From: Candidatus Sulfurimonas marisnigri
Lineage (GTDB): Bacteria > Campylobacterota > Campylobacteria > Campylobacterales > Sulfurimonadaceae
DNA length: 64,000 nt
Direction of reading: 5' to 3'
NCBI RefSeq assembly: GCF_015265475.1
Contig: NZ_CP054493.1
Span: 620,001 to 684,000, forward strand
Part shown: in pieces, positions 1 to 64,000 of the stretch
Position numbering within the stretch: position 1 is the first letter of the stretch
Layout: each line of letters starts with the position of its first letter
The notes under the pieces: generated by a model
Database searches by the model: none
Seen by the model: the letters and a program-made list of their open reading frames with translations, nothing else
Told to the model about the DNA's origin: nothing
Program-made: the position numbers and the translations under genes

Positions 1-1
1 T

Positions 2-848
2 GGGGGTTTGAGAATAGCTTCAAAGTTCAGTATATTGGTAAGAAACCAAGGTGTTTCTATAATGGATTATAAAAAAGCTCTAAAAACTGTCCAAAATGCT
101 CTTCAAAAAATATAATTAAAATAGGTAAAAGAAGAGGAATTCAGAGATATTTATGCAAAGATTGTAAGAAGAAGTTTCAACATCAAAGACGGCCAGAACA
201 ACTCCAAAAAATAATATTTCAAGAATACTTTTTACAACGCCAAACACTCAAACAATTAGCAGCCAAATATAACAAATCAATACCTTGGGTCATGAAGCAA
301 AGAGATGAATATGAGGTAGAATGTAAGGTTCATAATCCAAGAGCAGTAGATTTAGTTTGTGATGCTACTTTTTATGGCAAACGAAGGGATAAGTTAGGTA
401 TTTTAGTATTTAAGGATGTTGAGTCCAAAGAAATACTAATTTGGAAACATATTGAAAGTGAGATAGTACAAGATTACAGATACTTAAAAGAAAAACTACT
501 TGAACTTGGATATACCATCCAAAGTGTAACTTCAGATGGTAAGAGAGGCTTGTATAAAGCATTTAAAGATATTCCAATGCAAATGTGCCACTTCCATCAA
601 AAAAAGATTGTACAAAGATATATTACAATACGACCAAAATTAGAAGTTAGTAAAGACTTAAAGAAAATAGTTTCAAGACTTACAAGAAATTACATATCCA
701 AAATACAACTAATGCTCAGGAAGGTGGAGTATTCTCATACATGAAAAAATATGATTAGTTTACATCGGGGAATTAGTAAAGGTTTGAAGATAACTTTGGT
801 AGATTACTATCTACTAAATTATCAAAAAAAGTGAGTTTTTAAACCCCC
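2..848 (+). mobile_element. Decayed insertion sequence, IS256-like Zn-ribbon type
   Basis: The stretch is bounded by an 8-bp inverted repeat, GGGGGTTT at 2-9 and AAACCCCC at 841-848, with weaker matching inward for about ten more bases. It contains one broken transposase gene and nothing else. The left end is at the window edge, so a target duplication cannot be checked. The right end abuts a broken hemerythrin reading frame, which shows the element landed in that gene. About 850 bp is shorter than expected for an intact element because the transposase has lost an internal segment. Confidence 0.75.
62..834 (+). pseudogene. Transposase pseudogene (IS256-like, Zn-ribbon variant)
   Basis: Three frames must be joined to read the protein. 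An ATG at 62 opens with MDYKK and leaves frame in the A-run at 71-76. The next frame carries a zinc ribbon (CPKC at about 88-99, then CKDC), a first catalytic Asp in 'VCDATFYG', a second in 'TSDGKRGLY' and the family's 'CHFHQ' motif. It stops at 744. The C-terminal end resumes in another frame at about 711 ('EGGVFSYMKK') and shifts again near 750 before 'LHRGISKGLK' and the stop at 832-834. Roughly 80 residues between the CHFH region and 'EGGVFSY' appear deleted, including the segment before the third acidic residue. The gene cannot make active transposase. Family assignment rests on motif recognition only. Confidence 0.8.
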
Positions 849-1044
849 GATTTTTTAATTAAGTCTTCTTTGTTAAAATGTTTCACTGTGTACTCTCTAA
901 ATCAATAAATATTTTTTCAAACACACCAGGTACTTCATCTTAGTCTATAGCTATGGAAAGATGATTAATGATTTCTAAAAGTTTTTTATGGTCATCATCT
1001 AGTGTTTTTATTCCTACGCTTAATCCGTCATTCCATTGAATCAT
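849..1044 (-). pseudogene. Bacteriohemerythrin, broken remnant
   Basis: Reading the minus strand from ATG at 1044 gives [20 protein letters not shown], the classic start of bacteriohemerythrin, an oxygen-binding di-iron protein. The frame stops at a TAA at 940-942 after 34 codons. It can be followed past the stop ('DEVPGVFEKIFIDLE') and, after a frameshift, into 'YTVKHFNKED', the H-F-x-x-E iron-ligand segment. It then runs into the insertion sequence at about 849, so the second half is missing. The ATG overlaps the stop of the upstream receiver-kinase gene as ATGA, so the intact gene was the last cistron of the 11111-1041 operon. At least three lesions are visible: nonsense, frameshift and insertion. 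Confidence 0.8.
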
Positions 1045-2234
1045 ATTTCTATATTGCTAGTGCAAGAATTCAACTCAATAGTAAAACAAGCACCGCCATT
1101 TATATTTGCTACATGTAGCTTCCCATTGTGGTGATTTTCAACAATAGTTTTAGACATATAAAGACCCAATCCTGTACCGTTTCTTTCATCCTTAGTTGAA
1201 AAGTATGGGTCAAATATTTTTTCAATTACCTCTTGTGGTACCCCGCCACCATTATCTTCAATAGTAATAATATTTTTATCAGTAGTGATTTTTATTTGAG
1301 GATTTTTAATCTGCTTTTCTTTAAAGTTATCTTGCGCATTTTGTAGTATATTTAAAATTACTTGCATCATTTCACTATCGTATACCTCTATCTTTTCTTT
1401 AGAATTATGCTCTTGAATTACCTCTACATTTGCACTATCGAGGAGAGCTTTAATAATATTTAATGCTTTGTCTATAACTACTGACAACTCGACTGAAACG
1501 GATAGTTTATTTGTTTTATAAAAGTTTCTAAAGTCATTTATTGTCAATGTTAGATTTTGCACAAAATCACTTATGTCACCAAGTTTTTCATATAAGTAAT
1601 TAATAAATTCTTCTTTACCTTCTTGAGTATTTAAGTCGTATATAGCCAACTCTACTTTCATCTCTATGTCTAGTGTTGTTGTAGAAATAGCTGATAGCGG
1701 TTGTCTCCATTGGTGAGCTATCATACTTATCATTTCACCCATTTGAGCTAGTCTTGACTGCTCTATAAGCTGTTTTTCTTGTCTCCTGCTTTTTTCAGTC
1801 TCTTCTTTGATAGATACAATGGCTTTTTCCAAATTTTTTGTTTTTTCAAATAGGTTTATATATAGGTTTATCCTGTTTAAAAATTGATACTTTTCAATAG
1901 GTTTGGTGAAGTAGTCAATTGCTCCTACCTCGTACCCCTGCTTTATAAACTCATCTGACTTAAATGCAGCAGTCAAAAATACAATGGGTATATCTTTTGT
2001 CTTGGGATTTAGTTTTAAAAACTTGGCAGTTTCAAATCCGTTCATGCCTGGCATCTGTATATCTAAAAGTATTAAATCTATATCTTGAACTAAAACAATT
2101 TTTAAAGCCTCTTCACCGCTTAAAGCTTTTATGATATTTATTTTTTTTGTATTTAGTTTATTCTCTGTTAGTAGACTCTCTAGCGAATATAAGTTTGCTT
2201 CTACATCATCTACTGCTAATATATTTATAATCAT
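1041..2234 (-). CDS. Receiver-histidine kinase (response regulator with kinase output)
   Basis: 397 residues, cytoplasmic, with no membrane segment. Residues 3-125 are a receiver domain (acidic pair 'VDD', phospho-acceptor Asp in '[10 protein letters not shown]', Lys in 'YFTKPI'). A coiled linker leads to a kinase core with H-box '[10 protein letters not shown]', N-box '[11 protein letters not shown]', G1 'IEDNGGG' and G2 '[10 protein letters not shown]'. Such proteins receive a phosphoryl group at the receiver and control their own kinase, often as relay hubs. The start overlaps the CheB-CheR stop by ATGA (2231-2234), and the end overlaps the former hemerythrin start, also ATGA. It is therefore the fourth cistron of a coupled operon, and the upstream hybrid kinases are its likely phosphodonors (inference). 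Confidence 0.9.
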
Positions 2235-3904
2235 TCAACTTCCTTTTTGAAGAGCTTATTTTTTTTATTTGTAAGGGCTGTGTAGTTATGTTCTTTAGGA
2301 ATGACTTCGCTCTCGCCTAATACTAAATAGCCATTTTTATATAATGACTGATATATGGTGTCAAAAACAGTTTTTTGAAGCTTGTCGTCAAAGTAGATAA
2401 GAACATTTCTGCAAAAGATTATATGAAATTCATTAATAGAAGAATCCGATACTAAATTATGTTTGAAAAAAAGAACCTTTTCTCTTATGTGCTCTTTTAT
2501 CTCTATGTATTCATCTTTTATATTAAACCAGTTTTCGAACTTCTTTTTACCATTACTCTCAATATAGTTTTGTGCAAATTCGTTTAACTCACTTTTTGTA
2601 AATAGGGCATTTTTAGCTTCATTTAAAATAGTGCCATTAAAGTCTGTAGCATATATTTGGCTTTTGTCTAACAAACCTGCCTCATCAAGCATTATTGCAA
2701 TACTATACGGTTCATCTCCTCTTGAACACCCGGCACACCAAACTCTAATGGATGATAAATCTTCTATATTTGGCAGTATGTATTTTCTAATTTGTTTGAA
2801 TACTTCCGGATTTCTAAAAAATGTGGTTACATTTATTGAAAATGCTTGCAGCAGTTTAGTAAAGACATTGTTATCATCAAGCACCAATGACTCAAACTCT
2901 TTAAAGTTAGTTATTGAATAATTGCTCATTATTAGTTCTATTCTTCTTGCCAATGATTTTCTGTCGTAATACCTGAAATCATAACCGTAGATAATAAATA
3001 TATTTTCTAGAAAATGTTCAATCTCATCATCAATATCAACACTTGCTGACAAAAGTGAGTTTAAGTAATTATTAATATGTTTTAATTGTAGTATTTTTGT
3101 GTACTTTTTTGTCTGTATAGCATTTAGTAGCATGTCTTTTGCTTCACACTCTTTAGGATCTTCTATTATAATCTTAGAATTGTTTTCATGCAGCTCTTTA
3201 AGCGACGAACTGCCGTCTTTTCCATAACCACATAATAGTATTGCAAGAAGTGAGTTTGTATATTCATAAACCAAAGATTTAAATGTTATATCGATAGAAG
3301 GTCTTGCAAAGTTTAGTTTTTCTTTATCGTCAAGATATATAAAACCATCTACTACAAGCAAATTGTTGTTAGGCGGTGCAATATATATAGTGTTTTTTTC
3401 TACATGCATGTTTGAAGTTGCTTCACAAACTTTGTATTTTGTTATACTTTGTAGGATGTTACTAAGGTAGCTTTTCTCATTTGGTAAAATATGAATAACA
3501 ACAAAAACAGAAATGTCTACGTAGGGTAGGGACTCTATTATTGACATAGCTTTTTCTAGGCTTCCCGCACTACCACCAATAGCAATAGCCTTGATTGGTT
3601 CTTTTGTATTTTTATGTTTTATATTCGTAAAAGAATCTATACATTTATTTTTTAAACCAAATTTGGATAGATAACTCCATAAATTTCTTTGAGTAGTTGT
3701 AATAGTAAGTCTATCTTTTAGTTTAAATAACTCTTTTATAACTAAAGAAGGGATAGATTGAATATCAATAAAAGTAATTTCAAATAACATTTTTTTATTC
3801 TCATTATTCAACTCTTTGTGCAACTCAACAATGTCAATATGATGACTTATACTATTTTCAATTAGTATTTTTTTTATATTTTGATTGTGTGAGATATGAA
3901 TCAT
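2231..3904 (-). CDS. CheB-CheR fusion: methylesterase and methyltransferase
   Basis: 557 residues. Residues 1-100 are an unrecognised N-terminal segment without a typical receiver phospho-site. Residues about 104-285 are a CheB methylesterase with Ser112 in 'IGGSAGS', His138 in 'VVIHIL' and an Asp in 'CGYGKDG', so the catalytic triad is intact. Residues about 290-555 are a CheR methyltransferase with the SAM-binding 'WCAGCSRGDEPYS' and 'FCRNVLIYF'. Fusions of this kind usually sit beside large hybrid kinases and may methylate and demethylate them instead of chemoreceptors. No chemoreceptor gene lies in this operon, and the next gene upstream is a hybrid kinase with a Glu/Gln-rich helix. The start codon shares one base with the upstream stop (TAATG). 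Confidence 0.92.
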   Translation of the reverse strand: MIHISHNQNIKKILIENSISHHIDIVELHKELNNENKKMLFEITFIDIQSIPSLVIKELFKLKDRLTITTTQRNLWSYLSKFGLKNKCIDSFTNIKHKNTKEPIKAIAIGGSAGSLEKAMSIIESLPYVDISVFVVIHILPNEKSYLSNILQSITKYKVCEATSNMHVEKNTIYIAPPNNNLLVVDGFIYLDDKEKLNFARPSIDITFKSLVYEYTNSLLAILLCGYGKDGSSSLKELHENNSKIIIEDPKECEAKDMLLNAIQTKKYTKILQLKHINNYLNSLLSASVDIDDEIEHFLENIFIIYGYDFRYYDRKSLARRIELIMSNYSITNFKEFESLVLDDNNVFTKLLQAFSINVTTFFRNPEVFKQIRKYILPNIEDLSSIRVWCAGCSRGDEPYSIAIMLDEAGLLDKSQIYATDFNGTILNEAKNALFTKSELNEFAQNYIESNGKKKFENWFNIKDEYIEIKEHIREKVLFFKHNLVSDSSINEFHIIFCRNVLIYFDDKLQKTVFDTIYQSLYKNGYLVLGESEVIPKEHNYTALTNKKNKLFKKEVE

Positions 3905-5833
3905 TATTTCTCAACCCAAGCACAAATAATTTCCATCAACATTTTCATCTGAAGAGGTTTGGTTATATAGTCATCATACCCAGCATCAAGTGCATTTTGT
4001 CTATCTTCACTTAATGCCTTTGCAGTTACGGCTATAACTGGTATATCTTTTGTTTTTGTATTCTCTTTTATGATTTTAACAGCTTCATAACCATCCATAA
4101 CAGGCATCATAACATCCATTAGAATTATATCTACATCTATGTTAGTTGAGAGTGTGTCAATAGCTTCTTGTCCGTCATTTGCAGTAATAACATCTGCACC
4201 TTTTGAGCTTAGAGCTTCAAGAAGTACATATATATTTCTTATGTCATCATCAACTACCAACACCTTTTTACCAGTTAAATCTACGCTCTCTTTGGCATTT
4301 GTTGTGCTCTGTATATTTACTCTGCTCATAAACTCATGAATCTCGTCATCACTGTTTTTAATCTCTTGTATAACACTTGTGATTTCACTGTCAGTTACAG
4401 GCTTTTGAATATAACCCTCTGCTCCATACTCTTTTGTGAGTTTAACTCTATGATCACCAGAGATTACAAACACCGGTATTTTTCTTAAAGATGAATCTGT
4501 TTTAAACTCTTTTAAAAGGTCAATTCCATCAATGTCTGGAAGACCTAAATCCAGTAAGACACCTTTTATATTGTATGACCTTGCTAAAGCTAGTCCTGAA
4601 GTACCAGTGTGGGAGATTAGTGCATATTCACCTTGAGAGTTTATCTTCTCTTTTAGTATATTTGCAAAGTTTTCATCATCTTCTATTATTAGGAACGGTT
4701 TGTCATTTGTTTGTAATGCAGACCTGTCATCATTTATCTCTACATGTAACGCTGTCTGCTCTATCTTCTCTTTAGGTTTCTCACTCTCTTTGTTATCTAT
4801 ATTTGGAATGATAATGCTAAAAGCACTACCTTCATTCTCTTTTGAATCCAGTAATATCTCTCCATGCATCATTCTTATAAGTTCTAAACTTATTGAGAGT
4901 CCAAGACCAGTTCCACCGTACTCTCTGCTTGTTCCGCCGTCTGCTTGTTGAAAAGCTTCAAATATAGACTCTTGTTTACTCTTAGGTATTCCTATCCCCG
5001 TATCGCACACTGATATTTTTATTTTATTATCTGCTGCATTCTCTACATGTAGAGTTATTGAGCCACTCTTCGTGAACTTAAGAGAGTTTGAGATTAGGTT
5101 TCTTAGAACCTGTCCTAGTCTGTCTCTATCATTTTTGATTAGACCCTTGTAGTCATCTACAGTTTTAAATGTAAGATTCTTTTGTTTTGCAATCTCTTCA
5201 AACTGTACTTGAAACCCGTCACACAGCTCGGTTGATTGAAATTCATCTATAATCAACTCCATCATACCAGCTTCGATTTTAGACAGATCAAGCACATCCC
5301 CAATAAGTTTTAGTAAATCATTCCCACTGCTGTTTATTACATGTGCTTTTTTAACTTCGTTCTCATCCAAATGATTTGAGTTGTTCTCTTGGAGCATGTC
5401 TGAGAGTAAAATAATAGAGTTTAGAGGAGTTCTTAGCTCATGAGACATATTTGCTAAAAACTCTGATTTATACTTAGTAGATGCAGTTAAATCTCTTGCT
5501 TTTTTCTCCAGTTCGTTTTGTGACTTAAGGAGTGAATCGTTTTGAACTTCTAGCTGTTGGTGTTGCTCCTCCATCTGAGCATTAGCCTCTTCTAGCTGTT
5601 GCTGCTGCTCTTCCATATTGGCATTAGCCTCTTCAAGCTTTTGTTGTTGCTCTTGCATCTGAATATTTACAAACTGGGTTTCTTCTAGTAGATTTTTTAC
5701 TTTTTGGTTTTGAGTGGCAGTTGAGAGTGCCGTTGTTATTACTCTATTTGATGCATTAAAAAATTCTATCTCTTTATCAGTAAACAGCTCGTTCGAACCA
5801 ATCTCTACAACTCCATACAATTTATCTTGATAC
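3902..5833 (-). repeat. Perfect 1.93-kb direct repeat, copy 1 (kinase core)
   Basis: This matches 7603-9534 at an offset of 3701 bp, with no difference seen on reading. It covers the end of GAF, the coiled coil, HisKA, HATPase, both receivers, the stop and the next start codon (TAATGA). The first mismatch is at 5834 (G) against 9535 (A). Lower-level similarity continues through the GAF region to about 6246 against 9947 with scattered changes, then ends abruptly. Confidence 0.93.
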
Positions 5834-7605
5834 GTAAGCGGAAAAGTATATATATTTAGCGGTGATTGACTTATGGTTGCTGTATTAATACTTAATTGAC
5901 TAACCTTTACATCTTTTAGCAAAATAGGTGACATTTGAAGTGCTACTTGTCCAATAGTCCCTTCTCCAAGTTTAATAGTATTACGAGAGTCGTCCGTTTG
6001 AATATAAGCGTAAGTTCCCTCTAGAATTAATAGTTTATTCTCATGATTATAACTGTATAAAACTCCAACCCCTGCATGCAGATAATTGCCAAGATGTTCA
6101 ATAGCTATCTTACTAACATCTGCTACGCTGATATCGCCTGTTAGTTTCTCGTTGAGTGTGCTTAGTCCATCTTTTATCCATACCTGCTTCTCGTTGGATT
6201 TAATGGTTCTATTTAGCTCATTGGTTAGGAGGAGGTCTTTTTCTCTTACTTGTGTTAAGTCAAACAGAGTGTTTATTCTTATAGTTTTTTTATTGTTAAT
6301 AATATTTAAGGAGCTGCTTAATGTGGGTATTGGTGTTAAGTCTTTTTTTACAAGTGTTAATTCGTAAGCTTCTACTGAATCATGCTTTAAAGCTTCTTTG
6401 ATTTTTTCTAATTCTGATTCTAATACAAAATCTAATATATTCTTACCTATTATTTCTGATTTATTTTTATATCCAAGTACTGTAACTCCGGCTTTGTTAA
6501 TATCTATAATTTTTTGATTTTCATCTGATAGAATTATCATCTCCATTGTCATATCAAGCAGGTCTTGAAAATTGTCATTAGATTCTTTTAAAATAACGTT
6601 TTTACTATCTAAATCATCCAAGTTGTTTTTCAATAACCTGCTGTACCTTCTACTAATAAAAAAACTTCCTAAAATCAACAATCCCACAAGTATAGAAACA
6701 AGATATATAAATGAGTTTTGCTCTAAGTTTTCAATATCTTTCATATCAATTGTCTTGAGTGATTTAAATACTATAACGTACCCCATAGGGTTTCCATATA
6801 TGTCTGGAATATGGTAAGTAGTAGAAAGGTAATTATTTTCATGATTAATACTATACTGCTCTTGTTTATTTATATACTTAGAGACTCCATTAGATTTTAT
6901 TATTTTAAGTAGCTCTTCTTTTGCATCAAGATTAGCAACATAGTAGTCATCAATAAATTTTTTTGAAAATGCTTTAGTTAGCTGTTTTTTATATTTTTTA
7001 TCTGCTAAAATAACTGTCTCTAGACCATCTTCTAATAGTTTTTTTGCTATAGAGTTAAACTTGCTTATTATTTCAATAATACCTATAAATTTTTTACCGT
7101 CATAAATAGGAACTATTGATTTAAAAGTCATATCAAATTTGCCTACGCTTATTGTTGATGTAATCTTAGGTTTCTTTAATAAAGATGCTATGTCTAATCT
7201 AATCCCACGTATATCCTCACCCTTTTTTTTCACCCAACTTTTATAAAAACTTATACCATCTTTAGTTACTACATGAAACCATACATTTTCATACTTTGTA
7301 TTGTTCCTTAAGATTCTTGAAAAATTATCAAGATGTACAGAACCTGGTTTATTATTGATTATTGAATCTATTATATTTTGGTTTATACTAAGTGCCAGTG
7401 CTATAGCCATAGTAGACTCTTTCTTGTCTTTAACGAATAGTGCAACTTCTTTATGTATGTTATTTGTTATTTTTTCATAGTTTGAGTCTACCATCTCTTT
7501 TATCTGTTTATTTTTGATTTGACTTGATATTATTAAAACAGTGGCCATTACAACTATTACAACTATAAATATAGCAATATTAAATTTATTATTATTCTTC
7601 TTCAT
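3904..7605 (-). CDS. Hybrid histidine kinase: dCache-PAS-GAF-HisKA-HATPase-REC-REC
   Basis: 1233 residues. Membrane segments at about 8-26 and 299-318 flank a periplasmic dCache-like sensor. The cytoplasmic part has PAS (about 345-455), GAF (about 475-630), a Glu/Gln-rich coiled coil with two 14-residue repeats (LEEANANMEEQQQQ, then LEEANAQMEEQHQQ), HisKA with His722 in 'NMSHELRTPL', HATPase with 'GIGIP' and 'GTGLGLSIS', and two receivers with Asp1019 and Asp1164. A tandem-receiver hybrid normally passes phosphate on through an HPt protein, and none is fused here. The last 644 codons are identical at DNA level to the upstream gene, so the two kinases differ mainly in their sensors. TAATG couples it to both neighbours. 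Confidence 0.93.
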   Translation of the reverse strand: MKKNNNKFNIAIFIVVIVVMATVLIISSQIKNKQIKEMVDSNYEKITNNIHKEVALFVKDKKESTMAIALALSINQNIIDSIINNKPGSVHLDNFSRILRNNTKYENVWFHVVTKDGISFYKSWVKKKGEDIRGIRLDIASLLKKPKITSTISVGKFDMTFKSIVPIYDGKKFIGIIEIISKFNSIAKKLLEDGLETVILADKKYKKQLTKAFSKKFIDDYYVANLDAKEELLKIIKSNGVSKYINKQEQYSINHENNYLSTTYHIPDIYGNPMGYVIVFKSLKTIDMKDIENLEQNSFIYLVSILVGLLILGSFFISRRYSRLLKNNLDDLDSKNVILKESNDNFQDLLDMTMEMIILSDENQKIIDINKAGVTVLGYKNKSEIIGKNILDFVLESELEKIKEALKHDSVEAYELTLVKKDLTPIPTLSSSLNIINNKKTIRINTLFDLTQVREKDLLLTNELNRTIKSNEKQVWIKDGLSTLNEKLTGDISVADVSKIAIEHLGNYLHAGVGVLYSYNHENKLLILEGTYAYIQTDDSRNTIKLGEGTIGQVALQMSPILLKDVKVSQLSINTATISQSPLNIYTFPLTYQDKLYGVVEIGSNELFTDKEIEFFNASNRVITTALSTATQNQKVKNLLEETQFVNIQMQEQQQKLEEANANMEEQQQQLEEANAQMEEQHQQLEVQNDSLLKSQNELEKKARDLTASTKYKSEFLANMSHELRTPLNSIILLSDMLQENNSNHLDENEVKKAHVINSSGNDLLKLIGDVLDLSKIEAGMMELIIDEFQSTELCDGFQVQFEEIAKQKNLTFKTVDDYKGLIKNDRDRLGQVLRNLISNSLKFTKSGSITLHVENAADNKIKISVCDTGIGIPKSKQESIFEAFQQADGGTSREYGGTGLGLSISLELIRMMHGEILLDSKENEGSAFSIIIPNIDNKESEKPKEKIEQTALHVEINDDRSALQTNDKPFLIIEDDENFANILKEKINSQGEYALISHTGTSGLALARSYNIKGVLLDLGLPDIDGIDLLKEFKTDSSLRKIPVFVISGDHRVKLTKEYGAEGYIQKPVTDSEITSVIQEIKNSDDEIHEFMSRVNIQSTTNAKESVDLTGKKVLVVDDDIRNIYVLLEALSSKGADVITANDGQEAIDTLSTNIDVDIILMDVMMPVMDGYEAVKIIKENTKTKDIPVIAVTAKALSEDRQNALDAGYDDYITKPLQMKMLMEIICAWVEK

Positions 7606-9534
7606 TATTTCTCAACCCAAGCACAAATAATTTCCATCAACATTTTCATCTGAAGAGGTTTGGTTATATAGTCATCATACCCAGCATCAAGTGCATTTTG
7701 TCTATCTTCACTTAATGCCTTTGCAGTTACGGCTATAACTGGTATATCTTTTGTTTTTGTATTCTCTTTTATGATTTTAACAGCTTCATAACCATCCATA
7801 ACAGGCATCATAACATCCATTAGAATTATATCTACATCTATGTTAGTTGAGAGTGTGTCAATAGCTTCTTGTCCGTCATTTGCAGTAATAACATCTGCAC
7901 CTTTTGAGCTTAGAGCTTCAAGAAGTACATATATATTTCTTATGTCATCATCAACTACCAACACCTTTTTACCAGTTAAATCTACGCTCTCTTTGGCATT
8001 TGTTGTGCTCTGTATATTTACTCTGCTCATAAACTCATGAATCTCGTCATCACTGTTTTTAATCTCTTGTATAACACTTGTGATTTCACTGTCAGTTACA
8101 GGCTTTTGAATATAACCCTCTGCTCCATACTCTTTTGTGAGTTTAACTCTATGATCACCAGAGATTACAAACACCGGTATTTTTCTTAAAGATGAATCTG
8201 TTTTAAACTCTTTTAAAAGGTCAATTCCATCAATGTCTGGAAGACCTAAATCCAGTAAGACACCTTTTATATTGTATGACCTTGCTAAAGCTAGTCCTGA
8301 AGTACCAGTGTGGGAGATTAGTGCATATTCACCTTGAGAGTTTATCTTCTCTTTTAGTATATTTGCAAAGTTTTCATCATCTTCTATTATTAGGAACGGT
8401 TTGTCATTTGTTTGTAATGCAGACCTGTCATCATTTATCTCTACATGTAACGCTGTCTGCTCTATCTTCTCTTTAGGTTTCTCACTCTCTTTGTTATCTA
8501 TATTTGGAATGATAATGCTAAAAGCACTACCTTCATTCTCTTTTGAATCCAGTAATATCTCTCCATGCATCATTCTTATAAGTTCTAAACTTATTGAGAG
8601 TCCAAGACCAGTTCCACCGTACTCTCTGCTTGTTCCGCCGTCTGCTTGTTGAAAAGCTTCAAATATAGACTCTTGTTTACTCTTAGGTATTCCTATCCCC
8701 GTATCGCACACTGATATTTTTATTTTATTATCTGCTGCATTCTCTACATGTAGAGTTATTGAGCCACTCTTCGTGAACTTAAGAGAGTTTGAGATTAGGT
8801 TTCTTAGAACCTGTCCTAGTCTGTCTCTATCATTTTTGATTAGACCCTTGTAGTCATCTACAGTTTTAAATGTAAGATTCTTTTGTTTTGCAATCTCTTC
8901 AAACTGTACTTGAAACCCGTCACACAGCTCGGTTGATTGAAATTCATCTATAATCAACTCCATCATACCAGCTTCGATTTTAGACAGATCAAGCACATCC
9001 CCAATAAGTTTTAGTAAATCATTCCCACTGCTGTTTATTACATGTGCTTTTTTAACTTCGTTCTCATCCAAATGATTTGAGTTGTTCTCTTGGAGCATGT
9101 CTGAGAGTAAAATAATAGAGTTTAGAGGAGTTCTTAGCTCATGAGACATATTTGCTAAAAACTCTGATTTATACTTAGTAGATGCAGTTAAATCTCTTGC
9201 TTTTTTCTCCAGTTCGTTTTGTGACTTAAGGAGTGAATCGTTTTGAACTTCTAGCTGTTGGTGTTGCTCCTCCATCTGAGCATTAGCCTCTTCTAGCTGT
9301 TGCTGCTGCTCTTCCATATTGGCATTAGCCTCTTCAAGCTTTTGTTGTTGCTCTTGCATCTGAATATTTACAAACTGGGTTTCTTCTAGTAGATTTTTTA
9401 CTTTTTGGTTTTGAGTGGCAGTTGAGAGTGCCGTTGTTATTACTCTATTTGATGCATTAAAAAATTCTATCTCTTTATCAGTAAACAGCTCGTTCGAACC
9501 AATCTCTACAACTCCATACAATTTATCTTGATAC
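7603..9534 (-). repeat. Perfect 1.93-kb direct repeat, copy 2 (kinase core)
   Basis: Second copy of the 3902-5833 segment, same orientation. The sharp change from no differences to frequent differences at 9535, inside one protein domain, is the footprint expected of gene conversion over an older duplication. Recombination between copies would remove 3.7 kb and leave a single in-frame kinase gene. Confidence 0.93.
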
Positions 9535-11111
9535 ATAAGAGGGAAGGTATATATATTTAGCGGTGATTGACTTATGGTTGCTGTATTAATACTTAATTGA
9601 CTAACCTTTACATCTTTTAGCAAAATAGGTGACATTTGAAGTGCTACTTGTCCAATAGTCCCTTCTCCAAGTTTAAGAGTATTACGAGAGTCATCCGTTT
9701 GAACATAGGCATAAGTAGCCTTCATGGTTAATATTTTATAGTCATGATTGTAACTGTATAAAACTCCTACTCCTGCATGCAGATAGTTACCAAGATGTTC
9801 AATAGCTATCTTACTAACATCAGCTACACTAATATCGCCTGTTAGTTTCTCGTTGAGTGTGCTTAGTCCATCTTTTATCCATACCTGCTTCTCGTTGGAT
9901 TTAATGGTTCTATTTAGCTCATTGGCTAGGAGGAGGTCTTTTTCTCTGTTTTGTTCCACTTCTGTTTTTACTCTATTTTCTAATGATTCGGTCAATTCTA
10001 CAAGCTGCTCTTTCTGCTTTTTCATGCTGCTATTTGCTTCTTTGAGCTCTTCTTGCTGCTCTTGAAATTTGTTAAGTGGCAAGAGAACGCCTTTTAGAAG
10101 AACCCAGTATTCAGTTGCCGCTATTATTATTAATAATATAACGGAGATAATAATTAAATCTTTTTTTAGCTCATTTGAGCTACTTAAAATTTCTTCTTCA
10201 TCTATTTCTGATAAAATAGCCCAATCTAAATCTTGACCGATCTTAAGAGGACTGTAAGCGGACAATACTGAGTTGCCATTGTTTGTTTTAACTAATTTTG
10301 TATCTTGCTTTCCTTCCAACGCTTCTGTAACAGCTTGTGTATTAAAAGTATTTAATAATGGAGCAGAAGAACTGCTACTTCTAATCAGCTTATCTTGTCC
10401 TATGAGGTAGTCCTCTTGAGTGTCTCCATACCCTTGTTTAAATTGCATAATCTTACTTATACTTTTATCTGATATTTTAAATACTAAAACAGACGTAAGT
10501 GTACCATTTGTGTATATAGGAGCACCTAGAAACATAATTTGAGAGTTGTCACTAGGAGCATAAGGTTTCATATCTACATACACAGCTCTTTGTAAAGCAA
10601 TAACTTTTTTCCAGACTTCAGTCAGAGCGGAATTTTTCAAATTTCCAGTTTTCAGATTTTCTCCGAGGTCTGACTCCTTTTCTGCTGAATACATAACATG
10701 TCCATGTTTTGCACACACTATAAGAAGGTCGTAATAGTCATACTCTTTAGTGAAATTTTGAAAAAATTCCTCATGAGGCTTAACATTTTGTATAGCAACA
10801 GGATGAGTCGCCGGATATGGCTCATTACCTTTTGCTTTTAGCTGGTTGTGGACATATATTAAATCAGTTACGAGGTCTCGCGTGTTTGAAGCTTTGGCTA
10901 ATACATTTATATGACCAATCTTTTCATTTAAAAATTTTTTAATTTGAGCATTTTTAGTTTTATTTATTGAGGTTAAACTATGATATTCATGTTCCATCAT
11001 TGTTCGTTTTGAATCTATTACAGAAAGAGTGCTGCCAATAGTTGCTAGTACAATTAGACCAATCAGTGTAATAGATACTATTTTTGTTTTTAGTGTGATT
11101 TTTTTAAACAT
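7605..11111 (-). CDS. Hybrid histidine kinase: dCache-GAF-HisKA-HATPase-REC-REC
   Basis: 1168 residues, first gene of the 11111-1041 operon. Membrane segments at about 12-31 and 315-335 enclose a periplasmic dCache-like sensor unrelated in sequence to that of the next gene. A short helix leads to GAF, the 14-residue Glu/Gln coiled-coil repeats, HisKA with His657, HATPase, and receivers with Asp954 and Asp1099. It lacks the PAS domain found in its partner. From 'LYGVVEIG' onward it is identical to the 3904-7605 product. No strong ribosome-binding site precedes the ATG. A hairpin terminator lies at 11139-11158, only 28 bp upstream, so the promoter must be very close to the start or transcription comes by read-through from tpx. 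Confidence 0.93.
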   Translation of the reverse strand: MFKKITLKTKIVSITLIGLIVLATIGSTLSVIDSKRTMMEHEYHSLTSINKTKNAQIKKFLNEKIGHINVLAKASNTRDLVTDLIYVHNQLKAKGNEPYPATHPVAIQNVKPHEEFFQNFTKEYDYYDLLIVCAKHGHVMYSAEKESDLGENLKTGNLKNSALTEVWKKVIALQRAVYVDMKPYAPSDNSQIMFLGAPIYTNGTLTSVLVFKISDKSISKIMQFKQGYGDTQEDYLIGQDKLIRSSSSSAPLLNTFNTQAVTEALEGKQDTKLVKTNNGNSVLSAYSPLKIGQDLDWAILSEIDEEEILSSSNELKKDLIIISVILLIIIAATEYWVLLKGVLLPLNKFQEQQEELKEANSSMKKQKEQLVELTESLENRVKTEVEQNREKDLLLANELNRTIKSNEKQVWIKDGLSTLNEKLTGDISVADVSKIAIEHLGNYLHAGVGVLYSYNHDYKILTMKATYAYVQTDDSRNTLKLGEGTIGQVALQMSPILLKDVKVSQLSINTATISQSPLNIYTFPLMYQDKLYGVVEIGSNELFTDKEIEFFNASNRVITTALSTATQNQKVKNLLEETQFVNIQMQEQQQKLEEANANMEEQQQQLEEANAQMEEQHQQLEVQNDSLLKSQNELEKKARDLTASTKYKSEFLANMSHELRTPLNSIILLSDMLQENNSNHLDENEVKKAHVINSSGNDLLKLIGDVLDLSKIEAGMMELIIDEFQSTELCDGFQVQFEEIAKQKNLTFKTVDDYKGLIKNDRDRLGQVLRNLISNSLKFTKSGSITLHVENAADNKIKISVCDTGIGIPKSKQESIFEAFQQADGGTSREYGGTGLGLSISLELIRMMHGEILLDSKENEGSAFSIIIPNIDNKESEKPKEKIEQTALHVEINDDRSALQTNDKPFLIIEDDENFANILKEKINSQGEYALISHTGTSGLALARSYNIKGVLLDLGLPDIDGIDLLKEFKTDSSLRKIPVFVISGDHRVKLTKEYGAEGYIQKPVTDSEITSVIQEIKNSDDEIHEFMSRVNIQSTTNAKESVDLTGKKVLVVDDDIRNIYVLLEALSSKGADVITANDGQEAIDTLSTNIDVDIILMDVMMPVMDGYEAVKIIKENTKTKDIPVIAVTAKALSEDRQNALDAGYDDYITKPLQMKMLMEIICAWVEK

Positions 11112-11138
11112 TTATACTCTGTATGTGGTAAAGGCCCT

Positions 11139-11158
11139 AAAAAGGTAGAACCTTTTTT
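11139..11158 (-). terminator. Hairpin terminator after tpx
   Basis: AAAAAGGT (11139-11146) and ACCTTTTTT (11150-11158) form an 8-bp stem with a 3-base loop. Read on the minus strand the stem ends in a T-run, the form of an intrinsic terminator for tpx. It lies between tpx and the kinase operon. Confidence 0.65.
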
Positions 11159-11176
11159 ATTTATTCAAAAGATAGG

Positions 11177-11686
11177 TTATCTAGCTTCTTTAATCGCGTC
11201 AAGTGCAGCTTCGTAGTTTGGCTCATCAGTTACTTCTTCAACAATCTCTTTATAAACAACACTGCCGCTTCTGTCAATAACAAAAATAGCTCTTGCACTA
11301 AGACCTTTTATCTTCCCATCTTCCATCAGTACGCCATAAGCTCTACTTACATCTCTATTTATGTAGTCAGATACTACTGTTAGATTTGCAATACCTTCCG
11401 TACTGCAAAAGCGCTCAGATGCAAATGGTAAATCCATAGAGACTACAGTTGTTTCACATATATCTAAATTATTAAGATCCTCATTAAACCTTCTTGTCTC
11501 AGTAGCACATGTATCAGTGTCTAATGAGGGAACAGTAATTATTAGCTGTATTTTATCTTTTGCTCCACCAATTTCAACATCGTTTAAATCAGTGCCAATT
11601 GCAATAACAGATGGCGCTTTATCACCTACGTTGATAGTTGTTCCAGTTAGGTTGACAGTAGCACCTAAGTGTTTTATTTTTGCCAT
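11177..11686 (-). CDS. tpx: Thiol peroxidase Tpx
   Basis: 169 residues, the usual Tpx length. It is an atypical two-cysteine peroxiredoxin that reduces hydrogen peroxide and alkyl peroxides using thioredoxin. The peroxidatic Cys60 sits in 'SLDTDTCATETRRF' and the resolving Cys94 in 'ASERFCSTEG', matching the Cys61/Cys95 pair known in the E. coli enzyme. No signal peptide is present, so it is likely cytoplasmic. The ATG is preceded on the minus strand by AAGGAAATTTT, a good ribosome-binding site. It is probably transcribed alone, since a hairpin terminator follows and an AT-rich 64-bp gap separates it from the dynamin genes. Confidence 0.95.
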   Translation of the reverse strand: MAKIKHLGATVNLTGTTINVGDKAPSVIAIGTDLNDVEIGGAKDKIQLIITVPSLDTDTCATETRRFNEDLNNLDICETTVVSMDLPFASERFCSTEGIANLTVVSDYINRDVSRAYGVLMEDGKIKGLSARAIFVIDRSGSVVYKEIVEEVTDEPNYEAALDAIKEAR

Positions 11687-11750
11687 AAAATTTCCTTAAT
11701 TATTTTTATTAATATTATCATAAAGTAAATATAATTTATCTTATTTGATA

Positions 11751-13763
11751 TTAAAAACTATTCTGAATCTCTTTTATATCTTCTATCTTGTCCATAAAAA
11801 CTCTTTTCTTTGAAATAACATAATTTATCTGTTCACTGTTTATTTGTGAGAACTGTGTTTTTGATGTTTTAACTGTCTTAAAAAGATAGTTTCGTCTAGA
11901 TGTCAAAAAGAGTTCTATTTTTTCAAAGCCAAAATTCTTTTTGACAACTTCCAAAATATCATCAGAACTTGGAATATTTAGTGTGTGTTTAGTTGGATTT
12001 TTCTCAAATATTTCTACCTGTTTATCAATCATCTCTTTTACAGCGAAGATACTATCTTCGGTTACTTGATGGTAAGAGTAGCTAAGTGCACCGTTAAAAA
12101 AGGCGAATTTTTTATGCAGCGCTCTTATGTTTCCTAAAATTGCTCTGTGGTAAGAGAGTATAATATTTTCATACACTTTGGCAACAAATTGACGTGTGTT
12201 TGCAAACTCTAAGTCAGATGCTATCTCTCTGTTTTTTTTAATCAGCTCATAAGGCTCTTGCCACGACTGTACTGCATGTTTCAAGATGCGAAAAACATCT
12301 CTGAAATCTTCACTGCTTTGGAGTTGTATATTTTTCAAGTGAGCCATTGTAGCTTTGACTTGCTTGTCCAGAGACTGATTCTCGTAAAATAGCTTTTGCA
12401 TAATTGCTTCACTATCTACATGTAGCGTCTCATATGTATGAGTTTTGATAACATTTTGGCGAAGCAGACTCTTCTTTTGTGTGTAATAGCTTGCATTCTT
12501 TGTTGTAATGTTTTGATAGATAGTGTCTGCAACACTCTGCAAAATAGACTCTATCTGTCCGGAAGTTAGGATTAAACTCTTGGAGTGTTTCGCATAAACT
12601 GAATCAAACGCTTCTAAAATCTCACTCTCTTTTTTTACAAGTATCTCCACTAAGCTTTCATAGACGCTAAGAATAGTCTCATACTCTTTTATTAATATAT
12701 CGCAGATAGAGCTTAAATCTTTTTTGATTGCATAAGCTTTTGAGGCTTTTGCCTGAGGTCTGATTGTGTTTTCTATAAAATTAAGAACCTCTGAGATATT
12801 TGAACTCTCCATTAGCCTCTTGTTATTTGAATTATCTTGTTTTTTTATACTCTCAATCTCTTTTGAGAACTTTGCAAAATCATCATGAAAAAATGTAATG
12901 TCTTTTTCATCTCGGTTAATGCTGCTTGACTCTTTAAATGCTTTTTGTAAAGAGTAAAGAGCTGTGTCAATTAACACCGCTTTTTGATTGACCCTTGAGT
13001 CAAGAGCCTGTTTAGCCGAGATTGGTATTACTTCTGAGAAGAAAGTGCTGAAATTCTCTTTTATATACGAGAGAGTTGTCTCAACTTGCTCGGGAGTGAA
13101 TTTGTCTTTTTGGTTTAAGACACAAAGAGATTTGTCTTTGAAGTTTTCTAAATACTCCTGAAGCACCTCCGCTTCGCTCTCTTTTCCTGCATTGTCAAGG
13201 AGTGTCAGCCAGATTATCCCATCTACATCGCGCAAAATCTTTTTTGTGACTTGGGTATCACTAAGCGACTGAGAGTTTAGACCTGGAGTGTCTACAAAAG
13301 TTATATCTTTTAATATATCCATAGGGACATAAAGGGTTAGATATTTTATATCTTCAACGGCTTTTCTTTGGTCTGTAAACTGAGCTATCGTCTCTAGGGC
13401 GTGGTACTCGTTTGCTCCATTGTTATAGCTAACTTTTAGTTTATACTCCTCACCGTAATTGATGAAGTTTACCTTGGATGTAACAGGGGTAATTCCTGTT
13501 GGGAGGATGTCCTTGGAGAGCAGGGCGTTTAAAAATGTTGATTTTCCAGAAGAAAATTGCCCTGCAATAGCTACTTCCATCGGATACTTGCTACGGCGTA
13601 AAAGCTTGTTAAAAAGATTTTTTAGCTGAATAGATGGTAAAAACTTCTCATTTAAAAGTGCTTTTTGAATACGCTTTATCTCACCGCTTATACTCTCATC
13701 AAACAGCTCCTCTTGAAGAAACTGCTCTTTATACTCTTTTACAATGGCCTCTAAGTGTTTCAT
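11751..13763 (-). CDS. Dynamin-like GTPase, second of pair (DLP2-like)
   Basis: 670 residues. A GTPase domain carries the P-loop 'GQFSSGKST' (68-76), the switch motif 'VDTPGLNS' and G4 'LNQKDKF'. A long helical stalk follows. Bacterial dynamin-like proteins bind membranes and tether or remodel them. In Campylobacter jejuni a tandem pair (Cj0411/Cj0412) forms a hetero-oligomer, and this pair has the same arrangement. The start overlaps the upstream partner's stop by ATGA (13760-13763), which implies matched production. Which copy corresponds to which C. jejuni protein is a guess from order and size. Confidence 0.88.
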   Translation of the reverse strand: MKHLEAIVKEYKEQFLQEELFDESISGEIKRIQKALLNEKFLPSIQLKNLFNKLLRRSKYPMEVAIAGQFSSGKSTFLNALLSKDILPTGITPVTSKVNFINYGEEYKLKVSYNNGANEYHALETIAQFTDQRKAVEDIKYLTLYVPMDILKDITFVDTPGLNSQSLSDTQVTKKILRDVDGIIWLTLLDNAGKESEAEVLQEYLENFKDKSLCVLNQKDKFTPEQVETTLSYIKENFSTFFSEVIPISAKQALDSRVNQKAVLIDTALYSLQKAFKESSSINRDEKDITFFHDDFAKFSKEIESIKKQDNSNNKRLMESSNISEVLNFIENTIRPQAKASKAYAIKKDLSSICDILIKEYETILSVYESLVEILVKKESEILEAFDSVYAKHSKSLILTSGQIESILQSVADTIYQNITTKNASYYTQKKSLLRQNVIKTHTYETLHVDSEAIMQKLFYENQSLDKQVKATMAHLKNIQLQSSEDFRDVFRILKHAVQSWQEPYELIKKNREIASDLEFANTRQFVAKVYENIILSYHRAILGNIRALHKKFAFFNGALSYSYHQVTEDSIFAVKEMIDKQVEIFEKNPTKHTLNIPSSDDILEVVKKNFGFEKIELFLTSRRNYLFKTVKTSKTQFSQINSEQINYVISKKRVFMDKIEDIKEIQNSF

Positions 13764-16015
13764 AGTGCAGACCTTTTTGCAATGAGTTCTATGTTTTTTA
13801 TCCGTTCATGTAGTTGTTTAGATTTGTCATTTCGAGTGCTCTCGTCTTCATTTATGAATGCAATATGATTTTGCAGAAGTTCTTCGTTTTTCGTAACCCT
13901 GTTATTTAAAGTGTCGAGCGGCTCTCTTAAACTGCTAAAAAACTCTTCGAGTAGTGTTTGACTTAGATTTAGAGCTTTTTGTTTTACCTGCTCTTGCAGA
14001 TATATAAACTCATCTTTTATAATAGTGGCTATTTCATCATCTATGTTGGTTAGTTTAGAGAGTGAAGCACTCACTAGGACTTTTGAGACTCTTCGTATAA
14101 GTGTTTCGCTGTTGGCTGTTAAAAAGCCTTTTTTAAAAGCGTCGTCAAAGGGAGTTTGGTTAATTTCTTCAATTTCATCATATTGCAGAGTTATAACCTC
14201 AAAAATTTTAGATGTTTTTTTAATAAATTTGTAACGGTATTCACGAATAATATCAACCAACCCATGTTTTAGTGCAGTTTGTATAATTCTGCTTATAGAA
14301 GATATCAAAGGTGCTTTTTTCTCTTTTTCGAGGCAGTAGAGAGTCTCATCCATAAGACGCTGCTTTATAATATTTTGCAGCTCTCTTAAATCATTTTGCA
14401 GATTGTTTTGAAGTGTTTGAAGGTAGTTTGAGGCCTCTGCTTCATAACCTGCTATTTGATCTTTTAGACGCTTAGAAGCCTCCTCTTGTTTGCTTTTTTC
14501 AACTTTTAAGAGTGCTAGCTCTGAGTTGATTTCATCTTCTGTTTTAAAAAGAAGTGAATTCTCAAACCTTAACTCTTCAATCTGTGCATGTATGACTCTT
14601 TGCAAACGGCTTTTAGCTGAACGGATAATAAGCGAACTGCGGGCATTCGTTTTTCCAAATAGGGTCTCTTGGAGATACTCTTCAACTTCCACTATTCCAC
14701 TCTGTTTTAGTGTAAATCCAGCATCTTCCGCCTCTTTGGCACGTCCCGTTTTGTGCAGCAGCGCCATTTTCCCTGAGAGTGCTATAAAGTGAAGTGTTTT
14801 AAGAACGAAGTCAAGTTTTGAACCGCTGTTTTGCTCATGTAGCTTACGCTCAATACTCTCTCTCGTATATGCTATAACCTCTTGAACATCTTTACTGCTT
14901 ACCATATCTATGCGAGTTATAACAATAAGAACTTTTGTTATGTTTTGAAATAAGACAGCATCAATAATAAACTCTATATCCTTTTGAGTAGCACTTTGAC
15001 TCACATTCATCAAATGCAAAAGTACATCACATTTGGATATGTACTCTTTAGTTATCTCTTCACGCTGTACAACAATATCATCAAGACCAGGAGTATCTAC
15101 TATCTCAATTGAATCACGTAAATAATCCAGAGGAGTATACAGCTCTACATGTTTTACAAGGTTGCATTTTTTATCACTTGCACCGGCAGAGGTGTAGTCA
15201 CTTAGTTTGTCAATTTCTATCTCATCCTCACGCGATGAATCCAATATATAGCTATCTAAATCATCTTTAAAGTGGTTTTGAGTTTGCTCAACAAATTTGG
15301 CAATCGAAGCAATGCTTTTGGCACTGTTTTTTATATGCTGCCACTGAGATTTGTTCCAATATATGACTTTTGCTAATGGCGTTCTGCTGTACTTTACAAT
15401 GGTTAGATTTGCAGTTTCAGGAACAACACTTGTACCCAAAACCTCTTTTCCCATAAGAGCATTAAGCATCGTAGATTTACCGGCGTTCATAACACCGGTT
15501 ATTCCAATGGAGAAAACCTGCCCGTTAAGGTAATCTGCGATTTTTTCTAATTCACTACTAGAGTTAACAACTTTTTTTAACTCAAATATATCTACTAAAA
15601 GTGCCTGCTTCTCTGCTTTAAAATCTTTATCTATTCTTTTTGTGCTTACTTCTATTTCGTCATTTTCGTTAAATACAGATGGGTCAAAAAGTGAGATTAG
15701 TTTTTCTAAAGAGAGCTTGTCTACAAGAGACTCTTCTTGTAGGTAGGCAAAAGCATTATGTAGATGTTTAATATTGCCCTTTGTTCTATGCTCTAAAAAA
15801 TGTTTAATAATAGTGTATTGAAGATGGTAAAGTGCATCTAAATTCTCAATTATTTGCGGAGTAAATTCTAAGCAAAGCTGGTGAAAACTTTTTAAACTTG
15901 ATATATTTTCAAAACTCTTACGATTGAGTGTTAAGATTAGTGCCGATATCTCAAAAAAAGTTTCATCATCAATTTTTTCATCTATAGTAGTGCTGTTTTC
16001 AATAGAGGAGTGCAT
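13760..16015 (-). CDS. Dynamin-like GTPase, first of pair (DLP1-like)
   Basis: 751 residues. A helical N-terminal region of about 165 residues precedes the P-loop 'GVMNAGKST' (174-182), 'VDTPGLDD' and G4 'ITRIDMV'. The C-terminal half is long and helical with an extended coiled coil ('LLKVEKSKQEEASKRLKDQ'). It is cotranscribed with the smaller partner through an ATGA overlap. No clear ribosome-binding site is visible before the ATG at 16015; the next upstream ATG (16020) is out of frame. Membrane tethering or fission is the family role, and the physiological task in this organism is unknown. Confidence 0.88.
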   Translation of the reverse strand: MHSSIENSTTIDEKIDDETFFEISALILTLNRKSFENISSLKSFHQLCLEFTPQIIENLDALYHLQYTIIKHFLEHRTKGNIKHLHNAFAYLQEESLVDKLSLEKLISLFDPSVFNENDEIEVSTKRIDKDFKAEKQALLVDIFELKKVVNSSSELEKIADYLNGQVFSIGITGVMNAGKSTMLNALMGKEVLGTSVVPETANLTIVKYSRTPLAKVIYWNKSQWQHIKNSAKSIASIAKFVEQTQNHFKDDLDSYILDSSREDEIEIDKLSDYTSAGASDKKCNLVKHVELYTPLDYLRDSIEIVDTPGLDDIVVQREEITKEYISKCDVLLHLMNVSQSATQKDIEFIIDAVLFQNITKVLIVITRIDMVSSKDVQEVIAYTRESIERKLHEQNSGSKLDFVLKTLHFIALSGKMALLHKTGRAKEAEDAGFTLKQSGIVEVEEYLQETLFGKTNARSSLIIRSAKSRLQRVIHAQIEELRFENSLLFKTEDEINSELALLKVEKSKQEEASKRLKDQIAGYEAEASNYLQTLQNNLQNDLRELQNIIKQRLMDETLYCLEKEKKAPLISSISRIIQTALKHGLVDIIREYRYKFIKKTSKIFEVITLQYDEIEEINQTPFDDAFKKGFLTANSETLIRRVSKVLVSASLSKLTNIDDEIATIIKDEFIYLQEQVKQKALNLSQTLLEEFFSSLREPLDTLNNRVTKNEELLQNHIAFINEDESTRNDKSKQLHERIKNIELIAKRSAL

Positions 16016-16171
16016 TGCATGATAAAGTAAAAAATAGTTACTAACTAAGCTGATGAGAATCCTTTTTGTGATTAAAGATTAATTATGGGATTATATCAAG
16101 TATACTCCAGAATTGGAATTTTATTAGTATCTTTTATATATAATCTTTTTAAAAAAATACAGAGAGTTTAA

Positions 16172-16408
16172 ATGCAAAATCCTTTTGAGACTGGTCATAT
16201 TAAAAATTATATACTTCTTTACGCAAGTGTCGTAGTTATCATGATACTTTTTTTTATAGCGTCTACACTTTTTAATGATGTTAAAACAATGGATAAAAAA
16301 GTATTCAACAGCGAGGTTGGCGAAACTTTACATGTAGATAATAGAAAAGATGTTGTAGAAGAAAAAAGTGAACAAACTAAATTTAAACTTCTGGACAAAG
16401 CCTACTAA
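16172..16408 (+). CDS. Small single-span membrane protein, unknown function
   Basis: 78 residues, not recognised. One strong membrane segment lies at about 13-33 (hydrophobic run ending 'MILFFIASTLF'), followed by a charged tail of about 45 residues rich in Lys, Glu and Asp. The N-terminus is short, so the tail could be on either side of the membrane. A ribosome-binding site (AGAGAG) precedes the ATG, and a TATATAAT-like -10 lies at about 16136-16143. It stands alone between the dynamin pair, which is divergent, and the efflux operon. The coding reading is supported by start signals and a clear membrane segment, not by homology. Confidence 0.65.
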   Translation: MQNPFETGHIKNYILLYASVVVIMILFFIASTLFNDVKTMDKKVFNSEVGETLHVDNRKDVVEEKSEQTKFKLLDKAY

Positions 16409-16456
16409 CAACTCCGACAAAATACTATATTTATCTAGTTGAAAGCTGTAAATATA

Positions 16457-16462
16457 TACAAT
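16457..16462 (+). promoter_or_regulatory. -10 element of the TetR/efflux operon
   Basis: TACAAT at 16457-16462 within an AT-rich stretch is the best -10 candidate. The expected transcription start, near 16469, falls at the edge of the operator palindrome. No convincing -35 is present, as is usual in Campylobacterota. Confidence 0.5.
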
Positions 16463-16469
16463 TCCTTTA

Positions 16470-16490
16470 AATGACCGATGGTCAGTCATT
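16470..16490. promoter_or_regulatory. TetR-family operator palindrome
   Basis: AATGAC (16470-16475) and GTCATT (16485-16490) are perfect inverted arms around a 9-base centre, with further pairing GA/TC inside. The site resembles TGAC/GTCA operators of TetR-type repressors. It overlaps the presumed transcription start and lies before the regulator's preferred start codon, so autorepression is likely. Confidence 0.7.
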
Positions 16491-16506
16491 TATTAAAGAG
16501 GTAAAT

Positions 16507-17103
16507 ATGGCAATTATAGTCGACAAGGTACAAAAGAGAAAAGATATAGCCCTCTCATGTAAAGAAATAGTCTTTGAAAATGGTATAAAAAGTTTAACAA
16601 TCTCTAGTTTGGCAAAAACAGCAGGTGTTGGCAAAGGTACTATTTATGAATATTTTAAAAACAAAGAAGATATTGTTTTTGAGATTTTAAATATTTCTAT
16701 ACAAGAGAGAAATAAAATCTTAGAGAGTAGACTTTCAGAGATAGCTGTAACAAAAGATAAAATCAAACTATTTTCCAGCTTTTTTTATTGTGATGAAGAT
16801 ATAGAACTTAGAGCTCTTTACAAAGAGTTTATATCAATCGCTTTAAGTTCCCCAGATAAAGAGATGATTGAATTTCAAACAGAGTGTCATAATGCCTATT
16901 TTTCATGGTTTGAAAAAATTATTCAAGATGCCATAGATAACAACGAAATTATTGAAGAGTCAAAAAAACTCGCCAGAGGGTTGTTTGTTTTTGCAGAGGG
17001 GATGTTTATCTCCAGTCAAGCTACCAACTCAATTGATAATCTTAAACAAGAGATAGATGATTTTATAGATTCACTATTTGACTTAATAGAGGTGAAAAAA
17101 TGA
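16507..17103 (+). CDS. TetR-family transcriptional regulator of the efflux operon
   Basis: About 198 residues from the preferred ATG at 16507, preceded by AAAGAGG at good spacing. An ATG at 16471 would add twelve residues, but those codons are the operator palindrome itself, so the later start is chosen. The N-terminus is a typical helix-turn-helix ('ISSLAKTAGVGKGTIYEYF', then 'KNKEDIVFEI'); the rest is the helical ligand-binding and dimerisation domain. It overlaps the TolC-like gene by ATGA (17100-17103), so regulator and pump are one transcript. It probably represses the pump until an unknown substrate binds. Confidence 0.92.
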   Translation: MAIIVDKVQKRKDIALSCKEIVFENGIKSLTISSLAKTAGVGKGTIYEYFKNKEDIVFEILNISIQERNKILESRLSEIAVTKDKIKLFSSFFYCDEDIELRALYKEFISIALSSPDKEMIEFQTECHNAYFSWFEKIIQDAIDNNEIIEESKKLARGLFVFAEGMFISSQATNSIDNLKQEIDDFIDSLFDLIEVKK

Positions 17104-18326
17104 TTAAATTACTTCTTTTACTTGTCCCCGTATTTATATATGCAGAGGACTTGAAATCACTCCTTGAGTATGCAAACCAAAACAATAATTTAGTTGTATC
17201 AAAAAAATTGACAAAAGACGCAAAAGCTAAAGAGGTGGATGCTCGTGAGAGCTCATTTTACCCAACTATCGATGTAGGAAGTTCATTACAAAGTTTAAAT
17301 GAGAGGTCTCCTTTTAGCCCCGGAGTAGTTTATAGCGGGTATGCAAAAGTTGGTTTTGATATATATGACGGTGGAAGAAAGTCGTCTATGTTGGAACAAA
17401 AAATAAGTGAACATAAAGCTAGTAACTTCGATGTAGAAGCTATGAAAAACAGTATAACTCTGCAGATTGTGCAAGACTTTTATACACTAAAGAGTTTAGA
17501 GGCTTCTTTGCTTTCAAGAGATGATGCAAAAAAATCTTTAATGGCACAGCTAGAGCGTATGCAAAGGTTTTACGGTGCAAAAGTTGCGACTAAAGACGAT
17601 GTAGAGAGGCTCCAATCGGCGTATGATACAAATATCTATGAGATAGAGTCAATTAAACTTCAGATTCTCAGCGTTAAAAAGTCACTGGAGTTAAAGGTCA
17701 CAAAAGAGATAGGTACATTAGAGAACTCAAAGTTTAAAGAGTTTGTTCAAAGTGAGTATGAATTATCAGACGGCATAAAGTCTTTAACAGCTACACAAAA
17801 CTCAATTCTAAGAACTGCTGAGGCTATAAGCAGTTCTTATTATCCTCAAGTTAGAGTTGAAGATACTTATAGTTTATATGGTTATGACAAAACAGACGCC
17901 TTACATCCAGAAGGTGCAGATAATCAAAATAAACTTTTATTGACACTAAATTTAAGAGTGTTTGATAACGCTTCCATAGAAAAAGAAAAAGAGGCGGTTG
18001 CTATAAATGCACAAGCTTTAGGGAGTGAAATAGAGTATAAAAAACAGGAGCAAAAGCTTCAATATGAAGTGGCGCTCTCTCGTATAAAAACAAGCAAAGT
18101 AAAAATTACAAGTGCTAAAAGTGCTTTGGTTTCGGCAAATAGTGCTTTTGAACTAATTAGCAAGAAGTATGATGCTGGAATTGTCGACAATATAGTTTAT
18201 CTTGATGCTTTGAACACTCAAACAAATGCAAAAGCACTTTATGAGACATCACTTAATGACTTGGAAATAGCATATGCTATCTACTACCACTACGCCGGAA
18301 AAAATATAGAGGAGTTTTTACAATGA
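17100..18326 (+). CDS. TolC-like outer-membrane efflux protein
   Basis: 408 residues with a signal peptide (MIKLLLLLVPVFIYA) and two long helical repeats typical of the outer-membrane efflux family, which form trimeric channel-tunnels across outer membrane and periplasm. Conserved-looking features include the N-terminal helix entry 'ARESSFYPTIDVGSS' and the second repeat near 'GIVDNIVYLDALNTQTNAK'. It is coupled by ATGA overlaps to the regulator upstream and the adaptor downstream. The complete tripartite set in one operon makes this pump self-contained. Confidence 0.9.
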   Translation: MIKLLLLLVPVFIYAEDLKSLLEYANQNNNLVVSKKLTKDAKAKEVDARESSFYPTIDVGSSLQSLNERSPFSPGVVYSGYAKVGFDIYDGGRKSSMLEQKISEHKASNFDVEAMKNSITLQIVQDFYTLKSLEASLLSRDDAKKSLMAQLERMQRFYGAKVATKDDVERLQSAYDTNIYEIESIKLQILSVKKSLELKVTKEIGTLENSKFKEFVQSEYELSDGIKSLTATQNSILRTAEAISSSYYPQVRVEDTYSLYGYDKTDALHPEGADNQNKLLLTLNLRVFDNASIEKEKEAVAINAQALGSEIEYKKQEQKLQYEVALSRIKTSKVKITSAKSALVSANSAFELISKKYDAGIVDNIVYLDALNTQTNAKALYETSLNDLEIAYAIYYHYAGKNIEEFLQ

Positions 18327-19075
18327 AAAAAATAATAATAGGAATGCTTAGTCTAATAATAAGTTTAGGTGCTTCAGAGATATATGCAACGTTTAACATC
18401 GAAGCAGATAAGAGTGCAAATTTGGCACTATTTTCGGGTGGTATTATAGAAAAGGTACATGTAGATATCTCGTCTGTTGTAAAAAAGGGCGACAGATTGG
18501 TAGAACTTCAAAATGACGACCTAAAAGCGGCTTTGCAGATTGCCGAAGCTTCGTTGGATAATGCAGAGGTCTCTTTAGCGTTTGCTAAAAAAGATTACGA
18601 TAGACAACTTCTTATAAAAGACCTTATCGATGAAGCAAAGTTTGACCAGTATGCTCTTGTGTATGAGAAAGCAAAAGTAGTAGCTAAACAAGCGAAGGCA
18701 AACTTGGCTTATCAGAAATCTCTTTTAGATAAAACAATACTTTACGCTCCGTTTGATGGAGTAATCTTTGAAAAAAGTGTAGAAGTTGGTGATGTGGTAA
18801 GTGGAATGATGCTTAGAACTATTTTGAAAATTCAAAGTAAAGATAAAAGAAAACTAATTTTAGAGTTTGATCAAAAGTACTGGAAATTAGTTAAAGCTGG
18901 AGATAGTGTAAAGTACACAGTTAACGGTGATGCGAAGAGCTACAAAGGGAGAATATCTAAAATATATCCACATGCAAACAGCGATAACAGAAAGATGAAA
19001 GCAGAAGTTCAGGCGAGTGGTTTCATAGTTGGTCTATTTGGCGAGGGGTATATAGTTATACCTGATACAAAGTAG
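18323..19075 (+). CDS. Efflux periplasmic adaptor (membrane fusion protein)
   Basis: 250 residues with a signal peptide (residues 1-18). A split biotinyl-lipoyl-like domain ('GGIIEKVHVDISSVVKKGD' and 'LYAPFDGVIFEKSVEVGDVV') flanks a short helical hairpin, followed by a beta-barrel domain. It is short for the family: the membrane-proximal domain seen in AcrA-type adaptors is missing or minimal. It should bridge the RND pump at 19083 and the channel at 17100. It overlaps the TolC-like gene by ATGA and precedes the pump gene by seven bases. Confidence 0.88.
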   Translation: MKKIIIGMLSLIISLGASEIYATFNIEADKSANLALFSGGIIEKVHVDISSVVKKGDRLVELQNDDLKAALQIAEASLDNAEVSLAFAKKDYDRQLLIKDLIDEAKFDQYALVYEKAKVVAKQAKANLAYQKSLLDKTILYAPFDGVIFEKSVEVGDVVSGMMLRTILKIQSKDKRKLILEFDQKYWKLVKAGDSVKYTVNGDAKSYKGRISKIYPHANSDNRKMKAEVQASGFIVGLFGEGYIVIPDTK

Positions 19076-19082
19076 TTTTTTT

Positions 19083-22000
19083 ATGTATAAATATGCAATA
19101 AACAGACCAATAACAACGCTGATGTATGTTATTTCATTGGTTATATTTGGATTGATGAGTTATAAGTCCATGCCCTCAGCACTTTTTCCAAATGTTGATT
19201 TTCCGCTTGTAACTATCAAAACAGTTTATCCTGGAGCTGAGGCCGGCACAATAGAGTCTCAGGTTACAGATAAAATCGAAGAAGCAGTTTCACGAATAGG
19301 GGGAGTTGACAGCATAACTTCTACTAGCAGTGAAGGTGTAAGTATTGTAATTGTTAAGTTTTTTCTTGAACGTGATATAAATGAAGCAACAAATGATGTT
19401 AGAGATAAAGTCTCAGCAGTAGAACTTCCAAAAGATGCTAAAACACCACTGGTAAGTAAGCTAGATATTGGTGGAGCGTCAATTATAAATATTTTTCTTA
19501 CAGCCAAAGATGAAACAATTCAAAACCTTATGTTGTTTGCAGATGAAAAAGTAAAACCAAAACTGCAAAAGATAAATGGAGTTGGAGCAGTAAATATTAT
19601 AGGTTATAAAGATAGAGAGATAAAAATATATCCTAACCCGAAATTATTAAATAAATTCAATATTACAATTGCAGAGTTAAATTCGATTATAACCGCAGAG
19701 AATGTAAAAATTGGCGGCGGCAAGCTAATTACCAAGACACAAGAGTTTATTCTTAAAACAAAAGCTGATGCTCTAAGTGTGCAAGATCTTGAAAATATTA
19801 AAATCAAAGATGATATAAAACTAAAAGATATAGCAAGAGTAGAAGACACTTTAAGCGATGCAAAAAGCTACGCTTCATTTAATGGAGTTGAGGGTGTTAT
19901 GCTAGAAGTTCAAAAGATTTCAGGAACAAATACTATCGATATAGTCAACGGCGTAAAAGCCAGCATCCCTCAATTGGAGGCTTTAGCAGGCAGTAAATAT
20001 GATGTAAAAGTCCTTAATGACACATCTCCGTTTATTATCCACTCTCTAAAAGATGTTGAGTTTGATTTGATTTATGGTGCAATTTTGGCATCGATTATCG
20101 TTTTTGTATTTTTGAGAAATATGACTATTACTTTAGTTTCTGCTTTGTCAATTCCAGCATCTATTATGGGTACTTTTGCTCTTATGGATTATATGGGTTT
20201 TGATTTGAACAAGATGACACTTATCGGACTTACCTTAGCCATAGGGATTATTATTGATGATGCTATTGTAGTTATAGAGAACATCTATAAAAAGATGGAA
20301 GCAGGAATGAGCAAACTTCAAGCAGCAATAGAGGGGACAAAAGAGATGGCGTTTACTATCTTGGCAATCTCTGCGATGCTTTTGGCTGTTTTTATCCCTG
20401 TATCTATGATGAGCGGTATAGTTGGAAAGTTTTTTGAGAGTTTTGCCATGACTGTCGGTTTTGCAATTATCATCTCCTATACCATTGCTCTAAGTTTTAT
20501 CCCAAGCTTAAGTGCCAGAGTTTTACATAAAGGTGAAAATAAATTTTATAACCTGACTGAACCGATATTTGTACTTTTAGAAAAAGCGTATGAAAAGATT
20601 TTAAAAATAGTTTTGAGATTTAAAGTAATAACTTTAATTGTTGTTTTTGCTATATTTTTTGCATCTCTGAGTCTTTTTCCTAAGATTGGTATGGATTTTA
20701 TACCAAAAGAGGATAAGTCTGAATTTGAAATAAAAATAAAAGCAGATTCCGGCATCTCACTTGAGGAGATGATTAGACAATCCAAAGAAGTAGAGAAGTT
20801 GGTACAAAATGATTCTAATGTTGTCTACACTACTCTAAGCATAGGATATACAACCGCCCAAGAGAAACATAAAGCAATAATTTATGTAAAGCTTGTAGAG
20901 AAAGACAAAAGAGAGTTAAACCAAGAAGAGGTTACACAAAACTTTAGAAAACTGTTTAAACTATCTCAGCAGAACAACACTTTGCAAAAAGATATGTTTA
21001 TAACTGCAGCAGCTATACCAAATATAAAGGGAGCAGGGGCTAGTGTACCTTACCAAATAGTTTTAAAATCTGACTCTTTTGAAGCCTTGGAAATTGCAAA
21101 GAAAAACTTAACACAACATATGGCTAGAAAAGAGGGGTTTGTAGATATTGATACAAATCTGGACGATCCTAAACCTCAAATAGATATAAATATATTAAGA
21201 CATAGTGCAAATAGGCTCGGTATTTCAGCTACTAGCATAGCTCAGGCAGTCTCCACAGCTTTTTCAAGCGACTTGGAGATTTCGTACTTTGAAGAAAACG
21301 GCAAGCAGTATAACATCACTCTAAGGTTCGACGATGAGCAAAGAGTAAGCATAGATGATATTAAAAAGATTCAACTAAGAGCTGAAAATGGAGAAATGGT
21401 TTATCTTGACGGATTGGTAACATTTTCACAAAGTAAAGCATTAGCGTCTATAAACCATTATGACAGACAGAGACAAGTTACAGTCTATTCTGACCTTTTT
21501 GGACTTGACCTTGGTGGAGCAGTTGCATATACAAGAGCAAGTATTGATAAACTTTTACCTGAGGGAGTGACATATAGGTTTACAGGATTTGCAGAAGAGA
21601 TGGAAAAAACAGGTAAAGCATTTGGCACGGCAATTGGAATGTCTGTTATTTTAATGTTTATAATTCTTGCAATTTTGTATGAGTCACTTATCCAGCCAAT
21701 TATTATTATGGTTGCACTTCCTCTGAGTATTATCGGTGTGATGCTAGCTCTTTACATCTCTGGACTACAGTTTAGTCTTTTTGTAATGATAGGGTTTATG
21801 CTACTTATGGGAATGGTCGGTAAAAATGCAGTACTTCTTGTAGATTTTGCCAACGGTGCAATAAGTAGAGGAAAAAGTGCTGATGAAGCGCTAATAGAAG
21901 CTGGAGAAAAGAGACTAAGACCAATTTTAATGACTACTATCGCTATGGTTTTTGCAATGTTGCCATTGGCAATGGGGGATGGATTAGGGAGTGAGACAAA

Positions 22001-22139
22001 AGCACCAATGGCAATATCTATTATTGGTGGACTGATTAGTTCTATGGTCTTAACTCTTTTAGTCGTACCGGTAATTTACAGGTTGATTAGTCCTCTTGAC
22101 AGGTGGTTGAGAAAGTTTTATGAGGTTAAAAAGATATAG
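19083..22139 (+). CDS. RND-family efflux pump, inner-membrane transporter
   Basis: 1018 residues, the usual length for hydrophobe/amphiphile RND exporters. Twelve membrane segments are expected, with one near the N-terminus, a group around 325-530 and the matching second-half group at 840-1010. The proton-relay helix contains 'GIIIDDAIVVIENIY', with paired Asp residues as in AcrB. Two large periplasmic porter regions lie at about 30-320 and 545-835. It uses the proton motive force to drive export through the adaptor and channel encoded upstream. Substrate is unknown. It ends against the convergent exbD-like gene with no gap. Confidence 0.93.
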   Translation: MYKYAINRPITTLMYVISLVIFGLMSYKSMPSALFPNVDFPLVTIKTVYPGAEAGTIESQVTDKIEEAVSRIGGVDSITSTSSEGVSIVIVKFFLERDINEATNDVRDKVSAVELPKDAKTPLVSKLDIGGASIINIFLTAKDETIQNLMLFADEKVKPKLQKINGVGAVNIIGYKDREIKIYPNPKLLNKFNITIAELNSIITAENVKIGGGKLITKTQEFILKTKADALSVQDLENIKIKDDIKLKDIARVEDTLSDAKSYASFNGVEGVMLEVQKISGTNTIDIVNGVKASIPQLEALAGSKYDVKVLNDTSPFIIHSLKDVEFDLIYGAILASIIVFVFLRNMTITLVSALSIPASIMGTFALMDYMGFDLNKMTLIGLTLAIGIIIDDAIVVIENIYKKMEAGMSKLQAAIEGTKEMAFTILAISAMLLAVFIPVSMMSGIVGKFFESFAMTVGFAIIISYTIALSFIPSLSARVLHKGENKFYNLTEPIFVLLEKAYEKILKIVLRFKVITLIVVFAIFFASLSLFPKIGMDFIPKEDKSEFEIKIKADSGISLEEMIRQSKEVEKLVQNDSNVVYTTLSIGYTTAQEKHKAIIYVKLVEKDKRELNQEEVTQNFRKLFKLSQQNNTLQKDMFITAAAIPNIKGAGASVPYQIVLKSDSFEALEIAKKNLTQHMARKEGFVDIDTNLDDPKPQIDINILRHSANRLGISATSIAQAVSTAFSSDLEISYFEENGKQYNITLRFDDEQRVSIDDIKKIQLRAENGEMVYLDGLVTFSQSKALASINHYDRQRQVTVYSDLFGLDLGGAVAYTRASIDKLLPEGVTYRFTGFAEEMEKTGKAFGTAIGMSVILMFIILAILYESLIQPIIIMVALPLSIIGVMLALYISGLQFSLFVMIGFMLLMGMVGKNAVLLVDFANGAISRGKSADEALIEAGEKRLRPILMTTIAMVFAMLPLAMGDGLGSETKAPMAISIIGGLISSMVLTLLVVPVIYRLISPLDRWLRKFYEVKKI

Positions 22140-22159
22140 TTACTCTTTAGTAACTATAT
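22134..22159. terminator. Perfect hairpin across two convergent stop codons
   Basis: ATATAGTTACT (22134-22144), loop CTTT, AGTAACTATAT (22149-22159): an 11-bp perfect stem. It contains the TAG stop of the RND pump and the TAA stop of the convergent ExbD-like gene. It could act as a bidirectional terminator, although no long T-run follows on either side. Confidence 0.55.
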
Positions 22160-22532
22160 AAAGTTGTTCGTGTTTTAGTCGTTTTAAAATATCCATAACG
22201 CTAACAAAGTCTTGAAATTTTGACTCTTTGTCACTTCTAAGAACTACTGTTTGCTCTTTAGAAATTTCAGATAGTTTCTTCTCAAGTGCCTCTAAATTTA
22301 CTTTTTCTTTATCAATAAAAAGCTCACCTTTAGCATTCACATAGATGGTAATCTCTTTTTTGAGTTCCTCTTTTGTACTTGCCTTCGCACTTGGCAGGTC
22401 AATAGGAATAACACCCTGTTTAATAAAAGTAGCGGTAGTTAAAACCATAACCAAAAGAACGAGCATAATGTCAATAAATGGTATAACATTTATCTCGTCA
22501 AATCTTTTTCTTTGTTTTTTATATTTTGGCAT
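22140..22532 (-). CDS. exbD: ExbD/TolR-type energy-transducing protein
   Basis: 130 residues. A short cytoplasmic N-terminus is followed by one membrane segment (about 16-38) with the essential Asp in 'FIDIMLVLLVM', and a periplasmic domain. With the ExbB-like protein it forms a proton channel that drives TonB- or Tol-type work at the outer membrane. Six bases separate it from the upstream ExbB-like gene. No TonB or receptor gene lies nearby, so the partner is encoded elsewhere, or the complex is of another kind. Confidence 0.88.
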   Translation of the reverse strand: MPKYKKQRKRFDEINVIPFIDIMLVLLVMVLTTATFIKQGVIPIDLPSAKASTKEELKKEITIYVNAKGELFIDKEKVNLEALEKKLSEISKEQTVVLRSDKESKFQDFVSVMDILKRLKHEQLYIVTKE

Positions 22533-22538
22533 GTAAGT

Positions 22539-22988
22539 TTACTTTATTTTTTTGTCTTGAGCTACATCAAAAACAGTTAATATCTTCTCAACTTTACGCA
22601 GAACAATTGTATATGCAACTATCGCAGGCATAGCAACTATAAGACCCATCGCAGTTGCTTTAAGTGCAAGAGCTAGACCTACCATGATTTTTTTTGCATC
22701 AACAGCTCCTGCATCACCCATAGTGTAAAATGTAAACATAATCCCCAAAACTGTTCCAAGAAGACCAACGTATGGAGCATTTGAACCAATGGCACTGATT
22801 ACACCAATGTTGTCAGTTAACTCCATCTCTAGTGTGTCTCTATGGTTATAATCATCTGTTCTAACACTTGAGTAAAACATCATTCTCTCTATAAATAACC
22901 AAAAAGTAACTATACTCATAAGTAGCAAAACACCCATAACTCCATAATCTATAGCACTCTCTGCATAAGCTAAAAAATTGTTATTCAC
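22539..22988 (-). CDS. exbB: ExbB/TolQ/MotA-type proton channel protein
   Basis: 149 residues with three membrane segments (about 12-32, 65-88 and 102-128) and the conserved 'APYVGLLGTVLGIM' stretch. It uses a GTG start that shares its first bases with the upstream kinase stop (TAGTG), preceded by AAGGAAG. It therefore forms one operon with ExbD downstream and the two-component pair upstream. The short form is typical of Campylobacterota. Confidence 0.88.
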   Translation of the reverse strand: MNNNFLAYAESAIDYGVMGVLLLMSIVTFWLFIERMMFYSSVRTDDYNHRDTLEMELTDNIGVISAIGSNAPYVGLLGTVLGIMFTFYTMGDAGAVDAKKIMVGLALALKATAMGLIVAMPAIVAYTIVLRKVEKILTVFDVAQDKKIK

Positions 22989-23830
22989 TAATCTTCCTTG
23001 AATTTTAATATAATTGTTGTACCGTTGTCAGGCTCTGATTTTAAATTTAATAAAACTTCATTTGAATCACAAAATCTTTTCACCATGCTCAGCCCTATCC
23101 CAAAACCTTGCATATTCTCATTGCTTTGGTAGTAGTTGTCAAATATTTGAACAAGTTCAACTTCATCCATACCGCAACCGTAGTCTTTTACATGTAAAGA
23201 ATAATCTTGTAATTCTACATCAATTTTATGAATATTCTGTGAATATTTCACACCATTGTCTATAAGATTGTCTATTACTTTAGATAAGCCTACTTTATCA
23301 CTATGTATTTGTGTTGGTTGAAGATTTAGTTTAAACTCTACATGTGGATATATAGACTTTAAAAACTCTACCCTTTGTCTGAGTAACTCATCAAGGCTAA
23401 AATTCTCTTTAGCAACATTTGAACTCTGTAGTTTTATCATATAATCTAGTTCGTTATACCTCTGCTGCAACATATCACAGGCACTCTCGATTCTTATTGC
23501 TCTTTTTAAATCCTTCTCGTCACTCAAACTTTTTTTCAACATGTGAAGGTTTGTTTTGATTGTGCTGATTGGAAGATTTAGTTCATGAAGAGTCTCTTTT
23601 GAAAGATTTTGAAGATTAGTTACATGTTGAAACAGTGGCTCAACAGAGAGTTTTGCGATAATAAAACCGCTAAAGGTGAGAAGAGTTAGCAGTACAATAA
23701 CAATTAAGAGATTGTTTTCTACATGTAGAATATTTAAAAAGTAGTACAAAATTCCCAAAAAAGTAGCTGTTGTAACGAAGTAGTATATAAAAATATGTAT
23801 TTTAAGATTACGAAACAAGTTTGTATCCAA
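22988..23830 (-). CDS. Sensor histidine kinase, two membrane segments
   Basis: 280 residues. Two closely spaced membrane segments (about 12-32 and 38-60) leave almost no periplasmic loop. HisKA follows with the H-box 'ETLHELNLPI', then a HATPase with N-box 'VIDNLIDNGVKY', G1 'KDYGCGM' and G2 'GFGIGLSMV'. The start at 23830 is a TTG that overlaps the regulator gene by 23 bases and has no clear ribosome-binding site; a start a few codons later is possible. It is the cognate kinase of the OmpR-type regulator encoded just upstream, and it is coupled to exbB downstream. Confidence 0.88.
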   Translation of the reverse strand: MDTNLFRNLKIHIFIYYFVTTATFLGILYYFLNILHVENNLLIVIVLLTLLTFSGFIIAKLSVEPLFQHVTNLQNLSKETLHELNLPISTIKTNLHMLKKSLSDEKDLKRAIRIESACDMLQQRYNELDYMIKLQSSNVAKENFSLDELLRQRVEFLKSIYPHVEFKLNLQPTQIHSDKVGLSKVIDNLIDNGVKYSQNIHKIDVELQDYSLHVKDYGCGMDEVELVQIFDNYYQSNENMQGFGIGLSMVKRFCDSNEVLLNLKSEPDNGTTIILKFKED

Positions 23831-24464
23831 TACCGCGAATGTTTTCTATTGTTATTTGTGGGATTAACTGCTTTAAACGGGTTATGTAAACTCTTACAGC
23901 ACCCTCACTTCCGCCTTCAGAGCTACTCCAAAGTTCATCTAAAATCAACTCTTTCGGCACATTCTTATTTACATGCTGCATAAGTAATACAAGAAGTTCA
24001 TACTCTTTTTTTGAGAGGTCTAATTCGCTCTTGTCATACAAGATACATTTGTGAATTTCATCATGGCATAGTAAATCTATGCACTCTTTTTTATAAGGTT
24101 TTACTCTTTTTAAAAGTGCATTAATTCGAAAAAACAGCTCATCTGTGTCAAAAGGCTTAGTTATAAAGTCATCTGCACCACTTAAAAAACTTTTTTTAAG
24201 AACTTCTTTGTCTTTATGTGATGTTAAAAAGATGGTTGGAGTATTGTCATTTACCTCTCTTAGCTCTTTTAGTAGAGTTATCCCATCAATGAGCGGAACA
24301 TTGATGTCGAGCAGATATAGGTCAAATTTATGTGAAAATGTATACTCCAGAGCACTTTGCCCATTTGGAGCGTAAGTGACTTGCATGCCACTATCTTCTA
24401 GCAGGTCTGTTAGAGTCTCTCCAAAAAGGAGATCATCCTCTAATAGTAAAACTTTAGTCGACAC
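23808..24464 (-). CDS. OmpR-family response regulator
   Basis: 218 residues from the GTG at 24464, which begins '[11 protein letters not shown]', the standard receiver start. Longer starts would run back through the end of pyrC in another frame. The receiver has its Asp in '[10 protein letters not shown]' and Lys in 'FITKPFD'; the C-terminus is a winged helix ('[14 protein letters not shown]', 'IRGIGYKLV'). It pairs with the kinase at 22988-23830, and exbB/exbD in the same operon are possible but unproven targets. The start lies inside the last codons of pyrC, so the pair is probably cotranscribed with it. Confidence 0.9.
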
Positions 24465-25461
24465 TCGCAATTGCCCAGTTAATAGCTTCTCCCGCATACA
24501 TTGGTACAACAGAAGAATAGTGTTCAGGAACAACAAATGGGCGTTTTTCTAAAGTAATCTCTTTAAATTCAGGACAGATTCCATATATTCTTTGTGCATT
24601 ATCACTTACAAAATCTTGAAGGTTATCTAGTTTGTCATACTGCTCAAAAATTTCACATAGAAGCTGAAGTGCGATTGGTGCTGTAAAAACGCCAGCTGCA
24701 CATCCGCACGACTCTTTTTTATGTTGAGGATGAGGTGCTGAGTCTGAGCCAAACATAACTTTAGGGTGAGCACTAAGCGCAACACTCAAAAGTGCGTCCA
24801 AATCTTCGGGTCTTTTTGCTATTGGTTTGCAAAAAAGATGTGGCATCATCATCCCGCCAATAACATCATCAAGAGTTAATAGGAGGTGATGAACTGTTAT
24901 TGTTGCATAAAGGTTTTCATATTTGTCTAGCATCTCAACAGCATCTTTTGTTGTTATATGCTCCATAATAATTTTTAATTTTGGAAAGTTTTTAGCTAAA
25001 AGCTCATAAATACTCATAAACTCAGCTTCTCTGTCCATAACAAAACCATCAGTCTCACCGTGAACACAAAGAGGAATCTCTAAATCACTCATAGCCTCTA
25101 GGGTCTCACGCATCTCTTCAATGTCAAAAGACGATACACCGCCTTCAGAGTTGGTAGTAATTCCAGCAGGGTAGAGTTTTATAGCAGTGATTTCATCAGC
25201 AACACTTTGAAGAAACGCTTTGTCATAGTTTCTGTAAAAGAGAGTCATATATGGCTCAAAAAAGTCGTTTGGAACTGCGGCCATAATACGTGCTCTATAA
25301 GCCTTTACATCTTCTAGAGTGTTTACAGGCGGAACTAGATTTGGCATAATGATACCACCGCTGAAACTGTATGCGGTAAGTGGAGCAACATTTTCAAGCA
25401 TTACCCCATCACGAAGATGGAGATGCATATCAAGTGGCATTAAAATAGTATGGGTTTTCAT
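24454..25461 (-). CDS. pyrC: Dihydroorotase PyrC
   Basis: 335 residues, type II dihydroorotase, which closes carbamoyl-aspartate to dihydroorotate in pyrimidine synthesis. Metal ligands His13 and His15 are in '[11 protein letters not shown]', the lysine that becomes carbamylated is in 'AIKLYPAG', and 'MEHITTKDA' and 'GSDSAPHP' supply further ligands and the catalytic Asp. The ribosome-binding site AAGGA precedes the ATG, and a TATAAT -10 (minus strand, 25499-25504) lies 38 bp upstream. The last bases overlap the start of the response-regulator gene. Confidence 0.95.
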
Positions 25462-25498
25462 GATTGGTCCTTAAAAAGTGTTAGTTTTTTATGACTTC

Positions 25499-25504
25499 AT
25501 TATA
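25499..25504 (-). promoter_or_regulatory. -10 element for pyrC
   Basis: The minus strand reads TTTTGATATAATG, with TATAAT at 25504-25499 preceded by an extended -10 TG two bases upstream. Its distance to the pyrC ATG (about 38 bp) fits a short leader. Confidence 0.5.
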
Positions 25505-25536
25505 TCAAAATAAGATTAAAAGCTATTTTAAGATAG

Positions 25537-25878
25537 TTAAAAAGTAATAACCTTTGTGTTATCACTTTTTAGTGCATGAGTTAGCATTTCACCAGTATGA
25601 ATAAGTTCTATACCAAGCTCTTTTAATTGCTCAGACACTCCATAGTCATCTGTACACGCAACACAGGCATTGAACTTTACTCCGCTTTGTTTAACTAGGC
25701 TGAGCTGCTCTTGAAGCTCTTTATCTTCTGCTAAAAGTTTAGCAGATGGTCCCCAAATCATAATGGTAGCCTCATCCCAATAACCGCGAGGAAGCATAAC
25801 AGAACCATAAAGTAAGACAAGTTTTTTTGCTACTTCTTTTTCGCCACTCGACCAGACAATTAGTAGTTTGTCAATCAT
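25537..25878 (-). CDS. DsrE-like protein
   Basis: 113 residues with the alpha/beta fold pattern of DsrE/DsrF-like proteins: 'LLIVWSSGEKEVAKKLVLLY' at the start, 'ATIMIWGPSAKLL', and two cysteines in 'FNACVACTDDYGV' where family members keep a sulfur-relay cysteine. Such proteins are linked to sulfur trafficking or serve as small peroxiredoxin-like proteins. Function here is uncertain. It overlaps the upstream phosphohexomutase gene by ATGA (25875-25878), so it is cotranscribed with it. Confidence 0.75.
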   Translation of the reverse strand: MIDKLLIVWSSGEKEVAKKLVLLYGSVMLPRGYWDEATIMIWGPSAKLLAEDKELQEQLSLVKQSGVKFNACVACTDDYGVSEQLKELGIELIHTGEMLTHALKSDNTKVITF

Positions 25879-27233
25879 AAAGATTCTTTCGCTTTTAGAA
25901 TTAAATTATTTATAGCTTTTTCATAAAGTTTCGCTTCTTCTTTAGAAGTTGATTCAAAACGTGTTACTAAAACAGGTGTAGTGTTGCTAGCTCGAACCAA
26001 TCCCCATCCGTTTTTAAAGTTTATGCGAACACCGTCTATATCAATAATATTTTTGATTTTTGGAAAATCTTCTGCTGGGTTTTTCAGTAACTCTTTTACT
26101 CTATCTATAATTTTAAACTTCTCTTTTTCAGTTGTCTCTACTTTTATCTCCTCGGTTGAGAAAACCTGTGGGAGTTTTGCAAGTTCCACGTCCAAGTCTA
26201 TACCATCGTGAATTAGCTCTAGCATTCTGAGAGTTGCGTAAATTGCGTCATCATAACCAAAGTAGCGGTTTTTGAAAAAGATATGTCCGCTAACTTCACA
26301 TGCCAAGTCCGCATTTGTCTCTCGCATCTTTACTTTTAGGTTTGAGTGCCCAGTTTTGTACATAATGGCTGTAGCACCGCGACGCTCTAGTTCATCATAC
26401 ATAACTTGTGAACATTTTACTTCGCCAATTACTGTTGGCTTCTCCATCTTCATCGAATATAAAAGAGCCATCATATCGCCCTTTATATTGTTCTTATGGG
26501 TTAAGACTGCGATTCTGTCAGCATCGCCATCATAAGCAAAAGCTATATCACCTTCCTCAGCAAGTAGTTTTTTAACATCTTGTAGGTTATGTTCATCAGA
26601 GGGGTCAGGGTGGTGATTTGGAAAAGTCCCATCAGGCTCAATATATAAACCTTTGGTTTTAAGCTCTAACCTAGAGAAAATATCTTCAGTAACAACTCCT
26701 GCAACACCATTTCCGCAGTCATAAACAATTTTTGTATCCATACCTTTTAGGTGAGCAAATTCGTTTACCAAAAAGTCAACGTATCTAGTCACTGCATCTA
26801 TCTCAGTTACATCGCGTGAAACTACATGTGGGAACTCCATTGCATCACACTCACGTCCAAGAGCATAAATGTCTTCACCAAAAAAGGGTGCTTTGTCTAC
26901 AGTGATTTTAAAACCGTTGTATTCACTTGGATTATGAGAACCTGTAATCATAACAGAAGCTGATGGTGTAATACCGTTCCATTCTTGATAGTTTGTAAAA
27001 TAGTTTACAGGAGTAGGAACAAGACCCATCCCTAATACTTTTTTACCACCCGCATTAAGACCGGCAACAAGATACTCAAATAGGATAGGGGAGTGGCTTC
27101 TGGCATCATAGCCGACAGCTACATAATCGCCATCGATTTTTGAAGCCAACGCGTAACCAATGCGGGTAACACTCTGCTCATTTAACTCTTTTTCGTAGAT
27201 ACCTCTGATGTCATATTCTCTATAAATGCTCAT
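25875..27233 (-). CDS. Phosphomannomutase/phosphoglucomutase
   Basis: 452 residues, alpha-D-phosphohexomutase family (ManB/AlgC type). The phospho-serine loop is 'VMITGSHNPSEYNGFK', the metal site is 'YDGDADRI', the sugar-binding loop is 'CEVSGHIFF' and the phosphate-binding loop is 'GLVRASNTTPVLVTRFE'. It interconverts hexose 1- and 6-phosphates for cell-surface polysaccharide precursors. No other sugar-nucleotide gene is adjacent. Start with 'MSIYREYDIRGIYE' is standard for the family. Confidence 0.93.
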   Translation of the reverse strand: MSIYREYDIRGIYEKELNEQSVTRIGYALASKIDGDYVAVGYDARSHSPILFEYLVAGLNAGGKKVLGMGLVPTPVNYFTNYQEWNGITPSASVMITGSHNPSEYNGFKITVDKAPFFGEDIYALGRECDAMEFPHVVSRDVTEIDAVTRYVDFLVNEFAHLKGMDTKIVYDCGNGVAGVVTEDIFSRLELKTKGLYIEPDGTFPNHHPDPSDEHNLQDVKKLLAEEGDIAFAYDGDADRIAVLTHKNNIKGDMMALLYSMKMEKPTVIGEVKCSQVMYDELERRGATAIMYKTGHSNLKVKMRETNADLACEVSGHIFFKNRYFGYDDAIYATLRMLELIHDGIDLDVELAKLPQVFSTEEIKVETTEKEKFKIIDRVKELLKNPAEDFPKIKNIIDIDGVRINFKNGWGLVRASNTTPVLVTRFESTSKEEAKLYEKAINNLILKAKESL

Positions 27234-27307
27234 GTTTTATTGCCTTAGTATAATTATTTCGTTATTTTACTATAAATCATTTATGATAAATTGCTATTAA
27301 CAACATC

Positions 27308-28750
27308 TTATCTTGTCTTGATACCTTTTATCTTCTCTATAAGAGAGGTTATGGATGCAATTTTTTCATTCTCTTGAGCTAGTGAGTCGGCAGCATTCAT
27401 GTGAAAAAGTTCCAGCTTATTTTCAAGGTAACTGGTAGTTAAATTACCAGCAATAAAATCTGCATCCCTTACTATCTCTCTGTGAAGAGGTATATTTGTA
27501 GGGATACCCTCTACATGAAATTCATCTAAAGCCCTTTTTGCTTTTCTAACAGCACCTTCCCAGTCAAGAGACCATACAATAAGCTTACCAACCATAGAAT
27601 CGTAATTTGATGGAATTGTATACCCAGTGTATGCACTGGAATCAATCCTCACACCTGGTCCACCCGGGGTTATGTAGTTTGTGATTTTTCCGGCTGAGGG
27701 CATAAAATTGAGTTGTGGATTTTCAGCATTTATTCTAAACTCTATTGCATATCCTCTGAAGTTTATCTCTTCTTGTAAAAACCTTAGTTTCTCTCCATCT
27801 GCAATCTTTATCATCTTTTGTATTATATCAATCCCTGATATTATTTCAGTTACAGGGTGCTCGACCTGAACTCTTGTGTTCATCTCCATAAAATAGATAT
27901 TATCTTTGTCGTCTAATAAAAATTCAACAGTTCCTACACTCTCATACCCGAGTTTAAATATTGCTTTTTTTGAAATTCTGTAAAGCTCTCTTCGTACAGA
28001 ATCATTTAATCTAGGTGAAGGTGCAATCTCGACTACCTTTTGATGGCGTCTTTGAATTGAGCAATCTCTATCACCTAAATGGAGTACATTTCCATACTTG
28101 TCGGCGATAATTTGTACTTCTATATGTCTAGGACCCTGTATGTATTTTTCAATGAAAACATCTTTTTTTCCAAAATATTTTATTGACTCATTTGTAGCGG
28201 AGTCAAACATCTCATCAAACTCTTCTGCACTGTTTACAATTCTCATCCCTCTGCCGCCTCCGCCAAATGCAGCTTTGATGATAACAGGAAAACCAATCTG
28301 CTCAGCAATCTTTACACCCTCTTTTTTATCTACAACCGGACTCTCTGTCCCCTCTAAAACAGGGACGCCAATCGCTTTCATAGCGGCTTTAGAAGCCATC
28401 TTGTCTCCAAAGAGCGCAATATGTTCAGGTTTTGGACCAATAAAAATTATACTTTTGTCTTCACAAGCTTGTGCAAAATCAGCATTCTCAGATAAAAATC
28501 CATATCCTGGATGGATTGCATCGCAGTCGGCTTTAATTGCCAAAGATATAATTCTCTCATAATCAAGATAAGCATCAAGAGGATCTCCCATCATTGGGTA
28601 GCACTCATCAGCTTTTCTAACCCAAATCCCCTCAATATCTACTTCAGAAAATATAGCAACACTTTTAATCTCGAGCTCTTTACAGGCTCTAATAATTCTA
28701 AGAGCTATCTCACCTCTGTTTGCAATTAACACTTTTAATATTTTTTTCAT
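27308..28750 (-). CDS. Biotin carboxylase subunit (AccC / pyruvate carboxylase A type)
   Basis: 480 residues: ATP-grasp biotin carboxylase with 'LIANRGEIALRIIRA', the glycine-rich loop 'AAFGGGGRGMRIV', 'EKYIQGPRHIEVQI', and 'FMEMNTRVQVEHPVTE' carrying the metal and catalytic residues. It carboxylates biotin on a carrier protein. It is longer than the usual AccC (about 445-450 residues) because of a C-terminal extension. That length, and the 'VRKADE' segment, resemble the A subunit of two-subunit pyruvate or 2-oxoglutarate carboxylases. Neither the biotin carrier nor a carboxyltransferase is adjacent, so the acceptor cannot be settled from this window. It is divergent from pepN. Confidence 0.88.
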   Translation of the reverse strand: MKKILKVLIANRGEIALRIIRACKELEIKSVAIFSEVDIEGIWVRKADECYPMMGDPLDAYLDYERIISLAIKADCDAIHPGYGFLSENADFAQACEDKSIIFIGPKPEHIALFGDKMASKAAMKAIGVPVLEGTESPVVDKKEGVKIAEQIGFPVIIKAAFGGGGRGMRIVNSAEEFDEMFDSATNESIKYFGKKDVFIEKYIQGPRHIEVQIIADKYGNVLHLGDRDCSIQRRHQKVVEIAPSPRLNDSVRRELYRISKKAIFKLGYESVGTVEFLLDDKDNIYFMEMNTRVQVEHPVTEIISGIDIIQKMIKIADGEKLRFLQEEINFRGYAIEFRINAENPQLNFMPSAGKITNYITPGGPGVRIDSSAYTGYTIPSNYDSMVGKLIVWSLDWEGAVRKAKRALDEFHVEGIPTNIPLHREIVRDADFIAGNLTTSYLENKLELFHMNAADSLAQENEKIASITSLIEKIKGIKTR

Positions 28751-28870
28751 GAAAAATCCATTATTTATTGGTTTTTATAATTGTACAATATTTTTTTCTA
28801 AACATATCTCTATATTTTAGTTTAGTTTCTTGAATATGCTATCATTATAAAAAATTATTAAAGAGAAATT

Positions 28871-31429
28871 ATGAGTAATGTTCAAACTACATATCTAAAA
28901 GATTATAAAGCACCGGAATTTGGCATAAAAAACTGTGATTTGGTTTTTGAATTATTTGAAGATTATACCCAAGTCACTAATATGATGAGCATAGTAAAAG
29001 TAGATAAAAACTCTAAAAATATAGTATTAAACAGTGTAGACTTGGAGTTGACAGAACTCTACCTTAATGACTTGAAACTAAAAGATACCAGATATATTAT
29101 TGATAAAGAGACTCTTACTGTATTAGATGTGCCTGATGATTTTAAACTTATAATAATCAACAAAATATACCCACACCTAAACAGTGAATTAGACGGCCTT
29201 TATAAATCAGGAGATATCTTTTGTACTCAAAATGAGCCAGAGGGCTTTAGAAGAATAACTCCTTATTTGGACCGTCCGGATGTGATGGCGGTTTTTAAAA
29301 CAACTCTTGTTGCTAATAGAGAAAAATACCCAATTTTACTAAGTAATGGAAACACTGCCTCAAGCTTCAAACTGGACGATGGAAGACATGGGATTACATG
29401 GGATGATCCACATCCTAAACCGGCATACCTTTTTGCCCTTGTAGCAGGAGATTTGGGCGTTGTTAAAGATACATTTAAGACAGCAAGTGCAAAAATAGTT
29501 AGACTGAATATATATACAGACAAAGGGAATGAGTCTAAATGTAAGCACGCCATGAAGTCGCTTAAAGAGGCGATGCTTTGGGATGAGGAAAAATATGGAC
29601 GTGAGTATGATTTAACTCTTTACAACATAGTTGCCGTAGATAGTTTTAATATGGGTGCTATGGAGAACAAAGGACTAAACATTTTTAACTCAGCTTATGT
29701 CTTAGCAGATGAAGATACTGCAACCGATGCTAACTTTATGGGGATTCAGAGCGTTATCGCACATGAGTATTTTCATAACTGGACAGGAAACAGGATTACA
29801 TGTAGAGATTGGTTCCAACTTACTCTTAAAGAGGGTTTGACTGTTTTTAGAGACCAATGTTTCTCAGCTGATTTAAACTCTAAAGAGGTTCAGCGTATAG
29901 AAGATGTAAAAGCTCTTAGAGAAAGACAGTTTGTTGAAGATGCCTCACCGACTGCTCACCCAATTCAGCCAAACTCTTATATGGCTATAAATAATTTTTA
30001 CACAGCAACTGTTTACGAGAAGGGTGCTGAGATAATTCGTATGATTCATACTCTTTTGGGCGAAGAGAATTACCGCAAGGCTACAGACCTTTATTTTGAG
30101 AGCTTCGATGGTCAAGCTGTAAGAACTGACGACTTTTTATGGGCAATGAGTAAGGCAAGCGGAGTTGATTTAAAAGCTTTTGAGACTTGGTATCATCAAT
30201 CAGGTACGCCTAAGCTACATGTAGAAGAAAGATATGAGAATGGTGAATATAAACTTACATTAACTCAAAAAGTTCCAAATGCTGTTGATGGTAGTGAACA
30301 AAAGCCCTACTATTATCCTCTTAAAATAGCTCTTTTATCTGATAATGGAAAGGAAATTCTGGCTGAGACGCTGATAGTTTCAAAAGATAAAGAGGAGTTT
30401 GTCTATAAGCTTAAATCAAAGCCTGTTTTGTCTATAAATAGAGACTTTTCTGCACCTGTTATAGTTGAACAAAAAGAGAATAATTATCCATTCCTTATGA
30501 AGTTTGATAAAAATAGTTTTGTTAAGTATGAATCAACTCAATCTTTTGGAGTTTTAACTATAGAATCTATAATGGAGGGTAAAGTTGTAGACGAAGAGTA
30601 TATTAAATCATTCGAGTCTCTTTTAAATACTGATATAGACCTATCATATAAAGCTCTGCTTTTAGAGCTCCCAACTGTTTCCACCCTTATGCAGAGGCAA
30701 ACTGAAGTTGATTTTGAACTTATATATGAAGCCAAAGAGAAATTGGAACTTCATATAGCAACAAAATTCCAAGACAAACTTTTAGATATATACAAAAAAT
30801 ATCATAAACCTACATGTAAAGATATAGATGCAAAAAGTATTGGCGAGAGAAGTATAAAAAATCGTTGTTTAAAACTTCTGTCTGCACTTAAAAACGATGA
30901 GGTCATAGAGTTGGCTAACAATCAATATAATGAATCAATAACTATGACAGATAGAGCAGTCGCTCTAGATATTTTAGAAAACATTTCACCAGCTTTTGCT
31001 GAGATTGCACAGGCTGATTTCTACAAAAAATATAAAGATGACACTCTAGTTATGAACAAATACTTCTCAATTCTAGCAGCTTCGCACAGAGAAGGAACAC
31101 TAGATCGTGTTATGGCTCTTCAAAATGATAATGCTTATAATGAACTTGTGCCAAACCTGGTTCGTTCTTTAATAGGAGTATTTGCTAGAAACTATAAACA
31201 CTTTCATGCAAAAGACGGTTATGGGTATAAATTTGTAGTAGATAAGATAATTGATATAGATAAAATAAACCCGCAAATGGCTTCAGGACTTGCAGGAGCG
31301 TTTAAAATATATGAAAAAATGAATATTGAAAATAAAAAAGCAATGAAAACTGAGCTTGACCGTGTAGTTTCTACACAGTCAATCTCAAAAAACGTTTATG
31401 AAATAGTGAGCAAGATAATAAAAATTTAA
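28871..31429 (+). CDS. pepN: Aminopeptidase N (M1 metallopeptidase)
   Basis: 852 residues, cytoplasmic (no signal peptide), with the PepN domain order. The substrate-recognition motif GAMEN is at about 262-266. The zinc site is 'HEYFH' (His298, Glu299, His302) with the third ligand Glu in 'LKEGLTVF', about 19 residues later. It removes N-terminal residues from peptides in protein turnover. The start is preceded by AAAGAG. It is divergent from the biotin carboxylase gene, with a 120-bp promoter region between them, and is followed by a hairpin terminator. Confidence 0.95.
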   Translation: MSNVQTTYLKDYKAPEFGIKNCDLVFELFEDYTQVTNMMSIVKVDKNSKNIVLNSVDLELTELYLNDLKLKDTRYIIDKETLTVLDVPDDFKLIIINKIYPHLNSELDGLYKSGDIFCTQNEPEGFRRITPYLDRPDVMAVFKTTLVANREKYPILLSNGNTASSFKLDDGRHGITWDDPHPKPAYLFALVAGDLGVVKDTFKTASAKIVRLNIYTDKGNESKCKHAMKSLKEAMLWDEEKYGREYDLTLYNIVAVDSFNMGAMENKGLNIFNSAYVLADEDTATDANFMGIQSVIAHEYFHNWTGNRITCRDWFQLTLKEGLTVFRDQCFSADLNSKEVQRIEDVKALRERQFVEDASPTAHPIQPNSYMAINNFYTATVYEKGAEIIRMIHTLLGEENYRKATDLYFESFDGQAVRTDDFLWAMSKASGVDLKAFETWYHQSGTPKLHVEERYENGEYKLTLTQKVPNAVDGSEQKPYYYPLKIALLSDNGKEILAETLIVSKDKEEFVYKLKSKPVLSINRDFSAPVIVEQKENNYPFLMKFDKNSFVKYESTQSFGVLTIESIMEGKVVDEEYIKSFESLLNTDIDLSYKALLLELPTVSTLMQRQTEVDFELIYEAKEKLELHIATKFQDKLLDIYKKYHKPTCKDIDAKSIGERSIKNRCLKLLSALKNDEVIELANNQYNESITMTDRAVALDILENISPAFAEIAQADFYKKYKDDTLVMNKYFSILAASHREGTLDRVMALQNDNAYNELVPNLVRSLIGVFARNYKHFHAKDGYGYKFVVDKIIDIDKINPQMASGLAGAFKIYEKMNIENKKAMKTELDRVVSTQSISKNVYEIVSKIIKI

Positions 31430-31434
31430 TTTTT

Positions 31435-31466
31435 ACCTCTGTTAAAGACCATAAACAAGGGGTTTT
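31435..31466 (+). terminator. Terminator after pepN
   Basis: ACCTCTGTT (31435-31443) can pair with AACAAGGGGT (31454-31463) with one bulged base and one G-T pair, followed by TTTT. It begins six bases after the pepN stop. Confidence 0.5.
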
Positions 31467-31534
31467 AAATATAGTATAATTTTTTTATATAATTATTATT
31501 TTTAAAGTTATAATTATTTATATAATTTTTTTGG

Positions 31535-31540
31535 TACAAT
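31535..31540 (+). promoter_or_regulatory. -10 element for the SQR-like gene
   Basis: TTTGGTACAATG contains an extended -10 (TACAAT at 31535-31540) 43 bp before the ATG. Upstream is a run of alternating A/T tracts of the kind that replace the -35 box in Campylobacterota promoters. Confidence 0.5.
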
Positions 31541-31582
31541 GTTTTTCAGAGTTATTTATACTTTAAATAAAGAGGATTTTAT

Positions 31583-33052
31583 ATGGCAAGATTAGTTGTT
31601 CTTGGTGGAGGGGTTTCAGGTCATACTGCAGCTACTTTCGCGGCAAAATGGTTAGGCTCGGCTCATGAAGTTGTTGTTGTTACTCCAAATTCAAAATGGA
31701 ATTGGATTCCATCAAATATTTGGGTTGGTGTTGGTCAAATGACTAAAGAGGATGTGACTTTTGATTTAGCTCCTGTATATGCTAAAGCTGGTATTATTTA
31801 CCATCAAGCAAAAGCACTTGGTATTCATCCAGAAGGTAATGAGACAAGTGACAAACCTTATGTTGTTGTTGAGTCTACTGTAGCTGGCGAAGAGGGTAAG
31901 ACAGAGAATATAGAGTATGATTATTTAATCAACGCTACGGGTCCAAAACTTAACTTTGCTGCTACTCCAGGTCTTGGTGATGCTAACGGAATGGGAGAAC
32001 ATACTGTTTCAGTATGTACAGCAGACCATGCAGTTCATGCAGCAGATGAATTACAAAAATCTATTGAAAAAATGAAAAATGGTGAGCGTCAGAAATTCTT
32101 AATCGGTACTGGTCATGGTATGTGTACATGTCAAGGTGCTGCATTTGAATATATCTTCAACATTGAGCATGAATTAAGTAAAGCTGGTGTTCGTGATATG
32201 GCTGATATGAAATGGATCTCAAACGAATCATTCTTAGGTGATTTTGGTATGGGTGGACTTCATATGAAAGTTGGCGGGTACGCAGTTAGTTCAAAACTAT
32301 TTGCTGAGTCTCTTTTTGCTGAGAGAAATGTTGACTGGATGATTGGTGCTCACGTATCTAAAGTTGAGTCTGGTTCAATTGACTATGAACTACTAGATGG
32401 TTCAACTGGTAAAGAGTCTTTTGATTTCGCAATGTTAATCCCACCATTCGCTGGTGTTGGTCTTAAAGCTATTGCTAAAGACGGTTCAGATATCACAGCT
32501 ACAATTTTTGCTCCAAATGGTTTTATGAAAGTTGATGCAAATTATGCAGCTGGCGCTTATGAAAACTGGAAAGCATCTGACTGGCCTAAAACTTATCAAA
32601 ATCCAACTTATGGAAATTTATTTGCTTGTGGTATAGCATTTGCACCACCACACATTATTTCTAAGCCAATGAGTTCACCAAACGGAACTCCAATTAATCC
32701 AACTCCTCCTAGAACGGGTATGCCTTCAGGTATTATCGGGAAAGCTGTTGCACATTCAATTTGTGACCTGATAACTAAAGGGGAGAATGCTCATCTTCAT
32801 GAAGCTTCTATGGCTGATATGGGTGCTGCTTGTGTTGCATCTGCTGGTAAAGGTATTTTCGATGGAACTGCTGCGGCAATGACAGTTTATCCTGTTGTTC
32901 CAGATTTTGAAAAATATCCAGGTACAGGTCGTGATACAGACTATACTTTTGGTGAGATCGGTCTTGCAGGTCACTGGATTAAACATATCCTTCATCACTT
33001 ATTTATTTGGAAAGCCAAGCTTAAGCCGGGCTGGACATTGATCCCAGAATAG
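31583..33052 (+). CDS. Sulfide:quinone oxidoreductase-like flavoprotein
   Basis: 489 residues. The FAD dinucleotide fold opens with 'LVVLGGGVSGHTAA'; 'NWIPSNIWVGVGQ' and 'YLINATGP' follow the pattern of sulfide:quinone oxidoreductases and related flavocytochrome-c-type enzymes. Cysteines suitable for sulfur chemistry sit in 'VSVCTADHA', 'GMCTCQGAAFEY' and 'FACGIAFAPPH'. SQR oxidises sulfide to sulfur at the membrane and passes electrons to quinone. The C-terminus ('HWIKHILHHLFIWKAKLKPGW') looks like an amphipathic membrane-binding end. Codon choice is unusually uniform (many GGT, GCT), a sign of high expression. Exact SQR type cannot be given from motifs alone. Confidence 0.82.
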   Translation: MARLVVLGGGVSGHTAATFAAKWLGSAHEVVVVTPNSKWNWIPSNIWVGVGQMTKEDVTFDLAPVYAKAGIIYHQAKALGIHPEGNETSDKPYVVVESTVAGEEGKTENIEYDYLINATGPKLNFAATPGLGDANGMGEHTVSVCTADHAVHAADELQKSIEKMKNGERQKFLIGTGHGMCTCQGAAFEYIFNIEHELSKAGVRDMADMKWISNESFLGDFGMGGLHMKVGGYAVSSKLFAESLFAERNVDWMIGAHVSKVESGSIDYELLDGSTGKESFDFAMLIPPFAGVGLKAIAKDGSDITATIFAPNGFMKVDANYAAGAYENWKASDWPKTYQNPTYGNLFACGIAFAPPHIISKPMSSPNGTPINPTPPRTGMPSGIIGKAVAHSICDLITKGENAHLHEASMADMGAACVASAGKGIFDGTAAAMTVYPVVPDFEKYPGTGRDTDYTFGEIGLAGHWIKHILHHLFIWKAKLKPGWTLIPE

Positions 33053-33075
33053 AAAATAAAAAAAGGATATTAATA

Positions 33076-33240
33076 ATGAAAAAACAAGAAGAAGTAAACT
33101 TTGGTAAAAGTGATCAGTTTAATTTAACAATGATTCCAGGTAGATTTGCAAAAGCAATGAGAACAAATGTTATTTGGCAATTTATTAGATTTGTAATCAT
33201 TAACATAAAAATGATTATAGTGGTAGGTAAAAGCCACTAG
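33076..33240 (+). CDS. 54-residue small protein downstream of the SQR-like gene
   Basis: ATG at 33076 is preceded by AAAAAAGGATATTAATA, a good ribosome-binding site, and lies 23 bp after the flavoprotein stop with no terminator between them. The product is very basic in its first two thirds ('FAKAMRTNVIWQFIRF'), with a hydrophobic segment near the C-terminus ('FVIINIKMIIVV'). A strong hairpin follows at 33249-33278, so flavoprotein and small protein form a two-gene unit. It may be a membrane-associated accessory subunit (inference). No homolog is recognised. Confidence 0.65.
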   Translation: MKKQEEVNFGKSDQFNLTMIPGRFAKAMRTNVIWQFIRFVIINIKMIIVVGKSH

Positions 33241-33248
33241 TTCTACAA

Positions 33249-33278
33249 TATATCCTAGAAATTATTTTCTAGGATATA
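33249..33278 (+). terminator. Strong hairpin ending the SQR operon
   Basis: TATATCCTAGAAA (33249-33261), loop TTAT, TTTCTAGGATATA (33266-33278): a perfect 13-bp stem nine bases after the small-protein stop. The T-run is displaced (TTTTATTTTTT from 33295), so it may act as a terminator or as a 3' RNA-stabilising structure. Confidence 0.6.
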
Positions 33279-33322
33279 CCCACAAAATCCCCCATTTTAT
33301 TTTTTAATAATAAAGGCAAATA

Positions 33323-34129
33323 ATGGTAAAAGATATTGTTACATATCCTACTCCCCCAAGTGTAAATTTTGGTACAGATGTTAGACTCTTCAACGAAGAT
33401 TTATTTTCTTTAATAGATGATTTAAAAGATACTATTACAGAGAATAAAATAGATGGACTTGCAGCATATCAGATAGGATATTATTTTAATGTTATCGTTG
33501 TAAAAAAAGATGGAGATTTTTTAGAGTTAATTAACCCTAGAGTATTAAGAACAGAAGGTAAAACTGTTGTTACAGAGAGTACAGCTTACTTTCCTGGATT
33601 AACAGCCCAAGTACAAAGATATGAAGCTATTAGCTTGGTTTATCAAGATAGAGAGGGTAAACAACACTCATTAAAAGCAGATGGAGAGTTTGGTATTTTA
33701 CTTCAGAGAAAAATAGACTATACCTTCGGTTCAACTTTTTTAATGAAGCTATCAAAAGAAGAGAAAGAACTTTTTGAATCTAAGTTAGAACAGGGCTCTA
33801 ACATCTCTATACCTGAAAGCTGTCCTACAGTGTTTAAAAGAGATAAAATACTAAAAGTAGCGAGTATATTAACACTTTTAATAGCTTTATTATTGTTAGC
33901 TTCTTTATTTGTAAGTAATGAAGAGTCGCTCTCTTCAATATGGAATTTTCAAAAATACATTTCTTATGCAACCATTGGGGTTATCGTAACTTACTTCTTT
34001 TATGCTCAGTATGAAGGAAAGATATTTACATCTTGCAGTAGTTGTCAGATAGGTAATATAATCGGAACAGCTTTGGTGTCTTTAACAAAGTTGTCTGCTA
34101 TTATGCTTATTTCGTATTTTGTTGTGTAG
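33323..34129 (+). CDS. Membrane-anchored peptide-deformylase-like pseudoenzyme
   Basis: 268 residues. Residues 1-140 follow the peptide deformylase fold: motif I is recognisable ('DGLAAYQIG' for G-x-G-L-A-A-x-Q). Motif II reads 'ESTAYFPG' where EGCLS is required, losing the metal-binding Cys. Motif III reads 'QRKIDY' where QHExDH is required, losing both metal His and the catalytic Glu. It therefore cannot hold the active-site metal. The C-terminal third has three membrane segments (about 178-196, 213-228, 245-266) and a Cys pair in 'FTSCSSCQIG' (238, 241). Seven bases separate it from the hybrid kinase gene, so it may be a signalling or binding partner of that kinase (inference). Confidence 0.72.
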   Translation: MVKDIVTYPTPPSVNFGTDVRLFNEDLFSLIDDLKDTITENKIDGLAAYQIGYYFNVIVVKKDGDFLELINPRVLRTEGKTVVTESTAYFPGLTAQVQRYEAISLVYQDREGKQHSLKADGEFGILLQRKIDYTFGSTFLMKLSKEEKELFESKLEQGSNISIPESCPTVFKRDKILKVASILTLLIALLLLASLFVSNEESLSSIWNFQKYISYATIGVIVTYFFYAQYEGKIFTSCSSCQIGNIIGTALVSLTKLSAIMLISYFVV

Positions 34130-34135
34130 CAGTAT

Positions 34136-36793
34136 ATGAAAAAGATACTTCCCAATCTCATAAAAACACAAGATGTCTTTATAATGGCAAAGGACAATAT
34201 ACTTTCACAGTGGATATCTTATGAAACACCACAAAAGATTTTACAGCTTCACAATATTAACAATAATAAATTTTTAAATGATTATGCGAGCGGTGTTTTT
34301 GACTACTTTATGGGTGTAATTGAAGGTGAACTGGAAATAGGTGATTGCCCAGTTATGCATAGTCTTTTAGCATACTTAAAACATAGAGATATCAGAGCTG
34401 ATGAACTTTTTGAAATTTGCAGTCACTTTAGACGTTCCATGATAGATTTCACTTATGATGTTAAGCTTAACTCAAAAGATATATTTGATGAAATATCATA
34501 TATTTTTGATAAAAATTTTCAGGGTGTTTTACAACATTACACTGATACTATTTTTCAAAAAGAGCAAGAGATTGATAGACATGTTGAACTTCTTAGTGAA
34601 TATCAAAAAGCACTTGATGAGAGTGCAATTATCTCTAAAACAGACATTGATGGCAATATAGTCTATGTTAATGACAAGTATGTACAGTTAAGCGGATATA
34701 GTTCTTTAGAGCTGATAGGAAAAAAACACAGTATTATTAAACATGAAGATATGCCACAATACTATTTTGATGATTTATGGTTTCAATTGAAGAATGCTGG
34801 AATATTTAGAGGAACGATTAAAAATCTTAAGAAAAATGGTGATTATTTTTATATAGATGTGACTATTGTAAAAATAAGAGATCCATACGATGATTCCATT
34901 GAGTACATGTCAATTGCAAATGATGTTACAACACTTATAGATGCAAGACTCGAAGCCCAAAAAGCTTCTCAGGCAAAAGAGTATTTTTTATCAAATATGT
35001 CACACGAAATTAGAACCCCGCTTAATGCTATATTGGGATTTGTAAATCTATTAATTGAACAAGATGTTTCTAAACAGCATAGAAAATATTTAGAAATTAT
35101 TTTAAATAGCGGTGAAAATTTATTGAGTATTATTAATGATATTTTGGATTTTTCGAAATTAAGAAGTGGTGAGTTTACAATTGAGCCTAGAATCTTCTCT
35201 ATACATGATGAGATTAGCCACACTTTAGAGCTTTTTGTTGCTTCTGCAAACTCAAAAGATATAACAATCACATCTTTTATAGACCCAAAAATACCAAAAG
35301 AGCTTTATGCTGACTCACTAAGAATAAAACAAATTTTATCTAACTTTTTAAGTAACGCAATAAAATTTACAAATATTGGCGGTCATATAAGAGTTGAAGC
35401 TACATGTAAAGATAGTATATTGCAAGTGAGTGTCCACGACAATGGAATAGGAATAGTAAAAGAAGATATAGTGAATGTATTTTCTGCATTTGCTCAAGCT
35501 CAGCACGGAACACATGAAAACTTAGATGGAACAGGCTTAGGATTGTCAATTTGTCAGCAATTAGCAGAGCATATGAATGGTAGCGTAAAAGCTGAATCAA
35601 CTCTGGGGGAGGGTAGTATATTTTGGCTTGAACTACCTGTCGAGATACACAATAAAGCGTGTCAAATTTTCAGCGATCTAGATAATATTAGAGCACTGAA
35701 AATAGTTTTTTACTCTGAAGGTATGGAGAACAGTTATAAATCAGAATCTTTTTTAAAGTACTCAAATATTTTCAATCTTAGCATTGATATTGTGGACACT
35801 CTTGATATAGAGTATGATATAGCCATATTCTTAGAAGAGAGTGCTAATCAGTGGTTTAAAGAGAGGATTTTAAAATCAGATAAAAAATATATTGCTCTTA
35901 CTAGTAAGCCTAGCGATATATATGAGAAATATTCACATATTACAAGCATATGTTTTCCTCTGTATTGCTCAAAAATAAAAACATCTTTTGATGAATTGTT
36001 ATACCCTGATTCTTATGCCCCTTATATGAAAAGTGCTAGTACAAAATTCGAAGGACATATTTTAATTGCAGAAGATAATGAAGCAAATCAAGAGCTAATT
36101 AAAATCTTACTTCTGAAGTATGGTTTGAGCTATGACTTAGCATCTAATGGCTTGGAAGCCTTGTCCTTATATAAAAATAATAACTATGATCTGATTTTAA
36201 TGGATGAACAGATGCCGATAATGGATGGCAATGAAGCAGTTCAAAATATTTTAAAATATGAGATAGAAAAAGGTCTCAGACATACGCCAATATCTGCACT
36301 AACAGCCAATGTCATAAAAGGTGCTAAAGAGAGAGGGCTTTTAAGCGGTTTTGACTCATTTTTAGGAAAACCTATTGTAATTAAAGAGTTAGAGAGAATC
36401 TTTTTTAATTATCTAAAAGTTGCAAATACTGATGTAGAAAAATCAATCAACAGCGGTTACGGTAAAAATGTGATTGAAGGTCTAGATTTTAAAATATTAA
36501 GTAAAGAGCTTATGTTAAATGAAGATGAGATAAGTATGCTTGTTAACCTGTTTATAAAAAAGATGGCAAAACAGATACCAGAGCTAAAAAGTGCTATAGA
36601 GCATAAAGAGTATAAAAAGATTTCACTAATCTCTCATAGTATAAAGGGCTCTAGCGGTAATTTCAGAATGGAGTCGCTGCAAGAAATTACTGCCATAATG
36701 GAAAAAATGGCCAAAGAGGAAAATAGTAAATTTAATTATAAAGCTATGTTTGAAAAAGTTGAAAATATACTATCTAAAATAAAAGTATCTTAG
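34136..36793 (+). CDS. Hybrid histidine kinase: PAS-HisKA-HATPase-REC-HPt
   Basis: 885 residues, no membrane segment. Residues 1-150 are a helical domain resembling RsbR-type or globin-like N-termini (not secure). A PAS domain (about 155-280) is followed by HisKA with His290 in 'NMSHEIRTPL', HATPase ('DNGIGI', 'GTGLGLSIC'), a receiver with Asp in 'LILMDEQMPIMDG', and a C-terminal HPt ('LISHSIKGSSGNF'). A complete four-step relay is thus in one polypeptide. The convergent OmpR-type regulator at 36803 is the obvious final acceptor. The start lies seven bases after the deformylase-like gene with no clear ribosome-binding site, which suggests translational coupling. Confidence 0.92.
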   Translation: MKKILPNLIKTQDVFIMAKDNILSQWISYETPQKILQLHNINNNKFLNDYASGVFDYFMGVIEGELEIGDCPVMHSLLAYLKHRDIRADELFEICSHFRRSMIDFTYDVKLNSKDIFDEISYIFDKNFQGVLQHYTDTIFQKEQEIDRHVELLSEYQKALDESAIISKTDIDGNIVYVNDKYVQLSGYSSLELIGKKHSIIKHEDMPQYYFDDLWFQLKNAGIFRGTIKNLKKNGDYFYIDVTIVKIRDPYDDSIEYMSIANDVTTLIDARLEAQKASQAKEYFLSNMSHEIRTPLNAILGFVNLLIEQDVSKQHRKYLEIILNSGENLLSIINDILDFSKLRSGEFTIEPRIFSIHDEISHTLELFVASANSKDITITSFIDPKIPKELYADSLRIKQILSNFLSNAIKFTNIGGHIRVEATCKDSILQVSVHDNGIGIVKEDIVNVFSAFAQAQHGTHENLDGTGLGLSICQQLAEHMNGSVKAESTLGEGSIFWLELPVEIHNKACQIFSDLDNIRALKIVFYSEGMENSYKSESFLKYSNIFNLSIDIVDTLDIEYDIAIFLEESANQWFKERILKSDKKYIALTSKPSDIYEKYSHITSICFPLYCSKIKTSFDELLYPDSYAPYMKSASTKFEGHILIAEDNEANQELIKILLLKYGLSYDLASNGLEALSLYKNNNYDLILMDEQMPIMDGNEAVQNILKYEIEKGLRHTPISALTANVIKGAKERGLLSGFDSFLGKPIVIKELERIFFNYLKVANTDVEKSINSGYGKNVIEGLDFKILSKELMLNEDEISMLVNLFIKKMAKQIPELKSAIEHKEYKKISLISHSIKGSSGNFRMESLQEITAIMEKMAKEENSKFNYKAMFEKVENILSKIKVS

Positions 36794-36802
36794 ATATTTA
36801 AA

Positions 36803-37552
36803 CTATTTTTCAATATGATAGCCTATGCCTGAAGCATTTTTTATTATATCTGTAGGGAGCTTATTTCTAAGTCTCCAAACTAATGTTCTAATGCTGTTTT
36901 CTGTTGCTCCATTATCTTGCCATACATAGTCAATAGCTTGATTAAAACTTATAACATGACCTAGTTTGGCAACAAGAAGACGTAGAATAGCGTACTCTTT
37001 TTTTGTAAGTTTAATTTTTTCATTATTATAAAATATTTCATCTTTAGCAATATCCATATGATAAGCATCTCCAAAAGATATGAACGGCTTATCTGGGTCT
37101 CTTTTTGCATACAGCAGTTTATCTAAGTGCTGTTTGTCTATTTTAGAAGCATTTATATCTTCATTTCTTTCACTTTCTACACTAAACTTGAAAATAGCCA
37201 TCTGTATAGTAGCATGTAAAGAAGCTGGATCAAATGGCTTAACTATGTATCCATAAGGTTCTGTTTTGATTGCCTCTGCAATGATATCATCATCACTGTG
37301 TGAAGTTAAATATATAAATGGTATAGAATACTTTTTTCTTATTACTTTTGCCAACTCTATACCATCATTGCTCTCCTGAAGAGATATGTCTATAATAATG
37401 ATATCAGGCTTGTATTCATCTATTTTCTTTTTTGCATCGGAGGCATTGTCACATATTGCAATAATGTCATATCCATGTTTTTGTAGAGAAAGCTTTAGAT
37501 TTAAAGCAGTAATCTCATCATCTTCTACAATAATAATAGTGTGTCTGTTCAT
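36803..37552 (-). CDS. OmpR-family response regulator
   Basis: 249 residues. Receiver with 'VEDDEITALNL' acidic pair, phospho-acceptor Asp in 'IIIIDISLQ' and Lys in 'YIVKPFD'. A linker of about 30 residues leads to a winged-helix DNA-binding domain ('LTKKEYAILRLLV', 'NSIRTLVWRLRNKL', 'ASGIGYHIE'). AGG precedes the ATG. It converges on the hybrid kinase gene (9 bp between stops) and is likely its output, although it has its own promoter. Targets are unknown. Confidence 0.9.
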   Translation of the reverse strand: MNRHTIIIVEDDEITALNLKLSLQKHGYDIIAICDNASDAKKKIDEYKPDIIIIDISLQESNDGIELAKVIRKKYSIPFIYLTSHSDDDIIAEAIKTEPYGYIVKPFDPASLHATIQMAIFKFSVESERNEDINASKIDKQHLDKLLYAKRDPDKPFISFGDAYHMDIAKDEIFYNNEKIKLTKKEYAILRLLVAKLGHVISFNQAIDYVWQDNGATENSIRTLVWRLRNKLPTDIIKNASGIGYHIEK

Positions 37553-37691
37553 GCTTAGCCTAACTTAAAATATAATTATTTTGTGATTATGTATAATAGC
37601 ATTATATTACATTTATTTATAACTTCACAGCTTTTATTTTAGATGTTGTGATAATATTGTTACAATCTTACACTAAACTTGTGTAAAATAA

Positions 37692-38633
37692 TTAATTAAG
37701 TTCCCAATATAAAATTTTATTATCTCTACTCGAACTAAATATTTCTTTCTCGCTTATAAACTTAATTTGATTGATTATTTTTGTATGACCAACTAATCGG
37801 TCGTATTTAGTTTTAGTTTTTGTATTAAAGAGTTGCAGTACATTTTCCTCACCACTTGAGTAAACTCCAACTTCTCCACTTGGACTTATTCCAACGCAAA
37901 AAACAAGAAAGTCACTTTTTATATAGTAAGGCTCTTGTGTGTTTTGGTACACTCCAACTCTTCTGTCTTGTCCTGCTGTAAGTATAACACCATTACTATA
38001 GGCAACTTTATAAATATTGTCTACATTTTGTGAGTAGTGAGTTTTTATAGTGTCTGAACTTTTAATATCAATAATCTTTACAGCTCCACTCTCATCAGCC
38101 ATAATCATCTTTGTTTTATCTTCGCTGAGTGTCATATCACCCATTGCACTGTTAGAAACATGAGTTTTATATACACTATACTTTTCTCTCATATCGTGCA
38201 AAATAACATCTGAATCTAATGTTGCAAATACTACTTGCTCATCATTCACAAAACGGGCCTCTTTTAAAGTGAGTTTATAATCCTCATTTATTATCTGCTT
38301 TAACATGTAGTTCTCATATATCCATACATTTCTGTATGAGTCATTACCAACGCTTAGAATTAATACTTTCCCGTTTAGGTAATCAACGCTAAGAATATCA
38401 GCAGGAATAATCTGATTCATAGATGAAGTAAGTGGTGGAAGTAAAATTTGGTTTACTAGTTTTGTTGTTTTAATATCAAAAATATCTACTGCTCCCATAT
38501 CATTTCCAACATAAAGAGTATTCTCATAAACTATAAAATCACTAACAAAACCAACCGAGGTATATATCGCACTAGGGATTATCTCTTTTGCATAGAGTGA
38601 ATAAAATAAAAATATAATCAAAAGTTTTTTCAT
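37692..38633 (-). CDS. Exported WD40-like beta-propeller protein
   Basis: 313 residues with a short signal peptide (MKKLLIIFLFYSLYA). The rest is beta-rich with WD40-like blades, clearest in the last one ('VGHTKIINQIKF' to 'SSSRDNKILYWEL') and in 'SEDKTKMIMADESGAVKIID'. Such periplasmic propellers are scaffolds for complexes; a WD-repeat protein of this kind (NapL) occurs in nitrate reductase loci of Campylobacterota, but no nap genes are here. It stands alone between divergent signalling genes. Function unknown. Confidence 0.75.
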   Translation of the reverse strand: MKKLLIIFLFYSLYAKEIIPSAIYTSVGFVSDFIVYENTLYVGNDMGAVDIFDIKTTKLVNQILLPPLTSSMNQIIPADILSVDYLNGKVLILSVGNDSYRNVWIYENYMLKQIINEDYKLTLKEARFVNDEQVVFATLDSDVILHDMREKYSVYKTHVSNSAMGDMTLSEDKTKMIMADESGAVKIIDIKSSDTIKTHYSQNVDNIYKVAYSNGVILTAGQDRRVGVYQNTQEPYYIKSDFLVFCVGISPSGEVGVYSSGEENVLQLFNTKTKTKYDRLVGHTKIINQIKFISEKEIFSSSRDNKILYWELN

Positions 38634-38805
38634 TAAATAAAAATAGCCTCAAAATTGAATGCTTATATTATATAAAGTCTTATTTAAGATGACATATATA
38701 TTATTTATTAGATTAAAGCTCAAGAAATAAAATATAAAAACTTCATAATTTATTCATAGTAATTATATAGTATTACTTTAAATAAAATTCAAGAAAGGTG
38801 ACTGT

Positions 38806-39102
38806 ATGAAAATTTATTCTGATGATGGGCAATGCTTTGTTGACATGGAATATGCCTTAACTATTGAAGAAGTTGCAATCTTTCATAAAGAAATCACCCC
38901 AATTCTACTAACAGATAAAGAGTTCGTAATTCACTGTGTTGATCTTAAAGCGATAGATTCAGCAGGTTTACAAATCTTAATCTCTCTAAAAAAATATCTT
39001 GAAAAAGAAGAAAAAGTTTTTGAAGTAACTGCTGGAATTAAGTTTAACGAATTCATTGATTTTTTTAAACTAGGTGAATATTTTAAAGGGGCAATAGTAT
39101 GA
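38806..39102 (+). CDS. STAS-domain protein, first gene of the chemosensory operon
   Basis: 98 residues, a single STAS domain of the anti-sigma-factor-antagonist type, with the switch serine Ser52 in 'KAIDSAGLQILI'. In the Spo0A-antagonist family this serine is phosphorylated by a partner kinase. AAAGG precedes the ATG, and the gene overlaps cheA by ATGA (39099-39102). A STAS protein opening a CheA operon suggests a link between chemosensory output and a partner-switching pathway (inference). No anti-sigma factor or Ser/Thr kinase gene is adjacent. Confidence 0.85.
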   Translation: MKIYSDDGQCFVDMEYALTIEEVAIFHKEITPILLTDKEFVIHCVDLKAIDSAGLQILISLKKYLEKEEKVFEVTAGIKFNEFIDFFKLGEYFKGAIV

Positions 39103-41096
39103 ATTTAGATTTCATAGATATGCTCGACGGATATAAAGCAGAAAATGATGAGTTGCTTCAAAAGATGGAAGATGCTCTAATGCAGATTCAAGAAGAGGGC
39201 ATGAATGATGAAAACATTAATGCTGTCTTTCGCGCTGCACATACCATTAAGGGTAGTTCTGGTATGTTCGGCATAGATTATATAGTTGAGTTTACGCATA
39301 TAGCTGAGAACTTATTAGATAAAATCAGAAATCATAAGATACCAATGAGCGGTGAAATCATTGAACTCCTTTTAGCATGTAAAGACCAGATGCAAATACT
39401 CATCAACTTTGTTATGAGTGACCCTGAAGGGCATCCAGATGAAGATATAAAGAGTGACAGCAAAAGACTGATAAATGAGTTGCAAGCCCATTTAGATGGT
39501 AATGACAATCTACATGTAGAAGAAACAGTCGAAATAGTTGAATTAATTGAGATAAACGAGTACCAAATAAAAATAGATTTTGCCTCCGATACATTCAGTC
39601 ACGGTTTTGACACATATACCTTTATAAATTTTCTTCATGAATTAGGTGAAATAAAAAATATTCAAACAGACACAGAATCTATTCCTATATTTACAGATAT
39701 TAATCCATCAAATTGTTACATGTCATATATTATAGATGTGCACAGCAGTAAAGATTCTCAAGAATTGGAAGCAGCTTTTGATTTTGTTAAGGAGGGCTCC
39801 ACAGTTTCAGTTATAGACTTATCAGAAAGTAAACAAAAGCCTGAGCCCGTAAAAACTATTGAGAAAAAGAGAGAAATCCAGATAGAGGGCTCTAAAGCTA
39901 AAAATACTCCTCAAGCCGTAAAGCAGACAAATTTTATTCGTATAGAAGCTTCAAAAGTTGATAGTTTAATAAACCTTATAGGTGAAATGGTTATTTCAAA
40001 CGCAAGTGTGATGCAACATGCTGCAAATTTGAGAGACTCAGAACTGATTGAATCGGTCTCTACAGTCACTAGAATGCTTGAAGAGGTGAGAGAAAATGCC
40101 ATGCAGATTCGTATGGTTCCTATTGGTGAGACGTTTAATAAGTTTAAACGTATTGTGCACGACACTGCAAATAAGGTTGGTAAAAAAGTAGACCTTATCA
40201 TTAATGGAGGAGATACAGAGCTTGACAAAACAGTAATAGAAAAGATAGCAGATCCGCTTGTTCACCTTATACGAAACTCTATTGACCACGGCATAGAAAC
40301 TCCAGATGTAAGAGAAGCGTTTGGCAAAAGTATTACCGGTGTTTTACATCTAAATGCTTACCATGATGCAGGCTCCATAGCAATTGAGATTATAGATGAT
40401 GGAAAAGGGCTTGATGCTGAGGTTCTTTTGAGAAAAGGTATAGAAAAAGGTCTTATAGACGAACAAAGCGAACCTACTCAAAAAGAGATTTTCGATCTGA
40501 TTTTGCAGGCAGGGTTTTCTACTGCAGAAAAAGTAAGCGATATATCGGGCAGAGGTGTCGGTATGGATGTCGTAAAACGAAATATCAGTGATCTTCACGG
40601 CGGCATAGAGATAGAGAGTGAAAAATCTAAAGGTACTAAAGTTACGATTAGGTTACCTTTGACCTTGGCAATAATAGACGGATTTTTAACAAAAGTTGGC
40701 AATACACATATAATAATACCGTTAGATATGCTGGTTGAGTGTATAGAGTTAAATAAAAAGACCATAGCACAAATGCATAACAACAGCTATATTAACCTAA
40801 GAGGGAGAGTCCTTCCACTTCTAAATATAAGCACCTATTTTAAAATACCTCACAGCGATACAGCTAGGAGTAATGTAATAGTAATTCAATATGCAGGACA
40901 AAGGATGGGGATAATAGTTGATGAACTCCTAGGCGAACTTCAGACTGTTATCAAGCCAATGGGACAGCTCTTTAATGAGTTAAAGTATTTTAGCGGCTCA
41001 ACTATTTTGGGGAGCGGTGAAGTAGCGTTAATAATGGATATTCAGGTAATGCTTCAAATGATGGAATCAAAACAAAAAAAAGAGCTTGTAGCTTAA
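39099..41096 (+). CDS. cheA: Chemotaxis histidine kinase CheA
   Basis: 665 residues. P1 HPt domain with His48 in '[15 protein letters not shown]'; a P2-like region at about 150-250; P3 dimerisation at about 285-350; P4 ATP-binding with '[14 protein letters not shown]', 'DDGKGLD' and 'GRGVGMDVV'; and P5 CheW-like at about 515-655. Unlike the flagellar CheA of many Campylobacterota it carries no C-terminal receiver. It takes signals from the receptor encoded next and should phosphorylate a receiver such as CheV, CheB (57263) or a single-domain receiver (53850, 58327). Confidence 0.94.
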
Positions 41097-41110
41097 AAAA
41101 AGGAAAAAAA

Positions 41111-43525
41111 ATGTTAAACAATATGACGATTAAAGCAAAGATTGGTTTAAGTGCCGGTACTTTAGTTGCTTTTGTAAGTACACTTTTAGTAGTGGGGTTA
41201 GTATCTTCAGATGTACTCAAAAATGGTATTGAATCAGTAAAAGAATTAAAAAATCAGGAGCTGCATACCCATGAAATGATTGGCGCTCATGAGTCATATG
41301 TTGGCGAACTCTCAAGTGCTGCATTAGTTAGTGGAAAATTCAAAAAGGCGTCAGTTAGCCATACAGAATGTATACTTGGCAAATGGTACTCTACTCTTAA
41401 AGATACGAAAGGGTATAGCAAACTTTCTTCATCTATGAAAGAAGAGATAGAGGTTATGATAAAAAGTCATGAAAAGATTCATAATATCGCAAAATATTAT
41501 GATAGCGAGTATATACATATAAATAAAAATTTAAAAGCTATGCTAATGCAGGGAATAAGTGACCATCTAAAGTGGTCCAAACAACTACTTAGTGATATAA
41601 GCTTTAATCAAAAAGTATCAGTTCAAAAGGACCCAACGCAATGTAAGGTTGGCAAGTGGTACTATAACTTTAAAGATAGTGAGGAATTTTCTAAACTTAG
41701 TCAAAAAGATATTTCAGAATTCAAAGAACTTGAAGCTTCACATTCATTACTCCATAACAGTGTTAAAACTATTAGTACTATCCAAAACAAAGACAAAGCA
41801 TTAAATTACTACAAATACAACACTGAAAAGCATTTGCTAAGCGTTATAAATATATTTGAAAATAAGCTCTCAGATATTAAATATATAAATGACAAAAATC
41901 AAGTGATATTTAAAGAAGTTTCAGTTGATATACCTGTATTGCTTGATAATGTAATATCAACGCTACATAAATATGACGATGTTGAAATGGAATATATGGC
42001 AGTAATTGAAGAGGAGATAGATTCAAACGGCAAATTGATCAAGATTATTTATTTGATAATAGGCATTTTGTCAGTTTTTCTTCTCTTTTTTGTTGCAATC
42101 GTTATTCTTAATTTGCTTAAAGATGTTAATGAGTTAGGCAAAGGAATCAACAGTTTCTTTGGGTATCTCAACAAAGAGCAAAAGAGCGTAAATACAATAG
42201 TTAAAAATTCTAATGATGAAATTGGAAATATGATAGAGGTTATTAATACAAATATAACAAAAACAAAAGAGAATTTTGATGAAGATAATGCTGCTTTTGA
42301 TGACATTGTTGATAAACTTGCCCTTCTCTCAGAAGGTGATTTTAGCGCTACTATAAATGCCACATACAGCGGTAATTATGGACGAGCAAAAGATGCCATT
42401 AATAGTACTATCTCAAATATAAAAGAGATCGTTGAAGAGATTGCAGAGGTGCTTAAAGGCATTGACGATGGACATCTAGACAGAGAGATACGCATTGAGT
42501 TTAAAGGTGGATACGCACAGATTAAAACTTCTATAAACTCTATGTCTAATAACTTAAGCAATGTCATAGAGACTATTGACAACTCTTTACAAAAACTAGC
42601 AAGTGGTGATCTTGATGCTAAGATTGGTGCAGATTTACCAGGTGATTACAATCAGTTAAAAGTTGCTATTAATAAAACTATTGAAAAACTAAATACTATT
42701 ATTGGAAGTGTAAATGAATCTACGTTACAGATTGCATCAGCTGCTGATGAAGTAAGTTCTGCTGCACAGTCACTCTCAACTGGGGCTACAGAGCAGGCAA
42801 GTAGCCTTGAAGAGACAACAGCTGCTGTAGAAGAGATGGCAGGGGGGATAAGCCAAAATGCCCAAAATGCAAGAAAAACAAATGAAGTATCAAGAAAAAC
42901 TTCTTCAATGGCCAAAGAGGGGGGAGAGGCAGTTTATAAAACTGTAGATGCAATGCGTAATATTGCTGGAAAAATTGGGATAATTGAAGATATTGCATAC
43001 CAAACTAATCTATTGGCACTAAATGCAGCTATAGAAGCGGCTCGCGCCGGTGAGCATGGTAAAGGGTTTGCAGTAGTTGCAAGTGAGGTTCGTAAACTTG
43101 CAGAGAGAAGCCAGACTGCAGCGCAAGAGATTAGTCAGATAACTACCGATAGCGTAAAGATAAGTGAGCATGCAGGAACTCTTCTTAGTGAAATAGTTCC
43201 AAGTATAGAGCAGACATCTGAACTTATAGAAGAGATATCAAGTGCATCTTCCGAACAAGATACAGGAATTTCCCAGATTAATTATGCCATGACAAATCTT
43301 GACCAAGTAACACAGCAAAATGCTTCAGCTAGTGAAGAGTTAGCAAGTGCCAGTGAAGAGATGAGTTCACAAGCTACTCACCTAAAAGAGTTGGTAAGTT
43401 TTTTCAAAATAACAGGAGTTACAAATCAAGTTTCAATACAAAAAACTGCACCTACAGCTAAAATAGTAAAAGATAATGAGCCAGAAGCAAACTTGGAAAA
43501 TAGTAATAATTTTGTTCAGTTTTAA
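41111..43525 (+). CDS. Methyl-accepting chemotaxis protein with two CZB domains
   Basis: 804 residues. Membrane segments at about 12-32 and 313-337. The periplasmic part holds two chemoreceptor zinc-binding (CZB) units: first His60, Cys87 in 'ECILGKWY', His120, His124; second His152, Cys178 in 'QCKVGKWY', His211, His215. HAMP-like repeats follow (about 340-520), then the methyl-accepting signalling domain with the hairpin tip '[21 protein letters not shown]'. The known CZB ligand is zinc, and reported roles include zinc, pH or hypochlorite sensing. AAAAAAAGGAAAAAAA precedes the start, 14 bp after cheA. Confidence 0.93.
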
Positions 43526-43543
43526 TACATAAAAGGAGTAACT

Positions 43544-44038
43544 ATGAGTACTGCCAATCAAGATAGTAGTGACAATCAGTTCTTAACATTTTATGTTGCT
43601 GGTGAAATATACGCTCTTTCAGTTTTGCATATAAAAGAAATTATTGAGTATTCAATAGTTACTAAGGTACCATTAATGCAAGAGTGCGTTAGTGGCATTA
43701 CAAATATTAGAGGCAGTGTGATACCTGTAATAGATTTGGGAATTCGTTTAAATATTTCACATACACAAACCATAAATAAAAGAACATCAATTATAGTTAT
43801 CGAAAAAGAGGATGAGATACAAAACTTTCAAGTTGGACTTGTAGTTGATGAGGTAAATGAGGTCTATGACATCATCACAAAAGAGCAAGAAGATGCACCT
43901 GTGTTTGGCAGTAAAATTAGAAAAGAGTTTATTGAGCATATTGGAAAAGTTAAAGGGTCATTCATACCAATATTAAACTCCTCAGAATTAGTTAATATTG
44001 AAGAGCTATCAAAAGTAAACAATGCAAAGGATGCATAA
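43544..44038 (+). CDS. cheW: Chemotaxis coupling protein CheW
   Basis: 164 residues, a single CheW domain that links receptor and CheA. Typical features are 'FYVAGEIYALSVLHIKEI', 'GITNIRGSVIPVIDLGIRL' and 'VGLVVDEVNEV'. AAAGGAG precedes the ATG and the stop overlaps the CheV start by one base. It is the plain scaffold protein of this chemosensory array, beside a second, receiver-bearing coupling protein. Confidence 0.94.
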   Translation: MSTANQDSSDNQFLTFYVAGEIYALSVLHIKEIIEYSIVTKVPLMQECVSGITNIRGSVIPVIDLGIRLNISHTQTINKRTSIIVIEKEDEIQNFQVGLVVDEVNEVYDIITKEQEDAPVFGSKIRKEFIEHIGKVKGSFIPILNSSELVNIEELSKVNNAKDA

Positions 44039-45000
44039 TGTCAGAAATTCATGTAGACAATGATTTTGATGAAATCATATCAATAGAATTAGAAAATGAT
44101 GAACTTGTTAGGCTTGTTACAAGCAATGCAGATGTTGCCAGTCAGTATGTTGTCTTTCAAAATTCTAATGATGAATATTTTGCAATAAATGTTGCTAAAG
44201 TAGAAGAGCTAATAGAATATAAAATACTTGATGTCACAAAAACAACCGATAGTTCAGGAGTTATGAAAGGCACAGCAAAAATTCGCGAGCATTTTGTCAA
44301 TATTGTCTGTTTTGATTCTTGGCTAGGTATTAATAGTAGAGATAACTCAATCTATGAGTTAGTAATTCTTTGTGATTATGCCGGAGTAAGATTGGCTATT
44401 ATTGTTAAGAGTGTTTATGGGGTACTAAATATCGAACCATCTGAAATGTTTGATGATTCAGATAAAGATACAAGGATCTCTTACCTTTGTGAAATTGTTG
44501 TAAATAACAAAAAAATTCTATGTAAAGTTTTTGACAGTGATCAGTTTTTAGCAGATGTGATGCCAAGCAAGTTTGCCAAAGAACTACAAAAGAGTGAAAT
44601 GATTAGCAGTAATGATAAGAATGTTATAAATAAAGAGATTTTGATTGCTGAGGATAGTGTTTTAATTCAAAATGCCGTTAAACAACTGATGGAAAAGATG
44701 CAGCTTTCATATCAGGTGTTTAATAATGGCAAAGAGCTTTTGGATTCACTTAAGAATGAAAATATTGATAATATAGGACTAATTATTACAGATTTAGAGA
44801 TGCCTGTGATGGGTGGACTTGAACTGCTAAAAGAGTGCTTAAATCATGATTATTACCGTAAAATCCCAATTGTTGTAAATACGAATATGGCAAACGCGAG
44901 CATAATCAATACGGCTGAAAAACTTGGAGCAAGAAAAGTAATTAAAAAACTTGACTTACTAACTCTTAGAGAGGTAATATTAGAATATGCCGATAGATAA
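44038..45000 (+). CDS. cheV: CheV: CheW-receiver coupling protein
   Basis: 320 residues: a CheW domain (about 30-185) with 'KIREHFVNIVCFDSWLGI', followed by a receiver (about 200-320) with Asp in 'LIITDLEMPVMGG' and Lys in 'KVIKKLD'. CheV proteins adapt or buffer signal strength when phosphorylated by CheA. The N-terminal 30 residues are acidic and additional. It overlaps cheR by 14 bases. Confidence 0.9.
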   Translation: MSEIHVDNDFDEIISIELENDELVRLVTSNADVASQYVVFQNSNDEYFAINVAKVEELIEYKILDVTKTTDSSGVMKGTAKIREHFVNIVCFDSWLGINSRDNSIYELVILCDYAGVRLAIIVKSVYGVLNIEPSEMFDDSDKDTRISYLCEIVVNNKKILCKVFDSDQFLADVMPSKFAKELQKSEMISSNDKNVINKEILIAEDSVLIQNAVKQLMEKMQLSYQVFNNGKELLDSLKNENIDNIGLIITDLEMPVMGGLELLKECLNHDYYRKIPIVVNTNMANASIINTAEKLGARKVIKKLDLLTLREVILEYADR

Positions 45001-45817
45001 ATACTCTGTTTTACATGTTAAAATAACTGATGGTGAATATATTAAATATAGAGAGATAATATATGAGACTACAGGTATAGAGCTAAAAGAGAATAAGCAC
45101 AACCTTATAGAGAGTCGTTTAATGAAGCGACTTAGATATTATAATATGAGTAGCTATAGTGAGTATTACCAATTAGTGTTAAAAGATAGAACCGAGCTAC
45201 AATTGATGATAAATCAGGTAACGACTAATGAGACCAGTTTTTTTCGTGAAAATAAACATTTTGACTACCTTGTTCGCAGAATATTACCAGAAGTAAATGA
45301 GCAACTGCGTATTTGGAGTGCAGCATCTTCTATAGGTGTGGAGGCATATACTATAGCAATGGTTGTAGATGAAGTTTTGTCTATAAGGCATTTGCCATTT
45401 GAGATATTAGCAAGTGATATTAATATAGATGTATTGTCACAAGCAAAACAGGCAGTGTATGATATAAAGTTTTCTAAAAATATACCTGATAATTATCTAC
45501 GACAATACTGCTTAAAAGGTGTTGGAGATATGCAAAACAAATTCGCTATAAAAGATTATTTGAAAAATAAACTATCATTTGCTCAGATAAATTTAACAAA
45601 GCCAATAAGTCCAAATGTGGGAAAGTTTGATATAATTTTTCTTAGAAATGTTCTTATATATTTTGACATTCAAACAAAACAAAATGTTGTAAAACATGTT
45701 CTGCAACACTTAAAACCAAATGGTTACTTCTTCATAGGACACTCTGAATCACTTTTTAATATTAGTGATGAAGTAGTTCAGGTTATGCCTACAGTTTATC
45801 AGAAGGTCGTCCTATAA
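44987..45817 (+). CDS. cheR: Chemoreceptor methyltransferase CheR
   Basis: 276 residues. The N-terminal helical domain ('LIESRLMKRLRYY', 'TTNETSFFRE') and SAM-binding domain ('WSAASSIGVEAYTIAM', 'FLRNVLIYFD', 'YFFIGHSES') are complete. The SAM motif reads ASSIGVEAY where most family members have SxGEEPYS, so a Val replaces one Glu. It methylates receptor glutamates, presumably those of the adjacent MCP. Its last 29 bases overlap the end of the convergent REC-EAL gene. No CheB is in this operon; a full CheB is at 57263 on the other strand. Confidence 0.92.
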   Translation: MPIDKYSVLHVKITDGEYIKYREIIYETTGIELKENKHNLIESRLMKRLRYYNMSSYSEYYQLVLKDRTELQLMINQVTTNETSFFRENKHFDYLVRRILPEVNEQLRIWSAASSIGVEAYTIAMVVDEVLSIRHLPFEILASDINIDVLSQAKQAVYDIKFSKNIPDNYLRQYCLKGVGDMQNKFAIKDYLKNKLSFAQINLTKPISPNVGKFDIIFLRNVLIYFDIQTKQNVVKHVLQHLKPNGYFFIGHSESLFNISDEVVQVMPTVYQKVVL

Positions 45818-47411
45818 AATAACCTTGTGCGTAATCGAAACCAAGTTTTTTACCCTCGTCTAATATTTTCTCATCTTCAACACCAACCAAAATACTTTTA
45901 ATACTTGACTTGTTTGTGTACTCTAGTAAAAATGAGAGAACAGCTTTCATGTTTGTATCAGTTAAAGATTTATGCATTATTAGTTGATCTATTTTTATAT
46001 AATCAGGTTCTAAAATTGATAGCAGTTCAATGTTTATATTAGAAGTTGCGAACCCTTTTAAAGCTATTTTATACCCGTTGTTCTTTAATCTTAAAATGGC
46101 TTTTACTGCTTTACTTGAAGGTTTTAGTGATTCATAGTTTCTTATGTCTAAAATAACTCTATTATTGCTTACTTTAAAATGATTTCCTAAATATATTAGA
46201 TAGTCTTCAATATCATTGTTGTTAAATAGCGAGTTGGACATATTAATGTGAAAAGGTAAATTGCTAGAAGACAGCTCTTTGAAACATTGCTTAAATACAA
46301 TTTCTGATATATCTTCTAAAATGCCAGCTTTCTCACTCAAATCTATGAAAAACTTTGGTAGTATATATTTGTCACCTTGTTTAATTCTGGAAAATACTTC
46401 ATATGAAAAAACTTTCATTGTATACATATCTATAACTGGTTGGTAAAACGGTACAATAGTTTTTTGTTTTAAAGCATCAAGAGTAACCCCCAGCCAGCTA
46501 AGAGAGTCACTTTTTTTAGCCTCTTCTATATCAATATCCATCTTGACAAAATAAGTACTGTGCTCATCATTTTTTATTTCATCAACAATAGAGTAAATGT
46601 GCTGTAAAAAGTTTTTACTTCTATTTTCCATACTGCTATTATTTTTAAGCATAATAAGACCGTATGAGAGAGTGATATATATTTTTAAATTATTAAATGT
46701 CACTATCAAAGTATTATGGTTGTCAGAGAAACTTTGCAAGGCATCAAGTATATTATCTATATAGTGCTTATCTGTAGCACATATTATTACATCATTGTGT
46801 AATTGCACTGTATTGTTGTCCTCTATCCCAAAGTAAGAGAGATGCTCTTTTACGGCACTGAAGATATGCTCTTGTGTTTGGCTGCCAAATTGATTTTTTA
46901 TCTCTTTAAACATATCTACAACAACTAAAAAGAGAGCTTGGTCATTGTTTTGCAAGAGGTAATCTAGTTTTTTATCTTCTTGAGTATTTTTACTGTCTCT
47001 TTTACTAATGTCAATTAAATTACATACTTTGTATAGAAGTTTAAACAACTTATCCATTGCGACTGGTTTAAGTAAAATCCCATCAACTTGGAAATCTATG
47101 GAGTTTCTTAACCCATGATCTGTATTGTGCGCAGTCATGATAATAGTATTTTGATCAGGATTGATTTTTAATACCTCACTTATTAAACAAACACCATCCA
47201 TTTTAGGCATTGTCAAGTCTGTAATTAATAAATCATATCTTTTTTTATTGTACTCCTTTAGTGCAACTTCACCATTTTGCGCACTATTAACTTCTTTAAA
47301 TAGGAGTTTAAATATATTCTCATATTGCTCTCTAATTTCATTGTTGTCTTCAGCGTATAAAACAGAAATATTTTTTGTGACACTGAGTAGCTTTTGATGT
47401 ATATCAGACAC
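45789..47411 (-). CDS. Receiver protein with degenerate GGDEF/EAL output
   Basis: About 540 residues. A longer frame opens at 47453, but its first 14 codons are the kinase gene's repeat read in another frame, so the GTG at 47411, one base after the kinase stop, is preferred. Receiver with Asp in 'LLITDLTMPKMDG'. The middle is a GGDEF-like remnant without the signature. The C-terminal EAL domain has EVF for EAL, 'HINMSN', 'LDIRNYE', and 'ALKGFAT' where active enzymes have the metal-binding DDFG. c-di-GMP hydrolysis is therefore unlikely; it may bind ligand or act by protein contact. Convergent with cheR. Confidence 0.85.
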   Translation of the reverse strand: MSDIHQKLLSVTKNISVLYAEDNNEIREQYENIFKLLFKEVNSAQNGEVALKEYNKKRYDLLITDLTMPKMDGVCLISEVLKINPDQNTIIMTAHNTDHGLRNSIDFQVDGILLKPVAMDKLFKLLYKVCNLIDISKRDSKNTQEDKKLDYLLQNNDQALFLVVVDMFKEIKNQFGSQTQEHIFSAVKEHLSYFGIEDNNTVQLHNDVIICATDKHYIDNILDALQSFSDNHNTLIVTFNNLKIYITLSYGLIMLKNNSSMENRSKNFLQHIYSIVDEIKNDEHSTYFVKMDIDIEEAKKSDSLSWLGVTLDALKQKTIVPFYQPVIDMYTMKVFSYEVFSRIKQGDKYILPKFFIDLSEKAGILEDISEIVFKQCFKELSSSNLPFHINMSNSLFNNNDIEDYLIYLGNHFKVSNNRVILDIRNYESLKPSSKAVKAILRLKNNGYKIALKGFATSNINIELLSILEPDYIKIDQLIMHKSLTDTNMKAVLSFLLEYTNKSSIKSILVGVEDEKILDEGKKLGFDYAQGYFIGRPSDKL

Positions 47412-47412
47412 T

Positions 47413-49077
47413 TTACTCTCTACCCCTGCAAACAATCTCAAAAGAGCTACCATTTTGAGTTGCTGTATATATTAAATCACCGTTAAAACTCTTTTTCATT
47501 ATATCCATGCTCATATAAAGACCAATTCCGGTACCTTTTCCTTGTTCTTTTGTTGTGAAGTATGGGTTAAATATTTTATCTCTTATTTCTTCTGGTATTC
47601 CACCTGCATTATCTTCTATGACTATTATTGGTATATTCTCTTTCATATCTATGGTTATATTTATAAACTTGTCTGCACTCTCTATATCTTCAAAAGCATC
47701 TCTTGCATTTGCGAGAATATTTATGATTACCTGTTCTAATAGGTCTTCATAACCTACCATTGAGATATTTTCATTAGTTACTTTAACATCTACATGTATG
47801 CTGTGATTGGTTAGTTGTGTCCCCATTATTTGTATAATAGCTTCTATTGTATGAGAGAGTCTAAATGGTTTTGACTCCTTTGCCGGTTTTACGAAGTTCA
47901 TAAAGGTGTCAATTGTTTGCGACATGTTTTGGCATTGGTCTTGAATAAACTCACTGCTCTCTTGTATTTTTTGTGGTTCAAGCATTCCCATGCTTGAGAG
48001 TAGTGAGAGATTAATACCTGTTGCACTTATGGCATTTAGCGGTTGTCTCCATTGGTGGGCTATCATGCTTACCATATCACCCATTTGAGCTAGTTTAGAC
48101 TGTTCTATGAGTTTACCCTCTTGAGAGCGTAACTCTTTTATTTGCTCTTGTACTTTTGCTTCAAGTGTTTTAAAGTAGTTTTCTTTTCTCAAAACTGATA
48201 TAAAAGAGCTTGCTAAGACTTTTAAAATATCTTTTTCAAATTCATTCCATATTCTTTCATATGAACAATCATCAAAACCTATAAACCCCCAAAAAACATC
48301 TTCATACCAAATTGGCATAATAATAGTAGATTTAATATTCTGAGGCTCTAATATTTTTCTCTCAGGTTCTGGAAAATCTCTAACCAAACCTTCTATACAC
48401 AGACCTTCTTGGAATTTTTCTTTCCATCGTTCAATGCCAGCACCTATATATGATAAATTTTGAAGTTCAGGATTATTGAGCTGAACAGAGATATTCTCTT
48501 TAGTAGACTCAAATTTTTGAGAACATACTAAATCATTGTTGAAATAATTATTTTCAAATACATAAACTCTGTCAACATCTAGAGTGTTAATGATTTTTTC
48601 TAAAATATTTTTCACACTTGAGTTAAAATCTTTGTTAATTATTAGTTCGTTTAAAATAAACACTATTGTTTGAAGTGTATCTCTATGGTATTTTAAGTCT
48701 TTTTGAGCTTGAATATTGTCTGTAACATCTGTTACAATAGATAAAAAACACTTAGTTTCTTTTAGAGTAATTATGGAAGTGTTTACAATTACATTAATCT
48801 TTGTACCATCTTTTTTTAGATGTAGTGTTTCAAACCTATTCTGAGTACTGTTCTTTATGCGCTTAAGTAAAGAATTTATATCTCCATTATATGTTGGATT
48901 TATATCAAACAAGGGCAAATTTATTAATTCATCTTTTGTGTATCCATAAGTCTCCACAGCTGATTTGTTTACATCAACTATAAGACCATTATTTGTATTA
49001 ATAACAAGTCCGGGATTGTTCATATTATCAAATAAAACTTTGTAATTATTTGCTTCTTCTGCTGTTAATAACTGCAT
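47413..49077 (-). CDS. PAS-GAF sensor histidine kinase
   Basis: 554 residues from the ATG at 49077. PAS (about 8-120), GAF (about 140-305), coiled linker, then kinase core with H-box '[10 protein letters not shown]', N-box 'VIINILANARDAF', 'DNAGGI' and 'GTGIGLYMS'. No membrane segment. The start has no ribosome-binding site. An in-frame ATG at 49128 does (AAAGAG at 7 bases), but a TAG stop sits directly before codon 1, so the gene may have lost 16 N-terminal codons or use a restart. The last 640 bp are identical to those of the FIST-kinase at 51876. Confidence 0.88.
   Translation of the reverse strand: MQLLTAEEANNYKVLFDNMNNPGLVINTNNGLIVDVNKSAVETYGYTKDELINLPLFDINPTYNGDINSLLKRIKNSTQNRFETLHLKKDGTKINVIVNTSIITLKETKCFLSIVTDVTDNIQAQKDLKYHRDTLQTIVFILNELIINKDFNSSVKNILEKIINTLDVDRVYVFENNYFNNDLVCSQKFESTKENISVQLNNPELQNLSYIGAGIERWKEKFQEGLCIEGLVRDFPEPERKILEPQNIKSTIIMPIWYEDVFWGFIGFDDCSYERIWNEFEKDILKVLASSFISVLRKENYFKTLEAKVQEQIKELRSQEGKLIEQSKLAQMGDMVSMIAHQWRQPLNAISATGINLSLLSSMGMLEPQKIQESSEFIQDQCQNMSQTIDTFMNFVKPAKESKPFRLSHTIEAIIQIMGTQLTNHSIHVDVKVTNENISMVGYEDLLEQVIINILANARDAFEDIESADKFINITIDMKENIPIIVIEDNAGGIPEEIRDKIFNPYFTTKEQGKGTGIGLYMSMDIMKKSFNGDLIYTATQNGSSFEIVCRGRE
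47429..48068 (-). repeat. Perfect 640-bp direct repeat, copy A (kinase core)
   Basis: Identical, on reading, to 51892-52531 (offset 4463). It spans from the H-box through G2 to four codons before the stop of the PAS-GAF kinase. Flanking bases differ at once on both sides. Confidence 0.93.
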
Positions 49078-49199
49078 CTATAAACAATCATTATTTAGTA
49101 ATATTAAGTCTATTGTGTCTGAATCCATGTAAGCACTCTTTCATATATAAAGTATATATTATATTAATAAAAATGTATGAAGTAATTATGAAGTTTTAT

Positions 49200-49847
49200 T
49201 TATTTGAGACGCAAACGATAACCCTCAGCTCTTATACTTTCAATTGCCTCATCTGGAATATGTCTGCGAATCTCTTTAATATGTGAAGCAATAGTATTTA
49301 CTTTTACATATTCACCATCCCATACATCACTCATAAGCACTTCATATGTAACTATACTGTTTTTTTGTTCTATAAGAGACTTTAGAATTTTTCTCTGAAT
49401 TTTGGTTAATTTTTTAATCTGGTTTGAAGAGTATAACTGCTCACTTTCCATATCAAATTCTATATTATCATCAAGTTGCACTTTTATATAATTATTACTA
49501 TCAACAAGTTGTTGAACTCTTAGCCAAAGCTCAATAAGGTCAAAAGGTTTTTTCAAAAAATCAGCACATCCTAAAGAGTAAGCTTTTCTTATACTCTGAA
49601 TATCTGTATATGCTGTCATAAAAAGTGTAGGTATTGAATTGTTTACACGATTAATCCACTCTATAACTTCATAACCGGTAGCACCAGGTACCTCAATGTC
49701 TAAAATTGCGATATCTGCTTTAAAAGTGGACTCTTGAAGTAACGTAGCACCATCTGTATAAGCTTCAACAACTACTCCTTTCATCTCAAGGAACTCTTTA
49801 ATATTGCTGTTGAGTAAATACTCATCTTCAAGAAGAATCACTTTCAT
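49200..49847 (-). CDS. OmpR-family response regulator
   Basis: 215 residues from the ATG at 49847, preceded by AGAGG at six bases; an upstream ATG (49877) lacks such a site and would add ten residues not typical of the fold. Receiver with 'LLEDEYL', Asp in 'IAILDIEVPG' and Lys in 'FLKKPFD'. The winged-helix domain carries 'LTKIQRKILKSLIE' and 'VNTIASHIKEIRRHI', ending 'IRAEGYRLRL'. A 122-bp gap separates it from the PAS-GAF kinase downstream, its probable partner. Confidence 0.9.
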   Translation of the reverse strand: MKVILLEDEYLLNSNIKEFLEMKGVVVEAYTDGATLLQESTFKADIAILDIEVPGATGYEVIEWINRVNNSIPTLFMTAYTDIQSIRKAYSLGCADFLKKPFDLIELWLRVQQLVDSNNYIKVQLDDNIEFDMESEQLYSSNQIKKLTKIQRKILKSLIEQKNSIVTYEVLMSDVWDGEYVKVNTIASHIKEIRRHIPDEAIESIRAEGYRLRLK

Positions 49848-49959
49848 TTTAGACCTCTGGTAATTATTTATAATCATTGTAGCAGAATTAATACATTTAT
49901 AGAAATAATATATAACTAAACATAACTATGTTTTCTTAATTTATAATTTATTTATAGAA

Positions 49960-50997
49960 CTAATTAAGTATTTTAGGTATTGCATATTTAAAAGAAGTAA
50001 CGCCATTTTCGGAAATAACTTCTGTTTTTATATTGTATGTATTACATAAAGATGAAACAATTTCTAAACCAATTCCCATACCAATATTTTCAAAATCTTC
50101 TCTGTACCCTTGTTTAAAAATCTTTTCCGGATGATTGATAGTGCTTCCAATATTGGAAGATTTAAATATTACACTGTCGTTACTGTTTATAATATCTATG
50201 CTAACTGTTGAACCATCTTTTGCATACTTTATTGCGTTAGATATTGTATTGTCAACTATTCTATATAAATCCACTTCTCGAATTTGTATTTTACTTACCT
50301 CAAAACTTTGCAAATCAATATTGATATTTTTGCTCTTTCTAAAATAGTAAAAATAATCTATTCTCTTTTGCACAAATTTTACAAGGTCAATTGATAGTAC
50401 ATTTTCATGATGATTACGAGATGAGAGTGAATAATACAAATCATCATAAACTAATTGAAGTGTATTTGATGCTACAGTTATGGAGTCTGTATAACGGGTA
50501 TTACCATGCTTTAAGTTTTGCATCTCAACAGAGGTGTTTATAATTGTAAGAGGATTATAAAGTTCATGGTAAGATTTACGTAATAGCTGCTTAAGAGATT
50601 TAAAAAGTAAACCTTTTTGAAGGTGTAATTTAACTCTGGCAATTAACTCTTCTTGTAAAAATGGTTTAGCTATATAGTCATCTACACCATAAGAAAAGCC
50701 TTTTATTTTATCCTCAACACCACCAAGTGCAGAGATAAATATGATTGGTATGTCTTTGTGTTTATTATGATTCTTAAGTATTTTGCATACTTCATATCCA
50801 TCCATATTAGGCATGACAATATCGAGCAAGATAAGGTCAAAGTCATAAGTACCTACACTTTTTAGAGCATCTTTAGCACTTAATGACACAAAAATTTCCA
50901 GATTAAGAGGTTCTAGCATATCAAGAAGGATGGTTATGTTTTCGGCCTTGTCATCAACGAGCAATACTTTAGGATTGTCATTTTCTACTAAATCCAT
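49960..50997 (-). CDS. Receiver-histidine kinase hybrid
   Basis: 345 residues. A receiver opens the protein (Asp in 'LILLDIVMPNMDG', Lys in 'YIAKPFL'). The kinase part is compact: His in 'SYHELYNPLTIIN', N-box 'VDNTISNAIKY', and G2 'GMGIGLEIV'. The G1 Asp-x-Gly motif is not recognisable (it reads 'FKSSNIGS'), so ATP binding may be impaired. AAAAGG precedes the ATG. It may work as a phosphatase or relay protein in place of an autokinase (inference). Confidence 0.85.
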   Translation of the reverse strand: MDLVENDNPKVLLVDDKAENITILLDMLEPLNLEIFVSLSAKDALKSVGTYDFDLILLDIVMPNMDGYEVCKILKNHNKHKDIPIIFISALGGVEDKIKGFSYGVDDYIAKPFLQEELIARVKLHLQKGLLFKSLKQLLRKSYHELYNPLTIINTSVEMQNLKHGNTRYTDSITVASNTLQLVYDDLYYSLSSRNHHENVLSIDLVKFVQKRIDYFYYFRKSKNINIDLQSFEVSKIQIREVDLYRIVDNTISNAIKYAKDGSTVSIDIINSNDSVIFKSSNIGSTINHPEKIFKQGYREDFENIGMGIGLEIVSSLCNTYNIKTEVISENGVTSFKYAIPKILN

Positions 50998-51043
50998 TGT
51001 ATGCCTTTTTTAAATATTTAAATTAGTTTATAGTAACATCTAA

Positions 51044-51829
51044 TTATGGAGAAACAATGGACTTGATAATTGAAGTAAAGTCAACTCTTCTTAGTGATGA
51101 GCTTAAAAAAGTTTTTGTTCTTGAATTTTCAAGTGTTGAAATCAGCCTATCTAGCTCACTGTATGCACCAACTTTAGCTAAACGAAGAAGTTCATTTTTT
51201 ACTTCACTCGATATATCTGCTTCTAGTTTATAGTTATCCTCTTTGGTATCTTTAATATCTCTGGTGTTATACCCTAGTAAGGCACCCATAATGTGCTCAG
51301 ATGTAAATGGTTTTGGCAACCAGCAGTCAAAAGTTGATGTAATAGTGTTTGGTTGGTTTTTTAGAGCACTTACAGCTATAAAGTAGGCACTACACCCCAA
51401 TAGTCTAAGCTCTTTTGTCGTACTTGTACCATCCATGCCAGGCATAACAATATCCATACAGACTATGTCTGGCTTAAAACCGTTGTTGAAAATATCTAAA
51501 GCATCTTCCCCGCTCGTGGCTGATTTAATGTTACAAGATAGAGTTTGAAAAATATCACTCATAATATTAATATTTTCTATGACATCATCAACTATCATGA
51601 TATTTAAACCACAGAACTGATTCATGTCAAGAGTATATGTGCTGTTTTTAGAAATATCAACTTTTGTTTTTTTTGCACTTGAATCAGTTAAAAGAGCATC
51701 AATATTATAAGCACTTTTTTTAATTCTTTCACCAATGTCACAAAACTCATCACTCTTTATAATAGAGTCAGCACTGCTTATAATTTGGTGTAAATAATTT
51801 CCAATCTCATGTACTATTTTTTTATCCAC
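51044..51829 (-). CDS. Receiver protein with HPt-like N-terminal helix
   Basis: About 261 residues from a GTG at 51829, preceded by GAAAG. A longer frame reaches 51916 but its first codons are the kinase repeat in another frame. The N-terminal 60 residues are helical ('VHEIGNYLHQIISSADSI'), of the size of a small histidine-containing helix bundle. The central receiver has 'IVDDVIENINIMS', Asp in 'IVCMDIVMPGMDG' and Lys in 'WLPKPF'. The C-terminal 70 residues are helical and unrecognised. It follows the FIST-kinase by 46 bp and is its likely partner. Confidence 0.8.
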   Translation of the reverse strand: MDKKIVHEIGNYLHQIISSADSIIKSDEFCDIGERIKKSAYNIDALLTDSSAKKTKVDISKNSTYTLDMNQFCGLNIMIVDDVIENINIMSDIFQTLSCNIKSATSGEDALDIFNNGFKPDIVCMDIVMPGMDGTSTTKELRLLGCSAYFIAVSALKNQPNTITSTFDCWLPKPFTSEHIMGALLGYNTRDIKDTKEDNYKLEADISSEVKNELLRLAKVGAYSELDRLISTLENSRTKTFLSSSLRRVDFTSIIKSIVSP

Positions 51830-51875
51830 ATATATTCTTTCAATATTTAATTGATAAATTATAGCACATTCTCTA

Positions 51876-53849
51876 CTAAACTTCACCCTTACAAACAATC
51901 TCAAAAGAGCTACCATTTTGAGTTGCTGTATATATTAAATCACCGTTAAAACTCTTTTTCATTATATCCATGCTCATATAAAGACCAATTCCGGTACCTT
52001 TTCCTTGTTCTTTTGTTGTGAAGTATGGGTTAAATATTTTATCTCTTATTTCTTCTGGTATTCCACCTGCATTATCTTCTATGACTATTATTGGTATATT
52101 CTCTTTCATATCTATGGTTATATTTATAAACTTGTCTGCACTCTCTATATCTTCAAAAGCATCTCTTGCATTTGCGAGAATATTTATGATTACCTGTTCT
52201 AATAGGTCTTCATAACCTACCATTGAGATATTTTCATTAGTTACTTTAACATCTACATGTATGCTGTGATTGGTTAGTTGTGTCCCCATTATTTGTATAA
52301 TAGCTTCTATTGTATGAGAGAGTCTAAATGGTTTTGACTCCTTTGCCGGTTTTACGAAGTTCATAAAGGTGTCAATTGTTTGCGACATGTTTTGGCATTG
52401 GTCTTGAATAAACTCACTGCTCTCTTGTATTTTTTGTGGTTCAAGCATTCCCATGCTTGAGAGTAGTGAGAGATTAATACCTGTTGCACTTATGGCATTT
52501 AGCGGTTGTCTCCATTGGTGGGCTATCATGCCTATCATCTCTCCCATTTGCATAAGTTTATTATTCTGAAATTTATTCTTCTCTTTTTCTTTGCTCTTTT
52601 GTAGCTTCTCATTGACACTATCTTCCCACTCATGTGCTATAACATTAGTCATATGTGTTAATGCATGTGTTATTTTACTCTCTTTCATATCTGCAGCAGG
52701 TAGGTTTCTATTATGTGCATATTTGCTATTATTTATCTGCTCGGATTCTCTTAATGCCAAAATAGTCATTGTTTCGTTAAATAGATAGTTGTCATTAGCA
52801 TCTGAAAAAAATTCTCCATAGACAAAAAAGCCACTTACACTGCACTTATTTGCAAATTCTCTGAGTTCAAAATAGCTGTCATCTTTTAGTAAATGTCGTC
52901 TTGCCATGCAAGAATACACAAAAACAGACTCAGGAGTAAAAGAGTCTTTGAAATCTTTAAATTTATTAACACCATCTCTTAAAATATTGTCAATACCTCC
53001 AACTGCAAAACGTATCTCTTCATTTTCTCTAAGATCACCTCCAAAAAGTAAAGAACCGTCTTCTAGTGCTTTTAAACAAACACGAGCAATTTTGACACCA
53101 TTGCGTGATATAATTAATGGAGTTTCAAACCCTATTTCAGGAAATAGTTCTTCTATATTATTGCCAAAGTATTTTTTATATACGTCTAGTGCTGCAACAT
53201 TGTTAATTTCATATACTCTATTTGCTATACTTTTTGTAACCTTCATAGATAGCCCAACCGTTTCCCAACCAAACTTGTACTGACTCTTTACATGTAGATC
53301 TTTTCCTTTTAGCGCAACCCCAACAGAGCCTTTTTTAATTACACTGTTTCCATGAGTAATATATGTTTGTTTGAAACTTGCATTATCCCCTGCCATACCA
53401 CCTGAAACAATAAACTTTCCTTTAGAGATAGTTTTTACTCCATCAAGAAATTGTTCACCGCTCACAAGTAACCCTGCCGTAAAAAAAACCATGGCTTTGA
53501 CATCATCAGCATCAAGGTTTGATGCTATGTCACGTCCCATTGTGAAGGAATCACTACCATATATGACTCCAACTGAACTTATAGTACTAGTTTCAAACAC
53601 AGAGACACTTATGATTATTTTATTTGTGCTGACTTTATCATTGTAAATTTCACCATCTGTTGTTGCTCCAATAATATGTGCACCTGGAAGATTACTGCAC
53701 AATGCAGAGGCAATTTTTTTCATAATTGCCTCTTGTGAAATACCACAGAAAAACTGCACTAAACACTCTTTTTTAGAGCTAAACTCATGCTTGCAGAGCC
53801 ATTCATGTAGTATCTCTTCATTTCTGTAATAGTGGTTTAATGTATACAC
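51876..53849 (-). CDS. FIST-domain sensor histidine kinase
   Basis: 657 residues with GTG start (53849) directly after the upstream stop (TAGGTG). Residues about 25-230 are FIST-N ('FFCGISQEAIMKKIASAL', 'IIGATTDGEI') and about 230-380 FIST-C; these domains are predicted sensors of small molecules. A coiled linker leads to the kinase core with '[10 protein letters not shown]', N-box, G1 and G2 intact. No membrane segment, so it should sense a cytoplasmic ligand. Its catalytic core is DNA-identical to that of the PAS-GAF kinase at 47413. It lies in a coupled minus-strand gene string with receivers on both sides. Confidence 0.92.
   Translation of the reverse strand: MYTLNHYYRNEEILHEWLCKHEFSSKKECLVQFFCGISQEAIMKKIASALCSNLPGAHIIGATTDGEIYNDKVSTNKIIISVSVFETSTISSVGVIYGSDSFTMGRDIASNLDADDVKAMVFFTAGLLVSGEQFLDGVKTISKGKFIVSGGMAGDNASFKQTYITHGNSVIKKGSVGVALKGKDLHVKSQYKFGWETVGLSMKVTKSIANRVYEINNVAALDVYKKYFGNNIEELFPEIGFETPLIISRNGVKIARVCLKALEDGSLLFGGDLRENEEIRFAVGGIDNILRDGVNKFKDFKDSFTPESVFVYSCMARRHLLKDDSYFELREFANKCSVSGFFVYGEFFSDANDNYLFNETMTILALRESEQINNSKYAHNRNLPAADMKESKITHALTHMTNVIAHEWEDSVNEKLQKSKEKEKNKFQNNKLMQMGEMIGMIAHQWRQPLNAISATGINLSLLSSMGMLEPQKIQESSEFIQDQCQNMSQTIDTFMNFVKPAKESKPFRLSHTIEAIIQIMGTQLTNHSIHVDVKVTNENISMVGYEDLLEQVIINILANARDAFEDIESADKFINITIDMKENIPIIVIEDNAGGIPEEIRDKIFNPYFTTKEQGKGTGIGLYMSMDIMKKSFNGDLIYTATQNGSSFEIVCKGEV
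51892..52531 (-). repeat. Perfect 640-bp direct repeat, copy B (kinase core)
   Basis: Second copy of 47429-48068. Upstream of it the two genes encode unrelated sensors (FIST against PAS-GAF). Downstream, the repeat ends within the last codons, giving different C-termini (CRGRE against CKGEV). Confidence 0.93.
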
Positions 53850-54269
53850 CTATTTCTCATTTTTTTCAAGATTTATCATATGTGATATCTTTAAAAGGAG
53901 CTCTAACATTTTATCCATTTTGATAGGCTTTAGTAAAAAACCATCAAGTTGTAAATCTATTGTTTCCATAAGATTCTCACTACTATTGTGCGCTGTCAAT
54001 ATAATTACATGTTGATTGTTATTTATTTTTTTAATCTCTTTAACCATTGTTAAGCCATCCATGTTTGGCATAGTTAAATCTGTCATAACTAAATCTGCTT
54101 TGCTGTATCTATAGACTTCAATTGCATCTAGCCCATCTTTTGCAATAAAAACTTTCTGAAAAAAAAGTTCTAGTATCTGAGAAATTTGCTTACGTGTGTC
54201 CTCTTCATCTTCAACATATAAAACAGACAAGTATTGTGCTTCCTTCTTAAGTCTTTCGTTTATATTCAT
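53850..54269 (-). CDS. Single-domain response regulator
   Basis: 139 residues, a lone CheY-like receiver: acidic pair in 'LYVEDEEDTR', phospho-acceptor Asp in 'LVMTDLTMPNMDG', Thr in 'IILTAHN' and Lys in 'FLLKPI'. The start overlaps the upstream REC-GGDEF-EAL stop by ATGA and its stop abuts the FIST-kinase GTG. It is closely similar to the receiver of the 45789 protein ('LTMPKMDG', 'ILLKPV'), suggesting a shared kinase. Confidence 0.9.
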   Translation of the reverse strand: MNINERLKKEAQYLSVLYVEDEEDTRKQISQILELFFQKVFIAKDGLDAIEVYRYSKADLVMTDLTMPNMDGLTMVKEIKKINNNQHVIILTAHNSSENLMETIDLQLDGFLLKPIKMDKMLELLLKISHMINLEKNEK

Positions 54270-55948
54270 AGTATATCCTTCAAAGGTTCAGATATGTAAT
54301 ATCCTTGTGCATAGTCTATACCTAGCTCTTTTATAATTTTATATGTCTCTTCGTCATGTACAAATTCTGCGATTGTATTAACCCCACTATGCTTTGCATA
54401 AAAAACTATAGTTTTTACAATAATCATACTATTTTGATTTAGTGCAATATCTTTAATAAACGAACCATCAATCTTAAGATAATCTATTTGTAACTTTTGT
54501 ACTCTTGCAAAATTAGAACTATCTGCACCAAAGTCGTCTATTGCAATTTTAAATCCAATATTTTTTAGTTTTTCCATTTGAAAGTTTGCATGCTGTAAAT
54601 CATAGTCACTAATATTTTCCAGTACTTCAAGTGCAACTTGTGAAGGATGAATATTGTGCTTTTCACAATGCTCTAGTAGGTAGTCTACTAAATACCCCTC
54701 TTTAAAATCATCATCTGTTATGTTTATGGAAAACTCTTTGTTACATGTAGAAAATGTTTTAAATGATTTTTCAATCATCCGTCGTGTAATATCAGTAACC
54801 ATACCTGCTATACGTGCAGCTTCTATAAAATAAGAAGGAAAGATAGTCTCCTCTTGTTCTATAATTCGTGCTAAGCATTCATACTTTTCTATTTCATTAG
54901 TGGCTAAGTTTATAATAGGCTGATAATATGGAATTAGTAGGTCAAAATCTAGTGCGAGTTTAGTTTTATGAGCCCATTCATGCATTTTTTGCTGGTATTG
55001 CTCTGTTTTAGAATCTGGCTGGTAGTGACCAATTACATTCTTATGCACCTTCCTCATATCCATAATTGCAAGCTGTGCTTTAGAATAAGGAATTGAAATG
55101 TCATTATCATTAATAGATATAATACCAATTGAAAATGTTATTCTAACATGTATGGAACCAATCTTAAATCGCTTGGTATATACTTTTTTCTTAATTTCCT
55201 GCGCAAGCTTTAAAGATTTTTCTGCAGATGATGACTCAAGGGCTATGAAAAACTCATCACCAATACCTTTGTATATAGTATGATGAGTTATTTGTTTTAA
55301 AAAACTTGCAACACCTTTAAGTAATAAATCTCCATTATCATATCCATACGAACAATTAATATGTGAGAAGTTATCAATATTTAGTAAAATACCATCGTTG
55401 AATCTGCTTGTTATAAAATCTAAATGCAGTTTCTGTTTATTTGGTAATCCTGTAATTGGGTCATATTCAAGTTGATTTATAAGTTCTTTGGCTTGATTGT
55501 CAACTCTATTTTCTAGTTCTTCTTGATAAAAACTATTCTCTTTTTCAATTTTCAAAGAAACTACTGTTTTTTCAATTGCTTCAAACATCTGGCTAGCATT
55601 TATAGGTTTTAATATATATCCATCTACGCCACTTTTAATTGCTTTAACAATTATATCTGCTTCAGTATGTGCCGACATAACAATAATTTTTTGTTTTTGA
55701 TTTATCTTTCTAACTGCTTGAGTCAGTTCAAAACCATCCATCTTGGGCATGTTTAAATCAGTGATAATTATGTCTACTCTTTTACGTTTGTAAATTTCCA
55801 ATGCTTCCTTTCCATCTTTTGCTACTAAAACAACTGAAAAAAGATGTGTTAATATGCTCTCTACTTCTCCCCTTGCGTCTTCATCATCGTCAATAAGCAG
55901 TGCAGAGAAACGTGAACAAATTTTACTGATTTTTTTTACATCATACAT
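54266..55948 (-). CDS. Receiver-GGDEF-EAL protein (c-di-GMP turnover)
   Basis: 560 residues. Receiver at about 15-130 (Asp in 'IIITDLNMPKMDG'). GGDEF domain at about 165-300 with the signature 'GIGDEFF' (first Gly replaced by Ile), so diguanylate cyclase activity is uncertain. EAL domain at about 315-555 with 'ECLARI', 'SINITDD', 'LEVLEN', 'AIDDFGADSSN' and 'YLKIDGSFI', which keeps the metal and catalytic residues, so phosphodiesterase activity is likely. Phosphorylation of the receiver probably tunes it. Overlaps the upstream kinase by 8 bases and the downstream receiver by ATGA. Confidence 0.92.
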   Translation of the reverse strand: MYDVKKISKICSRFSALLIDDDEDARGEVESILTHLFSVVLVAKDGKEALEIYKRKRVDIIITDLNMPKMDGFELTQAVRKINQKQKIIVMSAHTEADIIVKAIKSGVDGYILKPINASQMFEAIEKTVVSLKIEKENSFYQEELENRVDNQAKELINQLEYDPITGLPNKQKLHLDFITSRFNDGILLNIDNFSHINCSYGYDNGDLLLKGVASFLKQITHHTIYKGIGDEFFIALESSSAEKSLKLAQEIKKKVYTKRFKIGSIHVRITFSIGIISINDNDISIPYSKAQLAIMDMRKVHKNVIGHYQPDSKTEQYQQKMHEWAHKTKLALDFDLLIPYYQPIINLATNEIEKYECLARIIEQEETIFPSYFIEAARIAGMVTDITRRMIEKSFKTFSTCNKEFSINITDDDFKEGYLVDYLLEHCEKHNIHPSQVALEVLENISDYDLQHANFQMEKLKNIGFKIAIDDFGADSSNFARVQKLQIDYLKIDGSFIKDIALNQNSMIIVKTIVFYAKHSGVNTIAEFVHDEETYKIIKELGIDYAQGYYISEPLKDIL

Positions 55949-57248
55949 TTTCTGAATCCTGCTCTATATAATTACCGAAAGTAATTTTAAAACAACTACC
56001 ATCAATAACAGGCATATAAGTTAAGTCACCGTTAAAGTGTGTTCTCATTATTTTACGACTCATATACAGACCCAAGCCTGTCCCGTTTACATCTTGTTTA
56101 GTTGTAAAGTATGGGTTGAAAATATCATCTATTATCTGAGGTGGAATTCCCCCGGCATTGTCTTGTATCTTTACATTTCCAAGTTTGTCTATTTGTATTA
56201 AAATCTCTTTTTTGTTAATCTCTTTTTTTCCTTCAAAAGCATCTCTTGAATTAATAAAAATGTTAAGTAAAACTTGCTCAAATAGATTTTCTGAACCTAG
56301 TAATTTTTTATTTTTAAATTCTTTATCAAACTCTGTTTCTATATAAATAGAGTGTAATGACAACTGTGTATTAACAATGTTTAATGCCTTGTGGATTGCT
56401 GATGGTAGTAAAAACTCACTGTCCTCAGCAATTGGTTTAGAAAATTCAAAAAAATTATTGATAACTGTAGACATCTCTTGAGTCTTATTCTGAATGAAAT
56501 CGCTTGCATCATTTATGCTCTGTGTTGTACTTATATTCATGTCATTTTCAAGTTTTAATTTTATTGCTGAAGCACTAATAGCATTTAATGGTTGACGCCA
56601 ATGATGTGCAATCATTGAAACCATCTCACCGAGTTGAGCTTGTTTGGCTTGATTGTTTAGTACTTTGTCCTTATTTTTATTCTTTTTAACTTCATATATA
56701 ACTCTATTCTCAAGAGTTTTATTTATCTTTTCAAGTTCCTCAGTATATATGTCAACCTCTTTTTGAAAGGCATATATCAAGTAGGACATAAGAATATAAA
56801 TACTTAACAATAGTGAGATTTCTTCATTCTCATAAGCTGTTTTAATGTAGTGTAAATTTTGAAAGATTAAGAGAAACAAAATAATTGCTCCAAATGAGAC
56901 ACTCCAGATTAAGCCAGTTTTTTTAGAGTTAAGTAGAAAAGCAAATGATGAAAAAAGTAAACTCCAAGCAAATCCCATTCTATAGAGTCCACCTTCAAAA
57001 ATCAGAAATATGAAAAATATAGCTGTGGATATAAGAAATATTGTAGCTTTTTTATTACAAGAATAGGCACTGGTGTATTTTAAAATTATAAGAATAATTA
57101 AACCAGTTCCAATATCTACAAAAGCACTTGCTATATTGTCAATGAAAATATGAATAACAGCGATTACCGTAAGATAAAAAAGTAAAATGTAAAAAAAATC
57201 TATAAATCTAACACAGATGAAATTTTGCTCTGTCTTTAAATTTTCCAT
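55941..57248 (-). CDS. Multi-span membrane histidine kinase
   Basis: 435 residues. The first 175 residues contain about six hydrophobic segments with very short loops, so the sensor is embedded in the membrane. A coiled helix with 'NKTLENRVIYEVKKNK' follows, then the kinase core with H-box 'MIAHHWRQPL', N-box 'LLNIFINSRDAF', 'DNAGGI' and 'GTGLGLYMS'. It overlaps the REC-GGDEF-EAL gene by 8 bases, which makes that protein the first candidate for its phosphate. Confidence 0.9.
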   Translation of the reverse strand: MENLKTEQNFICVRFIDFFYILLFYLTVIAVIHIFIDNIASAFVDIGTGLIILIILKYTSAYSCNKKATIFLISTAIFFIFLIFEGGLYRMGFAWSLLFSSFAFLLNSKKTGLIWSVSFGAIILFLLIFQNLHYIKTAYENEEISLLLSIYILMSYLIYAFQKEVDIYTEELEKINKTLENRVIYEVKKNKNKDKVLNNQAKQAQLGEMVSMIAHHWRQPLNAISASAIKLKLENDMNISTTQSINDASDFIQNKTQEMSTVINNFFEFSKPIAEDSEFLLPSAIHKALNIVNTQLSLHSIYIETEFDKEFKNKKLLGSENLFEQVLLNIFINSRDAFEGKKEINKKEILIQIDKLGNVKIQDNAGGIPPQIIDDIFNPYFTTKQDVNGTGLGLYMSRKIMRTHFNGDLTYMPVIDGSCFKITFGNYIEQDSENV

Positions 57249-57262
57249 ATTAACTTCTTTTG

Positions 57263-58330
57263 TTACTTGATAGATTGAATTAATTCAATAATTTTTTCAA
57301 TACTTAACGAATGGGTGACACCGCCAAGTTTTACAGCTTCATTTGGCATGCCATAAACTACACAGCTATCTTCATCTTGAGCATACGTTTTTGCACCAAT
57401 ATCAAACATCTCCTTCATACCATGTGCTCCATCACCACCCATACCCGTAAGTATGATGCCAACACCACTTTTACCTAACTCATTTGCAAAAGAGCGGAAC
57501 AAGACATCAACACTTGGTTTATGATGAGAAATTTTTGGGCCATCTTTGATTTTTATAATATATTTTAATCCTACTCTTTGAACTAGCATGTGTGTATCTC
57601 CAGGAGCAATGTAAGCAGTTGATGATTTTAGTTCATCTCCATCCTCAGCTTCTTTTACAGATATGTTTGAAATAGAATCAAGTCTTTTAGCAAGTGAAGC
57701 TGTAAAGCCAGCTGGCATATGTTGTGTTATTAGAATAGGGACAGTTACGGATGGTAAAGAGGTGAGTATTTTTTCTATAACTTGCACACCTCCAGTAGAA
57801 GACCCAATTGCAATGACTCTTTTACCTCCAATAAATTGTGTATTTTTTTTCTGCATTACAACGTTGTCTGTAGTTTGCAAAATAGCGGAGTCTGTTTTTT
57901 TCTGCAAACTTGGAATTATTTTTAATTTAGAATTTGCTGCTGCTTTTATTGATTGTATTAAACTCTTTTTAGATTTTTCTAAAAATGTCTTAGTTTGTAG
58001 GTTTGGCTTTTCTATAAGCTCAACTGCTCCAGATTGAAGTGCTTCTATAGCCTTAAGGCTACCTGACATAGCTACACATGAACAAATAATAGTAGCAATT
58101 GGTTGCTCACTCATAATCTTTTTTAGAAATGTAATACCATCCATTCTAGGCATCTCAATATCTAAAATAATAACATCTGGAGTGCCAGTAGTTTTAAATT
58201 TTTGCATTGCAAAGATAGGATCAGCAGCAACTCCTAAAATCTCAATCTCGGATTCATTTTCTACAAGTTTACTAATTGTTTGGCGAACTATTGCTGAGTC
58301 ATCAATAATGAATAGTTTTATTTGTTTCAT
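57263..58330 (-). CDS. cheB: Chemotaxis methylesterase CheB
   Basis: 355 residues: receiver (Asp in 'IILDIEMPRMDG') and methylesterase domain with Ser in 'IGSSTGGVQ', His in 'TQHMPAGF' and Asp in 'TGMGGDGAHG', a complete catalytic triad. It removes methyl groups from, and deamidates, chemoreceptors. It lies 11 kb from the CheA operon on the opposite strand but is the only full-length CheB in the window and the natural counterpart of CheR (44987). Its start overlaps the upstream receiver stop by ATGA. Confidence 0.94.
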   Translation of the reverse strand: MKQIKLFIIDDSAIVRQTISKLVENESEIEILGVAADPIFAMQKFKTTGTPDVIILDIEMPRMDGITFLKKIMSEQPIATIICSCVAMSGSLKAIEALQSGAVELIEKPNLQTKTFLEKSKKSLIQSIKAAANSKLKIIPSLQKKTDSAILQTTDNVVMQKKNTQFIGGKRVIAIGSSTGGVQVIEKILTSLPSVTVPILITQHMPAGFTASLAKRLDSISNISVKEAEDGDELKSSTAYIAPGDTHMLVQRVGLKYIIKIKDGPKISHHKPSVDVLFRSFANELGKSGVGIILTGMGGDGAHGMKEMFDIGAKTYAQDEDSCVVYGMPNEAVKLGGVTHSLSIEKIIELIQSIK

Positions 58331-58737
58331 TTTAAATAGTTCCCACTATCTTTATAAAGTTGTTTTATAGCATTTACAATAGATAATTGAAGGGAATCTT
58401 GCGTTATTGACTTTATAAACCATCCATCTATACCAGCTTTTTTACCATCTTCTTTTGCCTCGCTAGTATATTCTGACGTAATCGCTATAATTGGCTTGTA
58501 CTTGTATTTTTTAATTTTTTTAGCTGTTTTGGCTAGGTCGTAGCCTGTAATTATGGGCATATTTATGTCAATAAACATTAAATCATATTCTAGTGATTCT
58601 TCTTCAATCATTTTTTTTATACTAATGGAGTCAGTAAAAAAATCGCATACTATAATTTTAGAGTCAATCATTTCTAAAACTAAAGATTTAAGTGTATCAA
58701 GTACAATTGTACTATCATCAATAAATATTATTTTCAT
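58327..58737 (-). CDS. Single-domain response regulator
   Basis: 136 residues from the ATG at 58737, with AGGAG seven bases before it; an ATG at 58752 lies upstream of that site and is rejected. Receiver with 'IDDSTIVLD', Asp in 'LMFIDINMPIITG', Ser in 'IAITSE' and Lys in 'FIKSI', where the usual Lys-Pro is Lys-Ser. It is a CheY-like candidate for CheA. It overlaps cheB by ATGA. Confidence 0.9.
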   Translation of the reverse strand: MKIIFIDDSTIVLDTLKSLVLEMIDSKIIVCDFFTDSISIKKMIEEESLEYDLMFIDINMPIITGYDLAKTAKKIKKYKYKPIIAITSEYTSEAKEDGKKAGIDGWFIKSITQDSLQLSIVNAIKQLYKDSGNYLK

Positions 58738-58760
58738 AATTGACTCCTGCATAATTTATA

Positions 58761-59999
58761 CTAACTAAAATCTTCTTCTATAAGTAGACACATAGACATA
58801 ATCTTATGGTCATCATAGTGAATATCCAAACTATCTTGATTTGTAATAATATTTTTAATCCACTCTTCTATAGTAACATTCAACTCTTCAATATGTCGAA
58901 CCATTTGTGTGTTTTTAGATTTTGTAAATGGTTTTATATCTTTGTTTTGAATGAGTATTGCAACACTTTGTAATGCTATGGAAATCCTGTCAAATTCAGG
59001 CACCTTTTTAAAAAGGCGTGTATATTTGTCAAATAAATTTATTAATGTCATACGTAGTGATACATTGTATGTACTGTCGTCTTGACACAATAGTCTGTAT
59101 TCTTTTAGGGAGTCAATCAGTTCATTTACATAAAACTGCAGGTCGTCTGAACTTATGTTCATTAGTTCATATGCTGAGAGCAATTCATTTTGATATTGAT
59201 TTATTTCAATGTTCTTTTTTTTCTCTTTAGCTAAAAAAGACACTATATTTATGCGAAATGAAAATGCTTTGCTATTTTTAGCATACTCAAAAAGTGTGCT
59301 GTTTTTTTTAACTAATGATTCCATAGTTTCTACAAAAAAACCATCTCTAACTGTTATATAAATATAGGAGTCAGACTCCTCTATAATTAAGTCAAACAGT
59401 TGATTTTTAGTGTCCATTTTTCTGAAAGCTTTAACTAGTGCAACCATGAAATCTTTTAAAAGAAGAGAGTTATATGATATGTTTTGATTTGAGAAATAAT
59501 CAAATACTAAGAATAAATCATCTTCTTCAGTAATAGAAAAAGTGACAAAATAGTGTTTAATATGTTCATCTTTAAAACAGTTGTAGACGACGGATGGCTT
59601 GACATCAGGGATTGAACTTTTGTGTGTAATTAAAGAGGTTATTACTTTAAGTCTTGCAACAATATCATCAAGTTGGAATGGTTTAGCAATATAAAAATCT
59701 ACGCCACTTGCATAAATCTTTTGAATCTGCTCTTCTCCGCTTAATCCAGTTATAGCCGCAACAAATATATGCTTCGTTTGAGGTTGTGATTTAAGTAGTG
59801 CAGTAAAACGGATACCATCCATTTTTGGCATTAAGATATCAGTCAGTACAATGTCTGGGTGAAAAGTTTCAACAACTCCTAGAGCTTCTAAGCCATCTTC
59901 TGCTTCAGCTATTTCGTAGGTAGAACTTATTTTAACTTTTATTATATTGTGCAAACTTTCTCTAGTCTCTTTTGCATCATCAACTATTAATATCTTCAT
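58761..59999 (-). CDS. Receiver protein with unrecognised C-terminal region (long)
   Basis: 412 residues. Receiver at 1-120 ('VDDAKETRESL', Asp in 'IVLTDILMPKMDG', Lys in 'YIAKPFQ'). Residues about 145-250 match the C-terminal part of the next gene's product in order ('HYFVTFSITEEDDLF', 'LLLKDFMVALVKAF', 'IIEESDSYIYITVRD'), so the two share a domain not recognised here. A further helical region (about 260-412) is unique. GGGAG precedes the ATG, which lies inside the upstream gene (20-base overlap). Confidence 0.85.
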   Translation of the reverse strand: MKILIVDDAKETRESLHNIIKVKISSTYEIAEAEDGLEALGVVETFHPDIVLTDILMPKMDGIRFTALLKSQPQTKHIFVAAITGLSGEEQIQKIYASGVDFYIAKPFQLDDIVARLKVITSLITHKSSIPDVKPSVVYNCFKDEHIKHYFVTFSITEEDDLFLVFDYFSNQNISYNSLLLKDFMVALVKAFRKMDTKNQLFDLIIEESDSYIYITVRDGFFVETMESLVKKNSTLFEYAKNSKAFSFRINIVSFLAKEKKKNIEINQYQNELLSAYELMNISSDDLQFYVNELIDSLKEYRLLCQDDSTYNVSLRMTLINLFDKYTRLFKKVPEFDRISIALQSVAILIQNKDIKPFTKSKNTQMVRHIEELNVTIEEWIKNIITNQDSLDIHYDDHKIMSMCLLIEEDFS

Positions 60000-60768
60000 T
60001 AGAACTCCCTTTTGTTGGTATTTTTATCGTTATGCTATTAGACATATACTTTACCTCATAAGATTGTGGTATTGAATCTTCATTTTTTCTTAAAACTTCA
60101 ATAAAACTAAGGTTTGTACAGCTTAAATATACCGCATCGTATGATGTCTCAAGCATTATTTCAAAAGCTCCATCAAATTCATCGTTAAGTGATTCATAGC
60201 TTTTTAGAAGAATTGAAATAAAATCTTTGAGCATAAGTTTATTAGCCTCAGGGTAAAGAACTGCCAAGTGGTGAATGATTTGATATAAATCTTCTTCTTG
60301 CAAAATTGTAAAAATTGTATAGTAGTTTGTCATAACTGGTACATTAAAAGGGTTAAAGGTGTCTCTTATCAATTCGGGGGCAGGTTTGTCTTTTTGAACA
60401 AGTTTATATATTAGCTTTAGTCTAGCTATTATATCTTCTTGCTGGATTGGTTTAGGTATATAGTAGTCAGCCCCGCAAGAGAAGACTTTTTTAACTTGTT
60501 CTTCTCCACTCAGACCAGTGATAGAAGCAATAAATATATGCTTTAATGACTTATTGTCTTTAACTTGTTTAATTAGTTCAAAGCCATCCATCTTCGGCAT
60601 CATAATATCTGTCAATAAAATATCTATTGGATAATTATTAATAATCTCTAATGCCTCTGCACCATTATCAGCTTCAATTATTGTTACACTATTGTCTATG
60701 GCATATATAATAATATTCTTTAATACTTCTCTGGTCTCTTTAGCATCTTCAGCGATTAAGATATTCAT
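59980..60768 (-). CDS. Receiver protein with unrecognised C-terminal region (short)
   Basis: 262 residues and first gene of the 60768-51044 minus-strand string. Receiver at 1-120 ('AEDAKETREVL', Asp in 'ILLTDIMMPKMDG', Lys in 'YIPKPIQ'). The C-terminal 125 residues ('NYYTIFTILQEEDLY', 'LMLKDFISILLKSY', 'MLETSYDAVYLSCTN') are paralogous to the middle of the 58761 product. The receivers are also close, including 'IASITGLSGEEQV', so the pair arose by duplication. AGGA precedes the ATG. Confidence 0.85.
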   Translation of the reverse strand: MNILIAEDAKETREVLKNIIIYAIDNSVTIIEADNGAEALEIINNYPIDILLTDIMMPKMDGFELIKQVKDNKSLKHIFIASITGLSGEEQVKKVFSCGADYYIPKPIQQEDIIARLKLIYKLVQKDKPAPELIRDTFNPFNVPVMTNYYTIFTILQEEDLYQIIHHLAVLYPEANKLMLKDFISILLKSYESLNDEFDGAFEIMLETSYDAVYLSCTNLSFIEVLRKNEDSIPQSYEVKYMSNSITIKIPTKGSSNEDINS

Positions 60769-60934
60769 AGCAAGTCCTATTTATAAAGTTGTTGTAATAC
60801 TATTTTAAAACTATGAAGAAAATATGGAGATACAGTTATTAATATTTTTGACTTTGAATAATTCTAGTTAATAAGTTTATTTAAATAATAAATAGTTACA
60901 ATAAGCTTTATATTATTAAAAAAGGTTTTATATA

Positions 60935-61723
60935 ATGACAATTAATCAAATTGAGTTGTTGGAAAAAGTCATATTTATACAATCTTGTGTGATTGAGGGA
61001 CGTGATATTAAAGCTGTTTTACGCAAAGAAACTTCTATATTTAAAAAAAAGAGTGGTGCAGAAGTCATTGCTTTTTGTCTTGAAAATGGTAAGTACGTCA
61101 ATATTGAATTAGTGCTAGAAGAGAGTAAGAAATTTCTTTCTTTAATAAGAAAGTATAAACTTAGGTCAAAAGACATGATATTAAATAAGTTTATAGAGCA
61201 GTGTAGTTTAAAATTTGGTTCTTCTAGAGAATATATTAAGATAGAGTCTATTTATGAGATTTTTGAATCTACCTTATCAAAGTCAAAATCATATGAATTT
61301 GAAAAAGAGATGAACTTTAAAGAAGCACGTATCTTTCCATTACGTAATAGAATTGGAAAGAAAGTAGGCTTTGTTATTTATTTTTTTTGTAATGATTCAA
61401 TAATGATATATGAAAATTTACCAGACGTGACAAAGGCTTTTGAAACTTTAATTCGCCCTTTTTATGATAGTAAAGTTCGTACTCTTCATTCTAAATGTAT
61501 TCAAGCAGATAAGCAAATGGATCTTTTAACTGAAAGAGAGAAGCAAATAGCATATCGTGTTTTACAAGGAAAAACACATAAAACTGTAGCTTACGAACTA
61601 GAAATATCAATTAATACATTTAAAACACACATGAAGAATATTTACAATAAATACGGTGTGAGTTCCAAGATAGAGTTAAGTAATAAGTTAAAAGGAAATG
61701 TTATTAGAAGTACTGATATTTAA
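60935..61723 (+). CDS. LuxR-type (GerE) transcriptional regulator
   Basis: 262 residues. The C-terminal 65 residues are a LuxR-type helix-turn-helix ('LLTEREKQIAYRVLQGKTHK', then 'LEISINTFKTHMKNIYNKYG'). The N-terminal 190 residues have no receiver signature and are unrecognised; they could be a divergent GAF-like sensor. It is divergent from the 60768 gene across 166 bp that must hold both promoters, so it may control that signalling gene string (inference). AAAAAAGG lies nine bases before the ATG. Confidence 0.82.
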   Translation: MTINQIELLEKVIFIQSCVIEGRDIKAVLRKETSIFKKKSGAEVIAFCLENGKYVNIELVLEESKKFLSLIRKYKLRSKDMILNKFIEQCSLKFGSSREYIKIESIYEIFESTLSKSKSYEFEKEMNFKEARIFPLRNRIGKKVGFVIYFFCNDSIMIYENLPDVTKAFETLIRPFYDSKVRTLHSKCIQADKQMDLLTEREKQIAYRVLQGKTHKTVAYELEISINTFKTHMKNIYNKYGVSSKIELSNKLKGNVIRSTDI

Positions 61724-61741
61724 GTATTAATAGTGCTTTTT
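61709..61741 (+). terminator. Weak terminator after the LuxR-type gene
   Basis: AGTACTG (61709-61715) can pair with TAGTGCT (61731-61737), with two G-T pairs, followed by TTTT. It spans the convergent stop codons. Confidence 0.3.
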
Positions 61742-62146
61742 ACGTCCAGCTTTGTAGTCTATTTTCCAACCATCACTTGAAAAAGAAAAGTATTGTTTTT
61801 TTGGATGTGTGTCTTCTATGTAGTGAACAGTGACTCTGTCTGTGCCTTTTGATTCAAATGAAATAACATTAATCAAATGTTTTCTTTTTTCATGTGCTAA
61901 ATCATTAGAGATGAGTGATTCAACTTTTTGCAAAGAGTTCTCATCACTATCAATATTTTTAAATAGTTTTTTAAACTCATCATTTCTAAATGCATGTTTA
62001 AAACCCAATACCTCTAATGTAATCAGATAAGACTCCCTTGTCATAAGGGTAGATAATTTAATTAAATCACCACAACTCAATGCGTCATAATAGAGCACAA
62101 GGGAGTCCTTTAGAGTCTTTTTTGTATTGTCATTAATTGTTAACAC
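61727..62146 (-). CDS. Small protein, possibly NTF2/SnoaL-like
   Basis: 139 residues from a GTG at 62146 with AGGGG five bases before it. The pattern of an N-terminal helix ('SLVLYYDALSCGDLIKLSTL'), middle helices and C-terminal strands ending 'QYFSFSSDGWKIDYKAGR' resembles NTF2-like domains. No catalytic residues can be named. It converges on the LuxR-type gene. Function unknown. Confidence 0.6.
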   Translation of the reverse strand: MLTINDNTKKTLKDSLVLYYDALSCGDLIKLSTLMTRESYLITLEVLGFKHAFRNDEFKKLFKNIDSDENSLQKVESLISNDLAHEKRKHLINVISFESKGTDRVTVHYIEDTHPKKQYFSFSSDGWKIDYKAGRKKHY

Positions 62147-62175
62147 ACAATCCCCTAATATTTTATTATATGCCT

Positions 62176-62547
62176 TTATCGTCGTCCACCACCGCCACCG
62201 CCACCACTTCCACTACGGCCACCTTGGTTAATTGAGTTGCCAGGACCAAACTTAGAGGCTTTTTTTGACTTTTTGCCATTCTTTTTATATTCATCACCAT
62301 CTTTGTATCGGTACTGATTTTTATTTTTATTTTTAATCTTTTTTCCCAATCCATCACCGCTTTTATCTTTGAGCCTATCCTGAGTTCTGTCTCTCAGCCT
62401 ATCTTGCGTACCATCTTTCAACTTATCTTGTGTTCTATCCTGTAGTCTATCTTGCAACATATCTTGCGTCTTGTCCCCATCTGCAGCTATTGCAGAAATA
62501 CTCAAAATCAACAGCGTTGATACGCTTACTAAAAGTTTGTTTTTCAT
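62176..62547 (-). CDS. Exported repeat protein with QDR-type repeats and Gly-rich tail
   Basis: 123 residues with a signal peptide (1-21, ending 'SISAIAA'). Residues about 25-64 repeat a short unit, T-Q-D-R-L-x-D, with period four to eight, giving a highly charged helix. A Lys/Asn-rich stretch follows, then a tail of glycines ending in two arginines. AAAGGATTTAAG precedes the ATG. It is low-complexity and not recognised; a structural or surface-associated periplasmic role is possible. Confidence 0.7.
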   Translation of the reverse strand: MKNKLLVSVSTLLILSISAIAADGDKTQDMLQDRLQDRTQDKLKDGTQDRLRDRTQDRLKDKSGDGLGKKIKNKNKNQYRYKDGDEYKKNGKKSKKASKFGPGNSINQGGRSGSGGGGGGGRR

Positions 62548-62579
62548 CTTAAATCCTTTTTTTATTATGTATAAGTATA

Positions 62580-62600
62580 ACTCTACTTTGTAAGCAGAGT
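62580..62600 (-). terminator. Hairpin after the heme-barrel gene
   Basis: ACTCTACTT (62580-62588), loop TGT, AAGCAGAGT (62592-62600): nine pairs with one mismatch or wobble. It lies 26 bp after the stop of the 62627 gene and before the repeat-protein start. No T-run follows, so termination is uncertain. Confidence 0.4.
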
Positions 62601-62626
62601 ATTAGCATATAAACCAAATTAGAGTC

Positions 62627-63946
62627 TTAAAAAGCAAGAGTAGCAACTAGATAAAAATCGTAATAGTTCTCTATCAATGTTTGCTCATCAGGTTCAATGT
62701 AACTATACTCTGCATCAAGAGTAATATTTTGTCTTACAAGATAGTTTAAACCAAAAGAATAGGCATTAAAGTCATAAGCTTTAACAAATTCTCTGGTTAC
62801 CGCTGTTTCATCCTTATTGTTATAGTTTAAATAAGCGACTTTTACCCCAAGTGGCAAAATAGGGTTAATTTGAAACTCTACAGATGTTGCCCTGTTGTTT
62901 GTTTGTTGTAAATTGGTACTTGTAAGAGAACTTATTGGTGTAACATCAATAATATTTTTCAGTACAACATTTATTGTTGTCATAGTTTGCATATCTAAAA
63001 TAGAGCCAGTAGCCTCAAAATCAAAACCATAACCTTCTTTATAGATATTAATCAACTTCGCTGCACCATCGATAAGTCCGCCATCTAAACTTTGATCACT
63101 GGCTTTAACATCTCCGGCGAGTCCGTATGCACCAAGCATAAAATTCCAATCAGATACAGACATGTTGTATGAGACTCGCCCAAATGGAATTAACGCTCCT
63201 CCAGCATCAATCCCTTCATTATTTTGCGAAGGGATTGTTACACCCAGAGTGGCAAATAAATTGTTATCACCATAGTATAGTTGTAATCCAGTAGCAGGTC
63301 CGTTAGCAATGCCTGTTGCTTGAGCAGCATTTGTAACATAGGCATTTTCAAACTGTTTAAGCGGTGCATTTAAACCTGTATTGAAATTTTCCATTCCAGA
63401 GAAAGTACCATTAATTTGTGTAGAGTATAAAGAAATACCACCAAACCCATTAAAAGTTGGATAAGATAAAATCGCTTTACCACCTAATGCCACATCATTT
63501 TCAGTTGAAGGATCCCCTATTATTGAGATGATACCACCAATATTATCTGCTATGCGTCCTGCAAAATATAGCCCAGAACCTTCTAAAACTTGTAATTCGC
63601 CACGCTCAGTTCCTAAATCATAACTACCGTTTATATCTAGTGAGTTTGTAGTTTTAACATAGCGTGCTTTTAACACAGCAGATACATTTAAAACTGATGG
63701 CATGCCAAGTGTTACTTCAGCGCCTTCTATCAGTGATTGTGTTTCACTATTACTGTTGTAATTAGCATAACCAGAAAGTGAGAAATTACGACCATAGCCG
63801 TTTAGCTTTGGCGTGTTTTGAATATGGCAAACAGTACAACTCTTACCAGTTTGACGAGTAAAACTTGGCAAGGCACTAGCGGATTCGGGAAGCATAAAAA
63901 ATAATATACTTGACAGTAAAAATAAATTTTGCATTAACTTTTTCAT
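62627..63946 (-). CDS. Outer-membrane beta-barrel with an N-terminal heme c site
   Basis: 439 residues. Signal peptide 1-25 ('ESASA' cleavage region). A single c-type heme site CTVCH (Cys37, Cys40, His41) sits in 'RQTGKSCTVCHIQNTPKL', followed by 'NGYGRNFSLSGY'. The rest is alternating beta structure in the style of porins and ends 'YLVATLAF', with the terminal Phe that outer-membrane barrels need for insertion. A heme at the mouth of a barrel suggests electron passage or ligand sensing at the outer membrane (inference). AGGAG precedes the ATG. Upstream sequence beyond 63947 shows nothing else identifiable. Confidence 0.82.
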   Translation of the reverse strand: MKKLMQNLFLLSSILFFMLPESASALPSFTRQTGKSCTVCHIQNTPKLNGYGRNFSLSGYANYNSNSETQSLIEGAEVTLGMPSVLNVSAVLKARYVKTTNSLDINGSYDLGTERGELQVLEGSGLYFAGRIADNIGGIISIIGDPSTENDVALGGKAILSYPTFNGFGGISLYSTQINGTFSGMENFNTGLNAPLKQFENAYVTNAAQATGIANGPATGLQLYYGDNNLFATLGVTIPSQNNEGIDAGGALIPFGRVSYNMSVSDWNFMLGAYGLAGDVKASDQSLDGGLIDGAAKLINIYKEGYGFDFEATGSILDMQTMTTINVVLKNIIDVTPISSLTSTNLQQTNNRATSVEFQINPILPLGVKVAYLNYNNKDETAVTREFVKAYDFNAYSFGLNYLVRQNITLDAEYSYIEPDEQTLIENYYDFYLVATLAF

Positions 63947-64000
63947 AAGGTACTCCTATAATTTAAAATGAGATAGTTAACACTGAGAGTAAGTCAGTGT

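Follow-up and report, generated by a model that had tools for sequence, protein, structure and literature searches.

Tandem receiver proteins with a predicted RsbW/SpoIIAB-like domain in a chemosensory cluster of Candidatus Sulfurimonas marisnigri

Lineage-restricted accessory proteins are known from chemotaxis in the Campylobacterota, among them CheO and the receiver-containing protein ChePep, and the proteins described here are likened to these two by description rather than by sequence. CheO is reported to be without any known domain (PMC9665402). More generally, 21% of the response regulators of free-living generalists in this phylum carry other output domains, mostly of unknown function, according to a survey (PMC9239204). 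LvrC of Leptospira is reported to be a receiver-Bergerat response regulator that is phosphorylated by a histidine kinase, was crystallised with ADP-Mg and is proposed to be an anti-sigma factor (PMC13269768). A different kind of accessory protein is represented by CheS of Sinorhizobium, a STAS-only protein, which binds CheA and changes the traffic between CheA and CheY, as summarised in a review (PMC12654446).

The locus compared with these systems lies in a window of 64,000 nucleotides (the whole stretch of DNA analysed; contig NZ_CP054493.1, positions 620,001 to 684,000) from Candidatus Sulfurimonas marisnigri. Two adjacent receiver proteins, reported in an earlier note on this DNA, are confirmed as open reading frames that overlap by 20 bases on the minus strand, and Pfam Response_reg heads both (E 2.4e-24 and 7.4e-24); they are termed RR-M and RR-M-C (Table 1). 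Two more Pfam rows for RR-M (E 0.14 and 0.19) fall below the cut-off. Both proteins are REC response regulators by the presence of the acidic pair, the phospho-Asp, the Thr and the Lys of the active site (D7/D8 or E7/D8, D54, T84 and K106). The stretches that follow the receivers are related, as had been noted (23/90 residues identical, 51/90 positive, E 7e-11 in a single BLASTP comparison), and the shared region, put earlier at about 110 residues, forms a domain of about 115 residues, M. The pair heads a packed minus-strand string that includes CheB; this string, put earlier at 10 kb, makes up the right half of a chemosensory cluster beginning near 38.8 kb. The cluster (38.8 to 60.8 kb) is complete, with the STAS-like gene, CheA, a chemoreceptor, CheW, CheV and CheR on the plus strand; the minus strand carries two receiver-GGDEF-EAL proteins, additional receivers, four proteins of kinase type (of which one contains FIST and another is headed by a receiver), CheB and the pair.

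Table 1. Features of the RR-M/RR-M-C locus and its chemosensory cluster (positions within the window).
Feature	Position	Strand	Basis
98-aa STAS-like protein, 4-base overlap with cheA start, possible partner	38806..39102	+	sub-threshold STAS_2 and STAS
CheA (Hpt, dimerisation, ATPase, CheW domains), likely phosphodonor	39099..41096	+	domain scan
Chemoreceptor with CZB domain	41111..43525	+	domain scan
CheW	43544..44038	+	domain scan
CheV (CheW-receiver)	44038..45000	+	domain scan
CheR	44987..45817	+	domain scan
FIST-domain sensor histidine kinase	51876..53849	-	Pfam
Single-domain receiver	53850..54269	-	Pfam
Receiver-GGDEF-EAL	54266..55948	-	Pfam
Histidine kinase	55941..57248	-	Pfam
CheB	57263..58330	-	Pfam
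Single-domain receiver (CheY-like)	58327..58752	-	Pfam
RR-M-C: receiver, M domain and C domain, 412 aa	58761..59999	-	ORF, Pfam, model
C domain of RR-M-C, helical bundle, CheA-P1-like, about residues 259-412	58764..59225	-	model
DIHYDD motif of C domain, residues 392-397, start of last helix	58809..58826	-	alignment and model
M domain of RR-M-C, residues 138-252	59244..59588	-	comparison and own model
RR-M: receiver and M domain, 262 aa	59980..60768	-	ORF, Pfam, BLASTP
M domain of RR-M, residues 137-252	60013..60360	-	BLASTP; fold inferred from models of relatives

Beyond the receiver, neither M nor the C-terminal domain of RR-M-C (C) was identified by any Pfam family at E 1, and PF13581 (HATPase_c_2) was absent from the families returned for the two proteins at that threshold. 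An NCBIfam scan of four window proteins, RR-M and RR-M-C among them, placed the best 25 of 87 and of 97 families below their cut-offs and all on the receiver, with some of the matches extending beyond it, the furthest being Spo0A (RR-M residues 2-194; 65 bits, cut-off 200). In 54 aligned relatives Pfam recognised the receiver in 54/54 and, among the best 25 of 26 families, other matches scattered in 1 to 9 members (best E 3.6e-4), with PF13581 absent from these 25 at E 0.1. PHROGs gave a single weak unnamed match in 1/15 members, comparison of M with the sequences of solved structures gave nothing credible (best E 1.1), and no earlier description of M or C regulators was found in the open-licence literature among the matches listed. 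The statement that the shared region matches no output domain thus holds, in that no profile library used here identifies M.

Structure prediction is more informative. In the AlphaFold model of RR-M-C (54 sequences; mean pLDDT 81.8, pTM 0.43), M has the order strand-helix-helix-strand-strand-helix-strand-strand and C is helical. The complete 412-aa model was uninformative on M and C, all 50 fold matches listed for it being receivers, and the search was therefore run with the M-C part of a relative, L039 (299 aa; 58 sequences, mean pLDDT 87.0, pTM 0.54), in which the order of strands and helices in M is the same. Ranks 1-12 in Foldseek were taken by chains of RsbW, UsfX/SigF-anti-sigma and SpoIIAB (prob 0.84-1.00, E 0.015-0.16) and rank 13 by LvrC (9qih_A, E 0.17), with 0/502 matches reaching E 0.001. 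VIA-align superposed M on RsbW 6m37_A over 100 residues (Z 9.7, rmsd 2.9) and, among the 50 matches listed, on seven more RsbW/SpoIIAB-family entries (Z 7.9-9.3), the range for further entries of this family being 7.9-9.6. The assignment of M is thus consistent across many chains of a single family. CheX, CheC and CheZ were not among the 50 matches listed by either program, which excludes nothing. An RsbW/SpoIIAB-type Bergerat fold is fairly well supported for M as modelled, and M is probably no new fold, since its model matches these Bergerat domains. Because profile-profile comparison confirms neither the fold of M nor that of C, both assignments derive from structure; hhalign gave M a probability of 0.4% against the RsbW set, the value also obtained with a CheW control, and the comparisons of M and C with ATPase, HPt and control families were all negative. 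A profile-profile match of M to a receiver set at 99.2%, attributed to truncated ORFs that begin in M, dropped to 0.3% with a cleaned set (46/56 kept) and was discarded.

Compared with RsbW/SpoIIAB proteins (PF13581), the model of M shares the overall fold and the order of strands and helices, and the domain differs in its fusion to a receiver, in the lack of detectable profile similarity and in the lack of ATP motifs. The motif D.G.[GPA] occurs in 0/66 M sequences, compared with 12/13 of an RsbW-type set picked by PF13581, 11/28 histidine kinases and 38/40 CheA ATPase domains; G.G[LIVFM] is found in 7/66 M sequences versus 9/13 of the RsbW set, and an N-box pattern, itself narrow (4/28 histidine kinases), in 11/66 versus 13/13. 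The looser D.G or G.G, at any position, is present in 36/66. The most constant residues of M are N3 (61/65), F5 (62/64), Y50 (59/66) and E68 (66/66). LvrC offers the same arrangement of a receiver followed by an RsbW-type Bergerat domain that the models suggest for RR-M and RR-M-C, a likeness of architecture, but it differs, as far as the available text of its report goes, in having been obtained with ADP-Mg, in the absence of a C domain from its description and in its donor, a histidine kinase, the M genes lying near CheA. Given the LvrC precedent and the RsbW fold, M would be a variant of a known fold, and the proposal in the earlier note of a new output module is partly right: M is conserved, unrecognised, lineage-restricted and linked to che genes, but probably not new in fold. 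As for a clear match to a described family, Pfam and NCBIfam provide no identification, and the fold match, by model, reaches E 0.015 at best.

The C-terminal part of RR-M-C, described earlier as a helical extension of 150 residues, is helical in the model (about residues 259-412) but is not a mere extension: C is a second widespread domain, which occurs also with receivers and PAS domains without M. The three best VIA-align matches of C in the L039 model are CheA P1 domains, with Z 12.8 (125/125 residues, rmsd 3.1), 12.2 and 12.2, followed by designed four-helix bundles at Z 11.0 and 10.8; for a helical bundle, Z 12.8 lies within the range that the tool assigns to a possible common arrangement. 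Foldseek places CheA P1 at rank 31 (3kyi_A, E 0.8, prob 0.75), below unrelated helical chains, hhalign gives C a probability of 1.7% against CheA P1 (CheR control, 2.0%), and comparison of C with the sequences of solved structures returned nothing credible, the best being a designed protein (E 0.017). A five-helix bundle resembling CheA P1 (HPt) is moderately supported for C by the model, less so than the assignment of M.

Set beside CheA P1, C has a possibly similar bundle in the model and the same chemosensory gene context, but it lacks the phospho-histidine. The HPt histidine motif is found in 4/80 C domains versus 27/28 CheA P1 domains, and no column of the second helix of C has 20% His or more. 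A nearly invariant Tyr in this helix (78/80) would fall, if the aligned ranges are interpolated, near the place of the P1 histidine, by our estimate. The constant residues of C include F, W, D-x-H-Y-x-D at the fifth helix and, at the C-terminus, an acidic tail whose last residue is F. Occurrence of D.H..D in 80/80 C domains is partly built in, as the loci of 78 were themselves detected by a pattern based on this motif; in 40 C domains drawn from 70 profile matches, mostly the weaker ones, the strict form is present in 24/40, and its description as invariant was dropped, while 34/40 end in F. The window protein has DIHYDD; the acidic tail with final F of most relatives is missing from it and from the protein of genome G058. 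In most C domains (L039 to L118 and L193 to L232) an acidic run precedes a short hydrophobic terminus that closes with Phe, and this tail looks like a docking tail. The analogues weighed were RssB, HsbR, CrsR, ChpT, Spo0B, AHP6 and the C-terminal tails of SSB and CheZ. For pseudo-HPt proteins the literature matches listed were plant papers.

M and C are both found well beyond the window genome. Relatives of the M-C region of RR-M-C are present in 21/60 related genomes, compared with 3/60 for the M of RR-M, and the profile search that had been suggested as a check recovered M in 48/397 sampled genomes of the phylum. The C profile matched 33/298 genomes of the phylum, a count that includes two weak matches (G158 and G042) later rejected on reading, one being a repetitive helical protein and the other read as an MCE-type protein; the other weak C matches were counted by profile. 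A C-motif pattern scan of contigs gave 107 stretches, of which 87 were confirmed and the best 80 kept. Since the taxa of these 80 loci are Campylobacterota except for L051 ('Proteobacteria bacterium') and L093 ('bacterium'), C looks, within the reach of this motif, confined to the phylum. The loci were chosen by C, whose presence in all 80 is thus built in; M is recognised in 62 of them and unrecognised in 15, and 3 are fragments. Among 27 C proteins picked to include other architectures, 24 match the receiver and 6 match PAS_8. In two C proteins with M unrecognised, L108 (554 aa) and L112 (552 aa), the N-terminal part may be a degenerate receiver.

The tandem arrangement itself is a rare branch of the M proteins and not their typical form. 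Whole RR-M was matched at E <= 1e-35 in 4/135 genomes of the genus (the window genome, G460, G488 and G461), and the pair is also present in G058, a genome from another family. Of the M matches listed in the phylum search, those from the window genome and G058 alone lie in short frames (262 and 266 codons), the others being in open frames of at least 407 codons. The orthologues of RR-M are intact (74-76% identity in G460 and G488, in both of which a long gene overlaps the orthologue, and 48% in G461), with dN/dS of 0.08 versus G460 and 0.17 versus G461; values for the pair against relatives within the genus range from about 0.07 to 0.17, rough figures given that dS is either saturated or 1.7-2.9. 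A tree of 57 receiver-M sequences unites the window pair with the G058 pair in one clade (100/100), within which short groups with short (98/75) and long with long (98/71); the duplication is therefore older than the split of the lineages, or the pair was transferred together. The position of this clade in the tree is unsure because long branches meet there. A further receiver-M-C protein of the window genome, at 1.206 Mb, ends a string read as CheA, CheR, kinase, CheD, CheB and receiver-PAS-kinase.

Inspection of the neighbours of distant matches, likewise suggested earlier, supports the linkage to chemosensory genes. In 13 of the 14 genomes examined, M lies within 7.4 kb of a CheA gene, the distance in the remaining one (G213) being 653 kb; these 14 are M-bearing genomes of one or two contigs chosen out of the 48, and are not independent because nine belong to one genus. 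For the window pair, the distance to its CheA is 19-20 kb. At least one core che gene is present at 45/62 named M-C loci versus 6/15 C-without-M loci. The neighbours of the G058 pair, by reading, are CheA, CheB, CheR, CheV, CheW, two chemoreceptors, two GGDEF-EAL-type receivers and a FIST kinase.

In the window, the 98-aa protein encoded directly upstream of cheA matches STAS_2 (E 3.7e-5, 24.3 bits, cut-off 29.2) and STAS (21 bits, cut-off 22.6), all below threshold, and scores 18.5 bits against ant_ant_sig (cut-off 53.45). Like CheS, the window and G058 versions are small STAS-like proteins, here encoded directly with CheA; the likeness is one of description and not of sequence, the window match being sub-threshold, and binding to CheA is reported for CheS (PMC12654446). 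A gene of 80-99 aa adjoins or overlaps the start of cheA at 27/29 CheA ORFs that reach 550 aa or more, with 12 partial ORFs excluded, the other two being L092, without a small gene by this test, and L069, at a contig end. A profile built from nine of these genes found the gene at 12/16 CheA of one class and 0/14 of a higher-scoring class, taken as the flagellar F3 type; it misses the window CheA, where the gene is STAS-like but divergent. STAS likeness, below the cut-off, is confined to the window and G058 versions, with no STAS match in 17 other aligned small proteins and nothing credible among the sequences of solved structures. By the profile, the gene is absent at the CheA adjoining M in G361, G374 and G383 and present at two CheA far from M in G361 and G374; its use as a marker of M clusters was weakened by these three absences and two presences, so that the gene goes with a CheA class and not with M. 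The conserved 80-94-aa protein beside cheA at loci such as L243, L058 and L084 is without a credible Pfam match and accompanies one CheA class, with M near or not.

The preferred reading here, held tentatively and at somewhat less than even confidence, is that RR-M and RR-M-C serve an extra chemosensory (CheA) system as response regulators of an adaptor type, non-catalytic and gated by phosphorylation. Their receivers have the residues needed for phosphorylation, and the donor would likely be the CheA of this cluster or one of its histidine kinases. M, as a predicted RsbW/SpoIIAB-type output devoid of the ATP motifs, should therefore bind a partner rather than phosphorylate one, and C, the second output of RR-M-C, a five-helix bundle whose likeness to CheA P1 is the weaker of the two model-based assignments, lacks the phospho-histidine and may therefore occupy receivers or CheA without accepting phosphate. 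Phosphorylation of the receiver would gate the contacts of both domains, for which we infer partners; in the window, the STAS-like protein coupled to cheA would be a candidate for M and no more. The tandem pair would stem from an old duplication in one branch, with one copy lacking C. If this reading holds, degenerate kinase parts, a pseudo-ATPase and perhaps a pseudo-HPt, would serve as switchable binding modules in chemosensory systems. M and C are in any case two of the other-output domains of the Campylobacterota, now provided with alignments, models and genomic context.

The same models could be read as a receiver-controlled anti-sigma factor of the LvrC kind, in which M sequesters a sigma factor, phosphorylation alters this and C is an accessory interaction part. 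The best matches of the M model (RsbW, UsfX and SpoIIAB), the precedent of LvrC as a receiver-Bergerat protein proposed to be an anti-sigma factor, and the gene of a LuxR-type regulator that is divergent from the pair and neighbours it are in keeping with this; D.G.[GPA] is, however, missing from 66/66 M sequences, whereas LvrC was crystallised with ADP, the linkage is to CheA, and no sigma factor was recognised among the 19 scanned proteins of the cluster and its neighbour, so that this explanation is rather unlikely. Were C instead an unrelated helical bundle, its likeness to P1 reflecting only a common arrangement, M and C would contact partners outside the phosphorelay. The nearly equal scores of designed bundles, the low Foldseek rank of P1, the hhalign probability of 1.7% and the absence of a receiver match from 3/27 C proteins of mixed architecture favour this possibility, which is nonetheless judged unlikely, if the least so of the alternatives, in view of the three best VIA-align matches, all CheA P1 and spanning five helices, and the occurrence of C in CheA clusters.

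Involvement of the D.H..D region of C in a phosphatase or a phosphate sink, which would dephosphorylate other receivers or drain phosphoryl groups from CheA, is suggested by the crowding of several receivers in the cluster and by the rank of D-x-H-Y-x-D, the W and the terminal tail among the most strongly conserved features of C. Against this, RR-M is without C, and D.H..D is too variable for a catalytic site, since the strict form is present in 24/40 C domains fetched by profile; such a role is distinctly unlikely. The idea that RR-M derives from RR-M-C as a partial copy in decay, lacking any independent role, is hardly credible: RR-M lacks C and is rare, the other listed M matches of the phylum lying in the longer frames, but orthologous pairs are shared by the window genome and G058, which belongs to another family, the orthologues in G460, G488 and G461 are intact, with dN/dS of 0.08 and 0.17 in the two comparisons made, and the active site of the RR-M receiver is present. 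An extension of the adaptor reading, improbable on present evidence, is that some chemosensory systems contain a built-in partner switch of the RsbW/STAS kind, in which a receiver-controlled pseudo-RsbW would capture or release a CheA-coupled STAS-like protein and a pseudo-P1 on the same protein would compete for receivers; if true, CheA-bound STAS proteins such as CheS would gain a class of partner, and the M-C regulators would be a new kind of feedback element.

Other signalling proteins of the window show features of their own. The receiver-headed kinase-type protein of the cluster (49960-50997) consists of a receiver, about 110 unassigned residues and HATPase_c. The sensor half of the FIST/FIST_C kinase (51876-53849) has a sub-threshold match to NosP, a nitric-oxide sensor (66.5 bits, cut-off 450), and the G058 cluster, by reading, holds a similar FIST kinase. 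At 3904-7605 and 7605-11111, two adjacent, very large proteins of 1233 and 1168 aa carry receivers that score identically in Pfam (89.1 and 56.6 bits in both), which suggests that a hybrid signalling protein was recently duplicated in tandem.
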